This document shows positions 1 through 64,000 of a stretch of DNA of 64,000 nucleotides, in pieces (within the stretch, counting starts at the first letter, position 1; every line of letters starts with the position of its first letter). The DNA is from Burkholderia sp. USMB20 (GTDB lineage Bacteria > Pseudomonadota > Gammaproteobacteria > Burkholderiales > Burkholderiaceae): contig NZ_JTAN02000003.1 of assembly GCF_000949135.2 (NCBI RefSeq), positions 496,001-560,000 on the forward strand, in the 5' to 3' direction. Position numbers and translations under genes: made by a program. The notes under the pieces are model-generated. The model saw nothing but the letters and a program-made list of their open reading frames with translations. It was not told the origin of the DNA and ran no database searches.

Positions 1-776
1 TCCGGGTCCGCGAAGGTTTCCATGTAGTCGCGCAGCAGGTCGGCATCGACGCCGCCTTCGATGCGCGTCGCATAGCCGCCTTCGACGGTCAGCGCGATCG
101 GCTCGCTCACGTAATGTTTCTGCGGCAGCAGGATGTCGCCGCGATCGATCACGATCGTGCCGCGTGCGGCGCGGTCGTTCGGGAAGGTCAGCGCGAAGCC
201 GCTCGGCCAGTGGTCCCAGCGGCCCGGCGCGTCGACGAAGCCGTATTCGGCGGTCGGCGGGAAATCGCCGAGCGGGCACACGAGCGCCGTGCCGGCCGCC
301 GAGGTCACGCGCATCTCGCGCGCGGCGGCGATTTTCTTCGCGGCGCCGAGCACGCGCGTGCGGTCGGCCAGTGTCGGCACCATCCGCACCAGCACTTCGG
401 GCGGCTCGACCGCGAGCAGGATCTTCGTGCCGGATTTCAGGATGTCGTGCTGCTCGGGCGAGAACAGCAGCGTCATCAGGTCGAGCACGAGGTCGCTCTC
501 GCGCAATGCGGCGATCGCGGCGCGGTTGCCGGTGAGCGGCGTCGTGCCGAGATACGCGAGCGGGTCGCGGCTGAACGCCTTCTCGCCGTTCACCGGCGGC
601 AGGTCGAGCCGGTTGACGATCGCGCCCATCGATTGCGTCGCGATCAGCGCGCACGACAGCGTCTGCGGATGAGTGGCCGCGCTCGTCAGGATCGTGACGG
701 TCTGGCCCGGTTCGAGGCGCGACAGCGTGAGCACCTGCTTCCACGCGTCGATCAGTTGATAGTCGCTGACTGGCAT
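1..776 (-). CDS. nicX: 2,5-dihydroxypyridine 5,6-dioxygenase, partial (3' end outside window)
   Basis: The ATG lies at 774-776 and the frame stays open to the left edge, giving the first 258 residues (N-terminus MPVSDYQLIDAWKQVL). NicX is the Fe(II) ring-cleaving enzyme that opens 2,5-dihydroxypyridine to N-formylmaleamate in aerobic nicotinate degradation. The family is about 350 residues, so the C-terminal part, where its iron ligands are expected, cannot be checked. It is the last visible gene of a leftward nicE-nicD-nicX operon, 41 bp after nicD. The assignment rests on recognition of the N-terminal sequence and on the nic context. Confidence 0.85.
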   Translation of the reverse strand, partial: MPVSDYQLIDAWKQVLTLSRLEPGQTVTILTSAATHPQTLSCALIATQSMGAIVNRLDLPPVNGEKAFSRDPLAYLGTTPLTGNRAAIAALRESDLVLDLMTLLFSPEQHDILKSGTKILLAVEPPEVLVRMVPTLADRTRVLGAAKKIAAAREMRVTSAAGTALVCPLGDFPPTAEYGFVDAPGRWDHWPSGFALTFPNDRAARGTIVIDRGDILLPQKHYVSEPIALTVEGGYATRIEGGVDADLLRDYMETFADP

Positions 777-817
777 CGTCGGCTCCGGTAATGGCGTGAA
801 GGGAAGGGGGGGCGAAA

Positions 818-1648
818 TCAGGCCGCGAGCGGCGCGCCGAGGAAGTTGCCGAACGCCGCGTAGAAGCCCGCCGCGTTGTCCCACGGGATCATGTGGCCGG
901 CATCGGGCACGCGCACGTGCTGCATCGACGGCGTCGCACGCTGCAGTTCGGCGACGTCGTCGTCGCGCACCACGTCGCCGCGCTCGGCCGTGATCAGCAG
1001 CGACGGCACGGCCAGTTGCGCGGCATCCGCGTGGAAGTCGTCGGTGTGGAAGCCTTCGTACGACGTACGCACCGCGCGCTCGTCGCAGGTATGCAGCCAC
1101 TCGGCGCGCAGTTGCAGCTCGGCATCGGTCCAGGTCGGGCAGAACGCGCGCATCCCTTCGGCGTCGGTGCCGGCTCGCGCGAGCGCCATCGAGTCGATGT
1201 ACCACGGCAGCTTGCCCGGATAGTCGCGGCGGTTCGGGCCGGACACCGGTGGATCGACGAGCACGACCGATTCGAGCCCGCGGACGCCGCGCCGTGCCGC
1301 GCGCGCGGCGATCCGCGCGCCCATCGAATGGCCGACCAGGCTCGTGCGCGGCAGGCCGAGCGCGGCGACGAACGCCGCGATGTCATCGGCGTGCGCATCG
1401 AGGCCGTAGTCGAGCGACGGCGACGCGTCGGACAGCCCGCGGCCGCGCACGTCGAGCACATAGGTGTCGAACGCCGCGCCGAACACCTCGCCGACGAAGC
1501 CCCACGTGATCGCGGGGCTCGTGATGCCGGGAATCAGCACGATCGCGGGGCGCGACGCGCGCGCGCCCGTGGCGCCGCCGTAGCGCAGGTAGTGCTGGCG
1601 GATGCCGTTGGCGCGGACGTTCGCGCCGTACAGGAAAGTCGAGGACAT
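818..1648 (-). CDS. nicD: N-formylmaleamate deformylase (alpha/beta hydrolase)
   Basis: A 276-residue alpha/beta hydrolase. The nucleophile elbow GHSMG places Ser-108, and the catalytic His is probably His-252 in GHMIPW. NicD hydrolyses N-formylmaleamate, the product of NicX, to maleamate and formate. The start MSSTFLYG is preferred because longer readings of this frame run into the nicE coding sequence. The gene lies 26 bp after nicE and 41 bp before nicX. The fold is certain; the substrate is inferred from the neighbours. Confidence 0.85.
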   Translation of the reverse strand: MSSTFLYGANVRANGIRQHYLRYGGATGARASRPAIVLIPGITSPAITWGFVGEVFGAAFDTYVLDVRGRGLSDASPSLDYGLDAHADDIAAFVAALGLPRTSLVGHSMGARIAARAARRGVRGLESVVLVDPPVSGPNRRDYPGKLPWYIDSMALARAGTDAEGMRAFCPTWTDAELQLRAEWLHTCDERAVRTSYEGFHTDDFHADAAQLAVPSLLITAERGDVVRDDDVAELQRATPSMQHVRVPDAGHMIPWDNAAGFYAAFGNFLGAPLAA

Positions 1649-1674
1649 GGCGATGCTCCGAAGTAGCGGGGCGC

Positions 1675-2427
1675 TCAATACGCGCCGGACAGCAGCGCGC
1701 CGGCGCCGGGCACGATCGGTTCGAGATCGAGTTCGCGCAGCATCGCGTAGGTCGTCGCGATCGCGGCCGTGATCACGGGCTTGCCCGTCATCGCCTCGAC
1801 CTTCGCGACGGCCGGCAGCGACGGCATCTGCACGCACGCGGACAGCACGATCGCATCGGCGTCCTGGTAAGGCAGCGTCTTCACGATGTCGGGCAGGCGC
1901 GCCGGGTCGTGGCGGCCGACGTCGAGGTTGTCGGGGATCTCGAGCGCGCGATACGCGATCACGTCGTAGCCTTCGTTGCGGATGTAGTCGACCACGAGCT
2001 CGGTCAGCGGCAGCATGTACGGCGCGACCACCACGATGCGCTTCGCGCCGATCACCTTCAGCGCATCGACGAGCGCGCCCGCGCTCGTCAGCACCGGCGC
2101 CTGCGCACCGTTGTCGGCCGTGTGCTTCGTGAGGCGCGCCTGCGACACGCGGTGATAGCCGTGGCCCATCGCCATGATCGCGACGAGGCACGCGTAGCCG
2201 AGCACGTCGACGCGCGCATCGCTCAGTTCCACCGCGCAGCGGTCGGACTCGGCGTCCATCGCCGCGAGTTCTTCCTTGACGACCTTCTTCATCCGCATCC
2301 GGCTCGAGTGATACGTGAAGCGCTCGGGCCGGATCGCCTCGCGCAACCGCAGCATCGCGGGAATCTCGGTTTCCATCGTCGTGTTGGAACTCGGCACGAT
2401 CTGGCCGATGCGGTAGGTCTTGCTCAT
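1675..2427 (-). CDS. nicE: Maleate isomerase (Asp/Glu racemase superfamily)
   Basis: A 250-residue protein, the usual length for NicE. It converts maleate to fumarate, the last step of the nicotinate pathway. The two catalytic cysteines expected for maleate isomerases are present as Cys-80 (GYACLVAI) and Cys-198 (LSACVQMPS). A start at MSKTYRIGQI is preferred over an upstream in-frame start at 2541 because it gives the family length and a GGAG lies shortly before it. It is the first gene of the leftward nicEDX operon. The maleamate amidase gene (nicF) is not in the window. Confidence 0.9.
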   Translation of the reverse strand: MSKTYRIGQIVPSSNTTMETEIPAMLRLREAIRPERFTYHSSRMRMKKVVKEELAAMDAESDRCAVELSDARVDVLGYACLVAIMAMGHGYHRVSQARLTKHTADNGAQAPVLTSAGALVDALKVIGAKRIVVVAPYMLPLTELVVDYIRNEGYDVIAYRALEIPDNLDVGRHDPARLPDIVKTLPYQDADAIVLSACVQMPSLPAVAKVEAMTGKPVITAAIATTYAMLRELDLEPIVPGAGALLSGAY

Positions 2428-2498
2428 GACGGGAGGCTCCGTGTCGGTAAGGGTGGGGCGGCACGCTGGCGCGGGATCGCCTGGTTTCGGGGAAAGTC

Positions 2499-3889
<1,391 letters not shown>

Positions 3890-4074
3890 CGCGCATGCGG
3901 TGTCCGCGCCGGATGTCGCGCCGCCGTATCGGGGATCGATGCGGCGGTACGCATTTCGGCGTGTTATACGTGAGCGCTGCGCGCGACGCCGGCCCGTCGC
4001 GAGCCGGCGGCCGTGCCCGCTGCCGGCCCCAAGTCACGGCCTGCCGGCCCGCGCCCCGCATTCCGGATCCCTTC

Positions 4075-4581
4075 ATGTCCCATCCCGCTTCCCCGTCGCG
4101 GCCGCTCGCGTTTCGCGTGAACGGCACGCCGCACACGTTCGACGCTGCCGCGCCCGACGCGCCGCTGCTGCTGGTCCTGCGCAACGACTGCGCGCTCAAC
4201 GGCCCGAAGTACGGCTGCGGATTCGGGCAGTGCGGCGCGTGTACGGTGCTGGTCGACGCTCAGGCGACGCGCGCGTGCGTCGTGCCGGCCGCCGCCGCGC
4301 ACGGGCGCGACGTGACGACGCTCGAAGGGCTCGGCTCGCGCGACGCGCCGCATCCGATCCAGCGCGCGTTCATCGACGAGCAGGCCGCGCAGTGCGGCTA
4401 TTGCCTGAACGGCATGATCATGAGCACGAAGGCGCTGCTCGACCGTAATCCGTCGCCGGACGATGCGGCGATCCGCGACGCGCTGCGCTTCAATCTCTGT
4501 CGCTGCGGCACGCATCTGGAGATCATCCGCGCGGTGCATCGGGCCGCGCGCTATCTGCGGGACGACGGCGATGAAGCATGA
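4075..4581 (+). CDS. nicA: Nicotinate dehydrogenase small subunit (two [2Fe-2S])
   Basis: A 168-residue xanthine-dehydrogenase-type iron-sulfur subunit. The plant-type cluster ligands are Cys-48, -53, -56 and -68; the second cluster ligands are Cys-107, -110, -142 and -144. NicA passes electrons from the molybdenum site of NicB to the cytochrome part during hydroxylation of nicotinate to 6-hydroxynicotinate. The last 11 bp overlap nicB, which fits translational coupling. Confidence 0.9.
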   Translation: MSHPASPSRPLAFRVNGTPHTFDAAAPDAPLLLVLRNDCALNGPKYGCGFGQCGACTVLVDAQATRACVVPAAAAHGRDVTTLEGLGSRDAPHPIQRAFIDEQAAQCGYCLNGMIMSTKALLDRNPSPDDAAIRDALRFNLCRCGTHLEIIRAVHRAARYLRDDGDEA

Positions 4582-7033
4582 CCTGAGCGTGCCCGCGCAG
4601 CCCGAAGCCGATGCGAGCGATGTGCGGCGCGATGAAGCGGTGGCCGGTTCGGCGCGGCGTGCGGACGACGCGGCGCGCATGCACCGCGCACACTACGAAT
4701 GGCCGATCGGCGATGCGCGTGCGCACGCGTCGTTCGAGCTCGAAACGCGGACCGCCGCCGATGGGCGGATGACGACGTGGCGCTATCGCACGCGGGCCGG
4801 CGCGACACCGGATGCGCGGCGCGCGGCGGCGCAGGGCGGGGCATCGGCTCGGTCGTCGCCGTTCGTCTATCGACATGCGCAGACGTCGATCGAGATGGCC
4901 GACGTCCACCACACGATTCCCGGCCACGCGCACGCATTCGCGCGCGAGTCGTTCGTCGACGAACTGGCCGGTGCGCTGCGGCGCGATCCGGTCGCATTGC
5001 GCCTGCAGCATCTCGATGCGTCGCGCGATGCCGGGCCGCGCGAGATCATCCGGATGGTCAGCGAACGCGCGGCGTGGGGCGAACCGGCCGCGGGCCGTGC
5101 CCATACAGCGGCGCAGGACCGCCTCAGTGGGCGCGGCTTTGCGTTCGACGGTGCGGGCGTGCTCGAGGCGCCGTCCGCAGGCGAAATCCCGCACGCGGAC
5201 GCGGGCCGCGACAACGACCGCGACAGCGATCCGCACTGGTCCGCATGGGTCGTCGATCTCGACGTCGATCGCGCGACGGGCGACGTCGCGGTGCGCCGCG
5301 TCGTCGCCGGGCAGGGCGCGGGCGAGCCCGGGCAGGCGTCGATGGCGGGCTTGCCCGCGTGGCAGATCGAGGCGGCGATTTCGCGCGTGATGGGCGCGCG
5401 GCTGTCCGCACGGCCGGCGCATGACGAGACCGGCGGCGATGTCGCGCCGGATGCGATCGCGCATGAACTCGTCGCGTTCGACGACGCAGAGCCGGGCGCC
5501 GGTCGCGCGCAGTCGCTGTCGGCATACGACGCGCAACGGATCGAACAGGCGGCCGCGCCGGCGGCGGCCGCGATCGCGAACGCGCTATATGACGCGACGG
5601 GCGTGCGTTTTCGCGCGCCGCCGTTCGACGCCGCACGCATTCGCGACGCGCTGGCCGGCCGGAGCCGGCCGATGTCGGGCGAGCGCAGTTCCGGCGCGCC
5701 GCGCCGCGCGTCATCGCGCTGGCGCCGCTGGCTGGCCGGTGGCGGCGCGGCGGGTCGTCGGCGGCTGATCGGGCTGGCCTGCGCGATCCTGCCGGGCCCA
5801 GCGCCGATCGCCCCGATTGCCCCGATCGCACCCGGCGGCGCGGACGGCGCGATGTGGAGCGCGGCGACGCTCGAACGCGGCCGCCTGGTCGCGCTCGCCG
5901 GCGATTGCGCGGTCTGCCATACCGCGCCGGGCGGCGCGGCCAATGCGGGCGGTCTCGCGCTCGACACGCCGTTCGGCACGATCTACACGACCAACATCAC
6001 GCCCGATCCGGAAACCGGCATCGGCGCATGGTCGTATCCGGCGTTCGCGCGCGCGATGCGCGAAGGCATCGCGCGCGACGGCTCGCATCTGTATCCGGCG
6101 TTTCCGTACACCGCGTTCGCGAAGCTGAGCGAGCCCGACCTGCTCGCGCTGTATGCATACCTGATGTCGCAGCCGCCGGTGAAGCATGCGCCGCCGAAGA
6201 CGAAGCTGCCGTTCCCGCTCGACCAGCGGCGCCTCGTCGCCGGATGGAACTGGCTGTTTCACGACGCGCGGCCGTTCGTGCCGGATCCGGCGCGCTCCGC
6301 GTCGTGGAATCGCGGCAAGTATCTGGTCGACGGCGCCGGGCACTGCGGCGCGTGCCATACGCCGCGCAACGCGCTCGGCGCGGAACGGGGCGAGCGCGCT
6401 TATCTGGCCGGCGGCGAGGCCGAGGGGTGGGTCGCGCCGCCGCTCGTCGCGTCGCCGGCGTCGCCGGTGCCGTGGACCGAAGGCGCGCTGTTCGACTACC
6501 TGCGCACGGGCTTCTCCGCGCAGCACGGCGTCGCGGCCGGGCCGATGGCGCCGGTCGTCGCGGGGCTCGCGGCGCTGCCCGAATCGGACGTCCGGGCGAT
6601 CGCGCATTATCTGGCGTCGCTGTCGCCGCCCGTCGATGCCGCGGTGGCCGTCGACGCGGCGACCCGCCGTGCACGCGGTGCGGAAACGGTCGCGACGCTC
6701 GGCCTCGAGAGCGGCCGGCGCGCGTTCGATGCCGCGTGCGCGGTCTGTCACGCGGAGACGGGCGGGGTCGGGCATTTCGGCGTGCGTCCGCTGATGGGGC
6801 TCAACACGAGCGTCAGCCAGGCGGCGCCCGACAACCTGCTGCGCGTGCTGCACGACGGGATCGACCATCCGGCCACCGACGGGCTCGGCTACATGCCGGG
6901 CTTCCGCGACGCGTTCGACGACCGGCAGATGGCCGAGCTCGCCGCATACATCCGCGCGCGCTATGCGCCCGGCCAACCGGCGTGGCGAAGCCTGGAGGAG
7001 GCTTCGGCGAGAATCCGGGCGCGTGCGCACTGA
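4571..7033 (+). CDS. nicB: Nicotinate dehydrogenase large subunit, short form: remnant molybdopterin domain fused to a tri-haem cytochrome c
   Basis: An 820-residue protein whose ATG overlaps the end of nicA. The C-terminal half carries three haem-binding motifs: CAVCH at 446-450, CGACH at 592-596 and CAVCH at 723-727. Only short stretches of the N-terminal ~430 residues resemble a xanthine-dehydrogenase molybdopterin subunit (ESFVDELAGALRRDPVALRL and its surroundings). Characterised NicB proteins are much longer, as I recall near 1,190 residues, because of a complete Mo-binding region. The frame is clean over 820 codons with normal codon use, so the shortening is not a simple frameshift. A membrane-embedded or periplasmic cytochrome role remains likely; catalytic hydroxylation is doubtful unless another Mo subunit exists. 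Confidence 0.75.
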   Translation: MKHDLSVPAQPEADASDVRRDEAVAGSARRADDAARMHRAHYEWPIGDARAHASFELETRTAADGRMTTWRYRTRAGATPDARRAAAQGGASARSSPFVYRHAQTSIEMADVHHTIPGHAHAFARESFVDELAGALRRDPVALRLQHLDASRDAGPREIIRMVSERAAWGEPAAGRAHTAAQDRLSGRGFAFDGAGVLEAPSAGEIPHADAGRDNDRDSDPHWSAWVVDLDVDRATGDVAVRRVVAGQGAGEPGQASMAGLPAWQIEAAISRVMGARLSARPAHDETGGDVAPDAIAHELVAFDDAEPGAGRAQSLSAYDAQRIEQAAAPAAAAIANALYDATGVRFRAPPFDAARIRDALAGRSRPMSGERSSGAPRRASSRWRRWLAGGGAAGRRRLIGLACAILPGPAPIAPIAPIAPGGADGAMWSAATLERGRLVALAGDCAVCHTAPGGAANAGGLALDTPFGTIYTTNITPDPETGIGAWSYPAFARAMREGIARDGSHLYPAFPYTAFAKLSEPDLLALYAYLMSQPPVKHAPPKTKLPFPLDQRRLVAGWNWLFHDARPFVPDPARSASWNRGKYLVDGAGHCGACHTPRNALGAERGERAYLAGGEAEGWVAPPLVASPASPVPWTEGALFDYLRTGFSAQHGVAAGPMAPVVAGLAALPESDVRAIAHYLASLSPPVDAAVAVDAATRRARGAETVATLGLESGRRAFDAACAVCHAETGGVGHFGVRPLMGLNTSVSQAAPDNLLRVLHDGIDHPATDGLGYMPGFRDAFDDRQMAELAAYIRARYAPGQPAWRSLEEASARIRARAH

Positions 7034-7273
7034 CCGGCGCGCCGGCCGATGCCGGTCGCCGGGCAGAAACCGTGCGTCGGCCGGGAAGCCGGGAAAAGCG
7101 ACACGCTGCGCAACGACGGGCGTGACGCGGGCCGTAAATCCTGCCGGCAGCGCCCATCGTTTAACCATTCGAAACAATGTGTTCACTGAAAAGGGCATGA
7201 TCTCCGGCGATCGGGCAGGCATACTGTCGCCTATGTTGCTCAATGCCGTCGAATCGACGCGCGCTTGCCCCCC

Positions 7274-7606
7274 ATGTCCATTGCTCTATCTTTTCGATCC
7301 CTGCGAGGGTTGACCATCGCGGCCGTTGCATGCTTGCTCGCCGCATGTTCGACCGCTTCCGACGTGACCACGACGTCGAATCCGAACGTCTTCACCGTGA
7401 CGACGCGCACGCTCGGCGTGTCGACGACGTGGGCCGACGCCCATGCGAAAGCCGTCGACGAAGCGACCAACTACTGCACGCAGCGCGGCATGCGCGCGAG
7501 CCTGAAGCAGGAGTCGGTGACCGGCGGCCGCCGCGTCGACGCGCGCTCCGAACTCGCGTTCGAGTGCCATCCGACCTTCGAGACGGCGTCGAACCCGCGC
7601 GGATAA
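7274..7606 (+). CDS. Small putative lipoprotein
   Basis: 110 residues with a type II signal peptide and a lipobox LLAAC in which Cys-25 would be lipidated. The mature part has two cysteines (YCTQRG and FECHPT) and is otherwise polar, with no family I recognise. An in-frame TTG at 7265 would add three residues; the ATG is preferred. It stands alone between nicB and the convergent mmsB. Envelope location is inferred from the signal; the function is unknown. Confidence 0.75.
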   Translation: MSIALSFRSLRGLTIAAVACLLAACSTASDVTTTSNPNVFTVTTRTLGVSTTWADAHAKAVDEATNYCTQRGMRASLKQESVTGGRRVDARSELAFECHPTFETASNPRG

Positions 7607-7712
7607 ACGCCGCGCCGCCCGCGCGGCCGTCACCTCCGCACTGCTCCGGATGTGAACCGACCCGCGATGCCGTTGACGGGCAGCGCGGGCCGTCGCACGT
7701 CCGCCGGCCGCG

Positions 7713-8603
7713 TTACGCGGGCTGCGCCTCGTACAGCTTCACGCACGCGGAGAAGTCGAGCGTGCCGAGCCCGTGCTGGCTCATCGACTGATAGAGCTGC
7801 TGCGCGAGCGCGCCCATCCACACCGGCTGCCGTGCGCTGCGCGCGGCTTCGGTCGCGAGCCCGAGATCCTTCAGCATCAGGTTCGCGGCGAAACCGCCCG
7901 AGTAGCCGCGCGCGGCGGGTGCCGCGTCGTTCACGCCAGGGTACGGGTTGTAGGTGTCAGAACTCCAGCAGCGGCCGGTCGACGTGTTGATGATGCCGGC
8001 CAGCACGGCCGGGTCGATGCCGAGCGCGGCGCCGAGCGCCATCGCTTCGGCCACGCCCATCATCGAGATCCCGAGCAGCAGGTTGTTGCAGATCTTCGCG
8101 ATCTGCCCGGTGCCCGTGCCGCCGCAGTGCACGACGTTCTTCCCCATGTCGAGCAGCACCGGGCGGATGCGCTCGAACAGCGCGCCTTGCGCGCCGACCA
8201 TGAAGGTCAGCGTGCCGGCCTGCGCGCCGCCGGTGCCGCCCGACACCGGCGCGTCGGCGAGCGGGAAGTCGCGCTGTGCGGCGGCGTCGGCCACCGCGCG
8301 CACGGTGTCCGGATCGATCGTGCTGCAGTCGACCAACGTCGCGCCGGCACGCGCGCCGGCCAGCACGCCGTCGTCGCCGAGGTAGACCGCGCGCACGTGC
8401 TGCGCGGCCGGCAGCATCGTGATCACCAGCGACGCGCGGGCAGCCGCGTCACGCGGCGACGCGGCCGCCGTCGCGCCCGCGCGCACCGCCGCGCCGACCG
8501 CGTTCGCGTCGAGGTCGAACACCGTCAGCGCGTGGCCGGCCTTGAGCAGGTTGGCGGCCATCGGGCCGCCCATGTTGCCGAGTCCGATGAATGCGATTTC
8601 CAT
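7713..8603 (-). CDS. mmsB: 3-hydroxyisobutyrate dehydrogenase
   Basis: A 296-residue beta-hydroxyacid dehydrogenase. The N-terminal NAD-binding motif is FIGLGNMGGPMAANL, the substrate loop is VSGGTGGAQAGTLTFMVG, and the catalytic Lys lies in GQIAKICNN. It oxidises 3-hydroxyisobutyrate to methylmalonate semialdehyde in valine breakdown. It is placed 16 bp after mmsA, which uses that product, so the two form one operon. Confidence 0.92.
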   Translation of the reverse strand: MEIAFIGLGNMGGPMAANLLKAGHALTVFDLDANAVGAAVRAGATAAASPRDAAARASLVITMLPAAQHVRAVYLGDDGVLAGARAGATLVDCSTIDPDTVRAVADAAAQRDFPLADAPVSGGTGGAQAGTLTFMVGAQGALFERIRPVLLDMGKNVVHCGGTGTGQIAKICNNLLLGISMMGVAEAMALGAALGIDPAVLAGIINTSTGRCWSSDTYNPYPGVNDAAPAARGYSGGFAANLMLKDLGLATEAARSARQPVWMGALAQQLYQSMSQHGLGTLDFSACVKLYEAQPA

Positions 8604-8619
8604 GTGCGGGCTTCCTTGA

Positions 8620-10146
8620 TCAGCGCAGCGCGATCGTCGTGTTCACGCCGCCGGCCGTCGCGTCGTCGTCGAACCAGCGCGCGGTGACCGTCTTCGTCTG
8701 CGTATAGAACTGCACGACCTGCTTGCCGTACGGGCCGAGATCGCCGAGCTTCGAGCCGCGCGAGCCGGTGAAGCTGAAGTAGGGGACCGGCACCGGGATC
8801 GGGATGTTGATGCCGACCTGGCCGATGTCGATCTCGCTCTGGAACTTGCGCGCGGCCGCGCCGCTCTGCGTGAACAGGCCGACGCCGTTGCCCATCGGGT
8901 TGCGGTTGACCAGCGCGATCGCGTCGTCGAGCGTGTCGGCTTCGAGCACGACCACCACCGGCCCGAAGATTTCTTCCTGATAGATCGACATGTCGGTCGT
9001 CACGTTCGAGAAGATCGTCGGGCCGACGAAGTTGCCCTGCTCGTAGCCGGGCACCTTCACGTCGCGGCCGTCGAGCAGCAGCGTCGCGCCTTCCTTCACG
9101 CCCGCATCGATCAGCGACAGGATGCGGGCCTTCGCCGCCTTCGACACGACCGGGCCGACGTCCGTGCCGGCTTCGGCACCGGCGTTGACCTTCAGCGCCT
9201 TCGCCTTCTCGACCAGCTCGGGCAGCCAGTCGCGCGCCTGGCCGACCAGCACGACGACCGACGTCGCCATGCAGCGCTGGCCGGCCGCGCCGAAGCCCGC
9301 GCCGACCAGCGCGTTGATCGACTGCTCGCGGTGCGCATCGGGCAGCACGACCGCGTGGTTCTTCGCGCCCATCATCGACTGCACGCGCTTGCCGTGCTGG
9401 CTGCCGAGGTTGTACACGTGCGTGCCGACGCGCGTCGAGCCGACGAACGAGATCGCCTTGATGTCCGGGTGCGTGCACAGACGGTCGACCACGGTCTTGC
9501 CGCCGTGCACGACGTTCAGCACGCCCTGCGGCACGCCGGCCTCGATCGCGAGTTCGACGAGCTGCATCGTCGACAGCGGATCCTGTTCGGACGGCTTCAG
9601 CACGAACGTGTTGCCGCACACGATCGCCATCGGGAACATCCACAGCGGGATCATGCCGGGGAAGTTGAACGGCGTGATGCCCGCGCACACGCCGATCGGC
9701 TGGCGCAGCGTGTAGGTGTCGACGCCGCCCGCGACGTTCTCCGCGAATTCGCCTTGCTGCAGCGTGCCGATCGAGCACGCATGCTCGACCACTTCGAGGC
9801 CGCGGAAGATGTCGCCCTGCGCGTCGGGCAGCGTCTTGCCCTGCTCGGCCGTCAGCGTATGCGCGATCCGTTCGAGATTGCGACGCACGAGGTCCTGGAA
9901 CTTCAGCATGATGCGCAGCCGCGCGCCGATCGGCGTCGTCTTCCAGGTCTGGAACGCGCGCTGCGCGGACGCGATCGCGGCATCGACCTCGTCGAGCGTC
10001 GCGTACGGCACGCGGCCGATCACTTCCTGCGTCGCGGGGTTGACGATGTCGCCCCATTCGGCGCTTTGCGATTCGACGAACGCGCCGTCGATCAGCAGCT
10101 TGGCGGTGGGCAGGGCGAGGGTGGTCTGGGGAACTGCGGCGTTCAT
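8620..10146 (-). CDS. mmsA: Methylmalonate-semialdehyde dehydrogenase (CoA-acylating)
   Basis: A 508-residue aldehyde dehydrogenase. The catalytic Cys-292 lies in FGAAGQRCMATS, the NAD-binding Asn in TPFNFPGM, and the family marker MGAKNHAVVLPDA replaces the usual ELGG glutamate region, as expected in CoA-acylating members. It converts methylmalonate semialdehyde to propanoyl-CoA. The start MNAAVPQTTL follows a GGAGAG-type ribosome site. The gene lies between an MHS transporter (122 bp upstream) and mmsB. Confidence 0.92.
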   Translation of the reverse strand: MNAAVPQTTLALPTAKLLIDGAFVESQSAEWGDIVNPATQEVIGRVPYATLDEVDAAIASAQRAFQTWKTTPIGARLRIMLKFQDLVRRNLERIAHTLTAEQGKTLPDAQGDIFRGLEVVEHACSIGTLQQGEFAENVAGGVDTYTLRQPIGVCAGITPFNFPGMIPLWMFPMAIVCGNTFVLKPSEQDPLSTMQLVELAIEAGVPQGVLNVVHGGKTVVDRLCTHPDIKAISFVGSTRVGTHVYNLGSQHGKRVQSMMGAKNHAVVLPDAHREQSINALVGAGFGAAGQRCMATSVVVLVGQARDWLPELVEKAKALKVNAGAEAGTDVGPVVSKAAKARILSLIDAGVKEGATLLLDGRDVKVPGYEQGNFVGPTIFSNVTTDMSIYQEEIFGPVVVVLEADTLDDAIALVNRNPMGNGVGLFTQSGAAARKFQSEIDIGQVGINIPIPVPVPYFSFTGSRGSKLGDLGPYGKQVVQFYTQTKTVTARWFDDDATAGGVNTTIALR

Positions 10147-10268
10147 GGAACTCTCCGGGAAACGGTGATGCGAAGAAAACACGTGGGCTGCGTCCGTCGC
10201 GCGTGCGGCCACGGCGGACGGCAGGTCGAACTGAAATCGGGGCGATGCGGATCGATGCGGGCCAATGC

Positions 10269-11588
10269 TTACGCACGCGCCGGACGCATCAACGCGGTAC
10301 ACGCGAGCGCGAACACGCCGAAGCCGACGAGGTACGCGATCACGTAGTGCGGCTGGCCGCCGCCGGCCTTGAGCAGCGACGTCGCGATCATCGGCGCGAA
10401 GCCGCCGCCGATCACGCCGGCGAGCTGCACCGACAGCGAGATGCCGCTGTAGCGGATTTCCGCCGGGAACTGCTGCGCGAACAGCAGCGACTCCGGCGCA
10501 TACAGGATCGGGAACACGATGCCGAGGCCGAGCACGATCGCCCACCATGCGGTCGACGTCTGCTGCGTGCCGAGCATCAGGAAGAACGGCGCCGCGAACA
10601 GGCACATCAGCACGAGGCCGATCGCGAACATCCGGCGCTGGCCGATGCGGTCGCTGAGATGCCCGCACAGCGGCATCGTGACGAGCGACAACGCCGCGCC
10701 GGCCGTGATCGCGTGCAGCATCTCGGCCTTCGGCAGATGCAGCTGCTGCGTCGCATACGCGAGCGCGAACGTGACGACCATGTAGAACCAGGTGTTTTCC
10801 GCGGCACGTGCGCCGACGATCGTCAGCACCTCGCGCGGATGGCGGCGCAGCGCGGCCGTCACCGGCGACTTCTCGGCCTTGCCCTGGCGCTGCATCTTCT
10901 CGAAGTCCGGCGACTCGGGCACCTTCGCGCGGATGAACCAGCCGAGGCCGACCAGCGCGATGCTCGCGAGGAACGGCACGCGCCAGCCCCACGACAGCAT
11001 GTCGGCTTCCGGCAGCGCGGCCACCGCGGCCATCGCGACCGACGACAGGATCAGCCCGAGCCCGACGCCCGTCTGCGGCAGGCTGCCGAACAGCCCCTTG
11101 CGGCCCTTCGGCGCGTGCTCGACGGCCATCAGCACCGCGCCGCCCCATTCGCCGCCGACCGCCATCCCCTGCAGGAAGCGCATCGCGATCAGCAGCGCGG
11201 CGGCCCAGTAGCCGATGCGGTCGTACGACGGGATCAGCCCGATGATCATGCTCGGCACGCCCATCAGCAGCAGCGTGATCATCAGCATCGACTTGCGGCC
11301 GATGCGGTCGCCGAAGTGGCCGAACACGATGCCGCCCATCGGCCGGCCGATGAAGCCGACCGCGAACGTGCCGAACGCGGCGAGCGTGCCGACGACGGGG
11401 TCCAGCGACGGGAAGAAGATGCGGTTGAACACGAGCGCGGCCGCCGTGCCGTAGAGGAAGAAGTCGTACCACTCGATCGTGGTGCCGGCCATGCTGGCCC
11501 AGCCGGCCAGCAGGTAGTGCCGCGCGGTGCGGGCGGGCGCCGGCGTCGCGATGGCTGCATGCTCATCGAGGGTGGATCGCGTCTGCAT
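10269..11588 (-). CDS. MHS-family metabolite:H+ symporter (MFS)
   Basis: 439 residues with about 12 membrane segments. The first segment has the MHS hallmark TTIEWYDFFLYG and the loop after helix 2 has GFIGRPMGGIVFGHFGDRIG. Relatives carry shikimate, 2-oxoglutarate, proline or other organic acids. Being first in the transporter-mmsA-mmsB operon, it may import a branched acid such as 3-hydroxyisobutyrate; this is inference from context. The lysR gene begins about 160 bp away in the opposite direction. Confidence 0.85.
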   Translation of the reverse strand: MQTRSTLDEHAAIATPAPARTARHYLLAGWASMAGTTIEWYDFFLYGTAAALVFNRIFFPSLDPVVGTLAAFGTFAVGFIGRPMGGIVFGHFGDRIGRKSMLMITLLLMGVPSMIIGLIPSYDRIGYWAAALLIAMRFLQGMAVGGEWGGAVLMAVEHAPKGRKGLFGSLPQTGVGLGLILSSVAMAAVAALPEADMLSWGWRVPFLASIALVGLGWFIRAKVPESPDFEKMQRQGKAEKSPVTAALRRHPREVLTIVGARAAENTWFYMVVTFALAYATQQLHLPKAEMLHAITAGAALSLVTMPLCGHLSDRIGQRRMFAIGLVLMCLFAAPFFLMLGTQQTSTAWWAIVLGLGIVFPILYAPESLLFAQQFPAEIRYSGISLSVQLAGVIGGGFAPMIATSLLKAGGGQPHYVIAYLVGFGVFALACTALMRPARA

Positions 11589-11745
11589 GGTGTCTCCGGT
11601 TTTATTGCCCGCGGCTCATGGTCCGCAGGTCACGGTCGAGTATAGTTATGCGCGGATCCATGATGTACCGACAAGAAAACCGGTTGGATGTGCATTTATG
11701 CATATCGGAACCCGGCCCCGAGACACCTGCCCTTTTTTCCCGCCG

Positions 11746-12699
11746 ATGCGACACGCCACCGAGCCGGTTTCCGGCAACCTGAACTGGGACGACCTGCGCT
11801 TCTTCCTCGAAGTCGCCCGCACGCAGCGCGCGAGCGGGGCGGCGAAGCGGCTCGGGGTCGACTACACGACCGTCGCGCGGCGCATTCGCGCACTCGAGGC
11901 CGCGATGGGTACGCTTTTGTTCGACAAGTCTCGCTCGGGTGGCTTCACGCTGACCGCCGAGGGGCAGCGGCTCGTCGCGTATGCGGACGCGATGGAGACG
12001 ACCGTGCAGTCCGCATGCGACCAGGTCGCGAACACCGGCGAGGCGCTGTCGGGCCACGTGCGGATCGGGTCGACCGAAGGGTTTGGCTGCTTTTTCCTCG
12101 CGCCGCAGCTCGCGCGGTTTCGCGTCGCGCACCCGCATGTGACGGTCGACCTGCTGCCGGTCCCGCATTTCGTCAACTTGCCGAAGCGCGAGGCCGACCT
12201 CGCGATCACGCTCGAGCGGCCCGAACGCGGGCCTTACGTGGTCACGAAGCTGTGCGACTACCAGTTGCGGCTCTATGCGACGCGCGACTATCTGGCGAGT
12301 CATCCGCCGATCGCCTGCACCGACCATCTCGCGCGGCATGCGTTCATCAGTTACGTCGACGATCTCGCGTTCAGCAGCGAACTGCTGTACCTGGAGCGCG
12401 CGGTGCCCGGCGCGACGGCCGGGCTACGCACGACGAGCGTGATCGCGCAGGTGTTCGCGGCGCTGCAGGGCGGCGCGCTCGCGATCCTGCCGTGCTTCAT
12501 GGCGGCCACGCAGCCGGCGCTGGTGCCGGTGCTGCCGGACGACGTGGTGGTCACGCGGTGCTTCTGGCTGACGTGTCGCGAGGATCTGCGCAAGCTGCGG
12601 CGCGTGACGGCGCTGTGGGATTACCTGCGCGCGGCGGCGGACGCGAACCGGGCGTTGTTGATGGGGGAGTCTGACGAACTGCGATTCATCGGGAATTGA
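11746..12699 (+). CDS. LysR-type transcriptional regulator
   Basis: 317 residues from MRHATEPVSG. The N-terminal winged helix-turn-helix is seen in RFFLEVARTQRASGAAKRL and DYTTVARRIRALEAAMG, followed by an effector-binding domain (residues ~95-300). An earlier in-frame ATG at 11698 would add 16 residues, and neither start has a strong ribosome site. It is divergent from the MHS-mmsA-mmsB operon, the classical position for its own target. Confidence 0.9.
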   Translation: MRHATEPVSGNLNWDDLRFFLEVARTQRASGAAKRLGVDYTTVARRIRALEAAMGTLLFDKSRSGGFTLTAEGQRLVAYADAMETTVQSACDQVANTGEALSGHVRIGSTEGFGCFFLAPQLARFRVAHPHVTVDLLPVPHFVNLPKREADLAITLERPERGPYVVTKLCDYQLRLYATRDYLASHPPIACTDHLARHAFISYVDDLAFSSELLYLERAVPGATAGLRTTSVIAQVFAALQGGALAILPCFMAATQPALVPVLPDDVVVTRCFWLTCREDLRKLRRVTALWDYLRAAADANRALLMGESDELRFIGN

Positions 12700-12842
12700 G
12701 CGCAGCGGTGCGTCATGGGCGGTCCGTCCCGTGTCGATCGATGGATTTCGTGCCGCGTACCGGTTTGACATAGTGGTTTCGCGGGGCGGGCGCGCCTGTG
12801 GCGGCCTGGTGTCCCGCGTTTTTCGTCATCCGGAGGTGTGTC

Positions 12843-13118
12843 ATGAAAAAGAAGACAGCAATCCTGATCGTCGCGGCCGGCGCCGACCCCACGGGGCTCG
12901 CAGTCGGGCAAATCATCAGCGGAAGCGGCAGCATGGGCCGCGTCGGCATGAAGATCACGAGCGTGAAGCAGCAGACCGCGTTCGCCGACCGGCCCTACGT
13001 CCTCGAAGTCGCGACACTCGAGGCGACATGGTTCGACGACGCCAATCCGATCACGACGATCAGCTACAACAACGAACGCAATCGGGCCGCGGTGACGACC
13101 TGCACGTTCACGTCGTGA
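12843..13118 (+). CDS. Hypothetical protein, 91 aa
   Basis: A strong ribosome site (GGAGGTG) precedes MKKKTAILIVAAG, supporting a real small gene. The N-terminus has three lysines and a short hydrophobic run, then glycine-rich sequence (SGSGSMGRVGMK). The remainder is a beta-rich polar region ending in TTCTFTS. There is no convincing signal cleavage site and no family I recognise. It sits between the lysR gene and a convergent haloacid-dehalogenase-like gene. Confidence 0.65.
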   Translation: MKKKTAILIVAAGADPTGLAVGQIISGSGSMGRVGMKITSVKQQTAFADRPYVLEVATLEATWFDDANPITTISYNNERNRAAVTTCTFTS

Positions 13119-13143
13119 TCGCCATCCGGGCACGCGGTTGGTG

Positions 13144-13866
13144 TCAACCCGGACAACCGAGCCGATCCGCGAGTTCGTTCAGGTCCTTGACGTCGAAGTC
13201 CCACGCGTCGTCGGCTTTCAGGTCGGTCGTCTGGTTCGGCCCGTGTTCGGTCGGCCGCAGCACGAACGCGGTCGCGAGCCCGAGTCGCCGCGCGGCGGCC
13301 AGATCGCCGTTGTGCGCGGCAACCAGGCACAGCTCGGCCGGCTCGAGACCGAGAATCTCGACCGCTTCGGTATAGACCCTCGGCGACGGCTTGTACGCGT
13401 GCGCGACTTCGGCGCCGAGGATCGCGTCCCACGGCAGGCCGCCGTGCTTCGCGACGTCGACCATCAGCCGGATATTGCCGTTCGACAGCGGCGCGATCAC
13501 GTAGCGCCGCTTCAGCCGCTGCAGCGCCGAGACGGAGTCGGGCCACGGATCGAGCCGGTGCCACGCGAGGTTGAGCGCGTCGATCTCCGCGTCGGGCACG
13601 CCGTCAATCCCGTAGCGGTCGAGCGTGCGCACCAGGTTCTCGCGGTGCAGCACGTCGAGCCGCACGTAGCGCCTGCGCCCGCTGCGGATTTCCTCCATCG
13701 ACGGCGCATATTCGCGGCGCCACGTATCGGCGAATTCGAACGGATCGCGATCCGGCGCATGGCGCGCCAGGAACGTGGCGGCTTCGCGCGCGACGCCGTT
13801 TCTCCAGTCGACGATCGTTCCGAACACGTCGAAAACGAGCGCCTTGATGTCGGCAGGGTTCGTCAT
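13144..13866 (-). CDS. Type II haloacid dehalogenase-like HAD hydrolase
   Basis: 240 residues. HAD motif I is VFDVFGTIVDW with nucleophile Asp-13, motif II is PLSNGN, and the motif III Lys lies in AYKPSPRVY. The late AHNGDL segment takes the place of the usual AHxWD sequence of L-2-haloacid dehalogenases. Such enzymes hydrolyse short 2-halo acids, but many close relatives have unknown substrates. The gene is monocistronic. Confidence 0.85.
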   Translation of the reverse strand: MTNPADIKALVFDVFGTIVDWRNGVAREAATFLARHAPDRDPFEFADTWRREYAPSMEEIRSGRRRYVRLDVLHRENLVRTLDRYGIDGVPDAEIDALNLAWHRLDPWPDSVSALQRLKRRYVIAPLSNGNIRLMVDVAKHGGLPWDAILGAEVAHAYKPSPRVYTEAVEILGLEPAELCLVAAHNGDLAAARRLGLATAFVLRPTEHGPNQTTDLKADDAWDFDVKDLNELADRLGCPG

Positions 13867-14178
13867 GGGATTTTCGTGAAGGTCGGTCGAGGGGGGACGC
13901 GACGCGCGCCGAGGCGGCAGCGCGCGACGCCGGTTCGAATGACATTGAATCACGTATCCGCGAAGACGGCTGGCGGCGTCGCGGCGATGGCGGCGCGCGG
14001 TGCGGCATCGAGGGTGCATGAGGGCGAGGCGGAGCGGGGAAAACCGGTATCGCACCGCCCGTCACGGGCCTTCGGCCATGACCTTCGGCACATTCCTGCC
14101 CGCGTGCGCGGAGCCTACGCTGGGCAGGTCGCCGGTGCGTGCCGGCGGCGTTCCCCAACCAACCGACAAGGACATGCC
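13867..14178. other. 312-bp divergent intergenic region
   Basis: This region separates the HAD hydrolase gene from the 75-residue hypothetical gene, which point away from each other. It should hold both promoters. No clear operator, RNA gene or further coding sequence was seen. Confidence 0.5.
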
Positions 14179-14406
14179 ATGCCGACCATTTCAGTCTACG
14201 GGTTCAATCCGGACGGCGGCCCGAGCGCGCTCGGCGCGCAAGCCACGCGCGACAACCTCAACGAGGACCATCCGACGTGGGCCGTGACGCTGGCCTACAC
14301 CGCGAGCACCACGACGGCCGTCTTCACGTCGGCCACGGCGTCCGACGCGGATCTCAGGGCCGCGCTGGAGACGGCGTATCCGCCGGCAAGCTACCACGTG
14401 GTTTAG
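14179..14406 (+). CDS. Hypothetical protein, 75 aa
   Basis: Starts MPTISVYGFNPDGGP after an AAGGA ribosome site and ends YPPASYHVV. The middle is rich in Thr, Ala and Ser (YTASTTTAVFTSATASDADL). It has no signal peptide, cysteines or membrane segment. I do not recognise the family. A large perfect palindrome follows the stop codon, consistent with a terminated short transcript. Confidence 0.6.
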   Translation: MPTISVYGFNPDGGPSALGAQATRDNLNEDHPTWAVTLAYTASTTTAVFTSATASDADLRAALETAYPPASYHVV

Positions 14407-15788
14407 GTATCGCGGGCGCCCGCCCGGGCCGGCCCGGGCGGGGATAGTTCATGTGGCGCAACGCGCGCCGGCGGCTGCGGCGCGGGCCGGGTTCGCGCCG
14501 CAAGCGCGGCGCGTGCGGACGTGCGGCAATCAGCTCTTGTCGTACGAGAACTGGATGCCCGCGGTGCCGCCGGTTTCGATGAACAGGTTGATGAACGCGG
14601 GGACGGTTGCGCTGCGCGCCCAGTCGCGGCGCTCAGGCCCGTCGACAATGAGCTGACGTTGCCGTTGGTCGCATTCAAGCTGGTCGACAACGATCCGACG
14701 TCGGTCGATTCCTGAGTCGACAGTGCCCCGAGGGTACTGTTGGTCGTGTTCAGACCTGTCGACAGCGAGCTCACACCGCTTTGTGCCGTGCTGATGCCGG
14801 CGGCAGCCGAAGTCGACAGACTCGCCACGTTGTTGTTCGTGGCGCTCAGGCCCGTCGACAATGAGCTGACGTTGCCGTTGGTCGCATTCAAGCTGGTCGA
14901 CAACGATCCGACGTCGGTCGATTCCTGAGTCGACAGTGCACCGAGGGTACTGTTGGTCGTGTTCAGACCTGTCGACAGGGAGGTCACGCCGCTTTGCGCC
15001 GTGCTGATGCCGGCCGCAGCCGACGTCGACAGGCTTGCCACGTTGCTGTTGGTGGTATTCAAGCTGGTCGACAACGATCCGACGTCGGTCGATTCCTGGG
15101 TCGACAGTGCCCCGAGGGTACTGTTGGTCGTGGTCAGGCTCGTCGACAGGGAGGTCACGCCGCTTTGTGCCGTGCTGATACCGGCCGCGGCCGACGTCGA
15201 CAGGCTTGCCACATTGCTGTTGGTGGTATTCACGCTGGTCGACAGCGATCCGACGTCGGTCGACTCCTGCGTCGACAGTGCACTGAGGGTGCTGTTGGTC
15301 GTGTTCAGGCCGGTCGACAACGAGGTCACGCCGCTTTGCGCCGTGCTGATGCCGGCGGCAGCCGACGTCGACAGACTCGCCACATTGCTGTTGGTGGTAT
15401 TCACGCTGGTCGACAGCGATCCGACGTCGGTCGATTCCTGGGTCGACAGTGCCCCGAGGGTACTGTTGGTCGTGTTCAGGCCCGTCGACAACGAACTCAC
15501 GCCGCTTTGTGCCGTGCTGATACCGGCGGCAGCCGACGTCGACAGACTCGCCACGTTGCTGTTGGTGGTGTTCAGACCTGTCGACAGCGAGCTCACGCCG
15601 CTTTGCGCCGTGCTGATACCGGCCGCAGCCGAGGTCGACAGGCTTGCCACGTTGCTGTTGGTGGTGTTCAGACCTGTCGACAACGAACTCACGCCGCTTT
15701 GTGCAGTGCTGATACCGGCCGCAGCCGAGGTCGACAGGCTTGCCACGTTGCTGTTTGTGGTGTTCAGACCTGTCGACAACGAGCTCAC
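14403..15788 (-). pseudogene. Trimeric autotransporter adhesin, 3' stalk part, anchor missing
   Basis: This is the continuation of the adhesin whose 5' part is at 15972-17303, in the same overall frame. It encodes about 380 residues of stalk repeats built on SLSTGLNTTNSNVA and SLSTSAAAGISTAQSGV. After the last repeat the frame becomes Arg/Pro/Ala-rich, non-family sequence and ends at 14403. No YadA-type C-terminal beta-barrel anchor follows in any frame. In another frame the DNA just after the repeats encodes a hydrophobic tail ending IQFSYDKS with its stop at 14530-14532. Without an anchor the protein could not be exported or displayed in the usual way, so the locus is probably decayed or rearranged. 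Confidence 0.7.
14419..14442. terminator. 24-bp perfect GC palindrome between convergent genes
   Basis: CCCGCCCGGGCC is followed directly by its exact complement, so the 24 bases can form a very stable hairpin. It lies 13 bp after the 75-residue gene and at the tail of the convergent adhesin reading frame. No T-run follows on the plus strand, so it may stop transcription only weakly or act in both directions. Confidence 0.45.
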
Positions 15789-16545
15789 GCCGCTTTGTGC
15801 CGTGCTGATACGGCCGCAGCCGAGGTCGACAGGCTTGCCACGTTGCTGTTGGTGGTGTTCAGACCTGTCGACAACGAGCTCACGCGCTTGTGCAGTGCTG
15901 ATACCGCCGCAGCCGAGTCGGCAGACTCGCCACGTTGCTGTTGGTGGTGTTCAGACCTGTCGACAGCGAGCTCACGCCGCTTTGTGCAGTGCTGATACCG
16001 GCCGCAGCCGAGGTCGACAGGCTTGCACGTTGCTGTTGGTGTTGTTCAGACCTGTCGACAGCGAGCTCACGCCGCTTTGTGCCGTGCTGATACCGGCCGC
16101 AGCCGAGGTCGACAGGCTTGCCACGTTGCTATTGGTGGTGTTCAGACCCGTCGACAACGAACTCACGCCGCTTTGCGCCGCGCTGATCCCCGTCGAGGTT
16201 GAAGTCGACAGGCTCGCCGCGTTACTGTTCGTCGTGCTCAGGCCCGTCGACAACGAGCTCACGCCGCTCTGAGCCGTGCTGATCCCCGTCGAAGTCGAAG
16301 TCGACAGGCTTGTCACGTTACTGTTCGTGGTGCTCAACCCCGTCGACAACGAACTCACGCCGCTTTGCGCCGTGCTGATCCCCGTCGAAGTCGAAATCGA
16401 CAGGCTCGTCACGTTACTGTTCGTGGTGTTCAGGCCCGTCGACAGCGAGCTCACGCCGCTCTGAGCCGTGCTGATCCCCGTCGAAGTCGAAGTCGACAGG
16501 CTCGTCATGTTATTGTTCGTCGTACTCAAGCTCGTGGAGAGCGAA
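14640..16545 (-). repeat. Tandem stalk repeats of the trimeric autotransporter
   Basis: About 1.9 kb of imperfect tandem repeats. The commonest unit is 96 bp (32 residues), a 15-residue SSLSTGLNTTNSNVA block plus a 17-residue SLSTSAAAGISTAQSGV block. Some units replace part of this with ALSTQESTDVGSLSTS. Fifteen-residue periodicity is typical of right-handed coiled-coil stalks in YadA-like adhesins. Units near the 5' end of the gene have STSTG in place of SAAAG, showing older divergence. Confidence 0.9.
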
Positions 16546-17303
16546 AAGAGCTGCCCGCCGTTAACCGCATCCGTCGAACCGGACGCCACATTCCCGCTCG
16601 ACACATTGATGATCTTGCGCTGCAGCGAGCTGCTACCCACGCTCACCACGTTGGCCGCGCCCGCGTCGGTGCTGCTGGAACCCAGCGCAACGGAGTTTGT
16701 CCCCGTAGCCGTCGCGCTGTTGCCAATCGCCGTGGTGTTGGTGATATTCAGCGGGCTGCCGCTGGTTCCCGATCCAGCAGATGCCCCCAACGCTACGTTC
16801 CCGTTACCGTTCACGTACTGACCAGCGCTCGTACCGACTGCCGTGTTGTTGCTGCCCGTAACGGCATAGCTGGAATTGGCTCCGCTTCCCGTGTTGTTGC
16901 TGCCCGTGACGCTGTAGCTCGAATAAGCCCCGTTACCCGTATTCGAGTCCCCCGTGACGTTGTAGCTCGAAAAAGCGCCGTTACCCGTGTCTGAGTTGCC
17001 GGTCAAGCCGGTACCGCTCACATACCCGTAGAACGTGTTGTTGGTCCCGCTTCCCGGGTACGTCGCCGAGGTGCTTCCACAAGTGTCGCTGCTGGGACCG
17101 TGGTTATAGCAAGTGCTGTCGGCCCATCCCAGCTGCGGAAGAGACATGCACGTGCCAGCCGCCAGCGCGGCGGCAGCAACGGCCCGCACTCGCCGTACCG
17201 CACGTGAGCGCCCCCCTGACTTCCCCTGTCCCGTCGCGCTCTCCGCAACGACAACCATCTGATTCAGCCGTCTGCTGAAAATGCACTTGTAGATCTTGTT
17301 CAT
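15972..17303 (-). CDS. Trimeric autotransporter adhesin, 5' part (signal, head, neck, first stalk repeats)
   Basis: 443 residues. The extended signal peptide (MNKIYKCIFSRRLNQMVVVAES) is the type V secretion form, with likely cleavage after LGWA (Ala-61). The head has repeated NTGNGAYSSYSVTGS and ALGASA/VALGSS motifs of the Hep_Hag type. A neck (KIINVSSGNVASGSTDAVNG) begins near residue 228, followed by LSTS stalk repeats. Several one- or two-base losses between 15811 and 16026 break the frame, and reading ends at 15972. The missing bases sum to six, so the distal repeats return to the same frame. The next upstream gene, in the same direction, is a glycosyltransferase. Confidence 0.85.
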   Translation of the reverse strand: MNKIYKCIFSRRLNQMVVVAESATGQGKSGGRSRAVRRVRAVAAAALAAGTCMSLPQLGWADSTCYNHGPSSDTCGSTSATYPGSGTNNTFYGYVSGTGLTGNSDTGNGAFSSYNVTGDSNTGNGAYSSYSVTGSNNTGSGANSSYAVTGSNNTAVGTSAGQYVNGNGNVALGASAGSGTSGSPLNITNTTAIGNSATATGTNSVALGSSSTDAGAANVVSVGSSSLQRKIINVSSGNVASGSTDAVNGGQLFSLSTSLSTTNNNMTSLSTSTSTGISTAQSGVSSLSTGLNTTNSNVTSLSISTSTGISTAQSGVSSLSTGLSTTNSNVTSLSTSTSTGISTAQSGVSSLSTGLSTTNSNAASLSTSTSTGISAAQSGVSSLSTGLNTTNSNVASLSTSAAAGISTAQSGVSSLSTGLNNTNSNVQACRPRLRPVSALHKAA

Positions 17304-17321
17304 GTTGTCCCCCAGTTCTCA

Positions 17322-18908
17322 TCAGCGCCAGTTCGCGGAGAGCGCTTGCAGACAGGTTCCCCAGTCCGCGCGCGCTTCTTGCCTGTATGTCACGACATCG
17401 GGATACCAGGCGGTGTCTCCAAACCACCGCCAATCGGCATGCTTTTGCAAAAGCACATGTGTCTTCAGTCCAAGCGCACCCGCAAGATTGGCGCTCGACG
17501 TACACACCGACACGATTTCGTCCAGACACTGCATTGCCGCTGCAGTCCGGCTGAAGTCGGTCAAAAAATGAGAAAGATCGGTAACAGGCAAATCGGGCAC
17601 GCCGGCGAGAACCGCGCGATGTTCAGCGGGCATCAGCGAATAGAAGCGCACACAGCCAATGTCTTTCAGATACGCGTTCAGCAGCTCCGATGGCACACTG
17701 CGCGCAAGCCGGTTCGACGCGGTCGAGACGGGATTGGCCGACCACACGATGCCGATATGCCGGCAACCCTCGCCCGAGCGCGACTGCGCGACCAACTGCC
17801 GCGCAGTGCGCTGATCCTCTGGCGCCGGCTTCAGGTAAGCGACCGGCTCAGGTTTGTCCACCCACAAAGGTAAATCGCCGATCGAGATTTGCCAGATCCT
17901 TAAGGACTGTTTATCAACTGCGAGAAGATCCGGCGCTTGCGTGACCATTCCCCCCAATACCGATGCCGACGGAAAACTCGCGCGGAACAGCCGCACGAGC
18001 GCGGGCCGGCACACTACCACCACGCGCATATTGGCCGACCGCGCCCGCTTCAGCAGCAGCGGCAGAAACGCGGCAAATAGGATCTCGTCACCGGCACCTT
18101 GCTCGCCGGAAACAATCAAGGTCGAGCCCGCTTCGAACTGGCCATTCCATGCGGAATACGGAAAGCGCATGCCCTTGAGGCTGATTTTCTTTCCCGCATC
18201 GAAACGCCTCGCATAATGTGGCCAGGCGTCCCTGAACCGCCCTCTGCCAAGCAGAAAATGCGCGTATTCCCAATGCGTGACCGGATCGTTGTCGTCGGCG
18301 ATTTGCGTCTCGAACAGGGCCTGGGCACGCTCATCCAGTCCCAGACAAGCGCAGCACACGGCCATCCGGTGTGCCGCCTTGTCGCGCAATCTGCCCTCGA
18401 GGTGAGCCAGTCGGTCAAAGCATTCGAGCGCCTTGCCGAAATGCTCCCGGAGCCGGAGAAGCTCGCCGTAATTCCATAACGCATTGGCACAATCCGGATC
18501 TCTTTCCAGGCAGGCGCGATACTCATACATCGCGAGTTCTTGCTGCCCGGATTCGTGCAAGGCGACTGCCAGGTTGTAGCGAATCTGCGGATCATCAGGC
18601 GCGAGCGCGGCGGCCCGCGTGAACTCATCGAGCGCCTCGCGTGGTCGGCCACCTTGATTCAATGCCACGCCCAGGAGCAGACGCAGGAAGCCGCAGCCCT
18701 GATCGACAGAGATGGCCTGCCTCGCGCACTCGGCACTTTGCTCAAAGTGCCCGTCATTCAAAAGTTGCAACGCTCGCTGCGACAGTGCCGCGGTGCGCGT
18801 TGGCCAGCCGGGCTCGACCTCCGCTGTCGCACCAGAAGGAAGCGGCAATACGCCGGTGATGCGTGCCAGCCTTGAAGGTGGCGAATGCAAGTCATTTCTG
18901 CATTTCAT
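17322..18908 (-). CDS. TPR-containing glycosyltransferase-like protein
   Basis: 528 residues. The N-terminal half (~37-200) has tetratricopeptide repeats such as LNQGGRPREALDEFTRAAAL and YRACLERDPDCANALWNYGE. The C-terminal half has segments typical of TPR-linked glycosyltransferases: SGEQGAGDEILFAAFLPLLL, HIGIVWSANP, and SSANLAGALGLKTHVLLQ followed by DWRWFGDTAWYP. There is no signal peptide, so it is probably cytoplasmic. It ends only 18 bp before the adhesin start, suggesting co-expression and possible glycosylation of the adhesin. The acceptor and sugar are unknown. Confidence 0.75.
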   Translation of the reverse strand: MKCRNDLHSPPSRLARITGVLPLPSGATAEVEPGWPTRTAALSQRALQLLNDGHFEQSAECARQAISVDQGCGFLRLLLGVALNQGGRPREALDEFTRAAALAPDDPQIRYNLAVALHESGQQELAMYEYRACLERDPDCANALWNYGELLRLREHFGKALECFDRLAHLEGRLRDKAAHRMAVCCACLGLDERAQALFETQIADDNDPVTHWEYAHFLLGRGRFRDAWPHYARRFDAGKKISLKGMRFPYSAWNGQFEAGSTLIVSGEQGAGDEILFAAFLPLLLKRARSANMRVVVVCRPALVRLFRASFPSASVLGGMVTQAPDLLAVDKQSLRIWQISIGDLPLWVDKPEPVAYLKPAPEDQRTARQLVAQSRSGEGCRHIGIVWSANPVSTASNRLARSVPSELLNAYLKDIGCVRFYSLMPAEHRAVLAGVPDLPVTDLSHFLTDFSRTAAAMQCLDEIVSVCTSSANLAGALGLKTHVLLQKHADWRWFGDTAWYPDVVTYRQEARADWGTCLQALSANWR

Positions 18909-19481
18909 ACGTACCCCCCGAACACGTCGTGTATCGAGTTCTCACTGCGCGCGTGAGCGCGGCTCAATCAACGTGTACGGGGGGGATGCGAGAAGGCAGC
19001 CGCATGGCAGCCGTAGCGTACTTGGACATGATTTCCCCGAGCTGCGTTTTGGTTGTTCGTTGCCTGCACTGGGCTTTACGGCCGTGCGGCTTGGATGTGT
19101 GCGAAACACGTGAGCAAGGAGTGGACCAGCACGCGGTGGCTCAATGACCACGGGGCCGAGCGATCGACAGGCGATGTGAGGCAACGTTCGGCCCCCAACG
19201 TTGTTTCAGTTCTGAAACTCCAGAAGGACGCGCCGATTCTCCAAGTCCGGCGCGCAGCAAGGAAACACACGTATGGCGCAGCTTTGCGCCGACGGCAGGC
19301 ATTCGATTCCTGCGTCCCCATTGCTGTGATTTATCTAAAAATGTTTCAATCGTGCAACTCGCGGCCGGGAACGATGCCGTATGGGGTAATCGTCCTGTTC
19401 GGGCATGTGTGTGACCCGCCTGGGGGAATTTTCGGACCAGTTGAAACTGAGAGAATGGCTTCCAGCGGAGAAAGGGAAGTC
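18909..19481. other. 573-bp non-coding stretch with the left end of an IS relic
   Basis: No convincing gene was found. Its left part should hold the promoter of the glycosyltransferase-adhesin operon. From about 19405 the sequence GTGTGACCCGCCTGGGGG begins what looks like the left end of an IS3-family element leading into the orfA relic. Confidence 0.4.
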
Positions 19482-19760
19482 ATGAAGAAGAGCCGGCTTA
19501 CCGAAGAACAGATGGTCACCATCCTGCGCGAGGCGGGCAACGCGCCGGTCGCTGAGGTCGCGAAGAAGCACGGGGTCAGCGAGCGAACGATTTACAACTG
19601 GCGGCAGCATTTCGACGGGCTGGAACCTGCCGACAGAAGCGGCTCAAGCAGCCCGAGCAAGAAAATGCACCGACTCAAGCGCGGCAAAGGGTTAGGGATG
19701 CTATGCATAACTGGCTCCCGGATGTGCTTTTCAGGGATCGGCGAGCAAGCGAACATATAG
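19482..19760 (+). pseudogene. IS3-family transposase OrfA relic
   Basis: The first ~50 residues (MKKSRLTEEQMVTILREAGN, then HGVSERTIYNWRQHF) are a standard IS3 OrfA helix-turn-helix. After FDGLEPAD the frame shifts: a neighbouring frame continues with the expected KRLKQPEQENA leucine-zipper-like segment. The sequence is then cut by the start of an IS5 relic near 19690. No OrfB follows. It is a dead fragment. Confidence 0.85.
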
Positions 19761-19763
19761 GCC

Positions 19764-20045
19764 ATGAAACAAACTGACCTTGGACTGAACTTGTCGACGA
19801 AGCGCACGCGCAAGCGCGAATTCTTGGGCGAGATGAACCGGGTGGTGCCGTGGGCCGATCTGGTGATGCTGATTGCCCCATACGCGCCAGAAGGCAAGCG
19901 TGGTCGCCCACCGTTCGCGGTCGAGGCGATGCTGCGCATCCTCCGGAACATGCTCGACCGTGCGTCCGGCAATCACTCGAAAAGCGCGTTGCACGGCTAC
20001 GGCCAGAACGAATTCGTGCCGTGGCAGGCCGGCGCGATCACCTGA
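19764..20045 (+). pseudogene. IS5-family transposase relic (N-terminal fragment)
   Basis: The first ~57 residues (MKQTDLGLNLSTKRTRKREF to GRPPFAVEAMLRI) match the N-terminus of IS5-family transposases. After MLRI the expected HFLQQWF segment is replaced by unrelated sequence and the frame stops at 20045. The DDE catalytic domain is absent. The element is inserted into the IS3 relic just upstream, giving a nested graveyard. Confidence 0.85.
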
Positions 20046-20342
20046 GCGCGCCGCGCCCGTCGCGGGCCGGTTCCCCGCATTTGCCGCCCGCTGATCCAAT
20101 CCGGAATTTGTCTAGTCATCCTTGCGATTGGATCGTACGAGATGCACCAAACGCGTGCCTGAATTCCCCACGACGAGGCACGTCAGAGCCCCGAAATTAG
20201 GGGATTTCCCGCGTTTCCCCGGTTTTTTTTGATCGCTGCTTGTCGCGCTGTTTTTCTTCTTGCATGCTTGTATAGACAAATTCCTGAGGCGGCTTGCTGC
20301 AGCACCGAAGGGATGACGAACCTCAACGCAAGGAGAAATCTC

Positions 20343-21203
20343 GTGAACGGCAAGCGGATCAAGTGGGCAATCAGGACGATCGGTGTCATCGCGGCCGCGG
20401 CGGCAACGCTCGCGGCACCGGCGCAGGCGAAGGAATGGAAGACGGTGACGGTCGCGCTCGAAGGCGGCTACGCACCGTGGAACCTCACGCTGCCGGGCGG
20501 CAAGCTGGGCGGTTTCGAACCGGAGCTGCTTGCCAACGTGTGCGAGCGGATCAAAGTGCAGTGCAACATGGTCGCGCAGGACTGGGACGGGATGATTCCC
20601 GGCCTGCAGGCCGGCAAGTTCGATATCCTGATGGATGCGATTTCCATCACGCCGGAGCGCGAAAAGATCCTGCTGTTCTCGCGTCCGTATGCGGCGACGC
20701 CCGCGACGTTCGCCGTCACCGATACCAAGATCCTGCCGAAGGCCGCGCCCGGCGCGCCGATGGTCAAGCTGACGGGTGACGCGAACGCGGACAAGCCCAC
20801 CGTCGACGCGCTGCGCAAGCAGCTGAAGGGCAAGACGATCGGCATCCAGTCGGGCACCGTCTATACGAAATTCATCAACGACAGCTTCAAGGACATCGCG
20901 TCGATTCGCGTGTACAAGACTTCGCCCGAACGCGACCTCGACCTCGTCGCCGGGCGCATCGATGCGTCGTTCGACGACGTCACGTACTACGCGGCGAACA
21001 ACACGAAGAAGGACACCGCGTCGATCGTGCTCGCGGGGCCGAAGCTCGGCGGGCCGATCTGGGGGCCGGGCGAAGGGCTCGCGTTCCGCAAGCAGGATGC
21101 CGACCTGAAGACGAAGTTCGATACGGCGATCGGCGCGGCACTCGCGGACGGCACGGTGAAGAAGCTGGCCGACAAGTGGTTCAAGACCGACGTCACGCCG
21201 TAA
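20343..21203 (+). CDS. Polar amino-acid ABC transporter, periplasmic binding protein (HisJ/ArgT type)
   Basis: 286 residues from GTG 20343, chosen because AAGGAGAAATCTC precedes it; an ATG at 20313 is possible. The signal peptide ends at LAAPAQA before KEWKTVTV. Family 3 solute-binding features follow: EGGYAPWNL, GFEPELLANVCER, QDWDGMIPGLQAGKFDILMDAISITPER and the IGIQSGTVYTKF lobe. It probably binds histidine or a related basic or aromatic amino acid, judging by the lyase and HutC-like genes downstream. Confidence 0.85.
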   Translation: MNGKRIKWAIRTIGVIAAAAATLAAPAQAKEWKTVTVALEGGYAPWNLTLPGGKLGGFEPELLANVCERIKVQCNMVAQDWDGMIPGLQAGKFDILMDAISITPEREKILLFSRPYAATPATFAVTDTKILPKAAPGAPMVKLTGDANADKPTVDALRKQLKGKTIGIQSGTVYTKFINDSFKDIASIRVYKTSPERDLDLVAGRIDASFDDVTYYAANNTKKDTASIVLAGPKLGGPIWGPGEGLAFRKQDADLKTKFDTAIGAALADGTVKKLADKWFKTDVTP

Positions 21204-21210
21204 GCACGCC

Positions 21211-21246
21211 GCCGCCGCGCGAGCGACCCGAACGACGCGCGGCGGC
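21211..21246 (+). promoter_or_regulatory. Stem-loop between binding-protein and permease genes
   Basis: GCCGCCGCGC at 21211-21220 pairs perfectly with GCGCGGCGGC at 21237-21246 across a 16-base loop. Such hairpins after the binding-protein gene commonly protect its mRNA or reduce read-through, so that more binding protein than permease is made. There is no T-run. Confidence 0.55.
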
Positions 21247-21288
21247 AGGCATCCTGACGATTCACTCAACGCTTGCCGGGAGGCACGC

Positions 21289-22011
21289 ATGGCGATTCTC
21301 GAAATGCTCGGCTTCGGAACCGAAGGCTGGGGCGGTGTGCTGCTGCTCGCCGCACTGATGACGGTCGCGCTGACGCTCGCCGCGCTCGCGGTCGGCGCGG
21401 TGATCGGCGCGGCGATCGCGGCGGCGAAGCTGTCGCGCTACCGCAGCGCCCGCCTGCTCGGCGACCTGTACACGACGGTATTTCGCGGCGTGCCCGAACT
21501 GCTCGTCATCTATCTGTTCTACTTCGGCGGCTCGACGCTCGTCACGGCCGTCGGCCAGTGGTTCGGCGCGGAAGGCTTCATCGGCGTGCCGCCGTTCGTG
21601 ATCGGCGCGCTTGCAGTCGGCATGATCTCGGGCGCCTACCAGGCGGAGGTGTATCGCGCGGCGGTGCTCGCGGTGTCGAAGGGCGAGCTCGAAGCGGCGC
21701 GCGCGATCGGCATGCCGCGCAGCATGGTGCTGCGGCGCATCCTGGTTCCGCAGGTGCTGCGCTTCGCGCTGCCCGGGATCGGCAACGTGTGGCAGCTGAG
21801 CCTCAAGGACTCTGCACTGATCTCGGTCACCGGGCTCGCCGAGCTGTTGCGCACGAGCCAGATCGCCGCCAATTCGACCCACCAGTACTTCGTGTTCTTC
21901 GTCGCGGGCGGGGCGTTGTATCTGCTGATGACGGGCGTGTCGAACCGCGTGTTCAACCGGGCGGAAGCGATCGTCGGCCGGTCGTTCCGCCGCAATTTCG
22001 CGCGCAACTGA
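21289..22011 (+). CDS. ABC transporter permease (HisQ type)
   Basis: 240 residues with about five membrane helices. It has the polar amino-acid permease signature ISGAYQAEVYRAAVLAVSKGELEAARAIGM, which contacts the ATPase, and the early FRGVPELLVIYLFYFGG motif. It pairs with the HisM-type permease 12 bp downstream to form the membrane channel. Confidence 0.9.
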   Translation: MAILEMLGFGTEGWGGVLLLAALMTVALTLAALAVGAVIGAAIAAAKLSRYRSARLLGDLYTTVFRGVPELLVIYLFYFGGSTLVTAVGQWFGAEGFIGVPPFVIGALAVGMISGAYQAEVYRAAVLAVSKGELEAARAIGMPRSMVLRRILVPQVLRFALPGIGNVWQLSLKDSALISVTGLAELLRTSQIAANSTHQYFVFFVAGGALYLLMTGVSNRVFNRAEAIVGRSFRRNFARN

Positions 22012-22023
22012 CGGAGAACGTGC

Positions 22024-22770
22024 ATGTCCCTCGATTTCGCTTTTCTCTTCGATACGCTGCGCCAGCTGCTCGCGGCCGTACCGACCACGCTCGGCCTGTT
22101 CTTCGCCTCGCTCGTGCTCGGCGGCCTGCTGTCGCTCGTGATCGTCACGATGCGCGTGTCGCCGCGCTGGCTGCCGAACCGCTTCGCGCGTGCCTACATC
22201 CTCGTGTTTCGCGGCTCGCCGCTGCTGATCCAGATGTTCCTCGTGTATTACGGGCTCGGCCAGTTCGGCGTGATCCGCGAAAGCTTCATGTGGCCGCTGC
22301 TGCGCGAGCCGTACGTCTGCGCGGTGCTGTCGCTCGCGCTGTGCACGGCGGGCTACACCGCCGAGATCCTGCGCGGCGGGCTGATGGCCGTGCCGGTCGG
22401 GCAGATCGAGGCCGGCTATTCGATCGGCCTGTCGGGCTTCGCGCTGCTGCGGCGCGTGATCGGCCCGATCGCGTTGCGCCAGTGCCTGCCCGCGTATTCG
22501 ACCGAAGCGGTACTGCTCGTCAAGTCGACCGCGCTGGCGAGCCTCGTCACGGTATGGGAAGTGACGGGCGTCGCGCAGCAGATCATCCAGCAAACCTATC
22601 GGACGACCGAGGTGTTCGTCTGCGCCGCCGTGATCTATCTGGGCCTGAACTTCATCGTCGTGCGCCTGCTCGGCGCGCTCGAATGGCGGCTCTCGGGGCA
22701 CCTGCGTGCGCCGAAGCCATCCGGTGCGCCCGCCGCGGCGAACCGCAATGCCCAGCGCGTCGCATCCTGA
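22024..22770 (+). CDS. ABC transporter permease (HisM type)
   Basis: 248 residues with several membrane segments. The family motifs are FRGSPLLIQMFLVYYGLGQFG and the ATPase-contact loop TAEILRGGLMAVPVGQIEAGYSIG. It is the second channel subunit of the amino-acid importer. It lies 12 bp after the HisQ-type gene and 27 bp before the ATPase gene. Confidence 0.9.
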   Translation: MSLDFAFLFDTLRQLLAAVPTTLGLFFASLVLGGLLSLVIVTMRVSPRWLPNRFARAYILVFRGSPLLIQMFLVYYGLGQFGVIRESFMWPLLREPYVCAVLSLALCTAGYTAEILRGGLMAVPVGQIEAGYSIGLSGFALLRRVIGPIALRQCLPAYSTEAVLLVKSTALASLVTVWEVTGVAQQIIQQTYRTTEVFVCAAVIYLGLNFIVVRLLGALEWRLSGHLRAPKPSGAPAAANRNAQRVAS

Positions 22771-22797
22771 GCGCGCCATTCCTTCCAGGAGAATCCG

Positions 22798-23589
22798 ATG
22801 AACACCGCTGCTCCCGTTGCGCTGTCGGTCAAGAACATCCACAAGTCGTTCGGCGACCATCATGTGCTGAAGGGCATTTCGCTCGACGCGCATGAGGGCG
22901 ACGTCATCTCGATCCTCGGCGCGAGCGGCTCGGGCAAGAGCACGTTCCTGCGCTGCCTGAACCTGCTCGAGACACCCGACGACGGCTCCGTCGCGCTCGC
23001 CGGGGAAACGCTCGCGATGAAGCGCGCGCGCGACGGCAAGCTGCATCCGAGCGACCGGCGCCAGGTCGACCGGATCCGCTCCCAGCTCGGCATGGTCTTT
23101 CAGAACTTCAACCTGTGGTCCCACATGACGGTGCTCGACAACCTCGTCGAGGGGCCGCTGCGCGTGCAAAAGCGCAGCCGCGCCGAAGCGGTCGAGGAGG
23201 CCGAGGCGCTGCTGGCGCGCGTCGGTCTCGCCGACAAGCGCGGCTACTATCCGGCGCACCTGTCGGGCGGCCAGCAGCAGCGCGTCGCGATCGCCCGCGC
23301 GCTCGCGATGCATCCGAAAGTGATGCTGTTCGACGAACCGACGTCCGCGCTCGATCCGGAGCTGGTCGGCGAAGTGCTGCGCGTGATGCGCTCGCTGGCG
23401 GAAGAGGGGCGCACGATGCTGGTCGTCACGCATGAAATGGGCTTCGCGCGGCACGTGTCGAATCGCGTGCTGTTCCTGCATCAGGGCGAAGTCGACTCGG
23501 ACGGCACGCCCGACGACCTGTTCGGCGGCCAGTGCTCCGAGCGCTTCCGGCAATTCGTGTCGAGCCACCACGACCGCACCACCAACTGA
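22798..23589 (+). CDS. ABC transporter ATP-binding protein (HisP type)
   Basis: 263 residues. Walker A is GASGSGKST (41-49), the signature motif is [15 protein letters not shown], and Walker B is [13 protein letters not shown], followed by the switch histidine in [12 protein letters not shown]. The insert between Walker A and the Q-loop is typical of HisP/GlnQ proteins. It powers the importer encoded just upstream. Confidence 0.93.
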
Positions 23590-23596
23590 GGCTGCC

Positions 23597-25090
23597 ATGA
23601 CCGTATTCCGTGCGGCCCGGCCGCTCGACTGGCGACAGGTTGCGGCGGTGGCGGCCGGCGAGCCGCTGGCGCTGGCCGACGAGGCACGCGCGCGTGTCGT
23701 TGCCGCGCGCGAACTCGTCGACGAGATCGTCGCGCGCGGGATTCGCGCTTACGGCGTCAATACCGGCGTGGGCGCGCTGTGCGACGTGATCGTGTCGCCG
23801 GCACAGCAGAGCACGCTGTCGCGCAACATCCTGATGAGTCACGCGGTCGGCGTCGGCATGCCGCTCGGCGCAGCCGAAACGCGCGCGATCATCGCGGCCG
23901 CGATCAACAATTTCGCGCACGGGCATTCGGGCGTCCATGCCGACGTCGTCGACCAGCTCGTCGCGCTGCTCGAGCACGATTGCCTGCCGGAGGTGCCGGC
24001 GCACGGCTCGGTCGGCTATCTGACCCACATGGCGCACGTCGCGCTCGTCTGCATCGGGCACGGCCATGCGCGCCACCGCGGCGAACGCATCGGCGGCGCC
24101 GAGGCGCTGCGCCGCATCGGCCGCGAACCGCTCGTGCTCGGTGCGAAGGAAGGGTTGAGCCTGGTCAACGGCACGCCGTGCGTCACGGGGCTCGCCGCGC
24201 TCGCGCTGGCCCGCGCGGAACGGCTGCTCGACTGGGCCGACTGGATCGCGGCGGCGAGCTTCGAGAATCTCGGCGGGCAACTCGCCGCGTTCGACCCGGC
24301 CTCGCTCGCGTTGCGGATCTCGCCCGGCATCGGGCACGTCGGCGCGCGCTTGCGGACGATGCTGGCCGACAGCCCGATGCTCGCCGCGGCGAGCGGGCGG
24401 CATACGCAGGATCCGCTGAGCCTGCGCACGATTCCGCACGTGCACGGCGCGGCGCGCGACGTGTTCGCGGTCACGGCGGACGTCGTCGATCGCGAACTCG
24501 CGTCCGTCACCGACAATCCGATCGTCGCCGGTACGCGCGATGCGCCGGCCGTTCATTCGCAGGCGCATGCGGTCGGCGCGGGCATCGCGCTGGCGATGGA
24601 CAGCCTCGCGGCCGCGATGGCGCAGGTGGCGGCCATCGCCGAGCGGCGGCTGGACCGTCTCGTCAATCCGCTCGTGAGCGGCCTGCCGGCGTTTCTCGCG
24701 GCGCCGGGCGGCACGTGTTCGGGCTTCATGATCGCGCAGTACACGGCGGTCGCGCTGGTCGCGCAGAATCAGCGGCTCGCGGCGCCGGCGAGCCTCGACG
24801 GCGGCATTACGTCGGGGCTGCAGGAAGATCACCTGTGTCATGCGACGCCGGCCGCGCTGAAGGCGCTCGACATCATCGAGAACGCGACGCGCGTGCTCGC
24901 GATCGAGCTGCTCGCCGCCGCGCAGGCATACGACTTGCAAGCGAACGAAACCGGGCGGGCCGCGTCGACCGACGCGCTGTGGCGGCACGTGCGCGAACGC
25001 GTACCGGCGTATCGCGACGACCGGCCGCTCGCGGACGACATCGCGATCGCGGCCGGCATCGTCGCGGGGGCGCCGCCGCCGTTGCAGTGA
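23597..25090 (+). CDS. Aromatic amino-acid lyase (HAL/PAL) homologue lacking the MIO triad
   Basis: 497 residues, the length of histidine ammonia-lyases. The conserved active-site Tyr-52 segment (YGVNTGVGAL) and many family stretches are present (NNFAHGHSGVH, GLSLVNGTPCVTGLAAL, SLDGGITSGLQEDH). The cofactor loop, usually GSVGASGDLAPLAH, is instead GSVGYLTHMAH (137-147). The Ala-Ser-Gly that cyclises to methylideneimidazolone is therefore absent. The region is in frame with no sign of an error. It may be a non-classical lyase, a mutase-like enzyme, or a binding or regulatory paralogue. It lies 7 bp after the ABC ATPase gene. Confidence 0.85.
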   Translation: MTVFRAARPLDWRQVAAVAAGEPLALADEARARVVAARELVDEIVARGIRAYGVNTGVGALCDVIVSPAQQSTLSRNILMSHAVGVGMPLGAAETRAIIAAAINNFAHGHSGVHADVVDQLVALLEHDCLPEVPAHGSVGYLTHMAHVALVCIGHGHARHRGERIGGAEALRRIGREPLVLGAKEGLSLVNGTPCVTGLAALALARAERLLDWADWIAAASFENLGGQLAAFDPASLALRISPGIGHVGARLRTMLADSPMLAAASGRHTQDPLSLRTIPHVHGAARDVFAVTADVVDRELASVTDNPIVAGTRDAPAVHSQAHAVGAGIALAMDSLAAAMAQVAAIAERRLDRLVNPLVSGLPAFLAAPGGTCSGFMIAQYTAVALVAQNQRLAAPASLDGGITSGLQEDHLCHATPAALKALDIIENATRVLAIELLAAAQAYDLQANETGRAASTDALWRHVRERVPAYRDDRPLADDIAIAAGIVAGAPPPLQ

Positions 25091-25140
25091 CGACCGGCGA
25101 CGACGGGCGGATCATCCATTATTCATTCGGTCGAGGGTGC

Positions 25141-25896
25141 ATGAACGAGACGGAGCGACAACTTTCCGCACGACCGGCGAGGGCATCGGGCGAGGCCGTG
25201 CCGGCGCGCGCACTGCCGGCCTATCAACAGATCAAGCGCTACGTCGTCGAGCGGATCGCGAAGGGCGACTGGAAACCCGGCGGCGCGATCCCGACCGAGG
25301 CCGAGCTGGTCAAGGAATTCGGCGTGGCCCGGATGACGGTGTCGCGTGCGCTGCGCGAACTGACGAACGAACGCGTGCTGACCCGCATCCAGGGCGCCGG
25401 CACGTTCGTCGAGCGCCGGCATTACGAATCGACGGTCCTGGAGATCCGCAACATCGCGGACGAGATTGCGGAACGCGGTCATCGGCACAGCGCGCGCGTC
25501 GTGCTGATCGAGCGCAGCGTCGACCCGGATGCGATCGATGCGCTCGGGCTTCGCTCGGGGCCGGTGTTTCATTCGCGCATCGTGCATTTCGAGGAAGACG
25601 AGCCGATCCAGTTCGAGGATCGGTACGTCAATCCGGCGTTGTTTCCCGACTACCTGGAGCAGGATTTCACGATCGAGACGCCGAACCACTACATGGTGCG
25701 GCTCGCGCCGATCCAGCGCGCCGAGTTCCGGATCTATGCGGAGAAGCCCAATGCGCAGGTGCGCCGGCATCTCGTGATGGAAATCGGCGAGCCGTGCCTG
25801 GTGTTGAGGCGCCGCACCTGGGTCGGCGAGCACGTCGCGACGTCGGTCAGGCTGTGGCATCCGGCGTCGCGGTTTCACCTGGCGGGGAAGATGTAG
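25141..25896 (+). CDS. GntR/HutC-family transcriptional regulator
   Basis: 251 residues. The winged helix domain is clear: PAYQQIKRYVVERIAKGDWK, then PTEAELVKEFGVARMTVSRA and the wing RIQGAGTFVERR. The C-terminal UTRA ligand domain includes PVFHSRIVHFEEDEPIQFED and RYVNPALFPDYLEQDF. It resembles HutC, the urocanate-responsive histidine-utilisation repressor. It is the last gene of the transporter-lyase string, 50 bp after the lyase gene, and probably controls that operon. Confidence 0.87.
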   Translation: MNETERQLSARPARASGEAVPARALPAYQQIKRYVVERIAKGDWKPGGAIPTEAELVKEFGVARMTVSRALRELTNERVLTRIQGAGTFVERRHYESTVLEIRNIADEIAERGHRHSARVVLIERSVDPDAIDALGLRSGPVFHSRIVHFEEDEPIQFEDRYVNPALFPDYLEQDFTIETPNHYMVRLAPIQRAEFRIYAEKPNAQVRRHLVMEIGEPCLVLRRRTWVGEHVATSVRLWHPASRFHLAGKM

Positions 25897-26126
25897 GGAC
25901 GCGGCGAGCGGCGCGGATCGAGCCGAGGCAATCGGCATGGATGTCCTGCGCGTCGGCGAATGATGCGGCCGCTGACTCGACCCTGCGCGTGACAATCGCG
26001 AAGAGCGCCCATCAAACCGTTCGTTCCTTCGCCCGTCGGCATGCGTACGCGCATTCACCGACCTGAATACCGGCAGAGAGTGGCGCATAATGTTTCGAGG
26101 TCGACCCTTGGCTGGAAGAGGGTTTT

Positions 26127-29100
26127 ATGCGCTGCACAATTTGCGGATCGGAGAATCCTCCCGGTGCGGGGTTCTGCCAGGAATGTGGCGCCGTGCTGTC
26201 CCGCACCTGCCCGCAGTGCGGGCATGACGCAGCGCCGGCAGCCCGCTTCTGCAGCCATTGCGGAGCGCCGCTGGCGACACCTGCCGCCGCGGCGCCATTG
26301 TCCCGACCGTCGGCTCGAGCGCCGTCGCCCACCCCGATTCATTACACGCCCGATCATCTGGCCGAGCGCATCCGTGCCGAACACGCGGCGATGGAAGCGC
26401 GCGGCGAGCCCGCCGGCGAGCGCAAGACCGTTACCGCGCTGTTTGCCGACATGGCCGGGTCGACCGCGCTGATCCACGACCTCGATCCCGAAGTGGCGCA
26501 TCGCCTGATCGTGCCGGTGGTCGAGCTGATGATGGAGGCGGTCCACTACTACGAAGGGTACGTCGCCAAATCGCTCGGCGACGGTATCCTCGCGCTGTTC
26601 GGCGCGCCGATCGCCCACGAGGACCACGCGCAGCGCGCGCTCTTCGCCGCATTGCGCATGCAGCAGGCGATGCGCCAGCATGGCGACCGGATTCGGCTGC
26701 AGGAAGGCATTCCTCTGCAGATTCGCGTCGGCGTGCATACGGGCGAGGTCGTCGTCCGCTCGATCCGCACCGACGACTTGCACACCGAATACGACCCGCT
26801 CGGGCATACGATCCACATCGCGTCGCGGATCGAGGGCATCGCCGCGCCCACGTCGATTCTCGTCAGCGAATCCACCCACAAGCTGGCCGAAGGCTATTTC
26901 GAGTTCAAAGCGCTCGGGGCCACGCAACTCAAGGGCATTCCCGCGCCGCTATGCGTCTACGAAGTGCTGGGGCTGGGTGCGTTGCGCACGCGCCTGCAGC
27001 TGGCGGCGCACCGGGGTCTCGCGCGGTTCGTCGGGCGCGAAACGGAACTGGAACACCTGAACCGGGCCCTGGAGACCATGCGGGCCGGGCACGGGCGCGT
27101 GGTCGGCGTGGTGGGCGAGGCCGGCGTCGGCAAGTCTCGTCTGTTCCATGAGTTCAAGGAGCGTTCACGGCGCGGCGCGCTGGTGCTGGAGACGTTTTCG
27201 GTATCGCACGGCAAGGCGTTTTCCAATTTGCCGTTGATCGAACTCCTGAAGAACTATTTCCAGATCACGCCGCAGGACGACGAGCGGCGCTGCCGGGAAA
27301 AGGTCATCGGCAAGGCGCTCGCGCTGGAGCGCGGTTTCGAGGACCTCGTGCCGTACGTCCTCTATCTGCTCGGCATCGGCGAGGGCGGCTCGGTGCTGGT
27401 CGAGATGGACCCGCAGATCCGGCGCGAGCGCACCTTCGACGCGATCAGGCAGCTGCTCGTGCGCGAGAGCCAGAATCAGCCGGTTCATTTGCTGTTCGAG
27501 GATCTGCAATGGCTGGACCGTGAAACGGAAGCATTCCTAAGCTACCTGATCGACCACGTGCCGGATGCACGCATCCTGCTGTTGGTGAACTACCGGCCCG
27601 AGTATCGGCCGGCGTGGGCCGGCGCGGTTCATTGCAGCAGGATCCGGCTCGAGCCGCTCGGCCCGTCCGATGCGCAGGGGCTGCTCACGGCGCTGCTCGG
27701 CGAGGATCGCACGCTCGTGCCGCTGAAGCAGCTCATTCTGGAGAAGACGGAGGGCAATCCGTTCTTCATGGAGGAAGTGGTCCAGACGCTCGTCGAAGAG
27801 AAGTCGCTGCTCGGTGAGGCCGGGCGCTATCGCATCGTGGAGACGCCGGCGACGCTGCATATCCCGACCACCGTGCAGGGCGTGCTGGCGGCCCGGATCG
27901 ATCGGCTTCCCGTCGAGGAAAAGGAACTGCTGCAGGCGCTTGCCGTGATCGGCCACGAGTTTCCGTTCAGCCTGATCCGGCGCATCTGCGGCGAGGTGGC
28001 GGCGCGGGACGACGAACTGCGTCGCCTGCTCGCGCATCTGGAAGCCGCGGAGTTCATCTACGAACGGCCCGCCTTTCCCGAGGTCAATTATTCGTTCAAG
28101 CACGCGCTGACCCAGGAAGTGGCCGGGCGCTCGTTGCTCACGGAGCGGCGCACCGCGCTGCACGAGCGTACCGCGCAGGCGATCGAGGTGCTGTTCCCGA
28201 CGCGCATCGCCGATTACTGCAGCGAACTCGCGCATCACTACGGTCAGAGCGGCAACATTCCGAAGGCGGTCGAATACCTGCATCGTGCGGCCCAGCAGGC
28301 GCTGCGCCATGCGGCTCATCACGATGCGATGAATCACCTCGGCGCGGCGCTTGCGTTGCTGAAGGGCTTGCCGGACACACCGATGCGCGCGCATTGGGAG
28401 CTGACGCTGCTGCTGTCCCTCGGGCCGGTCCTGATGGATGTGCGCGGGTATGGCGCGACGGAGGTGGGCGCCACCTATACGCGTGCGCTAGCGTTGTGCG
28501 AGCGCACGGGCGAGGTATCGCAACGCTTCGCGACGCAGCTGGGATTGCGGATGCACCACGTGGTGCGCGGCGAATATGCGCTCGCGACCGACCTGGGCCG
28601 GCAGATGCTCGGTACGGCCCGCGATGCGAACGACCCCGGCTTTCTCATCGAGGCCCATAGCGCGCTGGGTTCGTGCTTCTTCCTGCAGGGCGATTTCACG
28701 GCCGCCCGCACCCACCTGGAACAGGCGATCGCGATCTACGATCCGGAGCAGCATCAGGCCCACGTGTTCGCGCACGGGGTCGATCCGGGCATCCGGGCGC
28801 TCAGTTTCCTGGTGTTGACCCTGTGGATCCAGGGGTATCCCGACCAGGCGCTCAGGCGCAGCGTCGAAGCACTGGCGCTCGCACGGCACCTTTCCTATGG
28901 GCCGTCCCTGGCGTTCAGCCTGACCTACACGGCACACCTGCATCAGCTGCGGCGCGAGCCGACGCTTGCCGCCGAGCGCGCGGAAGCGGTCATTGCCGTA
29001 TCGACCGAGCACGGCTTGCCGTACTGGCTCGCATGGGGGACGCTCCTGCGGGGCTGGGCGATGAGCGCGCAAGGCAACATCCGGGACGGCATCGCGCAGA

Positions 29101-29630
29101 TGCGGCTGGGCCTCGATGCGCAGCGGGCCGCCGGCGGCGAAGACCAGCGGCCCTATTCCCTCGCGCTGCTCGCCGACAGTTACTGGCGCGCGGGCGACCG
29201 GCGGGCAGCGCTGGACCTGCTGAAAGAGGCGACGACGCTCGTCGAGCAAACCGGTGAGCACTGCTTCGAGGCCGAGCTGTACCGGCTCACGGGCGTCTAT
29301 CTGGCCGGCGGGGCGAGCGAGCAGGAGGCCGTCGCGGCGAGCGAAGAGGGGGCCGTCGCGGCGTGCGACGAAGGGGCCGTCGCGGCGCGCGACGACAGGG
29401 CCGCCGGCTGCTTTCACCGGGCGATCGAGCGCGCGCGCCGCCAGGGTGCCCGAGCGCTGGAATTGCGGGCGGCGTCGGACCTTGCGCGGCTGTTGCAGCG
29501 GCAGGGGAAAATCGTGGAGGCGAGGCGAGCGCTGTCCGAGGTGCTCGCCTGCTTCACGGAAGGTTTCGATACAAGCGACCTGCGCGACGCGAAAGCGCTG
29601 CTGGATGCATTGGACGCGCGCGCAGGATGA
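26127..29630 (+). CDS. Zinc-ribbon / class III nucleotide cyclase / ATPase / TPR signalling protein
   Basis: 1,167 residues. Domains in order: double zinc ribbon (CTIC..CQEC, CPQC..CSHC, residues 3-47); class III cyclase (~100-275); STAND-like ATPase with Walker A GEAGVGKS at 330-337; and a long helical TPR-like region to the C-terminus. The cyclase metal aspartates are Asp-108 (FADMAGST) and Asp-152 (KSLGDG). The transition-state pair normally Asn and Arg is His-230 and Arg-234 (GHTIHIASR), so activity may be altered. A three-copy 24-bp repeat lies near the C-terminus. There is no membrane segment. The patatin gene follows after 93 bp. Confidence 0.87.
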   Translation: MRCTICGSENPPGAGFCQECGAVLSRTCPQCGHDAAPAARFCSHCGAPLATPAAAAPLSRPSARAPSPTPIHYTPDHLAERIRAEHAAMEARGEPAGERKTVTALFADMAGSTALIHDLDPEVAHRLIVPVVELMMEAVHYYEGYVAKSLGDGILALFGAPIAHEDHAQRALFAALRMQQAMRQHGDRIRLQEGIPLQIRVGVHTGEVVVRSIRTDDLHTEYDPLGHTIHIASRIEGIAAPTSILVSESTHKLAEGYFEFKALGATQLKGIPAPLCVYEVLGLGALRTRLQLAAHRGLARFVGRETELEHLNRALETMRAGHGRVVGVVGEAGVGKSRLFHEFKERSRRGALVLETFSVSHGKAFSNLPLIELLKNYFQITPQDDERRCREKVIGKALALERGFEDLVPYVLYLLGIGEGGSVLVEMDPQIRRERTFDAIRQLLVRESQNQPVHLLFEDLQWLDRETEAFLSYLIDHVPDARILLLVNYRPEYRPAWAGAVHCSRIRLEPLGPSDAQGLLTALLGEDRTLVPLKQLILEKTEGNPFFMEEVVQTLVEEKSLLGEAGRYRIVETPATLHIPTTVQGVLAARIDRLPVEEKELLQALAVIGHEFPFSLIRRICGEVAARDDELRRLLAHLEAAEFIYERPAFPEVNYSFKHALTQEVAGRSLLTERRTALHERTAQAIEVLFPTRIADYCSELAHHYGQSGNIPKAVEYLHRAAQQALRHAAHHDAMNHLGAALALLKGLPDTPMRAHWELTLLLSLGPVLMDVRGYGATEVGATYTRALALCERTGEVSQRFATQLGLRMHHVVRGEYALATDLGRQMLGTARDANDPGFLIEAHSALGSCFFLQGDFTAARTHLEQAIAIYDPEQHQAHVFAHGVDPGIRALSFLVLTLWIQGYPDQALRRSVEALALARHLSYGPSLAFSLTYTAHLHQLRREPTLAAERAEAVIAVSTEHGLPYWLAWGTLLRGWAMSAQGNIRDGIAQMRLGLDAQRAAGGEDQRPYSLALLADSYWRAGDRRAALDLLKEATTLVEQTGEHCFEAELYRLTGVYLAGGASEQEAVAASEEGAVAACDEGAVAARDDRAAGCFHRAIERARRQGARALELRAASDLARLLQRQGKIVEARRALSEVLACFTEGFDTSDLRDAKALLDALDARAG
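29325..29396 (+). repeat. Three 24-bp tandem repeats inside the cyclase gene
   Basis: Three adjacent 24-bp units each encode a G/E-AVAA-x-D/E-D/E octapeptide (EAVAASEE, GAVAACDE, GAVAARDD). They lengthen an acidic linker between TPR-like helices without changing frame. Copy number is likely to vary between strains. Confidence 0.85.
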
Positions 29631-29723
29631 ATGGAACAACGGCGCACGGCGACGGATCGCGTGACGACGTGCGCTCGATGACCTGCCGCTGTTCCGCCTG
29701 CGCGGAGCGCCGAGGAGACGGGC

Positions 29724-30773
29724 ATGGCAACCACGCACGCAAGACGCGGCAACGATGGCCCGCGCAAACCGATTGCGCTCGCGTTGCAGGGCGGCGGAAT
29801 GCACGGCGCCTTCACCTGGGGCGTGCTCGACCGCATGCTCGAAGACGGCCGGCTCGACATCGAAGGCGTCAGTGCAACCAGCGCCGGCGCGATGAACGCC
29901 GCGGTACTCGCGTACGGGCTGCACAAGGGCGGCGCAGACGGCGCGCGTCAGGCACTGCACGACTTCTGGCACGCGGTCGCGCAATCGGCGGAGCGCTACA
30001 ACCCGCTGCGCTGGATGCCCTGGCTGAAGGGCACGCACAGCTTCGGGCTCGATCATTCGCCGCTGTATGCGTTCGCCGACATGATGCTGCGGGTCTTTTC
30101 ACCCTATCAGTTCAATCCGAACAACCTGAATCCGCTGCGCGAGGTGCTCGAAAGCCAGATCGATTTCGACGCGCTGCGCAAGCACTGTCCGATCCGGCTG
30201 TACGTGTGCGCGACCAACGTCGAGACGGGGAAGATCCGCCTGTTCACCGGAGCGGACCTCAGTGCCGACGCGGTGCTGGCGTCGGCATGCGTGCCGACCC
30301 TGTTCCAGGCGGTCTCGATCGACGGCGAGTACTACTGGGATGGCGGGTACATGGGGAATCCGGCCATCTATCCGCTCATCTACAACTGCGCGACGCGCGA
30401 CGTCGTGATCGTGCACATCAATCCGCTCGTGCGTCGCGGCGTGCCGATCACGGCCGCGGAAATCCTCAACCGGATCAGCGAGATCAGTTTCAATTCGTCG
30501 CTGATGCGCGAGATGCGGGCGATCGCGTTCGTCACCGACCTGATCCAGCAAGGCACGATACAACGCGGCGAGATGAAGGAAATGCTGATTCATTCCATTC
30601 GCGCCGACGATGCGCTGTCCGCGCTGAGCGTATCGAGCAAGTACAACGCGGATTGGACATTTCTGAGCGAACTGCATGACCACGGGCGACGCGAAGCGGA
30701 TGTGTGGCTCGCGCATCACTACGGAAACATCGGGCAGCGCTCGAGCATCGACATCCGCAGGGAATTTCTCTGA
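29724..30773 (+). CDS. Patatin-like phospholipase
   Basis: 349 residues. The oxyanion loop is LQGGGMHGAF, the nucleophile Ser lies in SATSAGAMN, and the catalytic Asp is in WDGGYMGNPAIYP. The elbow reads A-T-S-A-G rather than the usual G-x-S-x-G at its first position. Patatin domains use a Ser-Asp dyad to release fatty acids from lipids. There is no signal peptide, so it is probably cytoplasmic. It lies between the cyclase-ATPase gene and the HD hydrolase gene on the same strand. Confidence 0.88.
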   Translation: MATTHARRGNDGPRKPIALALQGGGMHGAFTWGVLDRMLEDGRLDIEGVSATSAGAMNAAVLAYGLHKGGADGARQALHDFWHAVAQSAERYNPLRWMPWLKGTHSFGLDHSPLYAFADMMLRVFSPYQFNPNNLNPLREVLESQIDFDALRKHCPIRLYVCATNVETGKIRLFTGADLSADAVLASACVPTLFQAVSIDGEYYWDGGYMGNPAIYPLIYNCATRDVVIVHINPLVRRGVPITAAEILNRISEISFNSSLMREMRAIAFVTDLIQQGTIQRGEMKEMLIHSIRADDALSALSVSSKYNADWTFLSELHDHGRREADVWLAHHYGNIGQRSSIDIRREFL

Positions 30774-30836
30774 GCGCATCGCAGTCATGTCGGCATGGGG
30801 CGATTCCGCGCGGACGCCCCGGTCCAAGGAGCGAAC

Positions 30837-31457
30837 GTGAACCGGATGCAGGCGCGGTTCGTCGCGTTGTGGTCGTGCAGCGGCGGGTCCCATGCCGAGG
30901 AGGTCTATCGCAGGCTCGCGCAATGCTATGCGGAGCCGGTGCGCCATTACCATACGCTCGTGCATGTCCGGCGATGCCTGCGTCATCTCGACCTGGCGCG
31001 CGACGCGATTCCCGCGCCGGACGCCGTCGAACTCGCGCTCTGGTTCCATGACGTGATTTTCGTGCCCGGCGCGAAGGACAACGAGCAGCGTAGCGCGGAC
31101 TGGTTCCGGCACCAGGCCGGGGGGCGAATCCGCGCGTGCGACCCCGTCTGCGCGATGATCCTCGCGACGACCCACGCGGGCATTGCCGCGCAACCGGATA
31201 CCCGCTTCGCGTGCGACATCGACTTGGCCGCGCTCGGCGCTTCCCGCAGCCGGTTTCGCGAAGACGGCCGGCGTTTGCGGGCAGAGCGTCCCGATCTCGA
31301 CGACCGGGCCTACGATTTTCATGAGCGGACGATTCTGCGCGGGCTGCTCGTGCGTCCGCGCATCTATCTGACGGAATTCTTCTACACGCGCTGCGAGAGG
31401 CAGGCGCGCAGGAACCTGAGCTGGCGGCTGGGGTTGCCGGTTCCTGAACCGGAGTGA
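30837..31457 (+). CDS. Predicted HD-superfamily metal-dependent phosphohydrolase
   Basis: 206 residues from GTG 30837, chosen for AAGGA six bases upstream. The metal-site motifs are RHYHTLVHV, ELALWFHDVIF (the HD pair), NEQRSADWF, TTHAG and CDIDLAALG, as in the uncharacterised COG4339 group. HD proteins commonly cleave nucleotides or nucleotide second messengers. It follows the patatin gene by 63 bp, so a role together with the cyclase is possible but unproven. Confidence 0.78.
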   Translation: MNRMQARFVALWSCSGGSHAEEVYRRLAQCYAEPVRHYHTLVHVRRCLRHLDLARDAIPAPDAVELALWFHDVIFVPGAKDNEQRSADWFRHQAGGRIRACDPVCAMILATTHAGIAAQPDTRFACDIDLAALGASRSRFREDGRRLRAERPDLDDRAYDFHERTILRGLLVRPRIYLTEFFYTRCERQARRNLSWRLGLPVPEPE

Positions 31458-31722
31458 CGACCCGTTGCGCCGGCGCAATGATCGATCGAAGCGGTGCCCG
31501 GGCGCCAGGGCAACCTGACCCGACAGGCCCGCCACGCGTGCGTCGCGCGCCTAGGGAACCGGTGCGCGCCCGCCGGTCGGGACCACGTTGCAGCGAACGG
31601 CGGCCCTCGGGCACTCTAGAATTGGCATGTAACGTATTGCAGTGGCCTGGCCCGGACAATGTTCCAGGTGTCGTTTCGATATCGCTTTGCCAGGCGATCT
31701 GCTCATTCCAACGGATACCAAC

Positions 31723-32622
31723 ATGCGCATCCCGCCGCTCAAGGCAATCATCGCGTTCGAAAGTGTCGCCCGGACCAAAAGCGTCAATCGTGCCGCGGAA
31801 GAACTGGGCCTGACCGCGTCCGCCGTGAGTCACCAGCTCAGCAACCTCGAATCGCAGATCGGCCAGCCGCTGTTCCAGCGATCAGGGCGCGGGCTCGTTC
31901 TCACGCCGACCGGCGAGCGCTATCTGGCGGACGTCACCGGCTCGCTGGCCGACCTGAGCCGCGCCACCGAGCGCGCATCGAGCCGCGCCGAGGTCGATAT
32001 CCTGCGCGTGCATTCGAGCCCGAGCTTCGGGCTGATGTGGCTGTTGCCGCGGCTGTCGTCGTTTCAGGAAGCGAACGGCGATATCCAGCTGAACCTGGCG
32101 TGCTCTTACGAAAACGTGTCGTTCTCGAACGGCTTCTACGATATCGACGTCCGCCACGGCTACGGCAACTGGGACAACCTCGAGGTGAAGACGATGCGCG
32201 GCGAGTTCATCGCGCCGCTCGCGTCGCCGCAGTACCTCGAACGGCATCCGGTGAACGCGCCGGAAGACCTCCTCGCGCATCGGCTGATCTATTCCGAAAC
32301 GCCGCTCGTGCAGTGGAAGCAGTGGTTCGGCCGGGCCGGCGTATCGCTCGCGGCCCGCAAGACCTTCGACTTTTCGTTCGACCGGTCGTACATGTCGCTC
32401 GAAACCGCCGCGCTCGGCCTCGGCATCGCGCTCGAAAGCCTGATGCTCGCGTCGGTGAAGATCCGCGAAGGCGCGCTGGTGCCCGTGTTCGACGAGACGC
32501 ATGCGGTGGAAGTCGGTGCGCATCATCTCGTTTACCCGCGGCAGAACGCGGAACTGCCTCGCGTGAAACGCTTCCTTGCGTGGATCGAGCGGGAGGTCGC
32601 GGCGCAGCGCCGCGCGAACTGA
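31723..32622 (+). CDS. LysR-type regulator (GcvA-like)
   Basis: 299 residues from MRIPPLKAI. The winged helix is AIIAFESVARTKSVNRAAEE and LTASAVSHQLSNLESQIGQP, and the effector domain begins near residue 90 (RVHSSPSFGLMWLLPRL). The glycine-cleavage-activator subtype is suggested by the FGLMWLLPRL and DIDVRHGYG segments. It lies 162 bp upstream of the SDR-MFS-transketolase operon on the same strand and is the likely regulator. Confidence 0.88.
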   Translation: MRIPPLKAIIAFESVARTKSVNRAAEELGLTASAVSHQLSNLESQIGQPLFQRSGRGLVLTPTGERYLADVTGSLADLSRATERASSRAEVDILRVHSSPSFGLMWLLPRLSSFQEANGDIQLNLACSYENVSFSNGFYDIDVRHGYGNWDNLEVKTMRGEFIAPLASPQYLERHPVNAPEDLLAHRLIYSETPLVQWKQWFGRAGVSLAARKTFDFSFDRSYMSLETAALGLGIALESLMLASVKIREGALVPVFDETHAVEVGAHHLVYPRQNAELPRVKRFLAWIEREVAAQRRAN

Positions 32623-32784
32623 ACATCGCGCGTCCGGGCCGCGTGCAATATTGCGTTGCAGCACGCCGGAACGGCCCGCGCGGCGTCATCTGAAATTTTC
32701 TCAACCATGCCTGAGCGTTTCCGCGTTGATGCGGGTGTCCGTCGAGCCGACACTCTGCACACACATCAACACAGGAGACGAACG

Positions 32785-33534
32785 ATGTTGCTCGACAACA
32801 GGACCATCATCGTGACCGGCGCGGCATCGCCGCGCGGTATCGGCAAGGCCACGGCCCGCACGCTGGCCGCCCAGGGCGCGCGCGTGGCGATTCTCGACCT
32901 GCGTCGCGAGGACGCCGAAGCGGCCGCCGCCGAGCTCGGGCCCGACCACCTCGGCCTGGCGTGCGACGTGACCGATCGCGACGCGTGCGTGGCCGCGGCT
33001 CGCGCGACGCTGGCGCGTTATGGCCGTATCGACGGCCTCGTGAACAACGCCGGCATCACGCAGCCGGTGCGCACGCTGGACATTTCCGGGCGCGACTTCG
33101 ATGCGATCGTCGACGTGAACCTGCGCGGCACGCTGTACATGTCGCAGGCGGTGCTGCCGGCGATGAAGGAGCAGCGCGGCGGCAGCATCGTGTGCATGTC
33201 GTCGGTGTCCGCGCAGCGCGGCGGCGGCATCTTCGGCGGCCCGCACTACAGCGCCGCGAAGGCCGGCGTGCTCGGCCTCGCGAAGGCGATGGCGCGCGAA
33301 TTCGGGGCCGACCGTATCCGCGTCAATTCGATCACACCGGGCCTGATTCAGACCGACATCACCGGCGACAAGCTGACGCCCGACATGCGCGAGGAGATCG
33401 TCAAGGGCATTCCGCTCGGCCGCCTCGGCGAGGCCGCCGATGTCGCCAATGCGTGCCTGTTCCTGCTGAGCGACCTGTCGAGCTACCTGACGGGCATCAC
33501 GCTGGACGTCAACGGCGGGATGCTGATTCACTGA
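32785..33534 (+). CDS. Short-chain dehydrogenase/reductase
   Basis: 249 residues with classical SDR motifs: cofactor loop TGAASPRGIG (11-20), NNAG (87-90), catalytic Ser in MSSVSA (~140), and Tyr-155 and Lys-159 in HYSAAKAG. An Asp-Leu-Arg after beta-2 (ILDLRRE) suggests NAD preference. AGGAGACGAACG precedes the ATG. It is the first gene of an operon with an MFS transporter and split transketolase, so it probably oxidises a polyol or sugar acid. Confidence 0.88.
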   Translation: MLLDNRTIIVTGAASPRGIGKATARTLAAQGARVAILDLRREDAEAAAAELGPDHLGLACDVTDRDACVAAARATLARYGRIDGLVNNAGITQPVRTLDISGRDFDAIVDVNLRGTLYMSQAVLPAMKEQRGGSIVCMSSVSAQRGGGIFGGPHYSAAKAGVLGLAKAMAREFGADRIRVNSITPGLIQTDITGDKLTPDMREEIVKGIPLGRLGEAADVANACLFLLSDLSSYLTGITLDVNGGMLIH

Positions 33535-33608
33535 GAACGGTGCCGCGACACGCGCGGCGCCGACCATCATGCACCCGGGACGACCCGGGGCCATGGCAGG
33601 AGACAAAG

Positions 33609-34934
33609 ATGAGAGCAAAGTACCCCGCCTCGCCGGTTCAGGGCGAGATGCTGCAACGGGACGATGCGCAGACGTTCGAAGCGGCGACCTATGCGAAGGT
33701 CGCGCGACGGCTGATCCCGTTCCTGATGTTGTGCTATCTCGGTGCGTATCTCGACCGGGTCAACGTCGGCTTCGCGAAACTGCAGATGCTCAACGACTTG
33801 CGTTTCAGCGAGACCGTGTACGGGATGGGCGCAGGCATTTTCTTTCTCGGCTACTTTCTGTTCGAAGTACCGAGCAACCTGATCCTGCATCGCGTCGGCG
33901 CGCGCCGCTGGCTCGCGCGCATCATGCTGACGTGGGCCGTGATTTCCGCGAGCTTCGTGTTCGTGAAGTCACCTGCCGCGTTCTACGTGCTGCGGTTTCT
34001 GCTCGGCGTCGCCGAAGCGGGCTTCGCGCCGGGCGTGATCCTGTACCTCACCTACTGGTTCCCGTCGGCACGTCGTGCCAAGGCACTGTCGCTGTTCTTC
34101 ATGGCGATTCCGCTCGCGGGGATCATTGGCGGCCCGCTGTCGGGCGCGATCATGCATTCGCTGCACGGCGCGATGTCGATGGCGGGCTGGAAGTGGCTGT
34201 TCCTGCTCGAGGCGTTGCCTTCGTTCGTGCTGGGCTTTGCGATCCTGCTGTATCTCGATGACGGCATTGCCGGCGCGAAATGGCTGACCGATGCCGAAAA
34301 AGCCTTGCTGGCGCGCAACGTGTCGGCCGACGCCGAGCACACGACCGCCCACCTGTCGATTCGCGCATTCGTCGCCGACCGCCGCTTATGGCTGATGGCC
34401 GCGATCTACTTCTGCGTCGTGCTCGGGCAGTACGGGCTCACGTTCTGGCTGCCCACGATCATTCGCAAGGCCGGCGTCGCCGATCCGCTGTGGGTCGGCC
34501 TGTTCACCGCGATTCCGTATGCGTGCGCGATCGTCGCGCTGCCGCTGATCGGCATGAGCGCGGATCGCCGCCGCGAGCGCCGCTTCCATCTCGCGGTGCC
34601 GATGCTGATCGCGGCGGCGGGCTTCGCGACGTTGCCGATGCTCGGCAGCGTCAGCGCGTCGATCGTGTGCCTGAGCATTGCGTCCGCCGGCATTCTGGCG
34701 TCGTCGTCGCAGTTCTGGTCGCTGCCCACGGCGCTGCTCGGCGGGATGTCGGCGGCGGCGGGCATCGCCGCGGTCAACTGCTTTGCCAATCTCGCGGGCT
34801 TCTTCTCGCCGGCGATCGTCGGCTGGCTGAACGACCTGACCGGCAAGTCGACTGCGGGACTCCTCTTCATCTCCGTCGCGATTACGATCGGCGCGCTGCT
34901 GGTGTTCCTCGTGCCGCGCTCTGTCAATCGCTGA
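33609..34934 (+). CDS. MFS transporter, anion:cation symporter type
   Basis: 441 residues and about 12 helices. The ACS family signature is present: CYLGAYLDRVNVGFAKLQM in helix 1, FFLGYFLFEVPSNLILHRVG next, and the FLLGVAEAGFAPGVILYLTYWFP stretch. Relatives import tartrate, phthalate, glucarate and similar organic anions. Its place 74 bp after the SDR gene and 50 bp before the transketolase pair suggests uptake of the pathway substrate. Confidence 0.88.
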   Translation: MRAKYPASPVQGEMLQRDDAQTFEAATYAKVARRLIPFLMLCYLGAYLDRVNVGFAKLQMLNDLRFSETVYGMGAGIFFLGYFLFEVPSNLILHRVGARRWLARIMLTWAVISASFVFVKSPAAFYVLRFLLGVAEAGFAPGVILYLTYWFPSARRAKALSLFFMAIPLAGIIGGPLSGAIMHSLHGAMSMAGWKWLFLLEALPSFVLGFAILLYLDDGIAGAKWLTDAEKALLARNVSADAEHTTAHLSIRAFVADRRLWLMAAIYFCVVLGQYGLTFWLPTIIRKAGVADPLWVGLFTAIPYACAIVALPLIGMSADRRRERRFHLAVPMLIAAAGFATLPMLGSVSASIVCLSIASAGILASSSQFWSLPTALLGGMSAAAGIAAVNCFANLAGFFSPAIVGWLNDLTGKSTAGLLFISVAITIGALLVFLVPRSVNR

Positions 34935-34984
34935 TCACCGCCGATTCGACCTGCATGTCTTCCGATCCAATACTGGAGCCAACG

Positions 34985-35830
34985 ATGGATACCGAAACCA
35001 TTCATGAAGCGGTCACGCTCGCCGAGCGCGCGTACCGCATCCGCAGAAACGCTGTTCTGATGGGCGAAGTCCAGGGCCAGGGCTATGTCGGCCAGGCGCT
35101 CGACATTGCCGACGTGCTCGCCGTCGCGTATTTCGGCGCGATGCGCTATCGCCCCGACGATCCCGAGTGGGAAGGGCGCGACCGCTTCCTGCTGTCGAAC
35201 GGCCACTATGCGATCGCGCTGTACGCGGCGCTGTTCGAAGCCGGCATCCTGCCGGCCGAGGAGCTCGAAACCTACGGCAGCGACGACAGCCGTTTGCCGA
35301 TGTCGGGGATGGCGAGCTACACGCCCGGCATGGAGATGTCCGGCGGTTCGCTCGGCCAGGGCCTGACGATCGCGGTCGGCCGTTGTCTCGGGCTCAAGCG
35401 CAACGGCTCGGACGCATTCGTCTATACGCTGTTCTCGGACGGCGAGCTCGACGAAGGCGCGATCTGGGAAGGGCTGATGTCGGCCGCGCACTGGAAGCTC
35501 GACAACCTGATCGCGATCGTCGACGTGAACAACCAGCAGGCCGATGGCCCGTCGACGCAAGTCATGGCGTTCGAGCCTCTGGTCGACAAGCTCGAAGCAT
35601 TCGGCTGGTATACGCAGCGAGTCGACGGCAACGATATCGACGCGGTAAAGCGCGCGTTCGACAACGCGCGCCGACATGACAAGCCGCAGCCGCGGATCAT
35701 CGTCTGCGACACGAAGATGGGGTGCGGCGTGCCGTTCCTCGAAGCACGCGAGAAGAGCCATTTCATTCGCGTCGATGCGCACGAGTGGAAGCTCGCGCTC
35801 GACGCACTCGAAGCAGGGAGACACGCATGA
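34985..35830 (+). CDS. Transketolase-like protein, N-terminal (TPP-binding) subunit
   Basis: 281 residues corresponding to the first half of transketolase. It has FLLSNGHYAIALYAALFEAG, GGSLGQGLTIAVGRCLGLK and the TPP/metal motif DGELDEGAIWEG with NN (VDVNNQQADGP). The metal-motif Gly is Ser here (FSDGELDEG). ATG 34985 is chosen, with GGAGCC upstream; ATG 34955 is an alternative. It overlaps the C-terminal subunit gene by four bases. Split transketolases serve branched or unusual sugar phosphates in some pathways, for example apulose 4-phosphate. Confidence 0.87.
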   Translation: MDTETIHEAVTLAERAYRIRRNAVLMGEVQGQGYVGQALDIADVLAVAYFGAMRYRPDDPEWEGRDRFLLSNGHYAIALYAALFEAGILPAEELETYGSDDSRLPMSGMASYTPGMEMSGGSLGQGLTIAVGRCLGLKRNGSDAFVYTLFSDGELDEGAIWEGLMSAAHWKLDNLIAIVDVNNQQADGPSTQVMAFEPLVDKLEAFGWYTQRVDGNDIDAVKRAFDNARRHDKPQPRIIVCDTKMGCGVPFLEAREKSHFIRVDAHEWKLALDALEAGRHA

Positions 35831-36825
35831 GCACCGTCGACAACAAGCCGCGCCTGAAGACTTCCGCGATGATCGCGTCCATCGCGGCCGAGGGGCAGGC
35901 GACCCGCGCCGCGCCGTTCGGCCATGCGCTCGCGAAGCTCGCGCGCACGAACGGCAACGTGATCGGCATGACGGCCGATCTCGGCAAGTACACCGACCTG
36001 CACATTTTCGCGAAGGAATTTCCCGAGCGTTACTACCAGATGGGCATGGCCGAGCAGTTGCTGATGGGCGCGGCCGCCGGGTTCGCGCACGAAGGGGCGC
36101 AGCCGTTCGTCACGACCTATGCGGTATTCGCGACGCGCCGCGCGTACGACTTCATCCATCAGGCGATCGCCGAGGACAATCTCGATGTGAAGCTGGTGTG
36201 TGCATTGCCGGGCCTCACGACCGGTTACGGGCCGAGCCATCAGGCGGCCGAGGATCTGGCGCTGATGCGCGCGATGCCGAACATGACCGTGATCGATCCG
36301 TGCGACGCGCTGGACATCGAGCAGATGGTGCCGGCGATTGCCGCGCACAAGGGGCCGGTGTACGCGCGCCTGCTGCGCGGCAACGTACCGGCCGTGCTCG
36401 ACGAATACGATTATCGTTTCGAACTCGGCAAGGCGAAGCTGCTGCGCGACGGCAACGACGTGCTGCTGATCTCGTCCGGGATCATGACGATGCGTTCGCT
36501 CGAGGTCGCGAAGGCGCTTGACGCCGACCGCATCGATGCAGCCGTGCTGCACGTCCCGACGATCAAGCCGCTCGATACGGCGACCATCGTTCGGGAGGCG
36601 TCGCGCAAGGGGCGCATGGTGATCGTCGCCGAGAACCATACGGTGATCGGCGGGCTCGGCGAAGCGGTGGCGACTGCGTTGCTCGGGGCCGGCGTTGCCG
36701 TGCCGTTCCGGCAGATCGCGCTGCCCGATGCGTACCTCGCCGCGGGCGCATTGCCGACGCTGCACGATCGTTACGGGATCTCCGCCAGCGCGATGCGGGC
36801 GAATATCAGGTCATGGGTCGAATGA
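35827..36825 (+). CDS. Transketolase-like protein, C-terminal subunit
   Basis: 332 residues. The pyrimidine-binding domain has TADLGKYTDLHIFAKEFPER and the TPP-activating Glu in YYQMGMAEQLLMGAAAG, then the transketolase C-domain (ISSGIMTMRSLEVAKAL, HVPTIKPLD, AENHTVIGGLGEA). The start overlaps the upstream stop as ATGA. Together the pair should transfer a two-carbon unit. The substrate is unknown. Confidence 0.88.
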   Translation: MSTVDNKPRLKTSAMIASIAAEGQATRAAPFGHALAKLARTNGNVIGMTADLGKYTDLHIFAKEFPERYYQMGMAEQLLMGAAAGFAHEGAQPFVTTYAVFATRRAYDFIHQAIAEDNLDVKLVCALPGLTTGYGPSHQAAEDLALMRAMPNMTVIDPCDALDIEQMVPAIAAHKGPVYARLLRGNVPAVLDEYDYRFELGKAKLLRDGNDVLLISSGIMTMRSLEVAKALDADRIDAAVLHVPTIKPLDTATIVREASRKGRMVIVAENHTVIGGLGEAVATALLGAGVAVPFRQIALPDAYLAAGALPTLHDRYGISASAMRANIRSWVE

Positions 36826-37117
36826 AGGCTTGAAATATGGATGGGCCGCGAAAGCGGTATGCACGGTGGTGACGTTACTGTGGTCACTTCCAAACTACTG
36901 CTTAGCGGCACATTGTCGCGCCAGTTTACGAAGGCGACGACAAGGAACGCTTGGGTCTGCATCTTATCCGCGAAGACCATCTATTGATCGTGATGCCTCT
37001 ATTCCCCGTGCGGGAGCACGGGAACGGGCGCTCGCAAACTGCGCTAGTTGGGCAAGCTACACGTACTGGACCCTATCTGGATGTCCCATGCAATTCAATC
37101 AAATGCCTTTTCATACG
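36826..37117. other. 292-bp intergenic region with a possible LysR gene relic
   Basis: The base composition drops here relative to the transketolase genes. One plus-strand frame (about 36915-37000) reads APVYEGDDKERLGLHLIRED and then HLLIVMP, resembling part of a LysR effector domain. No start or complete domain is present. It may be debris at the border of the acquired segment that follows. Confidence 0.3.
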
Positions 37118-38077
37118 CTAATTTGCCGTATCAGGCAGGTTCGGATAGTGGTCAAACGTTTCCTTGATGATCTGTCGTAACCAGATATTTGCTGCATCGT
37201 GGTGGAACCGCGGATGCCAATGCTGTCGCAATGCAAACGGCGGCAAAGGGACCGGGGGCGGAACAATGCGCACCGTGCCGAGTTTGGCGAAAACATTGCC
37301 CAACTCCAGCGGGACATTGGCGATTAGCTCGGGATGGGCATCAATGAGGTGAGGCACCGCGAGGAAATGCGGAGTCGTGAGATAGACGTGGCGTTTGATG
37401 CCGTAGTCATCGAAGGCGCGATCATAGGCCTCGCTTGCTCGCCCGGTAAGCGAGACGACGATCTGCGGCATGTTTTCGAATTGTGCCTTCGTGATTGCTT
37501 TGCCAATGGCCCTGTTGTGGACGCTGACCATGGTGACAAACGTGTGCAGAAACAACTGTTGCTGAAACAGGTTTTCTGGTGCGACGTGGATGGAGCCGAG
37601 TGCCAGATCGGCTTCTCCCGATGCCAAAGTCGCTTCGATTTCCTCTAGCGGGATTTGCAATGATCGTATCGAGCAATGAGGCGCAGCTTTGCGCAGACGC
37701 CTGATGAGTGGTGGAAGGAAAACCAACTCACCCATATCGGTCATACATAAGACAAAAGCACGCCGGGAAGTCGACGGATCGAACCGTGCCTGCGAGACAA
37801 CATTTTGGCGCAGGGCAGTCATGATCTCGCCGATCGACGCGCCGATTAATTCCGCTTTTGCGGTGGGGGTCATCCCACCTGAGGTCTTGACGAACAGCGG
37901 ATCTTCAAAAAACGTCCTCAATCTATTTAGTGCATGGCTCATCGCGCCTTGGGAGAGCCCAACCTCCACGGCCGCGCGCGTAACGCTGCGCTCGCGCTGA
38001 AGTGCGTCGAAGACTACGAGGAGATTGAGATCGAGATCGCGAATATGCACCGAATGCATCTCCCGTATGCGTGGCAT
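37118..38077 (-). CDS. LysR-type regulator (NodD/NahR-like group)
   Basis: 319 residues if read from ATG 38077; starts at 38059 (MHSVHIRD) or GTG 38050 are also possible, with GGGAG best spaced for the last. HTH: DLDLNLLVVFDALQRERSVT and LSQGAMSHALNRLRTFFEDP. The FVKTSGGMTPTAKAE segment is typical of the NodD/NahR subgroup, which responds to aromatics. It is divergent from the Rieske oxygenase and reductase genes and probably activates them. Confidence 0.87.
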   Translation of the reverse strand: MPRIREMHSVHIRDLDLNLLVVFDALQRERSVTRAAVEVGLSQGAMSHALNRLRTFFEDPLFVKTSGGMTPTAKAELIGASIGEIMTALRQNVVSQARFDPSTSRRAFVLCMTDMGELVFLPPLIRRLRKAAPHCSIRSLQIPLEEIEATLASGEADLALGSIHVAPENLFQQQLFLHTFVTMVSVHNRAIGKAITKAQFENMPQIVVSLTGRASEAYDRAFDDYGIKRHVYLTTPHFLAVPHLIDAHPELIANVPLELGNVFAKLGTVRIVPPPVPLPPFALRQHWHPRFHHDAANIWLRQIIKETFDHYPNLPDTAN

Positions 38078-38249
38078 TGTATTGACGCATGATCGTCGTC
38101 AACCTACCTTGTGGTCAAGCGCGAATATCGGTGCAAGGTCAAACATCCCCGTGTCTAGCGGGATCAGAGAAGACCGGCGTCAAGGCTTATTTCTGACCGC
38201 CGGCCGATGTGGCGCTTACGCGCCACATCTCACTAATAGGAGACGTCAC

Positions 38250-39299
38250 ATGTTTATCAAGAACACTTGGTACGTCGCGGCGTGGTCGCACGAAATCGAG
38301 GGATCGGACATTCTCGCGCGAACCATCATTAGTCAGCCGGTCATGCTCTACCGGAAGGAGGATGGTGAGATCGTCGCCCTACAGGATCGGTGTTGTCATC
38401 GAGGTGCGCCGCTTTCTTTGGGGCGTAGAGAAGGCGATTGTGTGCGATGCATGTATCACGGGTTGAAGTTTGACAGCCAAGGCGCGTGTATCGAGGCTCC
38501 CGCGCAGGAGCGCATTCCACCGCAAGCAAAGGTCAAAAGTTTTCCTGTCGTAGAACGTCATCGCTGGATCTGGATTTGGATGGGCGACCCAGCCCTCGCA
38601 GATCCTTCGACAATTCCCGATACTCATTGGTTGGACGATCCCGACTGGCGTGGATTGCCAGGATATATCCACTACCACGTCAACTACCTTCTCATCGCCG
38701 ACAACCTGCTCGATTTTTCTCACTTACCGTATGTGCATCCGACGACACTTGGCGGCGGGGAAGACTATGCGAAGGTTCAACCGAAAGTGGAGAGAGTCAA
38801 GGATGGCGTACTGATTACGCGTTGGACGATCAATACAGAGCCGCCACCGTTCGCGAAGGCAGTGCAGGACTGGTCCGGGAATGTGGATCGGTGGAATATC
38901 TATGAATTCACGATACCTGCAATTCTGCGCATGGATTCGGGGATGGCCCCTACTGGTACCGGCGCGCAAGAAGGAGTACGAATTGGCGCCATCGAGTTCA
39001 GAGGCTGTCAAGCGTTGACGCCGGAAACGGAAAATTCGACGCACTACTTCTTCTCGCATCCGCACAACTTTGCGCTCGACCAAGCGGAGATCACGCGATC
39101 AATCCACCAAGCGGTTGTGGACGCATTCGACGAAGACCGCGACATCATTACTGCGCAGCAACAGAATCTGGTCCTCGACCCGTCCTTCAAAATGATGGCG
39201 TTCGGCATCGATGGCGCGCTCTCCCAGTTCCGATGGGCTGTTACGCAGCGTCTCGAACAGGAGCAAAAAGCTGGCGACGTCGCTGGAGTGCAACCATGA
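38250..39299 (+). CDS. Rieske non-haem iron oxygenase, VanA-type
   Basis: 349 residues. Rieske ligands: Cys-48/His-50 (CCHRG) and Cys-67/His-70 (CMYHG). Mononuclear iron ligands: His-158 and His-163 with bridging Asp-155 (NLLDFSHLPYVH). The opening MFIKNTWYVAAWSHEI is typical of vanillate O-demethylase and related aryl demethylases or hydroxylases. AGGAG precedes the ATG. It is coupled to the reductase gene by a 4-bp overlap. The substrate may be a methoxylated or hydroxylated aromatic acid; the exact one is not determinable here. Confidence 0.88.
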   Translation: MFIKNTWYVAAWSHEIEGSDILARTIISQPVMLYRKEDGEIVALQDRCCHRGAPLSLGRREGDCVRCMYHGLKFDSQGACIEAPAQERIPPQAKVKSFPVVERHRWIWIWMGDPALADPSTIPDTHWLDDPDWRGLPGYIHYHVNYLLIADNLLDFSHLPYVHPTTLGGGEDYAKVQPKVERVKDGVLITRWTINTEPPPFAKAVQDWSGNVDRWNIYEFTIPAILRMDSGMAPTGTGAQEGVRIGAIEFRGCQALTPETENSTHYFFSHPHNFALDQAEITRSIHQAVVDAFDEDRDIITAQQQNLVLDPSFKMMAFGIDGALSQFRWAVTQRLEQEQKAGDVAGVQP

Positions 39300-40246
39300 T
39301 CGAGGTGGTCGTTACCCGGGTCACGCGACTCGCCGAGGGAATTGTCGGTGTTGAACTGCGAAAAGGAAATCGAGAGGCGCTGCCCAACTTCGAACCTGGG
39401 GCGCATATTGATGTGCATCTTCCGGGGGGGATCGTACGTCAGTACTCCCTCTGCAATACTCCAACAGACCTGACGCGATATTGCCTCGGTGTGAGCAGAA
39501 GCGCGACGTCTCGGGGGGGCTCTGCGTACATCCACGATTCGCTTCAGGTCGGAGACACACTCGTGATTGGTGAACCTCGTTCACTGTTCGCCATGTCAAG
39601 CGATGCGATGCACCACAATTTTATCGCTGGCGGGATTGGTATAACGCCGATTTTGAGCATGATTCGGGCGTGCATCGAAAACGGCTTCCCGTGGCGGCTC
39701 ACCTACTGTGTGCGATCTCGGAATCACGCGGCGTATCTTGAGGAGATCCTGTCACTGAACGGCGACGTTCATCTTCATGTCGATGATGAGGTGGCCGAGC
39801 ATGTAAACGTTGGCGCAGTACTCAGCCGGATCCGACCTGCGGAGCACATCTATTGCTGTGGCCCAGAAGGCCTGATGGCCGCGGTCGAGGCTCAAGGGAA
39901 GTCGCTCGAGCTGGAGCCGTCGCGGGTACATTTCGAGCGCTTCGGGGCTGCAATGGGCCCACAGGCTTTGATGGAAGGGAGCAGTTTTACGGTTGTCCTC
40001 GCTCGCACAGGCAGGCGATATCTTGTCGAGTCGGGTGAGTCCATTCTTGAATGCCTGGAGCGAAATGGCGTTGCGCCGCCGTTTGCCTGCCGGGAAGGGC
40101 TCTGCCGTAGCTGTGAAGTGCCCCTGATATCGGGTGAGGTGGAGCATCGAGACTACGTGCTCAGCACGGAGGAGCAGCGCGCGGGCCAGTCGCTGATGAT
40201 CTGTGTTTCCAGAGCGCGTACACCCGAAATCGCTATCGATCTTTGA
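39296..40246 (+). CDS. Ferredoxin-type oxygenase reductase, VanB-type
   Basis: 316 residues. Flavin-binding RQYS is at 48-51, the NAD-binding GGIGITP at 112-118 with CCGPEGLM near 187, and the C-terminal plant-type [2Fe-2S] ligands at Cys-265, -270, -273 and -303. It passes electrons from NAD(P)H to the Rieske oxygenase encoded immediately upstream (ATGA overlap). The reductase and oxygenase form a complete two-component system. Confidence 0.9.
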   Translation: MIEVVVTRVTRLAEGIVGVELRKGNREALPNFEPGAHIDVHLPGGIVRQYSLCNTPTDLTRYCLGVSRSATSRGGSAYIHDSLQVGDTLVIGEPRSLFAMSSDAMHHNFIAGGIGITPILSMIRACIENGFPWRLTYCVRSRNHAAYLEEILSLNGDVHLHVDDEVAEHVNVGAVLSRIRPAEHIYCCGPEGLMAAVEAQGKSLELEPSRVHFERFGAAMGPQALMEGSSFTVVLARTGRRYLVESGESILECLERNGVAPPFACREGLCRSCEVPLISGEVEHRDYVLSTEEQRAGQSLMICVSRARTPEIAIDL

Positions 40247-40560
40247 AATGCCCGTATGAACTGCGGTGGACTTCTTTGTCTGGCCAGGCAGTAAGCCTCG
40301 CGTTGATATTGTCGGAATCCAGCTAGCCTCGACGGGTGCCGGCGGGAAGTTGATAGCGATGCGCGACTCGGTGCCGATGTTCGTTGTAAGACTGCCGCCG
40401 GCGTTTGATGAGTACCATTGTCTCCACGCGGCCGAAGAACCATTCGCAGTTCAGCAATTCGTCGAGAGCTTGCCGTAGAACCTTCGTCGAACCCGTTTTG
40501 CCACGGACCACCCGGCGCGATAAAGGCCGGGCGGATTGTGGCATCTTTCAGGCAGCGCAT
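40247..40560 (-). pseudogene. IS3-family OrfB (integrase) relic
   Basis: On the minus strand, IRPAFIAPGGPWQNGF matches the conserved C-terminal part of an IS3 OrfB catalytic core. After two frameshifts it continues as DELLNCEWFFGRVETMVLIK and then RRRQSYNEHRHR, the usual end of such proteins. No ends or OrfA remain. It sits between the reductase gene and the tetR gene, marking past mobility in this AT-richer segment. Confidence 0.75.
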
Positions 40561-40623
40561 GGAGTTGGCAGTGGAGTTTTACATTGTTCCGTTGCCCAAG
40601 GGCATCGGTCCGATCATCTTCTA

Positions 40624-41220
40624 CTACCGTTTCGCAAGTTGATAGCTATGCTGCTTGAGCAGGGGCAAGCAGATATCATCGACAACGGCCGGCACATCGA
40701 CGGATTCAGCGCCGCCGAAAAGTACCGCTTGGCGCAGCATCGTGAACGGGAGGATAGCCACATGGCTGGGGATGGGGTGCTCTCCCAATTCGCCACGCTC
40801 CTTTGCGCGCTTTATTATGGATCCGCTTATGTTGCTTTCCGCGCCGGCTAGAACTTCGCGGAACTGATTTAGCAAACCATCATCCAGTTCACCGACCAGG
40901 GCTCGATAGTTCTGCGTGCCCACTGCGACCGCAGCACTGCGTGCTCCCTCAATCCAGGCGATCAAGTCACCCCTCAGACTTCCTGTGTTGGGAGGTGGTG
41001 CGGCTCGCGGCAGTCGCGTCAACGCCGTTAGCACCATGCTTGCGCGTGTTGCGTAGCGGCGGTAGAGCACTGGCTTGCTGGTGCCCGCGCGCCTGGCTAC
41101 CCCATCATAAGTCACACCGGCATATCCCTTTTCCCGAAGTTCAGCCAAGGTAGCGGCTGCGATGGCCGAGTCCACCTCGATGTTGGTACGTCGTGGGCGC
41201 CGAGCGGCGATCGTGCGCAT
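40624..41220 (-). CDS. TetR-family regulator
   Basis: 198 residues. N-terminal HTH: TLAELREKGYAGVTYDGVAR and RAGTSKPVLYRRYATRASMV. The C-terminal ligand domain is helical and not diagnostic. It is divergent from the serine hydrolase gene, with only 81 bp between the starts. That gap contains an inverted repeat (TAGAT-N9-ATCTA, 41272-41290) that could be its operator. It probably represses itself and the hydrolase. Confidence 0.87.
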   Translation of the reverse strand: MRTIAARRPRRTNIEVDSAIAAATLAELREKGYAGVTYDGVARRAGTSKPVLYRRYATRASMVLTALTRLPRAAPPPNTGSLRGDLIAWIEGARSAAVAVGTQNYRALVGELDDGLLNQFREVLAGAESNISGSIIKRAKERGELGEHPIPSHVAILPFTMLRQAVLFGGAESVDVPAVVDDICLPLLKQHSYQLAKR

Positions 41221-41301
41221 ATCAATAAGTACGTTGCGTTTCTAAAAGGGGGATAGTAACATCAACCCCAATAGATCCTAACCGTATCTAAAGGTGCACT
41301 C

Positions 41302-42465
41302 ATGGCAGACTCGGGTTTGCGTATCGACGCAGACGCATTCGTTCGTTTGGACTCCTATATCCAGAAGGACATCCAAGACGGGCGCAATTTTGGCGCTTCC
41401 CTATTAGTCGCTCGCAGTGGCGAGGTTGTACACCGCCGGACCTTCGGCACCGTCGCACCGGGGCGAGCCGCTGCCGACGACGACCGGTACCTATTGATGT
41501 CAATGAGCAAAGCCTTTACGGCGACGATGGTCCTTAAAGCCGTTGACGAAGGACGTTTCCAGCTGGACACTCGCGTTGCAGACTTGGTGCCCGGGTTTGG
41601 CGTTGCGGGCAAGCAAAACGCCACTGTCCGTCAACTCCTGATTCATACGTCTGGCTTGCCATTCGGGCTTGTTCCGCCTCCCTTGGGTTTGGAGAAAGCT
41701 GGCGACCTTGTGGCGAAATCAACGGCAATTTGTGCCATACCCGCCGCGTACGAACCGGGCACACGTTGCCTATATACTTCCGGGCTCGGATTTGACCTCT
41801 CCGGCCAGATTCTCGTCAATACCGATCCGCACGGGCGGGGATTTCGCCAAATCATGGCTGAGGATCTCTTCGCACCATTGGGCATGTCCGATACCAGCTT
41901 TGGGCTACCTGTCAATGACAGTCGTCGTGTGCCGGTCAGCTTCACCGAGAAGAACTTCGGTCCAACATCAGCTGCGCTGGCGCATCTGTTCAACAGCATC
42001 ATGGGCGAGACTGCTGAGATTCCGTCTGGAAATGCTTACTCGACGATCGACGACTTGCTCAAATTCACTAATGTCTTCCGCGGGCGCGGCACTGCGAGGG
42101 ACCAACGTGTCTTGTCTCCCTCACTGTTCGAATATGCCCGCCGAAACCACACCGGTAAGCTCGTAAACGACGCATTGACGGCTGAGGTGCTCGCCAGGGG
42201 CCTTGGTCAATATCCTGCCAACTTCACCATGCTGGGGAGCTATGTCCGTGGCGAGGAACACATGCTTACACCGGTCGGTCAGACCGCCTCGCCGTCGAGC
42301 CTGGCCGCAGTAGGAGGGGCGTCCACTGGATTCATGGTCGATTTCGAACGGGACGTCACGGTGATTTTTTTGTCCGCTGGCTTCATCGAAGGGCTTCGCC
42401 ATTTTGAACGGCTGCAGCATATTAACGACCTCGCGCTAGCAGCCTTCGACTTTCGAGAGAGTTGA
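41302..42465 (+). CDS. Serine hydrolase, class C beta-lactamase-like/esterase
   Basis: 387 residues. The nucleophile motif S67-x-x-K70 (SMSKAFTA) and the Tyr of the second motif (Y158-T-S) are present, followed by GGAST near the C-terminus in place of the KTG box. There is no signal peptide, so a cytoplasmic esterase (EstB-like) is likelier than a beta-lactamase. It is controlled, presumably, by the divergent TetR. Confidence 0.83.
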   Translation: MADSGLRIDADAFVRLDSYIQKDIQDGRNFGASLLVARSGEVVHRRTFGTVAPGRAAADDDRYLLMSMSKAFTATMVLKAVDEGRFQLDTRVADLVPGFGVAGKQNATVRQLLIHTSGLPFGLVPPPLGLEKAGDLVAKSTAICAIPAAYEPGTRCLYTSGLGFDLSGQILVNTDPHGRGFRQIMAEDLFAPLGMSDTSFGLPVNDSRRVPVSFTEKNFGPTSAALAHLFNSIMGETAEIPSGNAYSTIDDLLKFTNVFRGRGTARDQRVLSPSLFEYARRNHTGKLVNDALTAEVLARGLGQYPANFTMLGSYVRGEEHMLTPVGQTASPSSLAAVGGASTGFMVDFERDVTVIFLSAGFIEGLRHFERLQHINDLALAAFDFRES

Positions 42466-42766
42466 TGGGGGCAAATCCCGCGAGGATCGTTGTTGTTGAT
42501 GGTTGGGCTTGTCCGACAGGCCGCTCCTGCCTTGCCATGATGATGTGCTAGCCGGATTGCAGCGATCGGCCGAGTGCGGCTGTAATGCATATCGGTCCAT
42601 CGCCTGCGTTCCGGTGGCACGGCTGCGTGTATGTTGGCTTTCGATGTATGCGCCGGTTAGCGTCGGCCCGCGTTGTGATATCGCCAGGAGCGAGTCAACT
42701 ATTGAATGTCTGGAGCGGCACCGCATCGCCGCGCCAGGTGCACGTCGCGAAGAACGACGCCGCAGC
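42466..42766. other. 301-bp region between convergent genes
   Basis: Lies between the ends of the serine hydrolase gene and the outer-membrane transporter gene. No gene, obvious hairpin terminator or repeat was recognised. Confidence 0.5.
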
Positions 42767-43666
42767 TTAAAACTTGTAGTATGCGTTCAACCAGAGCGCG
42801 CTACCGTAGGCCGCATTGCGCGCATAGATATGTTGTTGCCAGTGCAACATCATTCCCCACTTTTGTGTGCCATATCCGACCTGAGGACCTATCGTGATTT
42901 CGCGGGTTCGGTGGCCGTCGCCGAATGCTGCGTCACCGTTGATCTTGTCGTCGTTGAGCTGAGTATTCGCATATCCGCCGATGCCGACCAGCCATTGTTG
43001 ATTGATGTGGTAGTTGACGCCGTAGTCGGCGGTCAGCTGGAGGCCGGACTGATAGTGCGTGGCCGAATTGACACTGCTGTATGCCAGATTTATTTTCGAG
43101 CTGATCTCGATTGGCTGCACAGGAAACCACGTGAACGAGTAGGCCAGGTAACCACTCGTGACATTGGTGCCAGGGTTGAACAGTCGGTCTGCACGATACG
43201 ATCCGGTTGGCAGAACGACGTCAAGCTCCAGGGTCTGCAAATAGCTGGGTGATTGCCAGCCCAGCATAACGCCAAAGAGCGGGTCGCCGAACCCGCGGCC
43301 ACCGCCCGCGATTCCGAACGACGGAAAATGCAGCGTGCCGTCGACGTAGGGAAGCGCTGCCTGTATTGCGAGATTGCCGCCAAAAACCGTTGGTTGCTCG
43401 AACACATGAACGACACGAAGGGCATGCGCCTGCAGGCCGCCGTTGGCGCCCGACGGATTCTTGTCACCGTTGCTGTCCCGTAACGACGTAATATTTTGGA
43501 ACCGGTTATAGCTGTACAGATATGTCCCGGGTCCGCCGAGCAACCCGCTCATCACGGTCATGATCCCTTCGGGATAGCTGCTGGTGCCGTTCTCCAGCGC
43601 AAATGCCTGAGTCTGAGGTAGGCACGCGAGGACGAACGTAGCAGCGTAGATGCGTCGCTTGTACAT
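42767..43666 (-). CDS. Outer-membrane transporter of the phenol MetA-degradation family
   Basis: 299 residues. The signal peptide ends near QTQAFA before LENGTSS. The mature protein is rich in alternating aromatic strands (YLAYSFTWFPVQPIEISSKI) and ends in a terminal Phe (NAYYKF), as beta-barrel proteins do. Members of this family are found beside meta-cleavage pathway genes and may let hydrophobic aromatics cross the outer membrane. It lies 92 bp after the Rieske ferredoxin gene on the same strand, so it may belong to that operon. Confidence 0.8.
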   Translation of the reverse strand: MYKRRIYAATFVLACLPQTQAFALENGTSSYPEGIMTVMSGLLGGPGTYLYSYNRFQNITSLRDSNGDKNPSGANGGLQAHALRVVHVFEQPTVFGGNLAIQAALPYVDGTLHFPSFGIAGGGRGFGDPLFGVMLGWQSPSYLQTLELDVVLPTGSYRADRLFNPGTNVTSGYLAYSFTWFPVQPIEISSKINLAYSSVNSATHYQSGLQLTADYGVNYHINQQWLVGIGGYANTQLNDDKINGDAAFGDGHRTREITIGPQVGYGTQKWGMMLHWQQHIYARNAAYGSALWLNAYYKF

Positions 43667-43758
43667 GAGCTTGTCTCCAATCTAGTGGTATTAATATCGT
43701 TATGCTAACTAACTTGATTAAGCCGATTTCTCCTCGATCTGATTATCCGGACCCGCTT

Positions 43759-44166
43759 CTACTTTACTGGCCCGAGAACCTGTAAGGATTCGCGATCTCG
43801 ACCGTTCCCGGCGTACTCCGGGAGTAACGCCCATACGGAATCATCGCGCGTGATCTTCACAGGGATGGCCGTCAATTGCCTGCCGATGCATGGCCCGGTG
43901 ATGCAACGGCCCGTGGCGATGTCGAATCGCGCGCCATGTCCGTGGCAGACGATCGCACTTCCGGTCGCGTCGAGATACGCGTCCTTGCGCCACGGCAACG
44001 TTGCGCCGGGCCAATGAGGGCAGCTGTTGCGATAACCGTGCACGGCGTCGTGCATGCGGACCAAGAACACGTCGTCGGCCCCGCTGCCCCGCAGGTCGAA
44101 GCCGCGCGCGCCGACGACGGGAATGTCGCCGACCGCGCAGAGCCGTACCCAGCCGCCCGCGTTCAT
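43759..44166 (-). CDS. Rieske-type ferredoxin
   Basis: 135 residues with one Rieske [2Fe-2S] site: Cys-49/His-51 (SCPHWPG) and Cys-74/His-77 (CHGHGARF). It has the small size and lack of membrane anchor of electron-transfer components of aromatic oxygenases. It lies 13 bp after the dioxygenase gene. No terminal-oxygenase alpha subunit lies next to it, so its electron acceptor is unknown. Confidence 0.85.
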   Translation of the reverse strand: MNAGGWVRLCAVGDIPVVGARGFDLRGSGADDVFLVRMHDAVHGYRNSCPHWPGATLPWRKDAYLDATGSAIVCHGHGARFDIATGRCITGPCIGRQLTAIPVKITRDDSVWALLPEYAGNGRDRESLQVLGPVK

Positions 44167-44179
44167 CGTTGCGGGCGCG

Positions 44180-45130
44180 TCAATGCGGTGCGTCGCCGGC
44201 GGCAGGCGGCGGGCCGCCCGGTGCCCACTTCTCGCGCCACTGGAACAGGAACTCCTGTGCGTTGTCGACCATCGCCGGTGCGACGCGCGGCACCCACGTG
44301 TCGTCGTGTTGGTCCATGTCCGCGTCGTATTCGACATGGCATCCGAGCGGGCTGTTGAAATACCAGAACCAGTTGGATCCGAACCGGTGGCGGCCCGGGC
44401 CCCAGAACGTCTCGTAACCCTTGGACGCGAATGCATAACCGGCGCGCAGCACCTCAGACGGTCCGCCGAGATGGAACGTGAAATGGTCGCATCCTTGCAT
44501 GGCCGGCGGCGTCTGAATGAGGAACAGCGTATGGTGATCGAGCGTGCCCGCAGGCCGCAGGAACGGACCCATTCCGACGAAGCGATCGCTGACCCGGAAG
44601 CCCAGCCGCTCGACGTAGAACGCCTCGGCTTTTTCCGCATCGGGAACGAAGTACACGACATGAGACAACGTTCGCGGCAACGGCAGCTGCTCGTCGTTGC
44701 GGGTCGGCGAGCCTGGCACGTTGACCGGGCGGCGCGTGTCGCCTGGCGCATTGACGGTTTCGGCCGGCAATGTCGGTACCGTACGCACCGACACCTGGAA
44801 ACCGAGCGTGAAGCCGGCATCGTCGACGGCCTCGATCGAGCCGTTCGCAAGGTGCTTCACTTCGCGGTCGGTGGCGAGTTCCCGTGCGATCTCGTCGAGC
44901 GCAGCCTGGTCGGCCACGCCGTAGATAGTCTTCCGCAACTGGTTGGCCGTTGCGAATGGCCACGGCGGCAGCAAGGGGTCGTTCTTCGGCCGGACGACTA
45001 CGCCGGTGCCGTCCAGAGCATCGAATGCTCCGTTGCCCTTCGGGATCAAACCGTAGTCGGTCAGAAACGTCGTACAGCTTTCGACATCGTCGACACCGAA
45101 GACGAGGGTGTCGGGTCCGAGGATTCTCAT
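44180..45130 (-). CDS. Extradiol ring-cleavage dioxygenase (VOC superfamily, two-domain)
   Basis: 316 residues made of two vicinal-oxygen-chelate domains. Likely metal ligands of the C-terminal domain are His-157 (LSHVVYF), His-216 (CDHFTFH) and Glu-267 (CHVEYD), the 2-His-1-Glu set. The family opens catechols or hydroxylated rings next to the diol with Fe(II) or Mn(II). It is the first gene of a leftward operon (dioxygenase-ferredoxin-porin). It is divergent from the FAH-family gene across a promoter with inverted operator copies. Confidence 0.85.
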   Translation of the reverse strand: MRILGPDTLVFGVDDVESCTTFLTDYGLIPKGNGAFDALDGTGVVVRPKNDPLLPPWPFATANQLRKTIYGVADQAALDEIARELATDREVKHLANGSIEAVDDAGFTLGFQVSVRTVPTLPAETVNAPGDTRRPVNVPGSPTRNDEQLPLPRTLSHVVYFVPDAEKAEAFYVERLGFRVSDRFVGMGPFLRPAGTLDHHTLFLIQTPPAMQGCDHFTFHLGGPSEVLRAGYAFASKGYETFWGPGRHRFGSNWFWYFNSPLGCHVEYDADMDQHDDTWVPRVAPAMVDNAQEFLFQWREKWAPGGPPPAAGDAPH

Positions 45131-45168
45131 TCCATTGTCCTATTGATAAAGGTCGTTCGCAGAAGGCG

Positions 45169-45300
45169 ATATATACGATACGGTGTGGATCATAATAGTC
45201 CCCTTCGTTGCGGGTGATCAAGCGCAAATCAGCGCCAAGATGCCTTTGGTACATGAGGAAAAACCCGCACTAACGAGACGAATCGTATCGTATATATAAT
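45169..45300. promoter_or_regulatory. Divergent promoter with paired ATCGTATC-type operator copies
   Basis: CGTATCGTATATAT is present on the plus strand at 45284-45297 and as its exact complement at 45169-45182. Each copy lies near the start of one of the divergent genes. The right copy is part of a 30-bp element (45271-45300) that agrees at 26 of 30 positions with one at 56150-56179. This is strong evidence of a shared regulator binding both promoters. Confidence 0.7.
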
Positions 45301-45374
45301 CGACCCAACATCAACACGGATGGCGTGCCCGGACCTTTGCTTCCAGGTGGCGCATCCCTACCTGGAGTCGAAGC

Positions 45375-46373
45375 ATGAAATTGGGTCGAATTGCGGTGAA
45401 TGGACCGGACGGCGACGTTGCACGCCTGGTGCTGGTGGTGCCGGAGGAAGGGCGCGTCATCGATCTGAAACGGGCATCGATCGCTGCGCTGGAAAAGCAG
45501 GGTGCCACGCGTGAAGCCGCGCATCGACTGTCCGACGCATTGTTTCCGGGCAGCATGTCGGCGGCGATCGGCCTCGGGCAGCGTTTTCTCGATGCCGCGC
45601 AGCGCGCCGATCGCGAACGTCCCGACGCGGCATCATTGTCGATCGACGAAGTGAAGTGGCTGCCAGCCAGCGATCCGTCCGTGGTGCGCGACGGATTGAC
45701 GTTCGTCGGCCACATCAAGGGATTTCACGAAAAGATCGGTCACGCGCCGCATGAGAGTCTGTTGAAAGTACCCGGCTATTTCAAGGGCACGCCGCACACG
45801 GTGATCGGTCACGACGCGGAGGTGCCTTGGCCGGGCTATATCGAGCGGATGGACTATGAACTCGAGCTCGGCTACGTGATCGGCCGGCGTGGCGGCAACC
45901 TGCGGCCGGAACACGCACGTCCGTACCTGTTCGGGATCACGGTATTCAACGACTTCAGCGCGCGCGACCGGCAGGCGATCGAAATGCCGATCCAGATGGG
46001 TCCGACCAAGTGCAAGGATTTCGCGTACGGTATCGGCCCATGGATCACGACGATCGACGAATTCGCCGATCTCGACGCGATTCCGATGGAAGTGCGCGTG
46101 AATGGCGAGACGTGGGGGAAGGGGACGAGCGCGAACAAGCTGTGGAGCGTCGACGAGTTGATCGCGTGGGCGAGCCTCGGCGAGGTGCTGGAGCCGGGCG
46201 ACGTGATCGGCTCGGGCACGATGGGCGGCGGCTCCGCGCTCGAACTCGACCGCCGGCTCGAGCCGGGCGACGTGGTCGAGCTCGACGTGGGCGGCATCGG
46301 CGTGCTGCGTAATCGGATGGGGCAGCCGCAGTCAGGACTGTGGTGGCCGCAGGAGCGCGCGCCTTTCATGTGA
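45375..46373 (+). CDS. Fumarylacetoacetate hydrolase-family protein
   Basis: 332 residues. FAH-fold metal and active-site stretches are present: TFVGHIKGFHEKIG, the acidic pair in MDYELELGYVIGRRG, FNDFSARDRQ, and GTMGGGSALELDR near the end. The family splits C-C bonds of oxo acids or hydrates dienoates after ring cleavage. It heads a rightward operon with an FAD monooxygenase and is divergent from the extradiol dioxygenase gene, so it probably acts on its product. Confidence 0.87.
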   Translation: MKLGRIAVNGPDGDVARLVLVVPEEGRVIDLKRASIAALEKQGATREAAHRLSDALFPGSMSAAIGLGQRFLDAAQRADRERPDAASLSIDEVKWLPASDPSVVRDGLTFVGHIKGFHEKIGHAPHESLLKVPGYFKGTPHTVIGHDAEVPWPGYIERMDYELELGYVIGRRGGNLRPEHARPYLFGITVFNDFSARDRQAIEMPIQMGPTKCKDFAYGIGPWITTIDEFADLDAIPMEVRVNGETWGKGTSANKLWSVDELIAWASLGEVLEPGDVIGSGTMGGGSALELDRRLEPGDVVELDVGGIGVLRNRMGQPQSGLWWPQERAPFM

Positions 46374-46409
46374 TCGATACGAAAACAACCATCAATCAGG
46401 AGACAAGCC

Positions 46410-47543
46410 ATGGCTTCGCAATACAAGGTGCTCGTTGTCGGGGGCGGAATCGGCGGGATGACGCTCGCGCATGGGCTCGCGCGGGCCGGCATGGACGTGA
46501 GGGTCATCGAAAGCAGCCATCGCACGGATCAGCAGGGCACCGGCATTTCTCTGCTCGGCAATGCGTTGCGCGCGCTCGATCGCGTCGGGCTCGCGGATGC
46601 CTGCATGGCGGCTGGTTCCGGATGGGACACGGTCAGCGTGCGCGGCGATGCGGGTGATGTGGTGAACGAGCGCCGTCCGCCACGTACGTTCCGGCCGGAT
46701 GCGCCGGGCGCGATCGGCATCATGCGGCCGAAACTCGCGGAGGTGCTCGAATCGCACGCGCTGGCCGGCGGCGCACGGATCGATTACCGGACGACGGTCG
46801 ACGATTTCGAGCAGCATGCGGAGGGTGTGTCGTACCGTCTGTCGAATGGCGAGACCGGACATTGCGATCTGCTCGTCGCGGCCGACGGCACGTATTCGAA
46901 GACGCGTGCCAAGGCATTCGGCGCACAGCATCAGCCGAGTTATGCGGGGCAGGGCGCGTGGCGGCTGACAGTCGAGCGTCCGGCGGGCTTTGACGGGCTC
47001 GTGCTGTACAAGCACCGCGACGGCCGGATGGTGGGCGGCCTGCCGCTGTCGGATACGCTGTGCTACTACTTTTTCCTCGAAAACGCCCGCGAGCGCTCGC
47101 ACATGCCGGACGAGCGGCTGAGCGAGATGTTCCGCGAGCGGCTTGAAGGCTTTACCGCTCCCGACCTGCTCGCCGCGGCGTCGCGCTGCGACGGCACGCG
47201 CTACATCAGCTACCGACCGTTCGATATCCTGATGATGCCGCAGCCGTGGTATCGCGGGCGCGTGGCATTGCTCGGCGATGCCGCACACTCCGTTACCCCG
47301 CAGCTCACTTCCGGCGGTGGAATGGCGATCGAGGACGCAGTGGTACTTGCGGAGGAACTGTTGACGAAAGCCGATGTGGACGCCGCGCTGTCCGCGTATT
47401 CCGCGCGCCGAGGCGAGCGCGTCAAACGCGTGTTCGACATCTCTCTGGCGATTTGCCAGGCCGAGCAGGATCCGAACGCCGATCCGCGGCGCGCCGTCGA
47501 GTTGCTGCTCGAAGGGTACGGCGTGCTGGCCGAGCCGTTCTGA
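46410..47543 (+). CDS. FAD-dependent aromatic monooxygenase
   Basis: 377 residues. The FAD motif is VGGGIGGMTLAHGL near the N-terminus, the DG motif is LLVAADGTYSKTR, and the second FAD motif is ALLGDAAHSVTPQLTSGGGM. These mark a class A flavoprotein hydroxylase of the salicylate/p-hydroxybenzoate group. It lies 36 bp after the FAH-family gene. It could supply the diol for the dioxygenase encoded on the other side of the shared promoter. Confidence 0.87.
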   Translation: MASQYKVLVVGGGIGGMTLAHGLARAGMDVRVIESSHRTDQQGTGISLLGNALRALDRVGLADACMAAGSGWDTVSVRGDAGDVVNERRPPRTFRPDAPGAIGIMRPKLAEVLESHALAGGARIDYRTTVDDFEQHAEGVSYRLSNGETGHCDLLVAADGTYSKTRAKAFGAQHQPSYAGQGAWRLTVERPAGFDGLVLYKHRDGRMVGGLPLSDTLCYYFFLENARERSHMPDERLSEMFRERLEGFTAPDLLAAASRCDGTRYISYRPFDILMMPQPWYRGRVALLGDAAHSVTPQLTSGGGMAIEDAVVLAEELLTKADVDAALSAYSARRGERVKRVFDISLAICQAEQDPNADPRRAVELLLEGYGVLAEPF

Positions 47544-47755
47544 GAAGCGAGCGGTCGGCCGCGGGCGCGCAGGCAAGCGCGACTGACCGTGCGGATCTCG
47601 CCGGAGCCGGGCGCACGTTCGCGCTCGTGTTCCGGCTTTTTCGTTTATCGGTTCGTTCGCCAGTCCGTTGATGTATTGCTGATCGCGATGCACTGCGGCG
47701 CACGCGACGGTGCGCGCCGGAGGGGGTGCCGGCGCACACTCGATGCACGACTCGA

Positions 47756-49225
47756 TCAGAGGCCGCCGAGCGCGACGTACTTGATCTCGAGATACTCGTC
47801 GATCCCGTACTTCGAGCCTTCTCTACCGAGACCGGACAGCTTGACGCCGCCGAACGGCGCGACTTCGGTCGAGATGAGCCCCTCGTTGACGCCGACCATC
47901 CCGAAATCGAGGCCCTCCACCACGCGGAAGATCCGTCCGACGTCACGCGTATAGACGTAGGACGCGAGGCCGAACGGCGTATCGTTCGCGAGCGCGATCG
48001 CTTCGTCCTCGGTGTCGAACCGGAACAGCGGTGCGACTGGGCCGAACGTTTCCTCGCTGAAGATCAGCGCGTCGCGTGGCACGTCGGTCAACACGGTCGG
48101 CTCGAAGAATAAGCCGCCCATCGGATGGCGTCGCCCGCCGGTCGCGACTTGCGCACCCTTGGCCCGTGCGTCCGCAATATGCTGCTCGAGTTTCAGTACG
48201 GCCTCCTCGTTGATCAGCGGCCCGAGCGCGACGCCGGCGTCCATCCCGTTGCCCACCTTGAGGCGCGCCGATTCGTCGGCCAGTCGCCGCGCGAACGCAT
48301 CGTAGATGCCGGACTGCACGAGCAGGCGGTTGGCCGCGACACATGCCTGGCCGGTATTCCGGTATTTCGCGAGGAGCGCGCCTTTGACGGCGGCGTCGAT
48401 ATCGGCGTCGTCGAACACGATGAACGGCGCGTTTCCGCCCAGCTCCATGCTCGTCTTCTTCACCGTCGGTGCGCATTGAGCGAGCAATTGCGAACCGACC
48501 TCGGTGGACCCCGTGAACGAGAGCTTGCGCACGGCCGGATGGCGCGTCAGTTCCGCGCCGATCGCGCGCGCGGACCCGGTGACGATGTTGCATACGCCGG
48601 CAGGCAACCCGGCGCGTTCGGCCAGCACGCCGAGCGCGAGCGACGACAGCGGCGTCTGGCTAGCGGGCTTGATCACGCCGGTGCAGCCCGCGGCCCACCC
48701 GGGCCCCGCCTTGCGCGTGAGCATTGCCGACGGGAAATTCCACGGCGTGATAGCGGCGAACACGCCGATCGGCGCTTTCTGCGCAAGCAGCCGGCGGCCG
48801 TCGACGTTGTGCGGAATGATGTCGCCGTAGGTGCGTTTCGCCTCTTCGGCGAACCATTCGATGAAGCCGGCCGCATAGTGGATTTCGCCACGCGCTTCGG
48901 CGAGCGGCTTGCCCTGTTCGGCGGTCATGATGACGGCCAGATCGTCGATATGCGCGAGCATCAGGTCGTATAGCGCCCGAAGGATGCGCGAGCGCTCTTT
49001 CGGCAGCACGCGGCGCCAGTCGCGCATCGCCCGTTCCGCGGCTTCGATCGCACGCGTCGTTTCCGCCGCGCCGGCCAGCGGCACGCGCCCGACCAGTTCG
49101 CCCGTAGCCGGGTTGCGCACGTCGAGCGTGGCAAGACTATCGGCTTGCACCCAGCGGCCGTCGATCAGCATGGCTTGCCGGAGCAGGTCAGGATCCTTGA
49201 GAGTGAGTTTGATGGGTTCGGTCAT
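47756..49225 (-). CDS. Succinate-semialdehyde-type aldehyde dehydrogenase
   Basis: 489 residues. Catalytic Cys-295 (NTGQACVAANR), Glu-261 (MELGGNAP) and Asn-163 (TPWNFPSAM) are all present. The sequence is closest to GabD succinate-semialdehyde dehydrogenases, a family that also includes 2-oxoglutarate-semialdehyde dehydrogenases. It is the third gene of the cyclodeaminase-DHDPS-dehydrogenase operon, 9 bp after the DHDPS-family gene. The real aldehyde is probably set by that operon. Confidence 0.85.
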   Translation of the reverse strand: MTEPIKLTLKDPDLLRQAMLIDGRWVQADSLATLDVRNPATGELVGRVPLAGAAETTRAIEAAERAMRDWRRVLPKERSRILRALYDLMLAHIDDLAVIMTAEQGKPLAEARGEIHYAAGFIEWFAEEAKRTYGDIIPHNVDGRRLLAQKAPIGVFAAITPWNFPSAMLTRKAGPGWAAGCTGVIKPASQTPLSSLALGVLAERAGLPAGVCNIVTGSARAIGAELTRHPAVRKLSFTGSTEVGSQLLAQCAPTVKKTSMELGGNAPFIVFDDADIDAAVKGALLAKYRNTGQACVAANRLLVQSGIYDAFARRLADESARLKVGNGMDAGVALGPLINEEAVLKLEQHIADARAKGAQVATGGRRHPMGGLFFEPTVLTDVPRDALIFSEETFGPVAPLFRFDTEDEAIALANDTPFGLASYVYTRDVGRIFRVVEGLDFGMVGVNEGLISTEVAPFGGVKLSGLGREGSKYGIDEYLEIKYVALGGL

Positions 49226-49234
49226 GATCGTTGT

Positions 49235-50245
49235 CTATTCGGGATGGCGGCCGATGAAGAACGCCTCGTCGGGATCGCGGGTCGGATTGAGGCCGGCGGC
49301 TTCGAGCCCCTTGCGAAGGACCACCATGTCGCGCTGGAACACGCGCTGTGTCGGGTGCGGCAGCGGGCCGCCGTTATAGCCCTGGAGCCAGCCCTGATAC
49401 TTCCACATCATCCGGTTGAGCAGACCGTTGGCGGCCATCGGCAGGCTCGCGAACGCCTTGCGTGCCGGGTCCATCCGGTACCACAGCTGCGTCGCCTCGT
49501 CGTATTGACCGGCTCGGATCAGCTTGTGGATGCGCGGCAGCAGCGGCCCGTAGTACGCGGAATAGTTGGTGCCGCAGAACGGGATGTCCATCACCTGCGC
49601 GAGCGGCACGTACTCGTATTCGAGCGGTGACGAGATCACGACCTCGCGGTGGAATTCGCGATGCACTTCGATGGCCGACATGATGTACGGCAACCCGCCT
49701 TCCGCCTTGATCGCGACGACGTTCGGGATTTCGTCGACCATCCGGCGCAGCACGGGTAGCGGAATGTCGGCGGGGTGAAGGCGGCCGAAGCCCCATGCAG
49801 GCAACGGAAACACGATCACGCCGAGATCCGTCGCCGCGCAGATCGCCTGCGTGTAGTCGAACACTTCGTCGTACGACTTCGGATAGAAATACGGCGGATA
49901 GCCGAGCAGTACGACGTCCGCGCCTGCGTCTTCGGCGAGCTTCACCGCATCGATGTTGTCTTCCAGCGTGTTGAACACAGCGTGGTGGACGACCAGCAGC
50001 CGGCCGGCCGCCTGGTCGGCCATGATCTGGCAGAACTCGCCGTACTGCGCCTGCGTGATCGCGACTTCCGAGCACGACAGCGAACCGACGAAGCCGTGTT
50101 CGATCGCGAGCTCGACGTCGTGTCGAACCGCTTTCTCGTTGATGCGCCTGAAGTCCGACGTCATCGTCGGAATCGTCACGTTCGCGACTCCCAGAAGGTG
50201 TTCGCGCGCCCAGTCGCGGGCTTCATGCTTGTGGTAGCGGGCCAT
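49235..50245 (-). CDS. Dihydrodipicolinate synthase-family aldolase/dehydratase
   Basis: 336 residues. The Schiff-base Lys-180 (VVAIKAEGG) is conserved, while the usual GTTGE pocket motif is GSLSCSE (54-60). This family includes pyruvate aldolases, oxo-acid dehydratases and cyclic-imine deaminases. The protein is longer than DapA (~290). It lies between the ornithine-cyclodeaminase-like and aldehyde dehydrogenase genes with gaps of 12 and 9 bp, so a role in the same catabolic route, not lysine synthesis, is inferred. Confidence 0.85.
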   Translation of the reverse strand: MARYHKHEARDWAREHLLGVANVTIPTMTSDFRRINEKAVRHDVELAIEHGFVGSLSCSEVAITQAQYGEFCQIMADQAAGRLLVVHHAVFNTLEDNIDAVKLAEDAGADVVLLGYPPYFYPKSYDEVFDYTQAICAATDLGVIVFPLPAWGFGRLHPADIPLPVLRRMVDEIPNVVAIKAEGGLPYIMSAIEVHREFHREVVISSPLEYEYVPLAQVMDIPFCGTNYSAYYGPLLPRIHKLIRAGQYDEATQLWYRMDPARKAFASLPMAANGLLNRMMWKYQGWLQGYNGGPLPHPTQRVFQRDMVVLRKGLEAAGLNPTRDPDEAFFIGRHPE

Positions 50246-50257
50246 GTCGTTCTCCGG

Positions 50258-51265
50258 TTACATGGGTTTGGGTTCGAATGCGATCGGCAGCGGCACGGCC
50301 AGGCCGGCCTCACGCGCCAGGTCAAGCACGAGCCCGGCGACCACGATGTCCTGCAGGCCGCTGCCGACCGACTTGAACAACCGGTTTCGGGAGGCCTCGA
50401 GCCGCTCGGCGCACGCGCCGCTCATGACGTCGGCCAGGCTCACGGCGACGCGCTCGACGGCGATGCCGGCCGCGCGTGCGGCGATCATGTCGCCGGTGTC
50501 GTGCAGCACTTCGTCGGGCACGTCGCACACGATCAGGTCGCTGCGCTGGACGACCGATACGTCGATCTCGCGCTGCTGGGGGATCGTCGAGCCGATCGAG
50601 ACGACCGTCGCGCCCGGCGTCAGCCAGTCGCCGAACAGGATCGGGCGCTCACCGTGCGAGCGGGCTGCGGCGAGCACGATATCCGCGCCGTCGACGGCGG
50701 CTTCCGGCGATGCGGCCGCGCGTGCGGGACTGCCGAGATCGCGGTGCAGATCGGCCGCGAACGCGTCGCGACGTGCATGAGTGGGGCTGAACACCGTGAT
50801 GTCGGTCAACGGCCGTACGCTCGCGAATGCGCGTGCGTGCATCGATGCCTCGAGCCCGCTGCCCAGCACGGCCAGGCGCGCTGGGCCCGGGCGTGCGAGT
50901 CGATCCAGCGCCGCCGCCGAGGTGGCCGCAGTGCGAAACCCAGTCACGAGATTGCCGTCCACGAAGCCGGCGATGCGGCTCGTGTCGTGGTCGAAGAGCA
51001 CGATCACGTAGTCGATGCCGGGCGCCTGCGCATGCCCGGCCATTCCCATCAGCTTCGCGCCGAAGTATTGGCTGCCGGGCGGCATCGCCGGTAACGCGCG
51101 CAGCCACGCGCCGTTGCCGCTGGCAATGGTGCGCGGCGGCACGGCCGACGCGGCGACCGGCTGACCGTATGTCGCTTGTAACGCGGCGACCGCATCTTTC
51201 CAGCGAAACACTGCACGTGCGGCATCGCTAGATATGAACACCGGAGGGGAAATCGGAAGTGTCAT
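50258..51265 (-). CDS. Ornithine cyclodeaminase/mu-crystallin-family protein
   Basis: 335 residues. The family's active-site and NAD-binding segments are visible: QYFGAKLMGMAGH, GFVDGNLVTGFRTAATSAAA, and the Rossmann LAVLGSGLEASMHARAF with SPTHARRD. Members include ornithine cyclodeaminase, alanine dehydrogenase and pyrroline-2-carboxylate (ketimine) reductase. It is the first gene of its operon. The DHDPS-family and dehydrogenase partners favour a ketimine or amino-acid catabolic role. Confidence 0.85.
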   Translation of the reverse strand: MTLPISPPVFISSDAARAVFRWKDAVAALQATYGQPVAASAVPPRTIASGNGAWLRALPAMPPGSQYFGAKLMGMAGHAQAPGIDYVIVLFDHDTSRIAGFVDGNLVTGFRTAATSAAALDRLARPGPARLAVLGSGLEASMHARAFASVRPLTDITVFSPTHARRDAFAADLHRDLGSPARAAASPEAAVDGADIVLAAARSHGERPILFGDWLTPGATVVSIGSTIPQQREIDVSVVQRSDLIVCDVPDEVLHDTGDMIAARAAGIAVERVAVSLADVMSGACAERLEASRNRLFKSVGSGLQDIVVAGLVLDLAREAGLAVPLPIAFEPKPM

Positions 51266-51392
51266 CAGTAGCTCCTGCTAAGGGGGAAGCGCTGCACGGT
51301 CATGGAACGGCCTGCCGGCGGCCGGACGGTCCGGCACCTCCAAGTTGATACGGCGGCTGTGTCGAGTGCAGCGCAGGGTGAATATTAAGTTG

Positions 51393-51412
51393 ATATTGAT
51401 GCGCATCAATAT
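51393..51412. promoter_or_regulatory. 20-bp perfect palindrome, probable GntR operator
   Basis: ATATTGATGC is followed by its exact complement GCATCAATAT. It lies about 130 bp upstream of the cyclodeaminase start and about 240 bp from the gntR start. A related site (51571-51587) lies near gntR. The pair fits operators of the adjacent FCD-type regulator. Confidence 0.6.
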
Positions 51413-51570
51413 GTAAATTGATTTGTATCGGGTAAACGATAGCGACGGCGATTTAAGGGCCGAGACGCAAATTTCTTCGCCCGGCGGGAAGGAGTGGGGC
51501 CAAGTTTCCGGCGACTGCCATAGAACTGCTTTTGGCGAATCAATCCGTCATGACGGCCGGCAATGAGTGA

Positions 51571-51587
51571 ATTGATTCGATATCAAT
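51571..51587. promoter_or_regulatory. ATTGAT-N5-ATCAAT inverted repeat, probable GntR operator
   Basis: Six-base arms ATTGAT and ATCAAT separated by TCGAT. A further ATTGATTCGATTCATCAA follows at 51591. The repeated half-sites lie within 80 bp of the gntR start, consistent with autoregulation. Confidence 0.55.
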
Positions 51588-51649
51588 CGGATTGATTCGA
51601 TTCATCAAGTGCCGCTAAGATTGCGCATCAATGCGAACGGGAAGGTGGA

Positions 51650-52321
51650 ATGCGGGTGGGAGTGATCGAAGACGACGTGGCCCGGCTGCGCGAATACGTG
51701 CATCGCGCATTTCAGCGCGGGGAAGAGCGTCTGCCGCCGGAGCCGAAGCTTTGCGACGTGCTCGGCGTGTCGCGCGGGCGCCTGCGTACGATGCTCAAGC
51801 ATCTCGAGAACGAGGGGCTCATCTGGCGCCATGTCGGCAAAGGAACATTCGTCGGGCCGCGGCCGATGGCGGTCGACGACAAGCATGCGGCCACGTCGAT
51901 CAGCGTTGACGACATCATCGCCGCGCGGCTGCTGCTCGAGCCGCAACTGGCGGGGCAGGCCGCGATTCACGCGACGGCGGCCGACATCGCGGCGCTCGAT
52001 CGCTGCCTTGCCGACATGGCGGCGACCGATTCGTTTTCCCACTGGAAACGCCTCGACGAAACGCTTCACCGAACCATCGCCGAGGCCACCCACAATGCGC
52101 TGCTCGTGATGATGTACGACGTGTTGCGCTCGTGGGTGAAGGCGAGTCTCGACGCACGGATCGAGGAGGTGTACGGACATGCGCCGACGCCGAAGCAGAC
52201 GACGGACAAGGCGCACATCGTGATCGTCGAGAGTATCCGCTCGCACAATCCAGGCAAGGCGGAAGACGCAATGCGCGAGCATCTGCGCGCGGTGAGGACA
52301 CATTTGTTCGGCCTGCGCTGA
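51650..52321 (+). CDS. GntR-family regulator, FCD (FadR-like) subgroup
   Basis: 223 residues. Winged helix: EYVHRAFQRGEERLPPEPKL, then VLGVSRGRLRTMLKHLENEG and WRHVGKGTFVGP. The all-helical FCD ligand domain follows, with metal-binding residues in RLDETLHRTIAEATHN and REHLRAVRTH. It is divergent from the cyclodeaminase-DHDPS-dehydrogenase operon and next to palindromic operators, so it probably senses an intermediate of that route. Confidence 0.88.
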   Translation: MRVGVIEDDVARLREYVHRAFQRGEERLPPEPKLCDVLGVSRGRLRTMLKHLENEGLIWRHVGKGTFVGPRPMAVDDKHAATSISVDDIIAARLLLEPQLAGQAAIHATAADIAALDRCLADMAATDSFSHWKRLDETLHRTIAEATHNALLVMMYDVLRSWVKASLDARIEEVYGHAPTPKQTTDKAHIVIVESIRSHNPGKAEDAMREHLRAVRTHLFGLR

Positions 52322-52423
52322 CCTGCGGGCCGGCGACGACGCGCGCCACGCCCGCCGTTTGCGGTGGGGTTCCTCAGCCGAGGCCGCTATCGCTGCAGAT
52401 CGCTAACCTATCGCGCCGATAAT

Positions 52424-52442
52424 TAAGATACGATGTGTCTTA
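52424..52442. promoter_or_regulatory. Near-palindrome upstream of tetR containing GATACGAT
   Basis: TAAGATACGATGTGTCTTA has symmetric arms (TAAGA/TCTTA and AC/GT around a GAT centre). It contains the GATACGAT core, the complement of ATCGTATC found at the 45.2 kb and 56.2 kb promoters. It lies about 105 bp before the tetR start and is a likely autoregulatory operator. Confidence 0.55.
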
Positions 52443-52547
52443 TAATTCGCGCTGCCATGTGCATACCGCGCCCCTGTCCGGCATTCTTTGTCGTCATGCC
52501 GCAGTGCGGGCATGCTATCTGTCATTCGCCGTCAATCAGTTTCCTTC

Positions 52548-53231
52548 ATGAAGACACAAGCCCAGTCTCCCGTCACCGTACCTGCTCCACGAGGCGTAGG
52601 CCGCCCGCGCAGCGAGGAAACGCGCACGCAGATTCTCGCGGCCACGGTGCGTTTGCTCGAAACGCGCACCGTGCAGGCCATCTCGATCGAAGCCATTGCG
52701 AAGGAAGCGGGAGTCGGCAAGGCGACTATCTATCGCTGGTGGGATTCGAAAGCGCTGGTCGTGATTGATGCGTTCATCGAGCACCACGTGGTGAAAACGC
52801 CGATGCCGCGTGATCTGCCGCCCGGCAAGGCGATTGCGATGCATCTTCTGTCGCTGATACACGAGTATGCGGGATGGTCGGGGCGGATCGTCGCGCAGAT
52901 CATCGCCGAAGGCCAGGCCGATCCCGCCGTGCTGCGCGAGTTCCGCGAGCGCTTTCACTATGGGCGGCGCGCGCTCGTGCGGGAAATGCTGGAGGAATGG
53001 CGCAACGACGCGCGCATTCCGACGCCACCGAACATCGAGACGCTCGGCGAACTTCTGTATGCGCCGGTGTATATGCGGTTGTTGGTCGGCACCGGTACGC
53101 TGGACGACCATTTCGCGCGGGAACATCTCGGCTACGTGTTCGGTCTGCTCGGCGTCGAACCACCGGACGTCGCCGAACTGAGCGCCCAACTCAAGCGCGG
53201 TGCCGTATCGAAAAAAGCCGCCGCGCGTTGA
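52548..53231 (+). CDS. TetR-family regulator
   Basis: 227 residues from MKTQAQSPVT; an upstream ATG at 52488 is less likely. HTH: TVRLLETRTVQAISIEAIAK and AGVGKATIYRWWDSKALVV. The C-terminal ligand domain resembles the TetR_C_16 type (GWSGRIVAQIIAEGQADPAV). Its promoter carries the core motif that recurs before the ring-cleavage and cupin operons. It is therefore the best candidate for their common regulator. Confidence 0.88.
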   Translation: MKTQAQSPVTVPAPRGVGRPRSEETRTQILAATVRLLETRTVQAISIEAIAKEAGVGKATIYRWWDSKALVVIDAFIEHHVVKTPMPRDLPPGKAIAMHLLSLIHEYAGWSGRIVAQIIAEGQADPAVLREFRERFHYGRRALVREMLEEWRNDARIPTPPNIETLGELLYAPVYMRLLVGTGTLDDHFAREHLGYVFGLLGVEPPDVAELSAQLKRGAVSKKAAAR

Positions 53232-53302
53232 GGCGGGCAACACTCAATTGCAGTTCGTCCCGATCGCGCGGGCCCGGCCGCCAAATGCGGGCCGGGACGG
53301 CA

Positions 53303-54544
53303 TCATCCGAGCGATACGCGTCCTTCCTGCGCTGCATGCACGGATTCAGTCGGCCCGCGCCGCGCGAGCGTGAGGATCAGGACGGTCGTGGTCGCGATGG
53401 CAGATACAAGCGCCAGCCAGGCGACCGCCGCAAAGAGCCCGCCTGTCAGCTTCGACACGACCTCCACGACGAGCGGGCTCAGAAAGTTGCCGAAGAAGAA
53501 CGCCCCCATGTAACCGCCCGTCGCGCGGCCGCTCTGCTCGAACGGTACACGTGCCAGCGTCCAGGTTCCGAGCAGCGGCAGCGCCATGCCGCCACCCGCG
53601 GCCGCGAGAAATGCACCCGCGATCGTGGCGCTCACGCCGCTGAACGAAGCGATCACGACGAAGCCCACCGTGAACAGGCCGAATGCGGCGACCAGGAGCC
53701 GGTTGATCGCGACACGTGCGAACCGGTGAAAGACGAACGAGCCGACCGGAATGCCTGCGTTGGCGATCGCGCCGCCCAGGCCGAGAATCGCTGGTTCGGT
53801 CACGCCGCGCGCATTGAGCAGAAAGCTGATCTGTACCGGCACGACGAAAAACAGGACCGACGCGAACAGGATCAGCGCGCAGAGCGGGCCGATCTCGCGC
53901 CACGGGAACGGCAACGCGTGTGCGGGACGTTGCGTTGTCGTTGCTTGCTCCGGTTCCCAGATCAGCCATGCGATCAGCGGGAGAAACGCGAACGCGCAAC
54001 CGTAGACGAGGAACGGCGTCCGCCATCCGGTTGCGAGGCTGCCGAGCGCCCCGCCGACCGAGAACATCACGGCCGCGACAACTGACGCCGATGCGTGCTG
54101 CATGGTCAGCCATTTTTGTCGCCGCACGCCGCTGAAGTAGTTGGCGACGAGTGCGGTAGCGATGGTAACGATCGCCGCTTCCGCGAGCCCGATCACGGCG
54201 CGCGATGCGACGATCGCATGCAGGTCCTTCAGCCAGAACGGCAGCACGCCGGCGATGCCGTAGATCGCGACGGCCGCGAGGTACAGCGGTTTTCGGCCGA
54301 ACAGATCGACCAGCGAGCCGACGAGCGGGCTGAACAGCGCAATCATCAGCGCGGGAATCACGAGCGCGATCACAGTGAGCAGCTCCGCCTGCGGTACCTG
54401 CGCATAGTCGTGGCGCATCAGCGGAAGAACCGGTGCGATCAGCACGGCGCCGGTCGATGCGAGCCAGCAGCTCGCCATCAGCAACCATCCGTGTACGTTG
54501 CCGGCGACGCGCGGCGCGTGTCCTTCGGGAAGTGCGTTTGCCAT
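53303..54544 (-). CDS. MFS transporter
   Basis: 413 residues from MANALPEGHA, with GGAG spaced before the ATG, and about 12 helices. The loop 2-3 motif is GSLVDLFGRKPLYLAAVAIY, and the long central loop includes EPEQATTTQRP. It resembles drug/metabolite MFS carriers. It is the last gene of the cupin-BKACE-MFS operon, 100 bp after the BKACE gene, and probably moves the substrate or an intermediate. Confidence 0.85.
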   Translation of the reverse strand: MANALPEGHAPRVAGNVHGWLLMASCWLASTGAVLIAPVLPLMRHDYAQVPQAELLTVIALVIPALMIALFSPLVGSLVDLFGRKPLYLAAVAIYGIAGVLPFWLKDLHAIVASRAVIGLAEAAIVTIATALVANYFSGVRRQKWLTMQHASASVVAAVMFSVGGALGSLATGWRTPFLVYGCAFAFLPLIAWLIWEPEQATTTQRPAHALPFPWREIGPLCALILFASVLFFVVPVQISFLLNARGVTEPAILGLGGAIANAGIPVGSFVFHRFARVAINRLLVAAFGLFTVGFVVIASFSGVSATIAGAFLAAAGGGMALPLLGTWTLARVPFEQSGRATGGYMGAFFFGNFLSPLVVEVVSKLTGGLFAAVAWLALVSAIATTTVLILTLARRGPTESVHAAQEGRVSLG

Positions 54545-54644
54545 GATGTCTCCAATATTGTGGTGTGCGATGCGCCGTGAACGATCGACGCGCATCGGCA
54601 CGGGCGGCGCGCTACGGCGTCGTGCCCGTGCGATGCGCGCGCAG

Positions 54645-55574
54645 CTAGAACCCGACCTGATCGGCGCCCTTCAGGTCCAGCATTGCTCTCGCTTCGTCGG
54701 GCGTGGCGATTTCGATGCCGAGTTCGTCGAGAATTCGGCGAATTTTCCGGACCTGATCTGCATTGCTGCGGGCGAGTTGTCCTCGCCCGATGTACAGGCT
54801 GTCTTCGAGTCCGACCCGCACGTTGCCACCCATCAGGCTCGACATCGTCGCGAGCGGCATCTGGTGCTTCCCGGCAGCCAACACCGACCAGTGGTAGTCG
54901 TTGCCGAACAGCCGGTCCGCTGTGCGCTTCTGGTGCAGCAGATCCTCCACGTGCGCGCCCATCGCGCCACGCAGACCGAACACCGACTGGATGAAGAGCG
55001 GCGGTTTGACCAGGCCTCTTTCCAGGAAGTGGTGCAGCGTATACAGGTGCCCCACGTCGTAGCATTCGAACTCGAAGCGCGTGCCGCCGGCGCGGCCGAC
55101 GTGCTCGAGAATCCATTCGATGTCCTCGAAGGTGTTCCGGAACACGAGGCCGCGCGTGGCCTGGAGAAACGGTACTTCCCAGTCGTGGCGCCACGCGCGG
55201 TCGCGTTCGGCCATCTCGGACAGCACCAGATTGATCGACCCCATGTTGAGCGAGCACATTTCCGGCTTGAGCGCTTCTCCCGCAGCCGCGCGTTCCGCGA
55301 TCACCATGTTCGGGCCGCCGCCGCCCGTCGAGATGTTGATCACCGCGTCCGTCGACGACTTGATTGCGGACACGAAGCGCCGGAACAGCGCGGGATCGCC
55401 GGACGGACGCCCCGTTTCGGGGTCGCGGGCGTGCAGGTGAATGATCGCTGCGCCCGCTTCGGCGGCGGCGATCGATTCGGCCGCGATCTGCTCGGGCGTC
55501 ACCGGAAGGAATTCGGACATGGACGGCGTATGCGCGCCGCCGGTCACTGCACAGGTAATGATCGCCTTGCTCAC
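54645..55574 (-). CDS. BKACE-family beta-keto acid cleavage enzyme
   Basis: 309 residues from GTG 55574, overlapping the cupin stop by four bases. The Zn-binding HxH (His-46, His-48 in IIHLHARDPETG) and the STGGGGPNMV loop are conserved, with GGNVRVGLEDSLY near the C-terminus. BKACE enzymes (3-keto-5-aminohexanoate cleavage family) split beta-keto acids with acetyl-CoA. The substrate depends on the operon and is not known. Confidence 0.88.
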   Translation of the reverse strand: MSKAIITCAVTGGAHTPSMSEFLPVTPEQIAAESIAAAEAGAAIIHLHARDPETGRPSGDPALFRRFVSAIKSSTDAVINISTGGGGPNMVIAERAAAGEALKPEMCSLNMGSINLVLSEMAERDRAWRHDWEVPFLQATRGLVFRNTFEDIEWILEHVGRAGGTRFEFECYDVGHLYTLHHFLERGLVKPPLFIQSVFGLRGAMGAHVEDLLHQKRTADRLFGNDYHWSVLAAGKHQMPLATMSSLMGGNVRVGLEDSLYIGRGQLARSNADQVRKIRRILDELGIEIATPDEARAMLDLKGADQVGF

Positions 55575-56137
55575 AGCGGCTCTCCTTCGACGAGATCGAG
55601 CAGCACGAACGCCATGCGGCACGGCTTGCCCGAGCGGTTCGCCCAGCTGTGGTTCGTCGCTCGCTGTACGAGCACGTCGCCCGCGCGCATCAGCGTCTCG
55701 CCTTCGTCGAGCAGCGCCCAGATCTCGCCGTCGAGGACGATCGCGTAGTCGAGCGATTCGGTCTTGTGGAACCAGAAATGCCGCGCACCGCGCGTGTCGC
55801 GCACACCGCTCGCGTCGAGAAACTGGGCGAGCTGCGTTTCGTCGTACGTTTCGTCCGGCGGAAAATCGACGATACGCAGCAGCGAGCCGCCTTTCGAATG
55901 GAAACCGAATGCGTGTCCGGCCGGCGCTGGCTCGTCGCCCGCCGCCCGCGCGTCGCCGGTCGCCCAGACGACATGCGCGAGCGGCAACCCCTTGCGCGTG
56001 GTCCGGTTCGGCGTAGGTCCGTCGGACACGATGCAGGACTTGCCGTCGGCGCGCGTACCCGTGACGATGCGCCGGACCGGCCGATAGTCGTCGACGTCCG
56101 CCTGTCGCGCGTGGTCAGCCATCAATGTTGGCTCCAT
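55571..56137 (-). CDS. Cupin-domain protein
   Basis: 188 residues from MEPTLMADHA, with GGAGAG before the ATG. One cupin barrel is seen at ~115-185: HFWFHKTESLDYAIVLDGEI followed by AGDVLVQRATNHSWANRSGK. The second metal-binding histidine (NHSW) is present. It could be a small dioxygenase, isomerase or sensor. It is the first gene of the cupin-BKACE-MFS operon, behind a large inverted repeat. Confidence 0.8.
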   Translation of the reverse strand: MEPTLMADHARQADVDDYRPVRRIVTGTRADGKSCIVSDGPTPNRTTRKGLPLAHVVWATGDARAAGDEPAPAGHAFGFHSKGGSLLRIVDFPPDETYDETQLAQFLDASGVRDTRGARHFWFHKTESLDYAIVLDGEIWALLDEGETLMRAGDVLVQRATNHSWANRSGKPCRMAFVLLDLVEGEPL

Positions 56138-56147
56138 GTTTCTCTCC

Positions 56148-56179
56148 ATTAACGAGTCGAATCGTATCGTATCGTTAAT
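56148..56179. promoter_or_regulatory. Inverted repeat with ATCGTATCGTAT core (shared operator)
   Basis: Perfect 8-base arms ATTAACGA and TCGTTAAT enclose GTCGAATCGTATCGTA. Bases 56150-56179 agree at 26 of 30 positions with 45271-45300, including the 15-base core CGAATCGTATCGTAT. It starts 10 bp before the cupin start, where a repressor would block transcription. Confidence 0.75.
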
Positions 56180-56239
56180 GAGCGTCGACGGTGTGTCAAT
56201 AGGGGAAAGGCGCGTAAATTCTGGCTTGAGATCTTCTTG

Positions 56240-56263
56240 ACAAAACGAAACGATACGTTTTGT
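56240..56263. promoter_or_regulatory. 24-bp inverted repeat ACAAAACG-N8-CGTTTTGT
   Basis: Perfect 8-base arms enclose AAACGATA, giving a CGATACG segment related to the core motif. It lies about 37 bp before the NMT1-like gene, so the divergent gene pair has one operator per side. Confidence 0.65.
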
Positions 56264-56299
56264 AATAGACGCCATCGATAGACAACTAGAGTGAAATTC

Positions 56300-57160
56300 A
56301 TGGAGACAACACCCGTGCGCGTGATGTGGTTCGTGCCACCGTTGCTCGCCCTCGTAGCGGGCAGCGAGCCGGGCGCGATCCGCGTCGACGCGCGTCGCAA
56401 CCGCTCATCCGACGAGCAATTCGATGCGCTCGTGTCCGGTGACGTCGACGCGGTCGTCACGTCGATGGACAACGTGATCGGCTGGAACCGCCGCGCCGGG
56501 CCGCGCGATTTTCGCGTGGTGGCCCAGATCGAGAGGACGACGCCGTTGAGCGTCGTCGGGCAGCCATCGCGAGCCACGCTGGGCGATCTGCGCGACACCG
56601 ACATCCTCGTCGACGCTGTCGACAACGGATTCGTCGTGGCGCTGCGCATGCTGCTGCGCGACGCAGGATTGGCGGACGATGCGTACCGGCTCGTCCCGTG
56701 CGGCGGTGTGAAGGAGCGGTTCGACGCGTTGGTGGCCGGACAGGGTGCGGCGACGTTGCTGGGGCCGCCGTTCGATGCGCTGGCAGTTCGGTCTGGCCTG
56801 ACTCCCCTCGCCAGCGTTCAGGAGGCCTATCCCGAATTTCCCGGGCAGGGCGTCGTGATGCGCGCCGGTTGCACGGCTCGTGCCCGCGTTGTCGCCTGGC
56901 TTGCCAATCTCGAGCGAGCGCGTCTGATCGTTGCCGGAGATGCCGAACGCGCCACGCGCGCGGTGCTTGCGGGCGGCCTGCCGCTGGCAGCCGCTGACGC
57001 GATGCTGGCCACCGCGCCCGAGTCGTTGCGTCCAGATCGCGCGGGTGTTGCATTGCTGGTCGAGCATCGACGCGCACTGGGGCTCGCGGGCGGTGAGGAC
57101 GACCATGCGGCGGTCGTCGATGATTCGTTAATCGAGGGTTGGGTGGGAGAAGATCAGTGA
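56300..57160 (+). CDS. NMT1/THI5-like substrate-binding-fold protein without signal peptide
   Basis: 286 residues from ATG 56300; GTG 56291 is an alternative. Type 2 periplasmic-binding-fold segments are visible: DEQFDALVSGDVDAVVTSMD, VDAVDNGFVVALRMLL and YRLVPCGGVKERFDALVAGQ. No export signal is seen, so it may be a cytoplasmic ligand-binding or catalytic relative. It overlaps the FAH-family gene by four bases and opens a three-gene operon. Confidence 0.75.
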   Translation: METTPVRVMWFVPPLLALVAGSEPGAIRVDARRNRSSDEQFDALVSGDVDAVVTSMDNVIGWNRRAGPRDFRVVAQIERTTPLSVVGQPSRATLGDLRDTDILVDAVDNGFVVALRMLLRDAGLADDAYRLVPCGGVKERFDALVAGQGAATLLGPPFDALAVRSGLTPLASVQEAYPEFPGQGVVMRAGCTARARVVAWLANLERARLIVAGDAERATRAVLAGGLPLAAADAMLATAPESLRPDRAGVALLVEHRRALGLAGGEDDHAAVVDDSLIEGWVGEDQ

Positions 57161-58152
57161 ATCGATATGCATTGGGTACGTTTTCCGCGGGCGATGGCGC
57201 CCGCTTCGCCGGGCTCGTCGTCGACGATCGCGTCGCGCCGCTGGCGCAGGCCGCCGCGTCGGTCGGCGATCGTTCGTTTAATGATTCGACGACCGTGCTG
57301 TCGCTGCTCGATGCGTGGGATGACAACCAGCCGAAGCTCGCGCGCATCGTCGACGCGATGTCGGTAGACGGCGTGCGCTGGTATGCGTTGCGCGAGCTAC
57401 ATACGCATCCAGCGATCGACCTGCCGCGCCAAATCTTCTGCACCGGTGCCAATTACCGCAAGCATGTGGTCGACCTCACCGTCGATGCAAAGGTCGGGCC
57501 AGAAGGGCTGAACGATGCGGAGTTGCGCCGCTGGGCCGAGAACATGATGGACGAACGGGTGGCGAACGGCGAGCCGTACGTCTTTACGAAGCCAGTGTCC
57601 GCGGTGTCCGGCGCGTTCGATCCGCTGGTGCTGCCGCCGACCACGACGAAGCCGGACTGGGAGCTCGAGCTGGCCGTGGTGATCGGGCGCGGCGGGTACA
57701 TGATCGACCGCGAGCATGCGCTTGACCACGTGGCGGGCTACACGATCGTCAACGATATCTCCGCGCGCGATCTGATTCCGCGCACCGACTACAAGATGCT
57801 CGGCACCGACTGGCTCCGTTCGAAAGGGCAGCCCGGTTTCCTGCCGCTGGGTCCGTATCTCGTGCCGAAGCAGTTCGTGTCCGATCCCCACCGGTTGTCG
57901 ATGCGGCTGACCGTATCGGGCCAGACGATGCAGGACGAGACCACTGCGGACATGCTGTTCGGCATCGAACGGCAGATCGAGTACATCTCCCGCTATGCGC
58001 GGCTGTTGCCCGGCGACATCATCTGCACCGGCTCGCCGGCGGGCAACGGCACGCACTATGGTCGCTTTCTGCGGGACGGCGATGTGATGGAGGGCGAGAT
58101 CGAGGGGCTGGGGCGTCAACGCCAGGTTTGCATTGCACATCATCATGAGTGA
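57157..58152 (+). CDS. Fumarylacetoacetate hydrolase-family protein
   Basis: 331 residues from GTG 57157, coupled to the upstream stop. The FAH-fold stretches are FCTGANYRKHVVDL, the acidic pair in DWELELAVVIGRGG, IVNDISARDLIP, and CTGSPAGNGTHYGRFL near the end. It is the second such enzyme in the region and is only distantly like the first, so they probably act on different intermediates. It overlaps the thioesterase gene by eight bases. Confidence 0.87.
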   Translation: MNRYALGTFSAGDGARFAGLVVDDRVAPLAQAAASVGDRSFNDSTTVLSLLDAWDDNQPKLARIVDAMSVDGVRWYALRELHTHPAIDLPRQIFCTGANYRKHVVDLTVDAKVGPEGLNDAELRRWAENMMDERVANGEPYVFTKPVSAVSGAFDPLVLPPTTTKPDWELELAVVIGRGGYMIDREHALDHVAGYTIVNDISARDLIPRTDYKMLGTDWLRSKGQPGFLPLGPYLVPKQFVSDPHRLSMRLTVSGQTMQDETTADMLFGIERQIEYISRYARLLPGDIICTGSPAGNGTHYGRFLRDGDVMEGEIEGLGRQRQVCIAHHHE

Positions 58153-58639
58153 TCCGCTGCCGAACACGGAGTTCCGCGACCACGCTGGGATTCCCGACAA
58201 CCCTGATCGCGCATTGCTTCATGCGCTTCTGTCGACGCAGGCCCGGAACATCAAGCTCGACATGAATCCGGCGCTGACGTCGCTCGGTGCCACATTACTG
58301 GCGGGGAGCGCGGGGGTACTGTCCATTGGTTTCACGGCGCCTGAGCACTCGGTGCAGGGCAACGGCGTCGTGGCGGGGGGCACCCTCGCGTCGATGCTCG
58401 ATTTCGCGATGGCGCTTGCACTGCTGTCGGAATTGCCGCACGGGCGCACGTGCGCGACGATCAGCCTGACGGTCAACATGCTCGAACCCGGACACGTCGG
58501 TGAGTTCGTGGCCAACGCGCGCGTCAAGCGGCGTGGCGGGCGCGTGGCGTTCGCGGGAGGCGAGCTGTACGACGCGACGAGGACACGCTGCATTGCTACG
58601 GCGACGGCTCCGTTCGCGGTGTTCGATGTGCGTCGCTGA
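58145..58639 (+). CDS. PaaI-type hotdog thioesterase
   Basis: 164 residues from MSDPLPNTEF. Hotdog-fold features: EHSVQGNGVVAGGTLASMLD, which contains the catalytic acidic residue region, followed by TISLTVNMLEPGHVGEF. It probably hydrolyses an acyl-CoA formed in, or escaping from, the catabolic route. It is the last gene of its operon. Confidence 0.82.
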   Translation: MSDPLPNTEFRDHAGIPDNPDRALLHALLSTQARNIKLDMNPALTSLGATLLAGSAGVLSIGFTAPEHSVQGNGVVAGGTLASMLDFAMALALLSELPHGRTCATISLTVNMLEPGHVGEFVANARVKRRGGRVAFAGGELYDATRTRCIATATAPFAVFDVRR

Positions 58640-58862
58640 TCGCGCGACGGGTGCGGCGTGGCCGTACCCGTAGTGGTAGCTTAGTCGCTGGGCTGTGCGG
58701 ATCGGGCAACGACCGGGGTATGGAACGATGCAGGCAACAGGATCTTGCTTTCCCGGTGCTGGATCATCGGCAAGATCTTGGTGATCTGCCCTATAAATCC
58801 CGGACACGAATGAATGTTAGTGTTTCGGCGGCAATTTCCCCAGTAGGAACGGCAGGTTGACG

Positions 58863-59141
58863 ATGAAGCGCACGCAATATTCGGTGGAGCAGATCTTGGC
58901 CGCGCTCAAGCAGGCTGAGCTGGGCGTGTCAGTGGCGGATCTGGTTCGGCAACTGGGAATATCCGAGCAGACGTATTACCGATGGAAGAAGCAGTACGCG
59001 GGGCTGGAGTCAAACCAGGTCCGCGAACTGAAGCAGTTCCAGGACGAGAACGAACGACTCAAGATGCTGGTTGCGGAACTCAGTCTGGACAAGGCCATCC
59101 TGCAGGATATCGCCACAAAAAAGTGGCCGCGCCCGCGCTGA
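58863..59141 (+). CDS. IS3-family transposase OrfA
   Basis: 92 residues from MKRTQYSVEQILAALKQAEL. HTH: VADLVRQLGISEQTYYRWKK. It is followed by a leucine-zipper-like stretch (RELKQFQDENERLKMLVAEL) ending KAILQDIATKKWPRPR. It is intact, unlike the downstream OrfB. An A6G slip site lies near its end for producing an OrfAB fusion. Confidence 0.9.
   Translation: MKRTQYSVEQILAALKQAELGVSVADLVRQLGISEQTYYRWKKQYAGLESNQVRELKQFQDENERLKMLVAELSLDKAILQDIATKKWPRPR
59117..59123 (+). promoter_or_regulatory. A6G slippery site for programmed -1 frameshifting
   Basis: Six A then G lies where the orfA and orfB frames overlap, and orfB is in the -1 frame. This is the usual IS3 arrangement for making the OrfAB transposase. 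Confidence 0.8.
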
Positions 59142-59332
59142 AGAGACAGGCCGTGAGCTACATCATGGGTCACTACGGTCTACCGACGCAGCGGGTGTGC
59201 CGGTTGGTCAGGCAGGCTCGCAGCACCCACTACTATCGCAGCGTCAAGGATCCGCAAACGGCGCTGCGTCAACGCATGCGTGAGATTGCGCAGACCCGTG
59301 TTCGATACGGTTATCGACGCGTGCACGCCTGA
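59120..59332 (+). pseudogene. IS3-family OrfB, truncated
   Basis: Begins as usual (KRQAVSYIMGHYGLPTQRVC, then RSTHYYRSVKDPQTALRQRM) but stops after RVRYGYRRVHA. The whole DDE integrase core is missing, so no functional transposase can be made. The right end of the element is not recognised. Confidence 0.85.
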
Positions 59333-59461
59333 CAGCGCTTGGTGCAATAGGTCGTCATCCAATTGTGTCCAGAAACCCGGAGGTTGTTGTTCGCCGTACC
59401 TACATGAACACCTTGCTGACGGGTTGAAAGCACGTTGATTGCGACGGAGTGCGAAAGCTCC

Positions 59462-61870
59462 TCACTCGAACGTGACGAACTGAGCAGACGACCACGCCTT
59501 GCTGTCGTTGCGCTGCCGCCCGAAGAAATAGACGGGGCGGAATCCGAACGAGGCATTTTCCGCCGCGACTTCGATGCTGCCCGCGAGATCGACGGGAAGC
59601 GGCTTGTCGGTCAGCCGTTCGACCGCGACGAATAGCTCCGTGCCGCCGAGTTCGTGTGTCGCCGCACCCTGCGCGAGCAGGTCCGCGCCGCTGATTTCGA
59701 AGCGGAACGTCGGTGCGTGCACGAATGGATTGCGCTGCAGCGGATCGCCGACCTTCGCGAAGCTGTCGATCGTGCCTTCGACCACGATCGTCGCGTCGGC
59801 GAGATTGCCGATGTCGAGCTCGATACTGTCCGCATCACCATAGGTGTCGCTGCGGAACTCGACGTCGGTCGCGCCGGTACGCCATGCCGACTCCTCGACA
59901 TGCTCGAAGCCGTTCGATCCGAAGCGGTGGATCGTGCCGTTGACGACGCGGATCCGGCCGCGCCACGCGGCCCAGCGATAGCGGTCCCGGATGCGGGCGC
60001 CGCCCCAGCGCACGCGGATCAGGCGATCCGCGTAGCCGAGTTCCGCATGCAGGTTGCGTTCCCACACCAGTCCTTCGTGATCGTACGCGGCCACGTATTC
60101 CCAGCCGGACTGGCCGAGCAGCCGGTAGTCGAACCGCGCCGGCCCGCGATGCGCGAACGCATCGCCTTGCCAGTGATCGCCGCAACGCACGAGCAGCGCA
60201 CTGTGCTCGCCGGTGGTCGCCCAGGTGCGACGCGCGCGCAGCGCCTCGCCGACGTGCTTGCGATCGAGCACGTCGGCGAGCACACCCGTCAGCCCGCCGT
60301 GCACACCGAACACCTGCACGCCGGGCGCGCCGCCACCCGGTCGGCCGCGATGTTCATCGCCGCTGGCCGCGACGCCGAGCCGGTAGCCGCGTGCGATCAC
60401 GTCCTGGTACAGCCAGCCGAAGTGCCCCCACGACGACGCGATCTCGACGAGCCGTTCGAGTTCGGGATGGTGCCAGTCGGGGATGTAGCGGCGGCCGCCC
60501 ACGTGCGGCATCACCAGATGCTGCGCGGCATCGTCCGCATACGCATCCCACAGTTCCTCGACGGGCCAGCGGCCGAGCTCGACCGCATGGCCTTTCATGT
60601 CCTCGTTCCAGACCAGCGTACGGTTGTGTTCGCCGCGCGCGTTGTACGGAAAATCCGGTCGCGCGTCGCCGAGGAACACCACGTTATGGTCGCCGCCCGC
60701 GGTCGAGCTGCCGCACCATTCCTGCACCGGATACACGACGAAGCGGCCCGGCTCGTTGAAGCGCTCGACCGCGTCGACGCCGAGCTGCCAGTTCTCGTCG
60801 GTGATCTGGAAATCGTTCGCGGTATAGCCGAGCACGTCGATGCCGCCGATGTCGCGTGCGTAGCGTGCGTTGTACTCGGGGCTGTTGGTGCCGACTGTGT
60901 CGTGCGCATGCACATGGAGATCCGCATACAGCGCGCGCGGTACCGGCAACGATGCGTCGACCGTCAGCCACGCTTCGGCTGCGCGCACGTCCGGCCGCGC
61001 GGGCACGTCGGCCTCGATGCGCAGCGTGCCGGCGTCGACCGGCAGGTCGTCGACCGGGCAGCTCGCGAATCCCGCCTCGGGCAGCGCGTGTTCGCGCCGG
61101 TAGACGGCTTCGCCTTGCGCGTCATATGCAACGACGCGCGCGGTGCCGCCGACGTCGCGGCACGCATTGCCCCAGCGGTCCTGCAGCGACAGCCGGAATG
61201 GCGCACGGGTGCCCGGCTGCACGAAGCGCGGGCCGTTCAGCAGTACGTCGGCCGGCGCGCCGGCGCGGATGTCGATCGAGACGTCGCCGGGCACCGCGAC
61301 GAAACGCGACGTGCCCAACGGATCGACGTAGAGCCGGAACCGGAAGTTGTCCTCGGCGAAGGTCTGCACGCGCGTGCCGGGGCCGCGACGGCGATCGCCG
61401 AGACGGATCACGATCCGGTCGCCGGCGTTCACGTAGCCGTCGACGACGTCGACGATCACCGCCTTCTGGAACGGCCGCTCGTGCCCCTTCTGGTCGAAGC
61501 GCACGTTCAGCGCCTGCACGGTGGCCGGGCTCTGGCCCGGCACGAGCGGCGCCGCATGGTATTCGGCGCTGATGTAGTTCGCCGCGCCCGGGTCGCTCGT
61601 CTGGAACAGCGCCCAGTCCGAATAGAACTTGAAGGTGGCCTTCAGCCAGCCGCCGTCGGCGATGCCGGACGAGCCGACCTCGTAGTCGAGCACGATCTCG
61701 CTCCACTCGCCGGCTTCGAGGCGCGTGACGTTGCAATGCACGCGCCCGGCGAACGGCAGGCGCTTGTGGCGTTCGTACAGGCCCGCGGGTGCAACGTGCG
61801 GGCCCAGGCGGTCGCGCAGCGCGGCGGCGCGGGCAGCGACGGAATCGGGGAAGTCCCTGGATTCATTCAT
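59462..61870 (-). CDS. DUF3604/PHP-like putative metal-dependent hydrolase
   Basis: 802 residues from MNESRDFPDS. A beta-rich N-terminal region (~40-310) is followed by YADLHVHAHD, whose His-319, -321 and -323 look like the metal-binding start of a PHP-type domain. Further histidines follow in GGDHNVVFLGDARPDF, VMPHVGGRRYIPDWHHPE and ASGDEHRGRPGG. DUF3604 proteins are poorly characterised and often sit beside transporters. It ends the operon begun by the SLC13 transporter gene, with a 38-bp gap. There is no signal peptide, so it is probably cytoplasmic. Confidence 0.78.
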   Translation of the reverse strand: MNESRDFPDSVAARAAALRDRLGPHVAPAGLYERHKRLPFAGRVHCNVTRLEAGEWSEIVLDYEVGSSGIADGGWLKATFKFYSDWALFQTSDPGAANYISAEYHAAPLVPGQSPATVQALNVRFDQKGHERPFQKAVIVDVVDGYVNAGDRIVIRLGDRRRGPGTRVQTFAEDNFRFRLYVDPLGTSRFVAVPGDVSIDIRAGAPADVLLNGPRFVQPGTRAPFRLSLQDRWGNACRDVGGTARVVAYDAQGEAVYRREHALPEAGFASCPVDDLPVDAGTLRIEADVPARPDVRAAEAWLTVDASLPVPRALYADLHVHAHDTVGTNSPEYNARYARDIGGIDVLGYTANDFQITDENWQLGVDAVERFNEPGRFVVYPVQEWCGSSTAGGDHNVVFLGDARPDFPYNARGEHNRTLVWNEDMKGHAVELGRWPVEELWDAYADDAAQHLVMPHVGGRRYIPDWHHPELERLVEIASSWGHFGWLYQDVIARGYRLGVAASGDEHRGRPGGGAPGVQVFGVHGGLTGVLADVLDRKHVGEALRARRTWATTGEHSALLVRCGDHWQGDAFAHRGPARFDYRLLGQSGWEYVAAYDHEGLVWERNLHAELGYADRLIRVRWGGARIRDRYRWAAWRGRIRVVNGTIHRFGSNGFEHVEESAWRTGATDVEFRSDTYGDADSIELDIGNLADATIVVEGTIDSFAKVGDPLQRNPFVHAPTFRFEISGADLLAQGAATHELGGTELFVAVERLTDKPLPVDLAGSIEVAAENASFGFRPVYFFGRQRNDSKAWSSAQFVTFE

Positions 61871-61908
61871 GAGGAATGCAAAATGATGTCGTTGGAAAGC
61901 GGCGCGCT

Positions 61909-63471
61909 TCAATGCGCGAACGGCCAGGGCGCGCTCGCGTCCCAGACGGGGATACCCATGTACGCGTACCACGGCGCGATCACGCAGAGGCCATAGACGA
62001 TCGCGATCAGCACCGATACCGCGCCGACCTTCGCGTAGTCGGCCGTCGAGAACGCGCCGCTGCTGTACGCGATGACGCCGGCGGTGATCTGCGTGGGCAG
62101 CAGATAAGCGAAGCTGTCGGTGTCGCTGACGAGCATCGTGAACGCGACCGGATGCAGCCCGAGGCGCGGCGCCAGCGCGAGCGCGATCGGCGCGATCATC
62201 GTGACGGCCGCGACGTTGGACAGCATGCCGATGCGGATCACGTGCGTGCCGAGCATCACGATGGCGATCGCGAGCCACCAGCCGTGACCGCGCGCGGCGA
62301 CGTAGATGTGATCGGCGGCCCAGTTCGCGAGCCCGGACGCACTGATCGCCGACGACAGCGACAGCGCACCGGCCAGCAGGAACAGCGTGCCCCAGATCGT
62401 CCGCTGCTCGACCTCGGCCCAGCCGAAGCGCAGCACGCCGGGTGCGAACAACAGCGCCAGCGCGATCAGCGCGACGATTTCCGACGGCAGGTGATGGAGC
62501 GGCTCGGTCGCCCACAACATGGCGACGGCCGCGAACAGCGCGAGCACGGCCCAGTCGTTGCGGGCGGCGGGCGGTTGCGTACGGCGCATCGCCGCGATCG
62601 CGCCGGGGCCGCCGGGAAGCGCGACGGCGCGCGAGCGGAAATGGAACTGCACCCAGGCCTGCGTGATCGCGAACATCCCGAGATACGGCCACTGCAGCTT
62701 CAGCCACGTCAGATAGGAGATCCGGATGCCGAGCTGCTTCTCGAGCAGCCCTGACACGACCATGTTCGGCAGATGCGCGGTGAGGATGCACATGCCGCTG
62801 ATCATCGCGCCGTACACGAGCGTCTGGATCACGATCGCCTTGCGCGCGGCGCGTTCGCGCGGCGATTCGCCGAACAGCCGGACGATGCCGTTCGTGACCG
62901 GCAGCAGCGTGGCCGCACGTGCGTTCGCGGCCGGCACGACGAGCGCCATCACGCAGTTCACGGCGAACATCGCCCAGATCACGCCGTTGGCCGTGCGCAC
63001 CTTCAGGCGATCGAGCAGCAGCAGGGCGATGCGCCGGTCGAGCCCGCTCGCCTGCATGATCGCGGAGAACAGGAACGCGGCGAGGCACAGGAACACGACG
63101 GGCGCGGCGAAGCCGCTGGCCGCCTTCGGAAACGACGGGCTCGCATGCGACAGCACGAGCAGCATCGGCAGCAGGATGCCGCTCACGCCGACGGGAATCG
63201 CCTCGGTGATCCAGACGATCGCGACCCACGCGACGACCGCGAGCGTCGCCCGGCCCTCGGCGGAAAGATGCGCGGGCGCGGGCAACCACCAGGCGATCGC
63301 GAAGAACGCCAGCCACGCGGCGGCAAAGCCGATCGCGGCACGCCGCTGCGCGCCGCGCGATCGTCCCGCTGCGTGCGGATCGGTACGTGGCGCCGTGGCT
63401 GGTTCGGCCCGTGTCGGCCGGCTGCCCTGCACGCCATCGAGCGGCGGCGTGCCGATTGCGTTTTCAGTCAC
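61909..63471 (-). CDS. SLC13/DASS-family anion transporter
   Basis: 520 residues from GTG 63471, with GGGGAG seven bases upstream. About 12 membrane helices. The family stretches are WVAIVWITEAIPVGVSGILL, FSAIMQASGLDRRIALLLLD and ALVVPAANARAATLLPVTNG. Homologues take up di- and tricarboxylates or sulfate with Na+. It is co-transcribed with the DUF3604-like gene and divergent from a GntR regulator. Confidence 0.85.
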   Translation of the reverse strand: MTENAIGTPPLDGVQGSRPTRAEPATAPRTDPHAAGRSRGAQRRAAIGFAAAWLAFFAIAWWLPAPAHLSAEGRATLAVVAWVAIVWITEAIPVGVSGILLPMLLVLSHASPSFPKAASGFAAPVVFLCLAAFLFSAIMQASGLDRRIALLLLDRLKVRTANGVIWAMFAVNCVMALVVPAANARAATLLPVTNGIVRLFGESPRERAARKAIVIQTLVYGAMISGMCILTAHLPNMVVSGLLEKQLGIRISYLTWLKLQWPYLGMFAITQAWVQFHFRSRAVALPGGPGAIAAMRRTQPPAARNDWAVLALFAAVAMLWATEPLHHLPSEIVALIALALLFAPGVLRFGWAEVEQRTIWGTLFLLAGALSLSSAISASGLANWAADHIYVAARGHGWWLAIAIVMLGTHVIRIGMLSNVAAVTMIAPIALALAPRLGLHPVAFTMLVSDTDSFAYLLPTQITAGVIAYSSGAFSTADYAKVGAVSVLIAIVYGLCVIAPWYAYMGIPVWDASAPWPFAH

Positions 63472-63628
63472 TGGTATGCTCCCCGGGGCATCGGGACCCC
63501 GAATCGCGGCCCCGACAGTCTGTCGAGATGTGATAATACGTATTAATACAAGTTGAGCATTCCAATTGCTTTTCATATCGATATCGGGAAACGCGCATAG
63601 CGCGAACCCAGCACGACGAGGAAGGATC

Positions 63629-64000
63629 GATGACGCTGGTGCGTGACGACACGACATCGCTTTACGAGCAGCTTGCGACGACGCTGCGCGACGAGATCGA
63701 GCGCGGTGTGTACGAGCCGACCGGCAAGCTGCCGTCCGAGGCGCAGTTGAGCGAGCGTTTTCAGGTGAGCCGCGTGACCGTCAGGCTCGCGCTCGATCGG
63801 CTGAGCGATGCGCGCATCGTCGAGCGCAAGCAGGGCAAAGGGACGTTCGCCGCGAAGCAGCGGCTGCGGCATCGACTCGATGTGCTGCGCGGGCTGCACG
63901 ATTCGATCGCCGCGCAGGGCGCGCGGGCGCGGATGGAATTGCTGCGCATGGAAACGTGCGACGTGCCGCCGGGCTTGCGGCACGCATTTGCCGCCGACGT
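63629..64000 (+). CDS. GntR-family regulator, partial (3' end outside window)
   Basis: The first 124 residues are visible. Winged helix: LYEQLATTLRDEIERGVYEP, then PSEAQLSERFQVSRVTVRLA and ERKQGKGTFAAK. The start of a UTRA-type domain follows (LDVLRGLHDSIAAQGARA). AAGGA precedes the ATG. It is divergent from the SLC13-DUF3604 operon and probably controls it. Confidence 0.85.

Follow-up and report, generated by a model that had tools for sequence, protein, structure and literature searches.

A putative PhlF-class TetR repressor and five predicted operators in an aromatic-catabolism gene cluster of Burkholderia sp. USMB20

We have analysed a 64-kb stretch of DNA from Burkholderia sp. USMB20, referred to below as the window, and propose with high confidence that a TetR-family repressor of the PhlF class represses its own gene and four catabolic operons through five operators until a flavonoid-like inducer binds. 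The protein, which carries the TetR_C_11 domain, would bind as a dimer to a 19-bp palindrome, ACGATACG-N3-CGTATCGT, at its own promoter and at the heads of four operons, which form two divergent pairs. In one pair the extradiol-Rieske operon faces the FAH1-FAD monooxygenase operon (sites 98 bp apart), and in the other the cupin-BKACE-MFS operon faces that of the 56291 gene, FAH2 and the thioesterase (sites 93 bp apart). The sites lie on or next to core promoters, so that the bound protein would keep RNA polymerase out. The inducer, an aromatic compound and probably an (iso)flavonoid or a product of its early breakdown, would free the repressor and switch on a pathway that may proceed from A-ring hydroxylation through extradiol cleavage and the FAH and cupin steps to cleavage of a 3,5-dioxo acid by BKACE. 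From the computations described below we infer the binding, the repression, the inducer and the substrate. If correct, the proposal names precisely, and in a form that can be tested, the regulator and the operator of an isoflavone-type set of degradation genes that occurs patchily among bacteria of soil and roots. The features are collected in Table 1.

Table 1. Predicted operators and genes of the proposed regulon (positions in the window)
Feature	Position	Strand	Context and basis
Operator 1	45171..45197	-	Promoter, extradiol dioxygenase-Rieske(-porin-like) operon; 27.3 bits, window-free matrix; conserved island, 7 aligned promoters
Operator 2	45269..45295	+	Promoter, FAH1-FAD monooxygenase; 32.9 bits; conserved
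Operator 3	52421..52447	+	tetR promoter (autoregulation proposed); 30.1 bits
Operator 4	56148..56174	-	Promoter, cupin-BKACE-MFS; 26.5 bits; conserved, 7 aligned promoters
Operator 5	56241..56267	+	Promoter, 56291 gene-FAH2-thioesterase operon; 31.9 bits
Outer-membrane phenol MetA-type protein, FdeA-like in kind	42767..43666	-	Pfam PF13557; probably in extradiol-Rieske operon, from contiguity
Rieske ferredoxin, FdeD-like in kind	43759..44160	-	Pfam PF00355
Extradiol (VOC/glyoxalase-fold) dioxygenase, FdeC/IfcB-like in kind	44180..45130	-	
FAH-family hydrolase 1 (FAH1)	45375..46373	+	Pfam PF01557
FAD monooxygenase, FdeE/IfcA-like in kind	46410..47543	+	NCBIfam PRK06847
TetR-family repressor, proposed binder of the five operators	52548..53231	+	Pfam TetR_N (41.7 bits, cut-off 24) and TetR_C_11 (54 bits, cut-off 32); motif co-occurrence
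MFS transporter	53303..54559	-	Last gene of cupin-BKACE operon, from contiguity
BKACE	54645..55601	-	NCBIfam NF053538, 3,5-dioxohexanoate:acetyl-CoA acetone transferase; 500.5 bits, cut-off 430
Cupin protein, IfcD-like in kind	55571..56137	-	Pfam PF07883, barely above cut-off
Uncharacterised protein, first gene of operon 5	56291..57160	+	No Pfam or NCBIfam match
FAH-family hydrolase 2 (FAH2)	57139..58152	+	Pfam PF01557
PaaI/4HBT thioesterase	58133..58639	+	Pfam PF03061

What the computations establish is the motif itself, where its copies lie, that they are conserved and that they go with the TetR gene. Our main matrix was trained on 24 related loci, with the window excluded, and its five highest scores in the 64 kb fell at exactly the five places listed (26.5-32.9 bits), against a best score of 17.3 bits in 100 shuffles; matrices built from Pseudomonas loci alone and from distant TetR loci alone ranked the same five sites first. 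The operator at 45269 is palindromic at 16 of 18 columns, and the sites at 45171 (10/18) and 52421 (8/18), both kept in relatives, are only half-palindromic. A preliminary description of this DNA had noted 26 matching positions between the 30-mers at 45271-45300 and 56150-56179, an exact inverted copy at 45169-45182 (ATATATACGATACG) of 14 bases from the 45271 element, and a related site and an inverted repeat at 52424-52442 and 56240-56263, respectively, all of which we read likewise. Its proposal of a shared operator set at three or more promoters can be extended to five operon heads, with the 19-bp palindrome and not the shared 15-mer as the unit; the five 27-bp sites together span 11.1 kb rather than the 13 kb suggested.

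Simple counts in the window pointed in the same direction with unequal force. The sequence CGAATCGTATCGTAT, with up to 3 mismatches, occurs 10 times (several matches overlapping) against 1.9 expected, and none of 100 shuffles reached 10. The 8-mer ATCGTATC occurs 6 times against 1.6 expected, a count equalled in 1 of 100 shuffles, and 2 of its 6 copies (37663 and 43195) lie outside the 15 best matches of the matrix; being only mildly enriched, it was discarded as stand-alone evidence. That mild enrichment, together with the preference of the matrix for A/T flanks in a GC-rich genome, might suggest that the matches reflect chance or the AT-rich composition of promoters. Yet among operon-head promoters of 30 loci (the window and 29 others, 22 of them from the training set and some near copies of each other) 92 of 108 carried a site of at least 20 bits, whereas 60 column-permuted matrices, which keep composition, found sites in at most 3 of the 108. 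Six more of the 30 loci (L106-L111) came from the same genomes as training loci and overlap slightly with them. Matches in whole genomes, moreover, gather at the locus: with an A/T-flanked pattern, 37 of 39 matches in 11 genomes lay at or near the cluster, contrary to the possibility, raised at the outset, of a random frequency elsewhere. (A 19-mer search at 3 mismatches was too loose for these GC-rich genomes, returning 23-96 matches per genome, and the A/T-flanked pattern was used in its place.) We regard chance or composition as scarcely credible.

The sites are kept at the same promoters in related strains. Relatives carry the operator at equivalent operon heads, including all five sites in each of two genomes outside the training set, G721 and G735, which are close relatives and not distant replicates. 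In all 17 relatives whose FAH1 promoter was scored, an operator lay within 300 bp of the gene, and the 56291 gene had one in 19 of 19. The 27-mer of operator 3 recurs without differences before tetR in L002, L003, L146 and L147, and CTTGANAAANCNNNACGNNNCGTTNTNTAAT at operator 5 is invariant across 7 aligned promoters. Genes that are usually internal to operons had no site, the window excluded (FAD monooxygenase 0/17, ALDH 0/19, DHDPS 0/19, BKACE 0/18, FAH2 0/19, thioesterase 0/18 and MFS 0/6), or rarely one (mop 1/17 and Rieske 1/19). The regulon does not take in everything between its outermost sites: it covers five operon heads, and no site precedes the OCD-DHDPS-ALDH operon, which is conserved along with the cluster, either in the window (best match 9.5 bits) or in 11 Burkholderiales promoters scored; this operon is outside the operator-controlled set in this window.

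With regard to promoter elements, operator 2 abuts a -10-like TATAAT at 45295-45300, a TATAAT at 52441-52446 falls inside operator 3, and operator 5 sits in the spacer behind a TTGACA at 56237-56242. A sigma-70 scan of three promoter regions returned a single promoter-like match, located on the extradiol side; the remaining -35 and -10 elements were assigned by eye. Site pairs approximately 93-103 bp apart recur in many loci, as would be expected if the sites paired 93-98 bp apart in the window acted through DNA looping and not by simply blocking the promoter. The spacing is, however, explained by two facing promoters and is not restricted to whole helical turns, and the position of the sites on or beside core promoters (in part a by-eye assignment) argues against both looping and an activator role for the TetR; we consider either very unlikely.

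The distribution of the sites follows that of the TetR genes. Extradiol clusters that resemble this one lack operators where no close TetR was found: in 17 records or genomes that have a comparable extradiol dioxygenase but in which no close TetR was found, a single site of at least 20 bits turned up in total, distant from those genes. A P. hospita plasmid bears clusters of both kinds, with 8 sites of at least 16 bits in the TetR-type one and none in the other. Distant TetR genes had an upstream site of at least 15 bits in 19 of 26 loci (only 12 of 26 at 20 bits or more) and no upstream site in the other 7; all 19 sites precede a possible start codon, which disposes of the worry that some fall within the tetR gene, and most of the loci with a site lack the catabolic genes. 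In the window the operators lie at the promoter of tetR itself and at those of its proposed targets, and the earlier suggestion of one TetR-controlled regulon is strongly supported by comparison, the sites being found at the same promoters in relatives, nearly confined to the cluster, absent from look-alikes without a close TetR and present at related tetR promoters. Close TetR genes were found in at least 4 of 298 sampled Pseudomonas genomes (the genus of L013) and at least 9 of 144 sampled Paraburkholderia genomes (that of L001), only the best first-look candidates per genome having been scored. A TetR from Acidovorax avenae (PMC4204640) was considered and rejected, its context being unrelated.

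The sites could also be operators for a different binder, which might be an unlinked TetR, a LysR protein encoded elsewhere or the product of the FCD/GntR gene at 51650. The 17 window proteins scanned include no regulator other than GntR and TetR, the GntR gene lies within the cluster, and a LysR gene is also present in Bradyrhizobium versions, where no site precedes the extradiol gene and the LysR gene is found instead. Against this, relatives' GntR promoters carried the site in 0 of 6 cases, the GntR-OCD gap has a different, ATTGAT-type repeat, clusters without a close TetR have no sites even though LysR is annotated in 6 of 8 plasmid regions, and the sites mark phlF genes and the tetR promoters of distant loci, most of which lack catabolic genes. 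We judge another binder highly improbable.

The TetR encoded in the window may be compared with PhlF, and its sites with the operator phO, of 2,4-diacetylphloroglucinol-producing Pseudomonas. Both have TetR_N and TetR_C_11 domains and a TIYRWW sequence in the helix-turn-helix, and the same palindrome lies upstream of phlF, toward divergent KAS III/thiolase-type genes; with the window-free matrix, two sites (16.6-27.5 bits) precede the TetR gene next to phlG in 10 of 11 loci. A matrix built from phl loci alone ranked four of the five window sites first, only three of them exceeding its shuffle maximum of 20.2, and the degenerate tetR-promoter site scored 7.8. By sequence, the operator class is that present at phlF genes, hence the mechanism would be of a known kind. 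The set had been called undescribed; this holds for the regulator and regulon, for which no publication was found among the best-ranked matches of a literature search, but not for the operator class. The two systems differ in that PhlF controls antibiotic synthesis genes and the window TetR would control a set of catabolic operons, and in that phl loci have two sites of at least 16 bits (10 loci) against five in the window. The proteins are 27% identical, and no Phl enzyme, as would be expected near a phlF gene divergent from phlACBD or next to phlG, was found among the 17 window proteins scanned; we do not regard them as orthologues. PhlF control of flavonoid genes in phl-bearing Pseudomonas was also considered and rejected: 6 of 11 genomes have an extradiol cluster, and none of the six regions has a site of at least 16 bits.

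A plasmid of Corynebacterium occultum encodes a TetR and carries sites at the tetR, MFS, FMO-VOC and, more weakly (18.6 bits), ALDH/OCD promoters. We suggest tentatively, at somewhat less than an even chance, that ACGATACG-N3-CGTATCGT is one code common to TetR_C_11 repressors of the TIYRWW type, with PhlF of Pseudomonas at one end of the range and the repressor of an actinobacterium at the other. Those that govern polyphenol catabolism and those that govern the synthesis of phloroglucinol antibiotics would then form one interchangeable sensor group, differing in ligand and not in DNA target, and cross-repression would be expected when they are combined. PhlF is employed as a repressor in genetic circuits; from a code in common with it, cross-talk is to be expected and new sensor parts could be drawn. 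PhlF itself is reported to be displaced by DAPG or MAPG (PMC8003664).

With respect to substrate, the window enzymes appear similar to sets already published for isoflavone (ifc) and naringenin (fde), a likeness drawn by protein kind. In the account of PMC11069340, daidzein degradation involves the FAD monooxygenase IfcA, the glyoxalase IfcB and the cupins IfcD1/D2, the ifc cluster of Variovorax sp. V35 is daidzein-inducible and encodes an FAD monooxygenase, a glyoxalase-type dioxygenase and a cupin, proteins matched in kind in the window, and homologues are reported in Burkholderia, Paraburkholderia, Bradyrhizobium and Pseudomonas. The fde cluster of Herbaspirillum seropedicae, as described in PMC8552027 and PMC11069340, shares with the window, in kind, an FdeC-like dioxygenase, Rieske FdeD, the FAD monooxygenase FdeE and an FdeA-like protein. 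Homologues of the extradiol dioxygenase adjoin Rieske and FAD monooxygenase genes. The fde arrangement, fdeC-D-E in a row with FdeR, is not that of the window, where the FAD monooxygenase lies in a separate operon and the regulators are GntR and TetR. FdeR is a LysR-type regulator. It is described as a naringenin-dependent activator (PMC10799723).

It is quite possible, if somewhat less likely than an isoflavone, that the same regulon responds to and degrades a flavanone, some other polyphenol of the phloroglucinol or resorcinol type, or an aromatic compound of a different sort, inasmuch as the fde enzymes for naringenin are of the same kinds, the two IfcA groups described in PMC11069340 may differ in substrate, and the Corynebacterium cluster has a hydroxylase of another type. 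Isoflavones are favoured by the soybean-nodule Bradyrhizobium plasmids, which carry a TetR homologue, operators and homologues of most window genes, and the 3,5-dioxo-acid class of BKACE would fit opening of the aryl-pyranone acted on by IfcD.

A possible sixth site (41222, borderline) precedes the serine hydrolase gene at 41302, for which no homologue was found among the related loci examined, and this promoter was excluded from the five-site count. It has matches of 17.0 and 14.0 bits, the former just below the shuffle maximum of the main matrix; with the Pseudomonas-only matrix the same site scored 18.8, just above the corresponding maximum of 18.2.

As judged from sequence comparisons, the five putative operators of the window TetR (a TetR_N and TetR_C_11 protein) constitute a real and conserved regulon that is attached to a set of isoflavone-type catabolic genes and whose mechanistic kind is known. 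All of the sequences from which the preliminary description had proposed a shared operator set were found where it had placed them, and 26 of 30 positions were identical between its two 30-mers. The 15-mer, when up to 3 mismatches were allowed, matched 10 times in the window against 1.9 expected, a number reached by none of 100 shuffles; the 8-mer alone was merely mildly enriched. We fetched 50 loci encoding relatives of the window TetR from named genomes and observed part or most of the window catabolic genes near the TetR gene, in variable order, in L001-L022. A 27-bp symmetric matrix fitted on L001-L024 only, with the window excluded and from a seed that was typed in and picked after the sequences had been viewed, converged on a 19-bp core, ACGATACG-N3-CGTATCGT, with A/T flanks.

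Putative operators and other features, with matrix scores in the window and at the corresponding promoters of G721 and G735, two genomes outside the training set
Feature	Position	Gene or operon	Bits, window-free matrix	Bits, G721/G735
Operator 1	45171	extradiol-Rieske	27.3	29.3 both
Operator 2	45269	FAH1-FAD monooxygenase	32.9	30.8/28.3
Operator 3	52421	tetR	30.1	30.1 both
Operator 4	56148	cupin-BKACE-MFS	26.5	28.5/26.6
Operator 5	56241	56291 gene-FAH2-thioesterase	31.9	21.8 both
tetR	52548-53231 (+)	window TetR		
56291 gene	56291-57160 (+)	first gene of its operon		
Weak operator-like sites	41222-41248, 41268-41294	upstream of 41302 serine hydrolase gene		
ATTGAT/ATCAAT-type inverted repeats	51390-51632	gap between OCD and divergent FCD/GntR gene		

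When the window was scanned with this matrix, the top five separate matches were the five sites singled out earlier by inspection; second-order Markov shuffles of the window (n=100) gave a maximum of 17.3 bits (mean 10.2), and overlapping registers of the five sites scored 10.6-21.1 bits. The same five ranked first with matrices built from Pseudomonas loci alone or from the distant-TetR loci L026-L050 alone, above the respective maxima of 60 shuffles (18.2 and 16.9). With a matrix from ten phl loci, four of the five ranked first, just three of them (31.6, 24.3 and 22.7) above the shuffle maximum of 20.2, and the tetR-promoter site was down to 7.8 bits. There was also a weak pair of sites upstream of the serine hydrolase (beta-lactamase-fold) gene (17.0 and 14.0 bits; 18.8 and 13.6 with the Pseudomonas-only matrix), which is borderline relative to the shuffles and marks a possible sixth promoter.

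The motif did not occur at random frequency elsewhere. A search of 11 whole genomes, which contain training loci, with WWWWACGAWACGNNNCGTWTCGTWWWW (up to 3 mismatches) returned 39 places, 37 of which lay on the cluster contig within 26 kb of the cluster; the reversed pattern gave one place, in one of the 11. Among the 37, G008:C8:2197769 lay just beyond the fetched locus, and at G011:C16:125333 (L114) tblastn found no cluster gene. The two off-cluster places, G003:C107:25292 (L113) and G004:C1:333955 (L112), carry the same strong palindrome (28.1 bits), with no cluster gene within about 6 kb.

Conservation in related strains, on which the preliminary description had staked its proposal, was evident in alignments of both divergent promoter regions, where the operators stood out as conserved islands. 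We also counted promoters in 30 loci, comprising L001-L022, used in training, and the window, L116 and L106-L111 (neighbouring stretches of the same genomes), outside training; we left out matches that fell below the identity cut-off, whose alignment started late or that lay too close to a locus end. Sites of at least 20 bits were present within 300 bp at 92 of 108 promoters of extradiol, FAH1, TetR, cupin and 56291-type genes, compared with a mean of 0.15 and a maximum of 3 for 60 column-permuted matrices on the same promoters. Excluding the window, the counts were 10/18, 17/17, 28/31, 13/18 and 19/19, respectively. The five cupin misses (L013, L015, L018, L019 and L021) are attributable to the start-codon estimate, since sites of 22.6-35.8 bits lie about 35-40 bp from the gene's matched end. 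Before other genes such sites numbered 0/17 (FADmono), 0/19 (ALDH, DHDPS and FAH2, each), 0/18 (BKACE and thioesterase, each), 0/6 (MFS and GntR, each), 7/18 (OCD), 1/17 (mop, the outer-membrane phenol MetA-type gene) and 1/19 (Rieske), a few of the last two genes being counted twice where loci overlap. G721 (L146+L149) and G735 (L147+L148) each had five sites at the same five heads (see table) and one extra, weaker match of 18.0 bits. Three sites of 20.2-27.1 bits were found in a further genome, G712; sites were present in L151-L153 as well, loci that resemble genomes already used in training. In L007-L010 and L116 the tetR gene is duplicated within the cluster, with sites of 16.5-33.3 bits upstream of each copy. 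The 56291 gene product, which matched no Pfam or NCBIfam family and no PDB entry convincingly (best E 0.021), is encoded in most of the TetR-type clusters examined, with an operator at every relative's promoter scored.

Extradiol homologues 56-69% identical also occur in other clusters, often as extradiol-Rieske-FAD monooxygenase in a row. We examined 17 plasmids or genomes with clusters of this other kind: 8 plasmid regions (L117-L121, L123-L125), namely the ones that lacked a TetR match within the 15 of 29 matching records listed, 3 Burkholderiales genomes (L076-L083) and 6 phl-bearing Pseudomonas genomes (L139-L144). The extradiol search had matched 19 of 300 genomes, leaving out of the count weaker places (34-40% identity); none of L055-L069 and L071-L075 held a site of at least 14 bits in its 3-4 kb. 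The 17 contained a single site of at least 20 bits (20.2, L079), at least 17 kb from both extradiol genes of that genome, and lesser ones of 17.6 (L076) and 16.3 bits (L125). A close TetR turned up neither in the 3 Burkholderiales genomes (one 32% match, far off) nor in the 8 plasmid records searched in full at 1e-25; the TetR genes annotated in L120 and L124 are of a different kind. Among the six phl genomes, the sole match at 1e-15 was a 28-30% one adjoining phlG. On the Paraburkholderia hospita plasmid L116, TetR-type and naringenin (fde)-type clusters lie close together, with operators only in the former.

The distant-TetR loci L025-L050 had been selected with peptide patterns, IYRWWDSK among them; their shared helix thus reflects selection, whereas their shared operator does not. 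In 19 of these 26, a site of at least 15 bits lay upstream of the tetR match, no more than about 250 bp away (at least 20 bits in 12; L027 and L040 are near copies). L025, L034, L035, L038, L042, L047 and L050 had none. An actinobacterial version, on the Corynebacterium occultum plasmid L127 (TetR 41%), has sites before tetR (28.8 bits), MFS (26.5) and FMO-VOC (20.1), and between ALDH and OCD (18.6).

The phlG family (PF18089) was present in 11 of 298 sampled genomes of the genus Pseudomonas, and in 10 of these 11 phl loci two sites (16.6-27.5 bits) lay upstream of the TetR gene adjoining phlG; L105 had none there. In L103 the sites fall between this TetR gene and divergent KAS III/HMG-CoA-synthase-like and thiolase-like genes, a layout that matches expectation for phlF-phlAC; from this context we take the genes to be phlF and phlA. 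The presumed phO operator sequence is present without a single mismatch in L102 and L103. The L103 PhlF shares TetR_C_11 with the window TetR, at 27% identity. We infer that the DNA code of the window regulon is common to PhlF. According to excerpts of PMC8003664, PhlF binds phO, an inverted repeat located between phlF and phlA, and DAPG and MAPG release it. The regulon had been called undescribed: no description of this regulator was found among the best-ranked papers of the open-licence literature on flavonoid, naringenin or isoflavone degradation with TetR, although its mechanistic kind was already known.

By eye, a TTGACA stands directly before operator 5, with TGTAAT 18 bp further (-35/-10), operator 3 has TATAAT inside and operator 2 abuts TATAAT. 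A promoter scan gave one promoter-like match, whose TATTAT is overlapped by operator 1, and found nothing in the tetR and cupin/56291 regions. Such overlap or contact fits a mechanism in which TetR would block core promoters and regulate its own gene. The OCD-DHDPS-ALDH operon of the window lacks an operator (best 9.5 bits), and control of this operon seems to have been rewired, since 7 of 18 relatives' OCD promoters have a site and all 11 promoters without one belong to Burkholderiales loci (L001-L010, L012). The ATTGAT/ATCAAT repeats beside OCD are possibly GntR's own operators for the OCD-DHDPS-ALDH operon.

With regard to the pathway, excerpts of PMC11069340 on the isoflavone (ifc) genes state that IfcA hydroxylates daidzein at C8, that IfcB is an FdeC-like glyoxalase, that the cupins IfcD1/D2 act on 2-hydroxy-5-(4-hydroxyphenyl)-4H-pyran-4-one, and that homologues occur in Burkholderia, Paraburkholderia, Bradyrhizobium and Pseudomonas. 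For naringenin, parts of PMC8552027 assign hydroxylation to FdeE and the Rieske protein FdeD and liken FdeA to a phenol-degradation protein. The window BKACE exceeds the cut-off for a 3,5-dioxohexanoate enzyme; opening of the aryl-pyranone would yield a 3,5-dioxo acid, which makes BKACE a fitting putative next step.

Soybean Bradyrhizobium plasmids have homologues of most of the window set together with TetR and operators; before the extradiol gene there is no operator and a LysR gene instead. This LysR gene adjoins the extradiol gene, together with TetR, in plasmids L115, L122 and L128, hinting at two-regulator control. A 23.3-bit site precedes the homologue of the 56291 gene in L115 and L122, and in L128 a 28.7-bit site lies just past the LysR gene.
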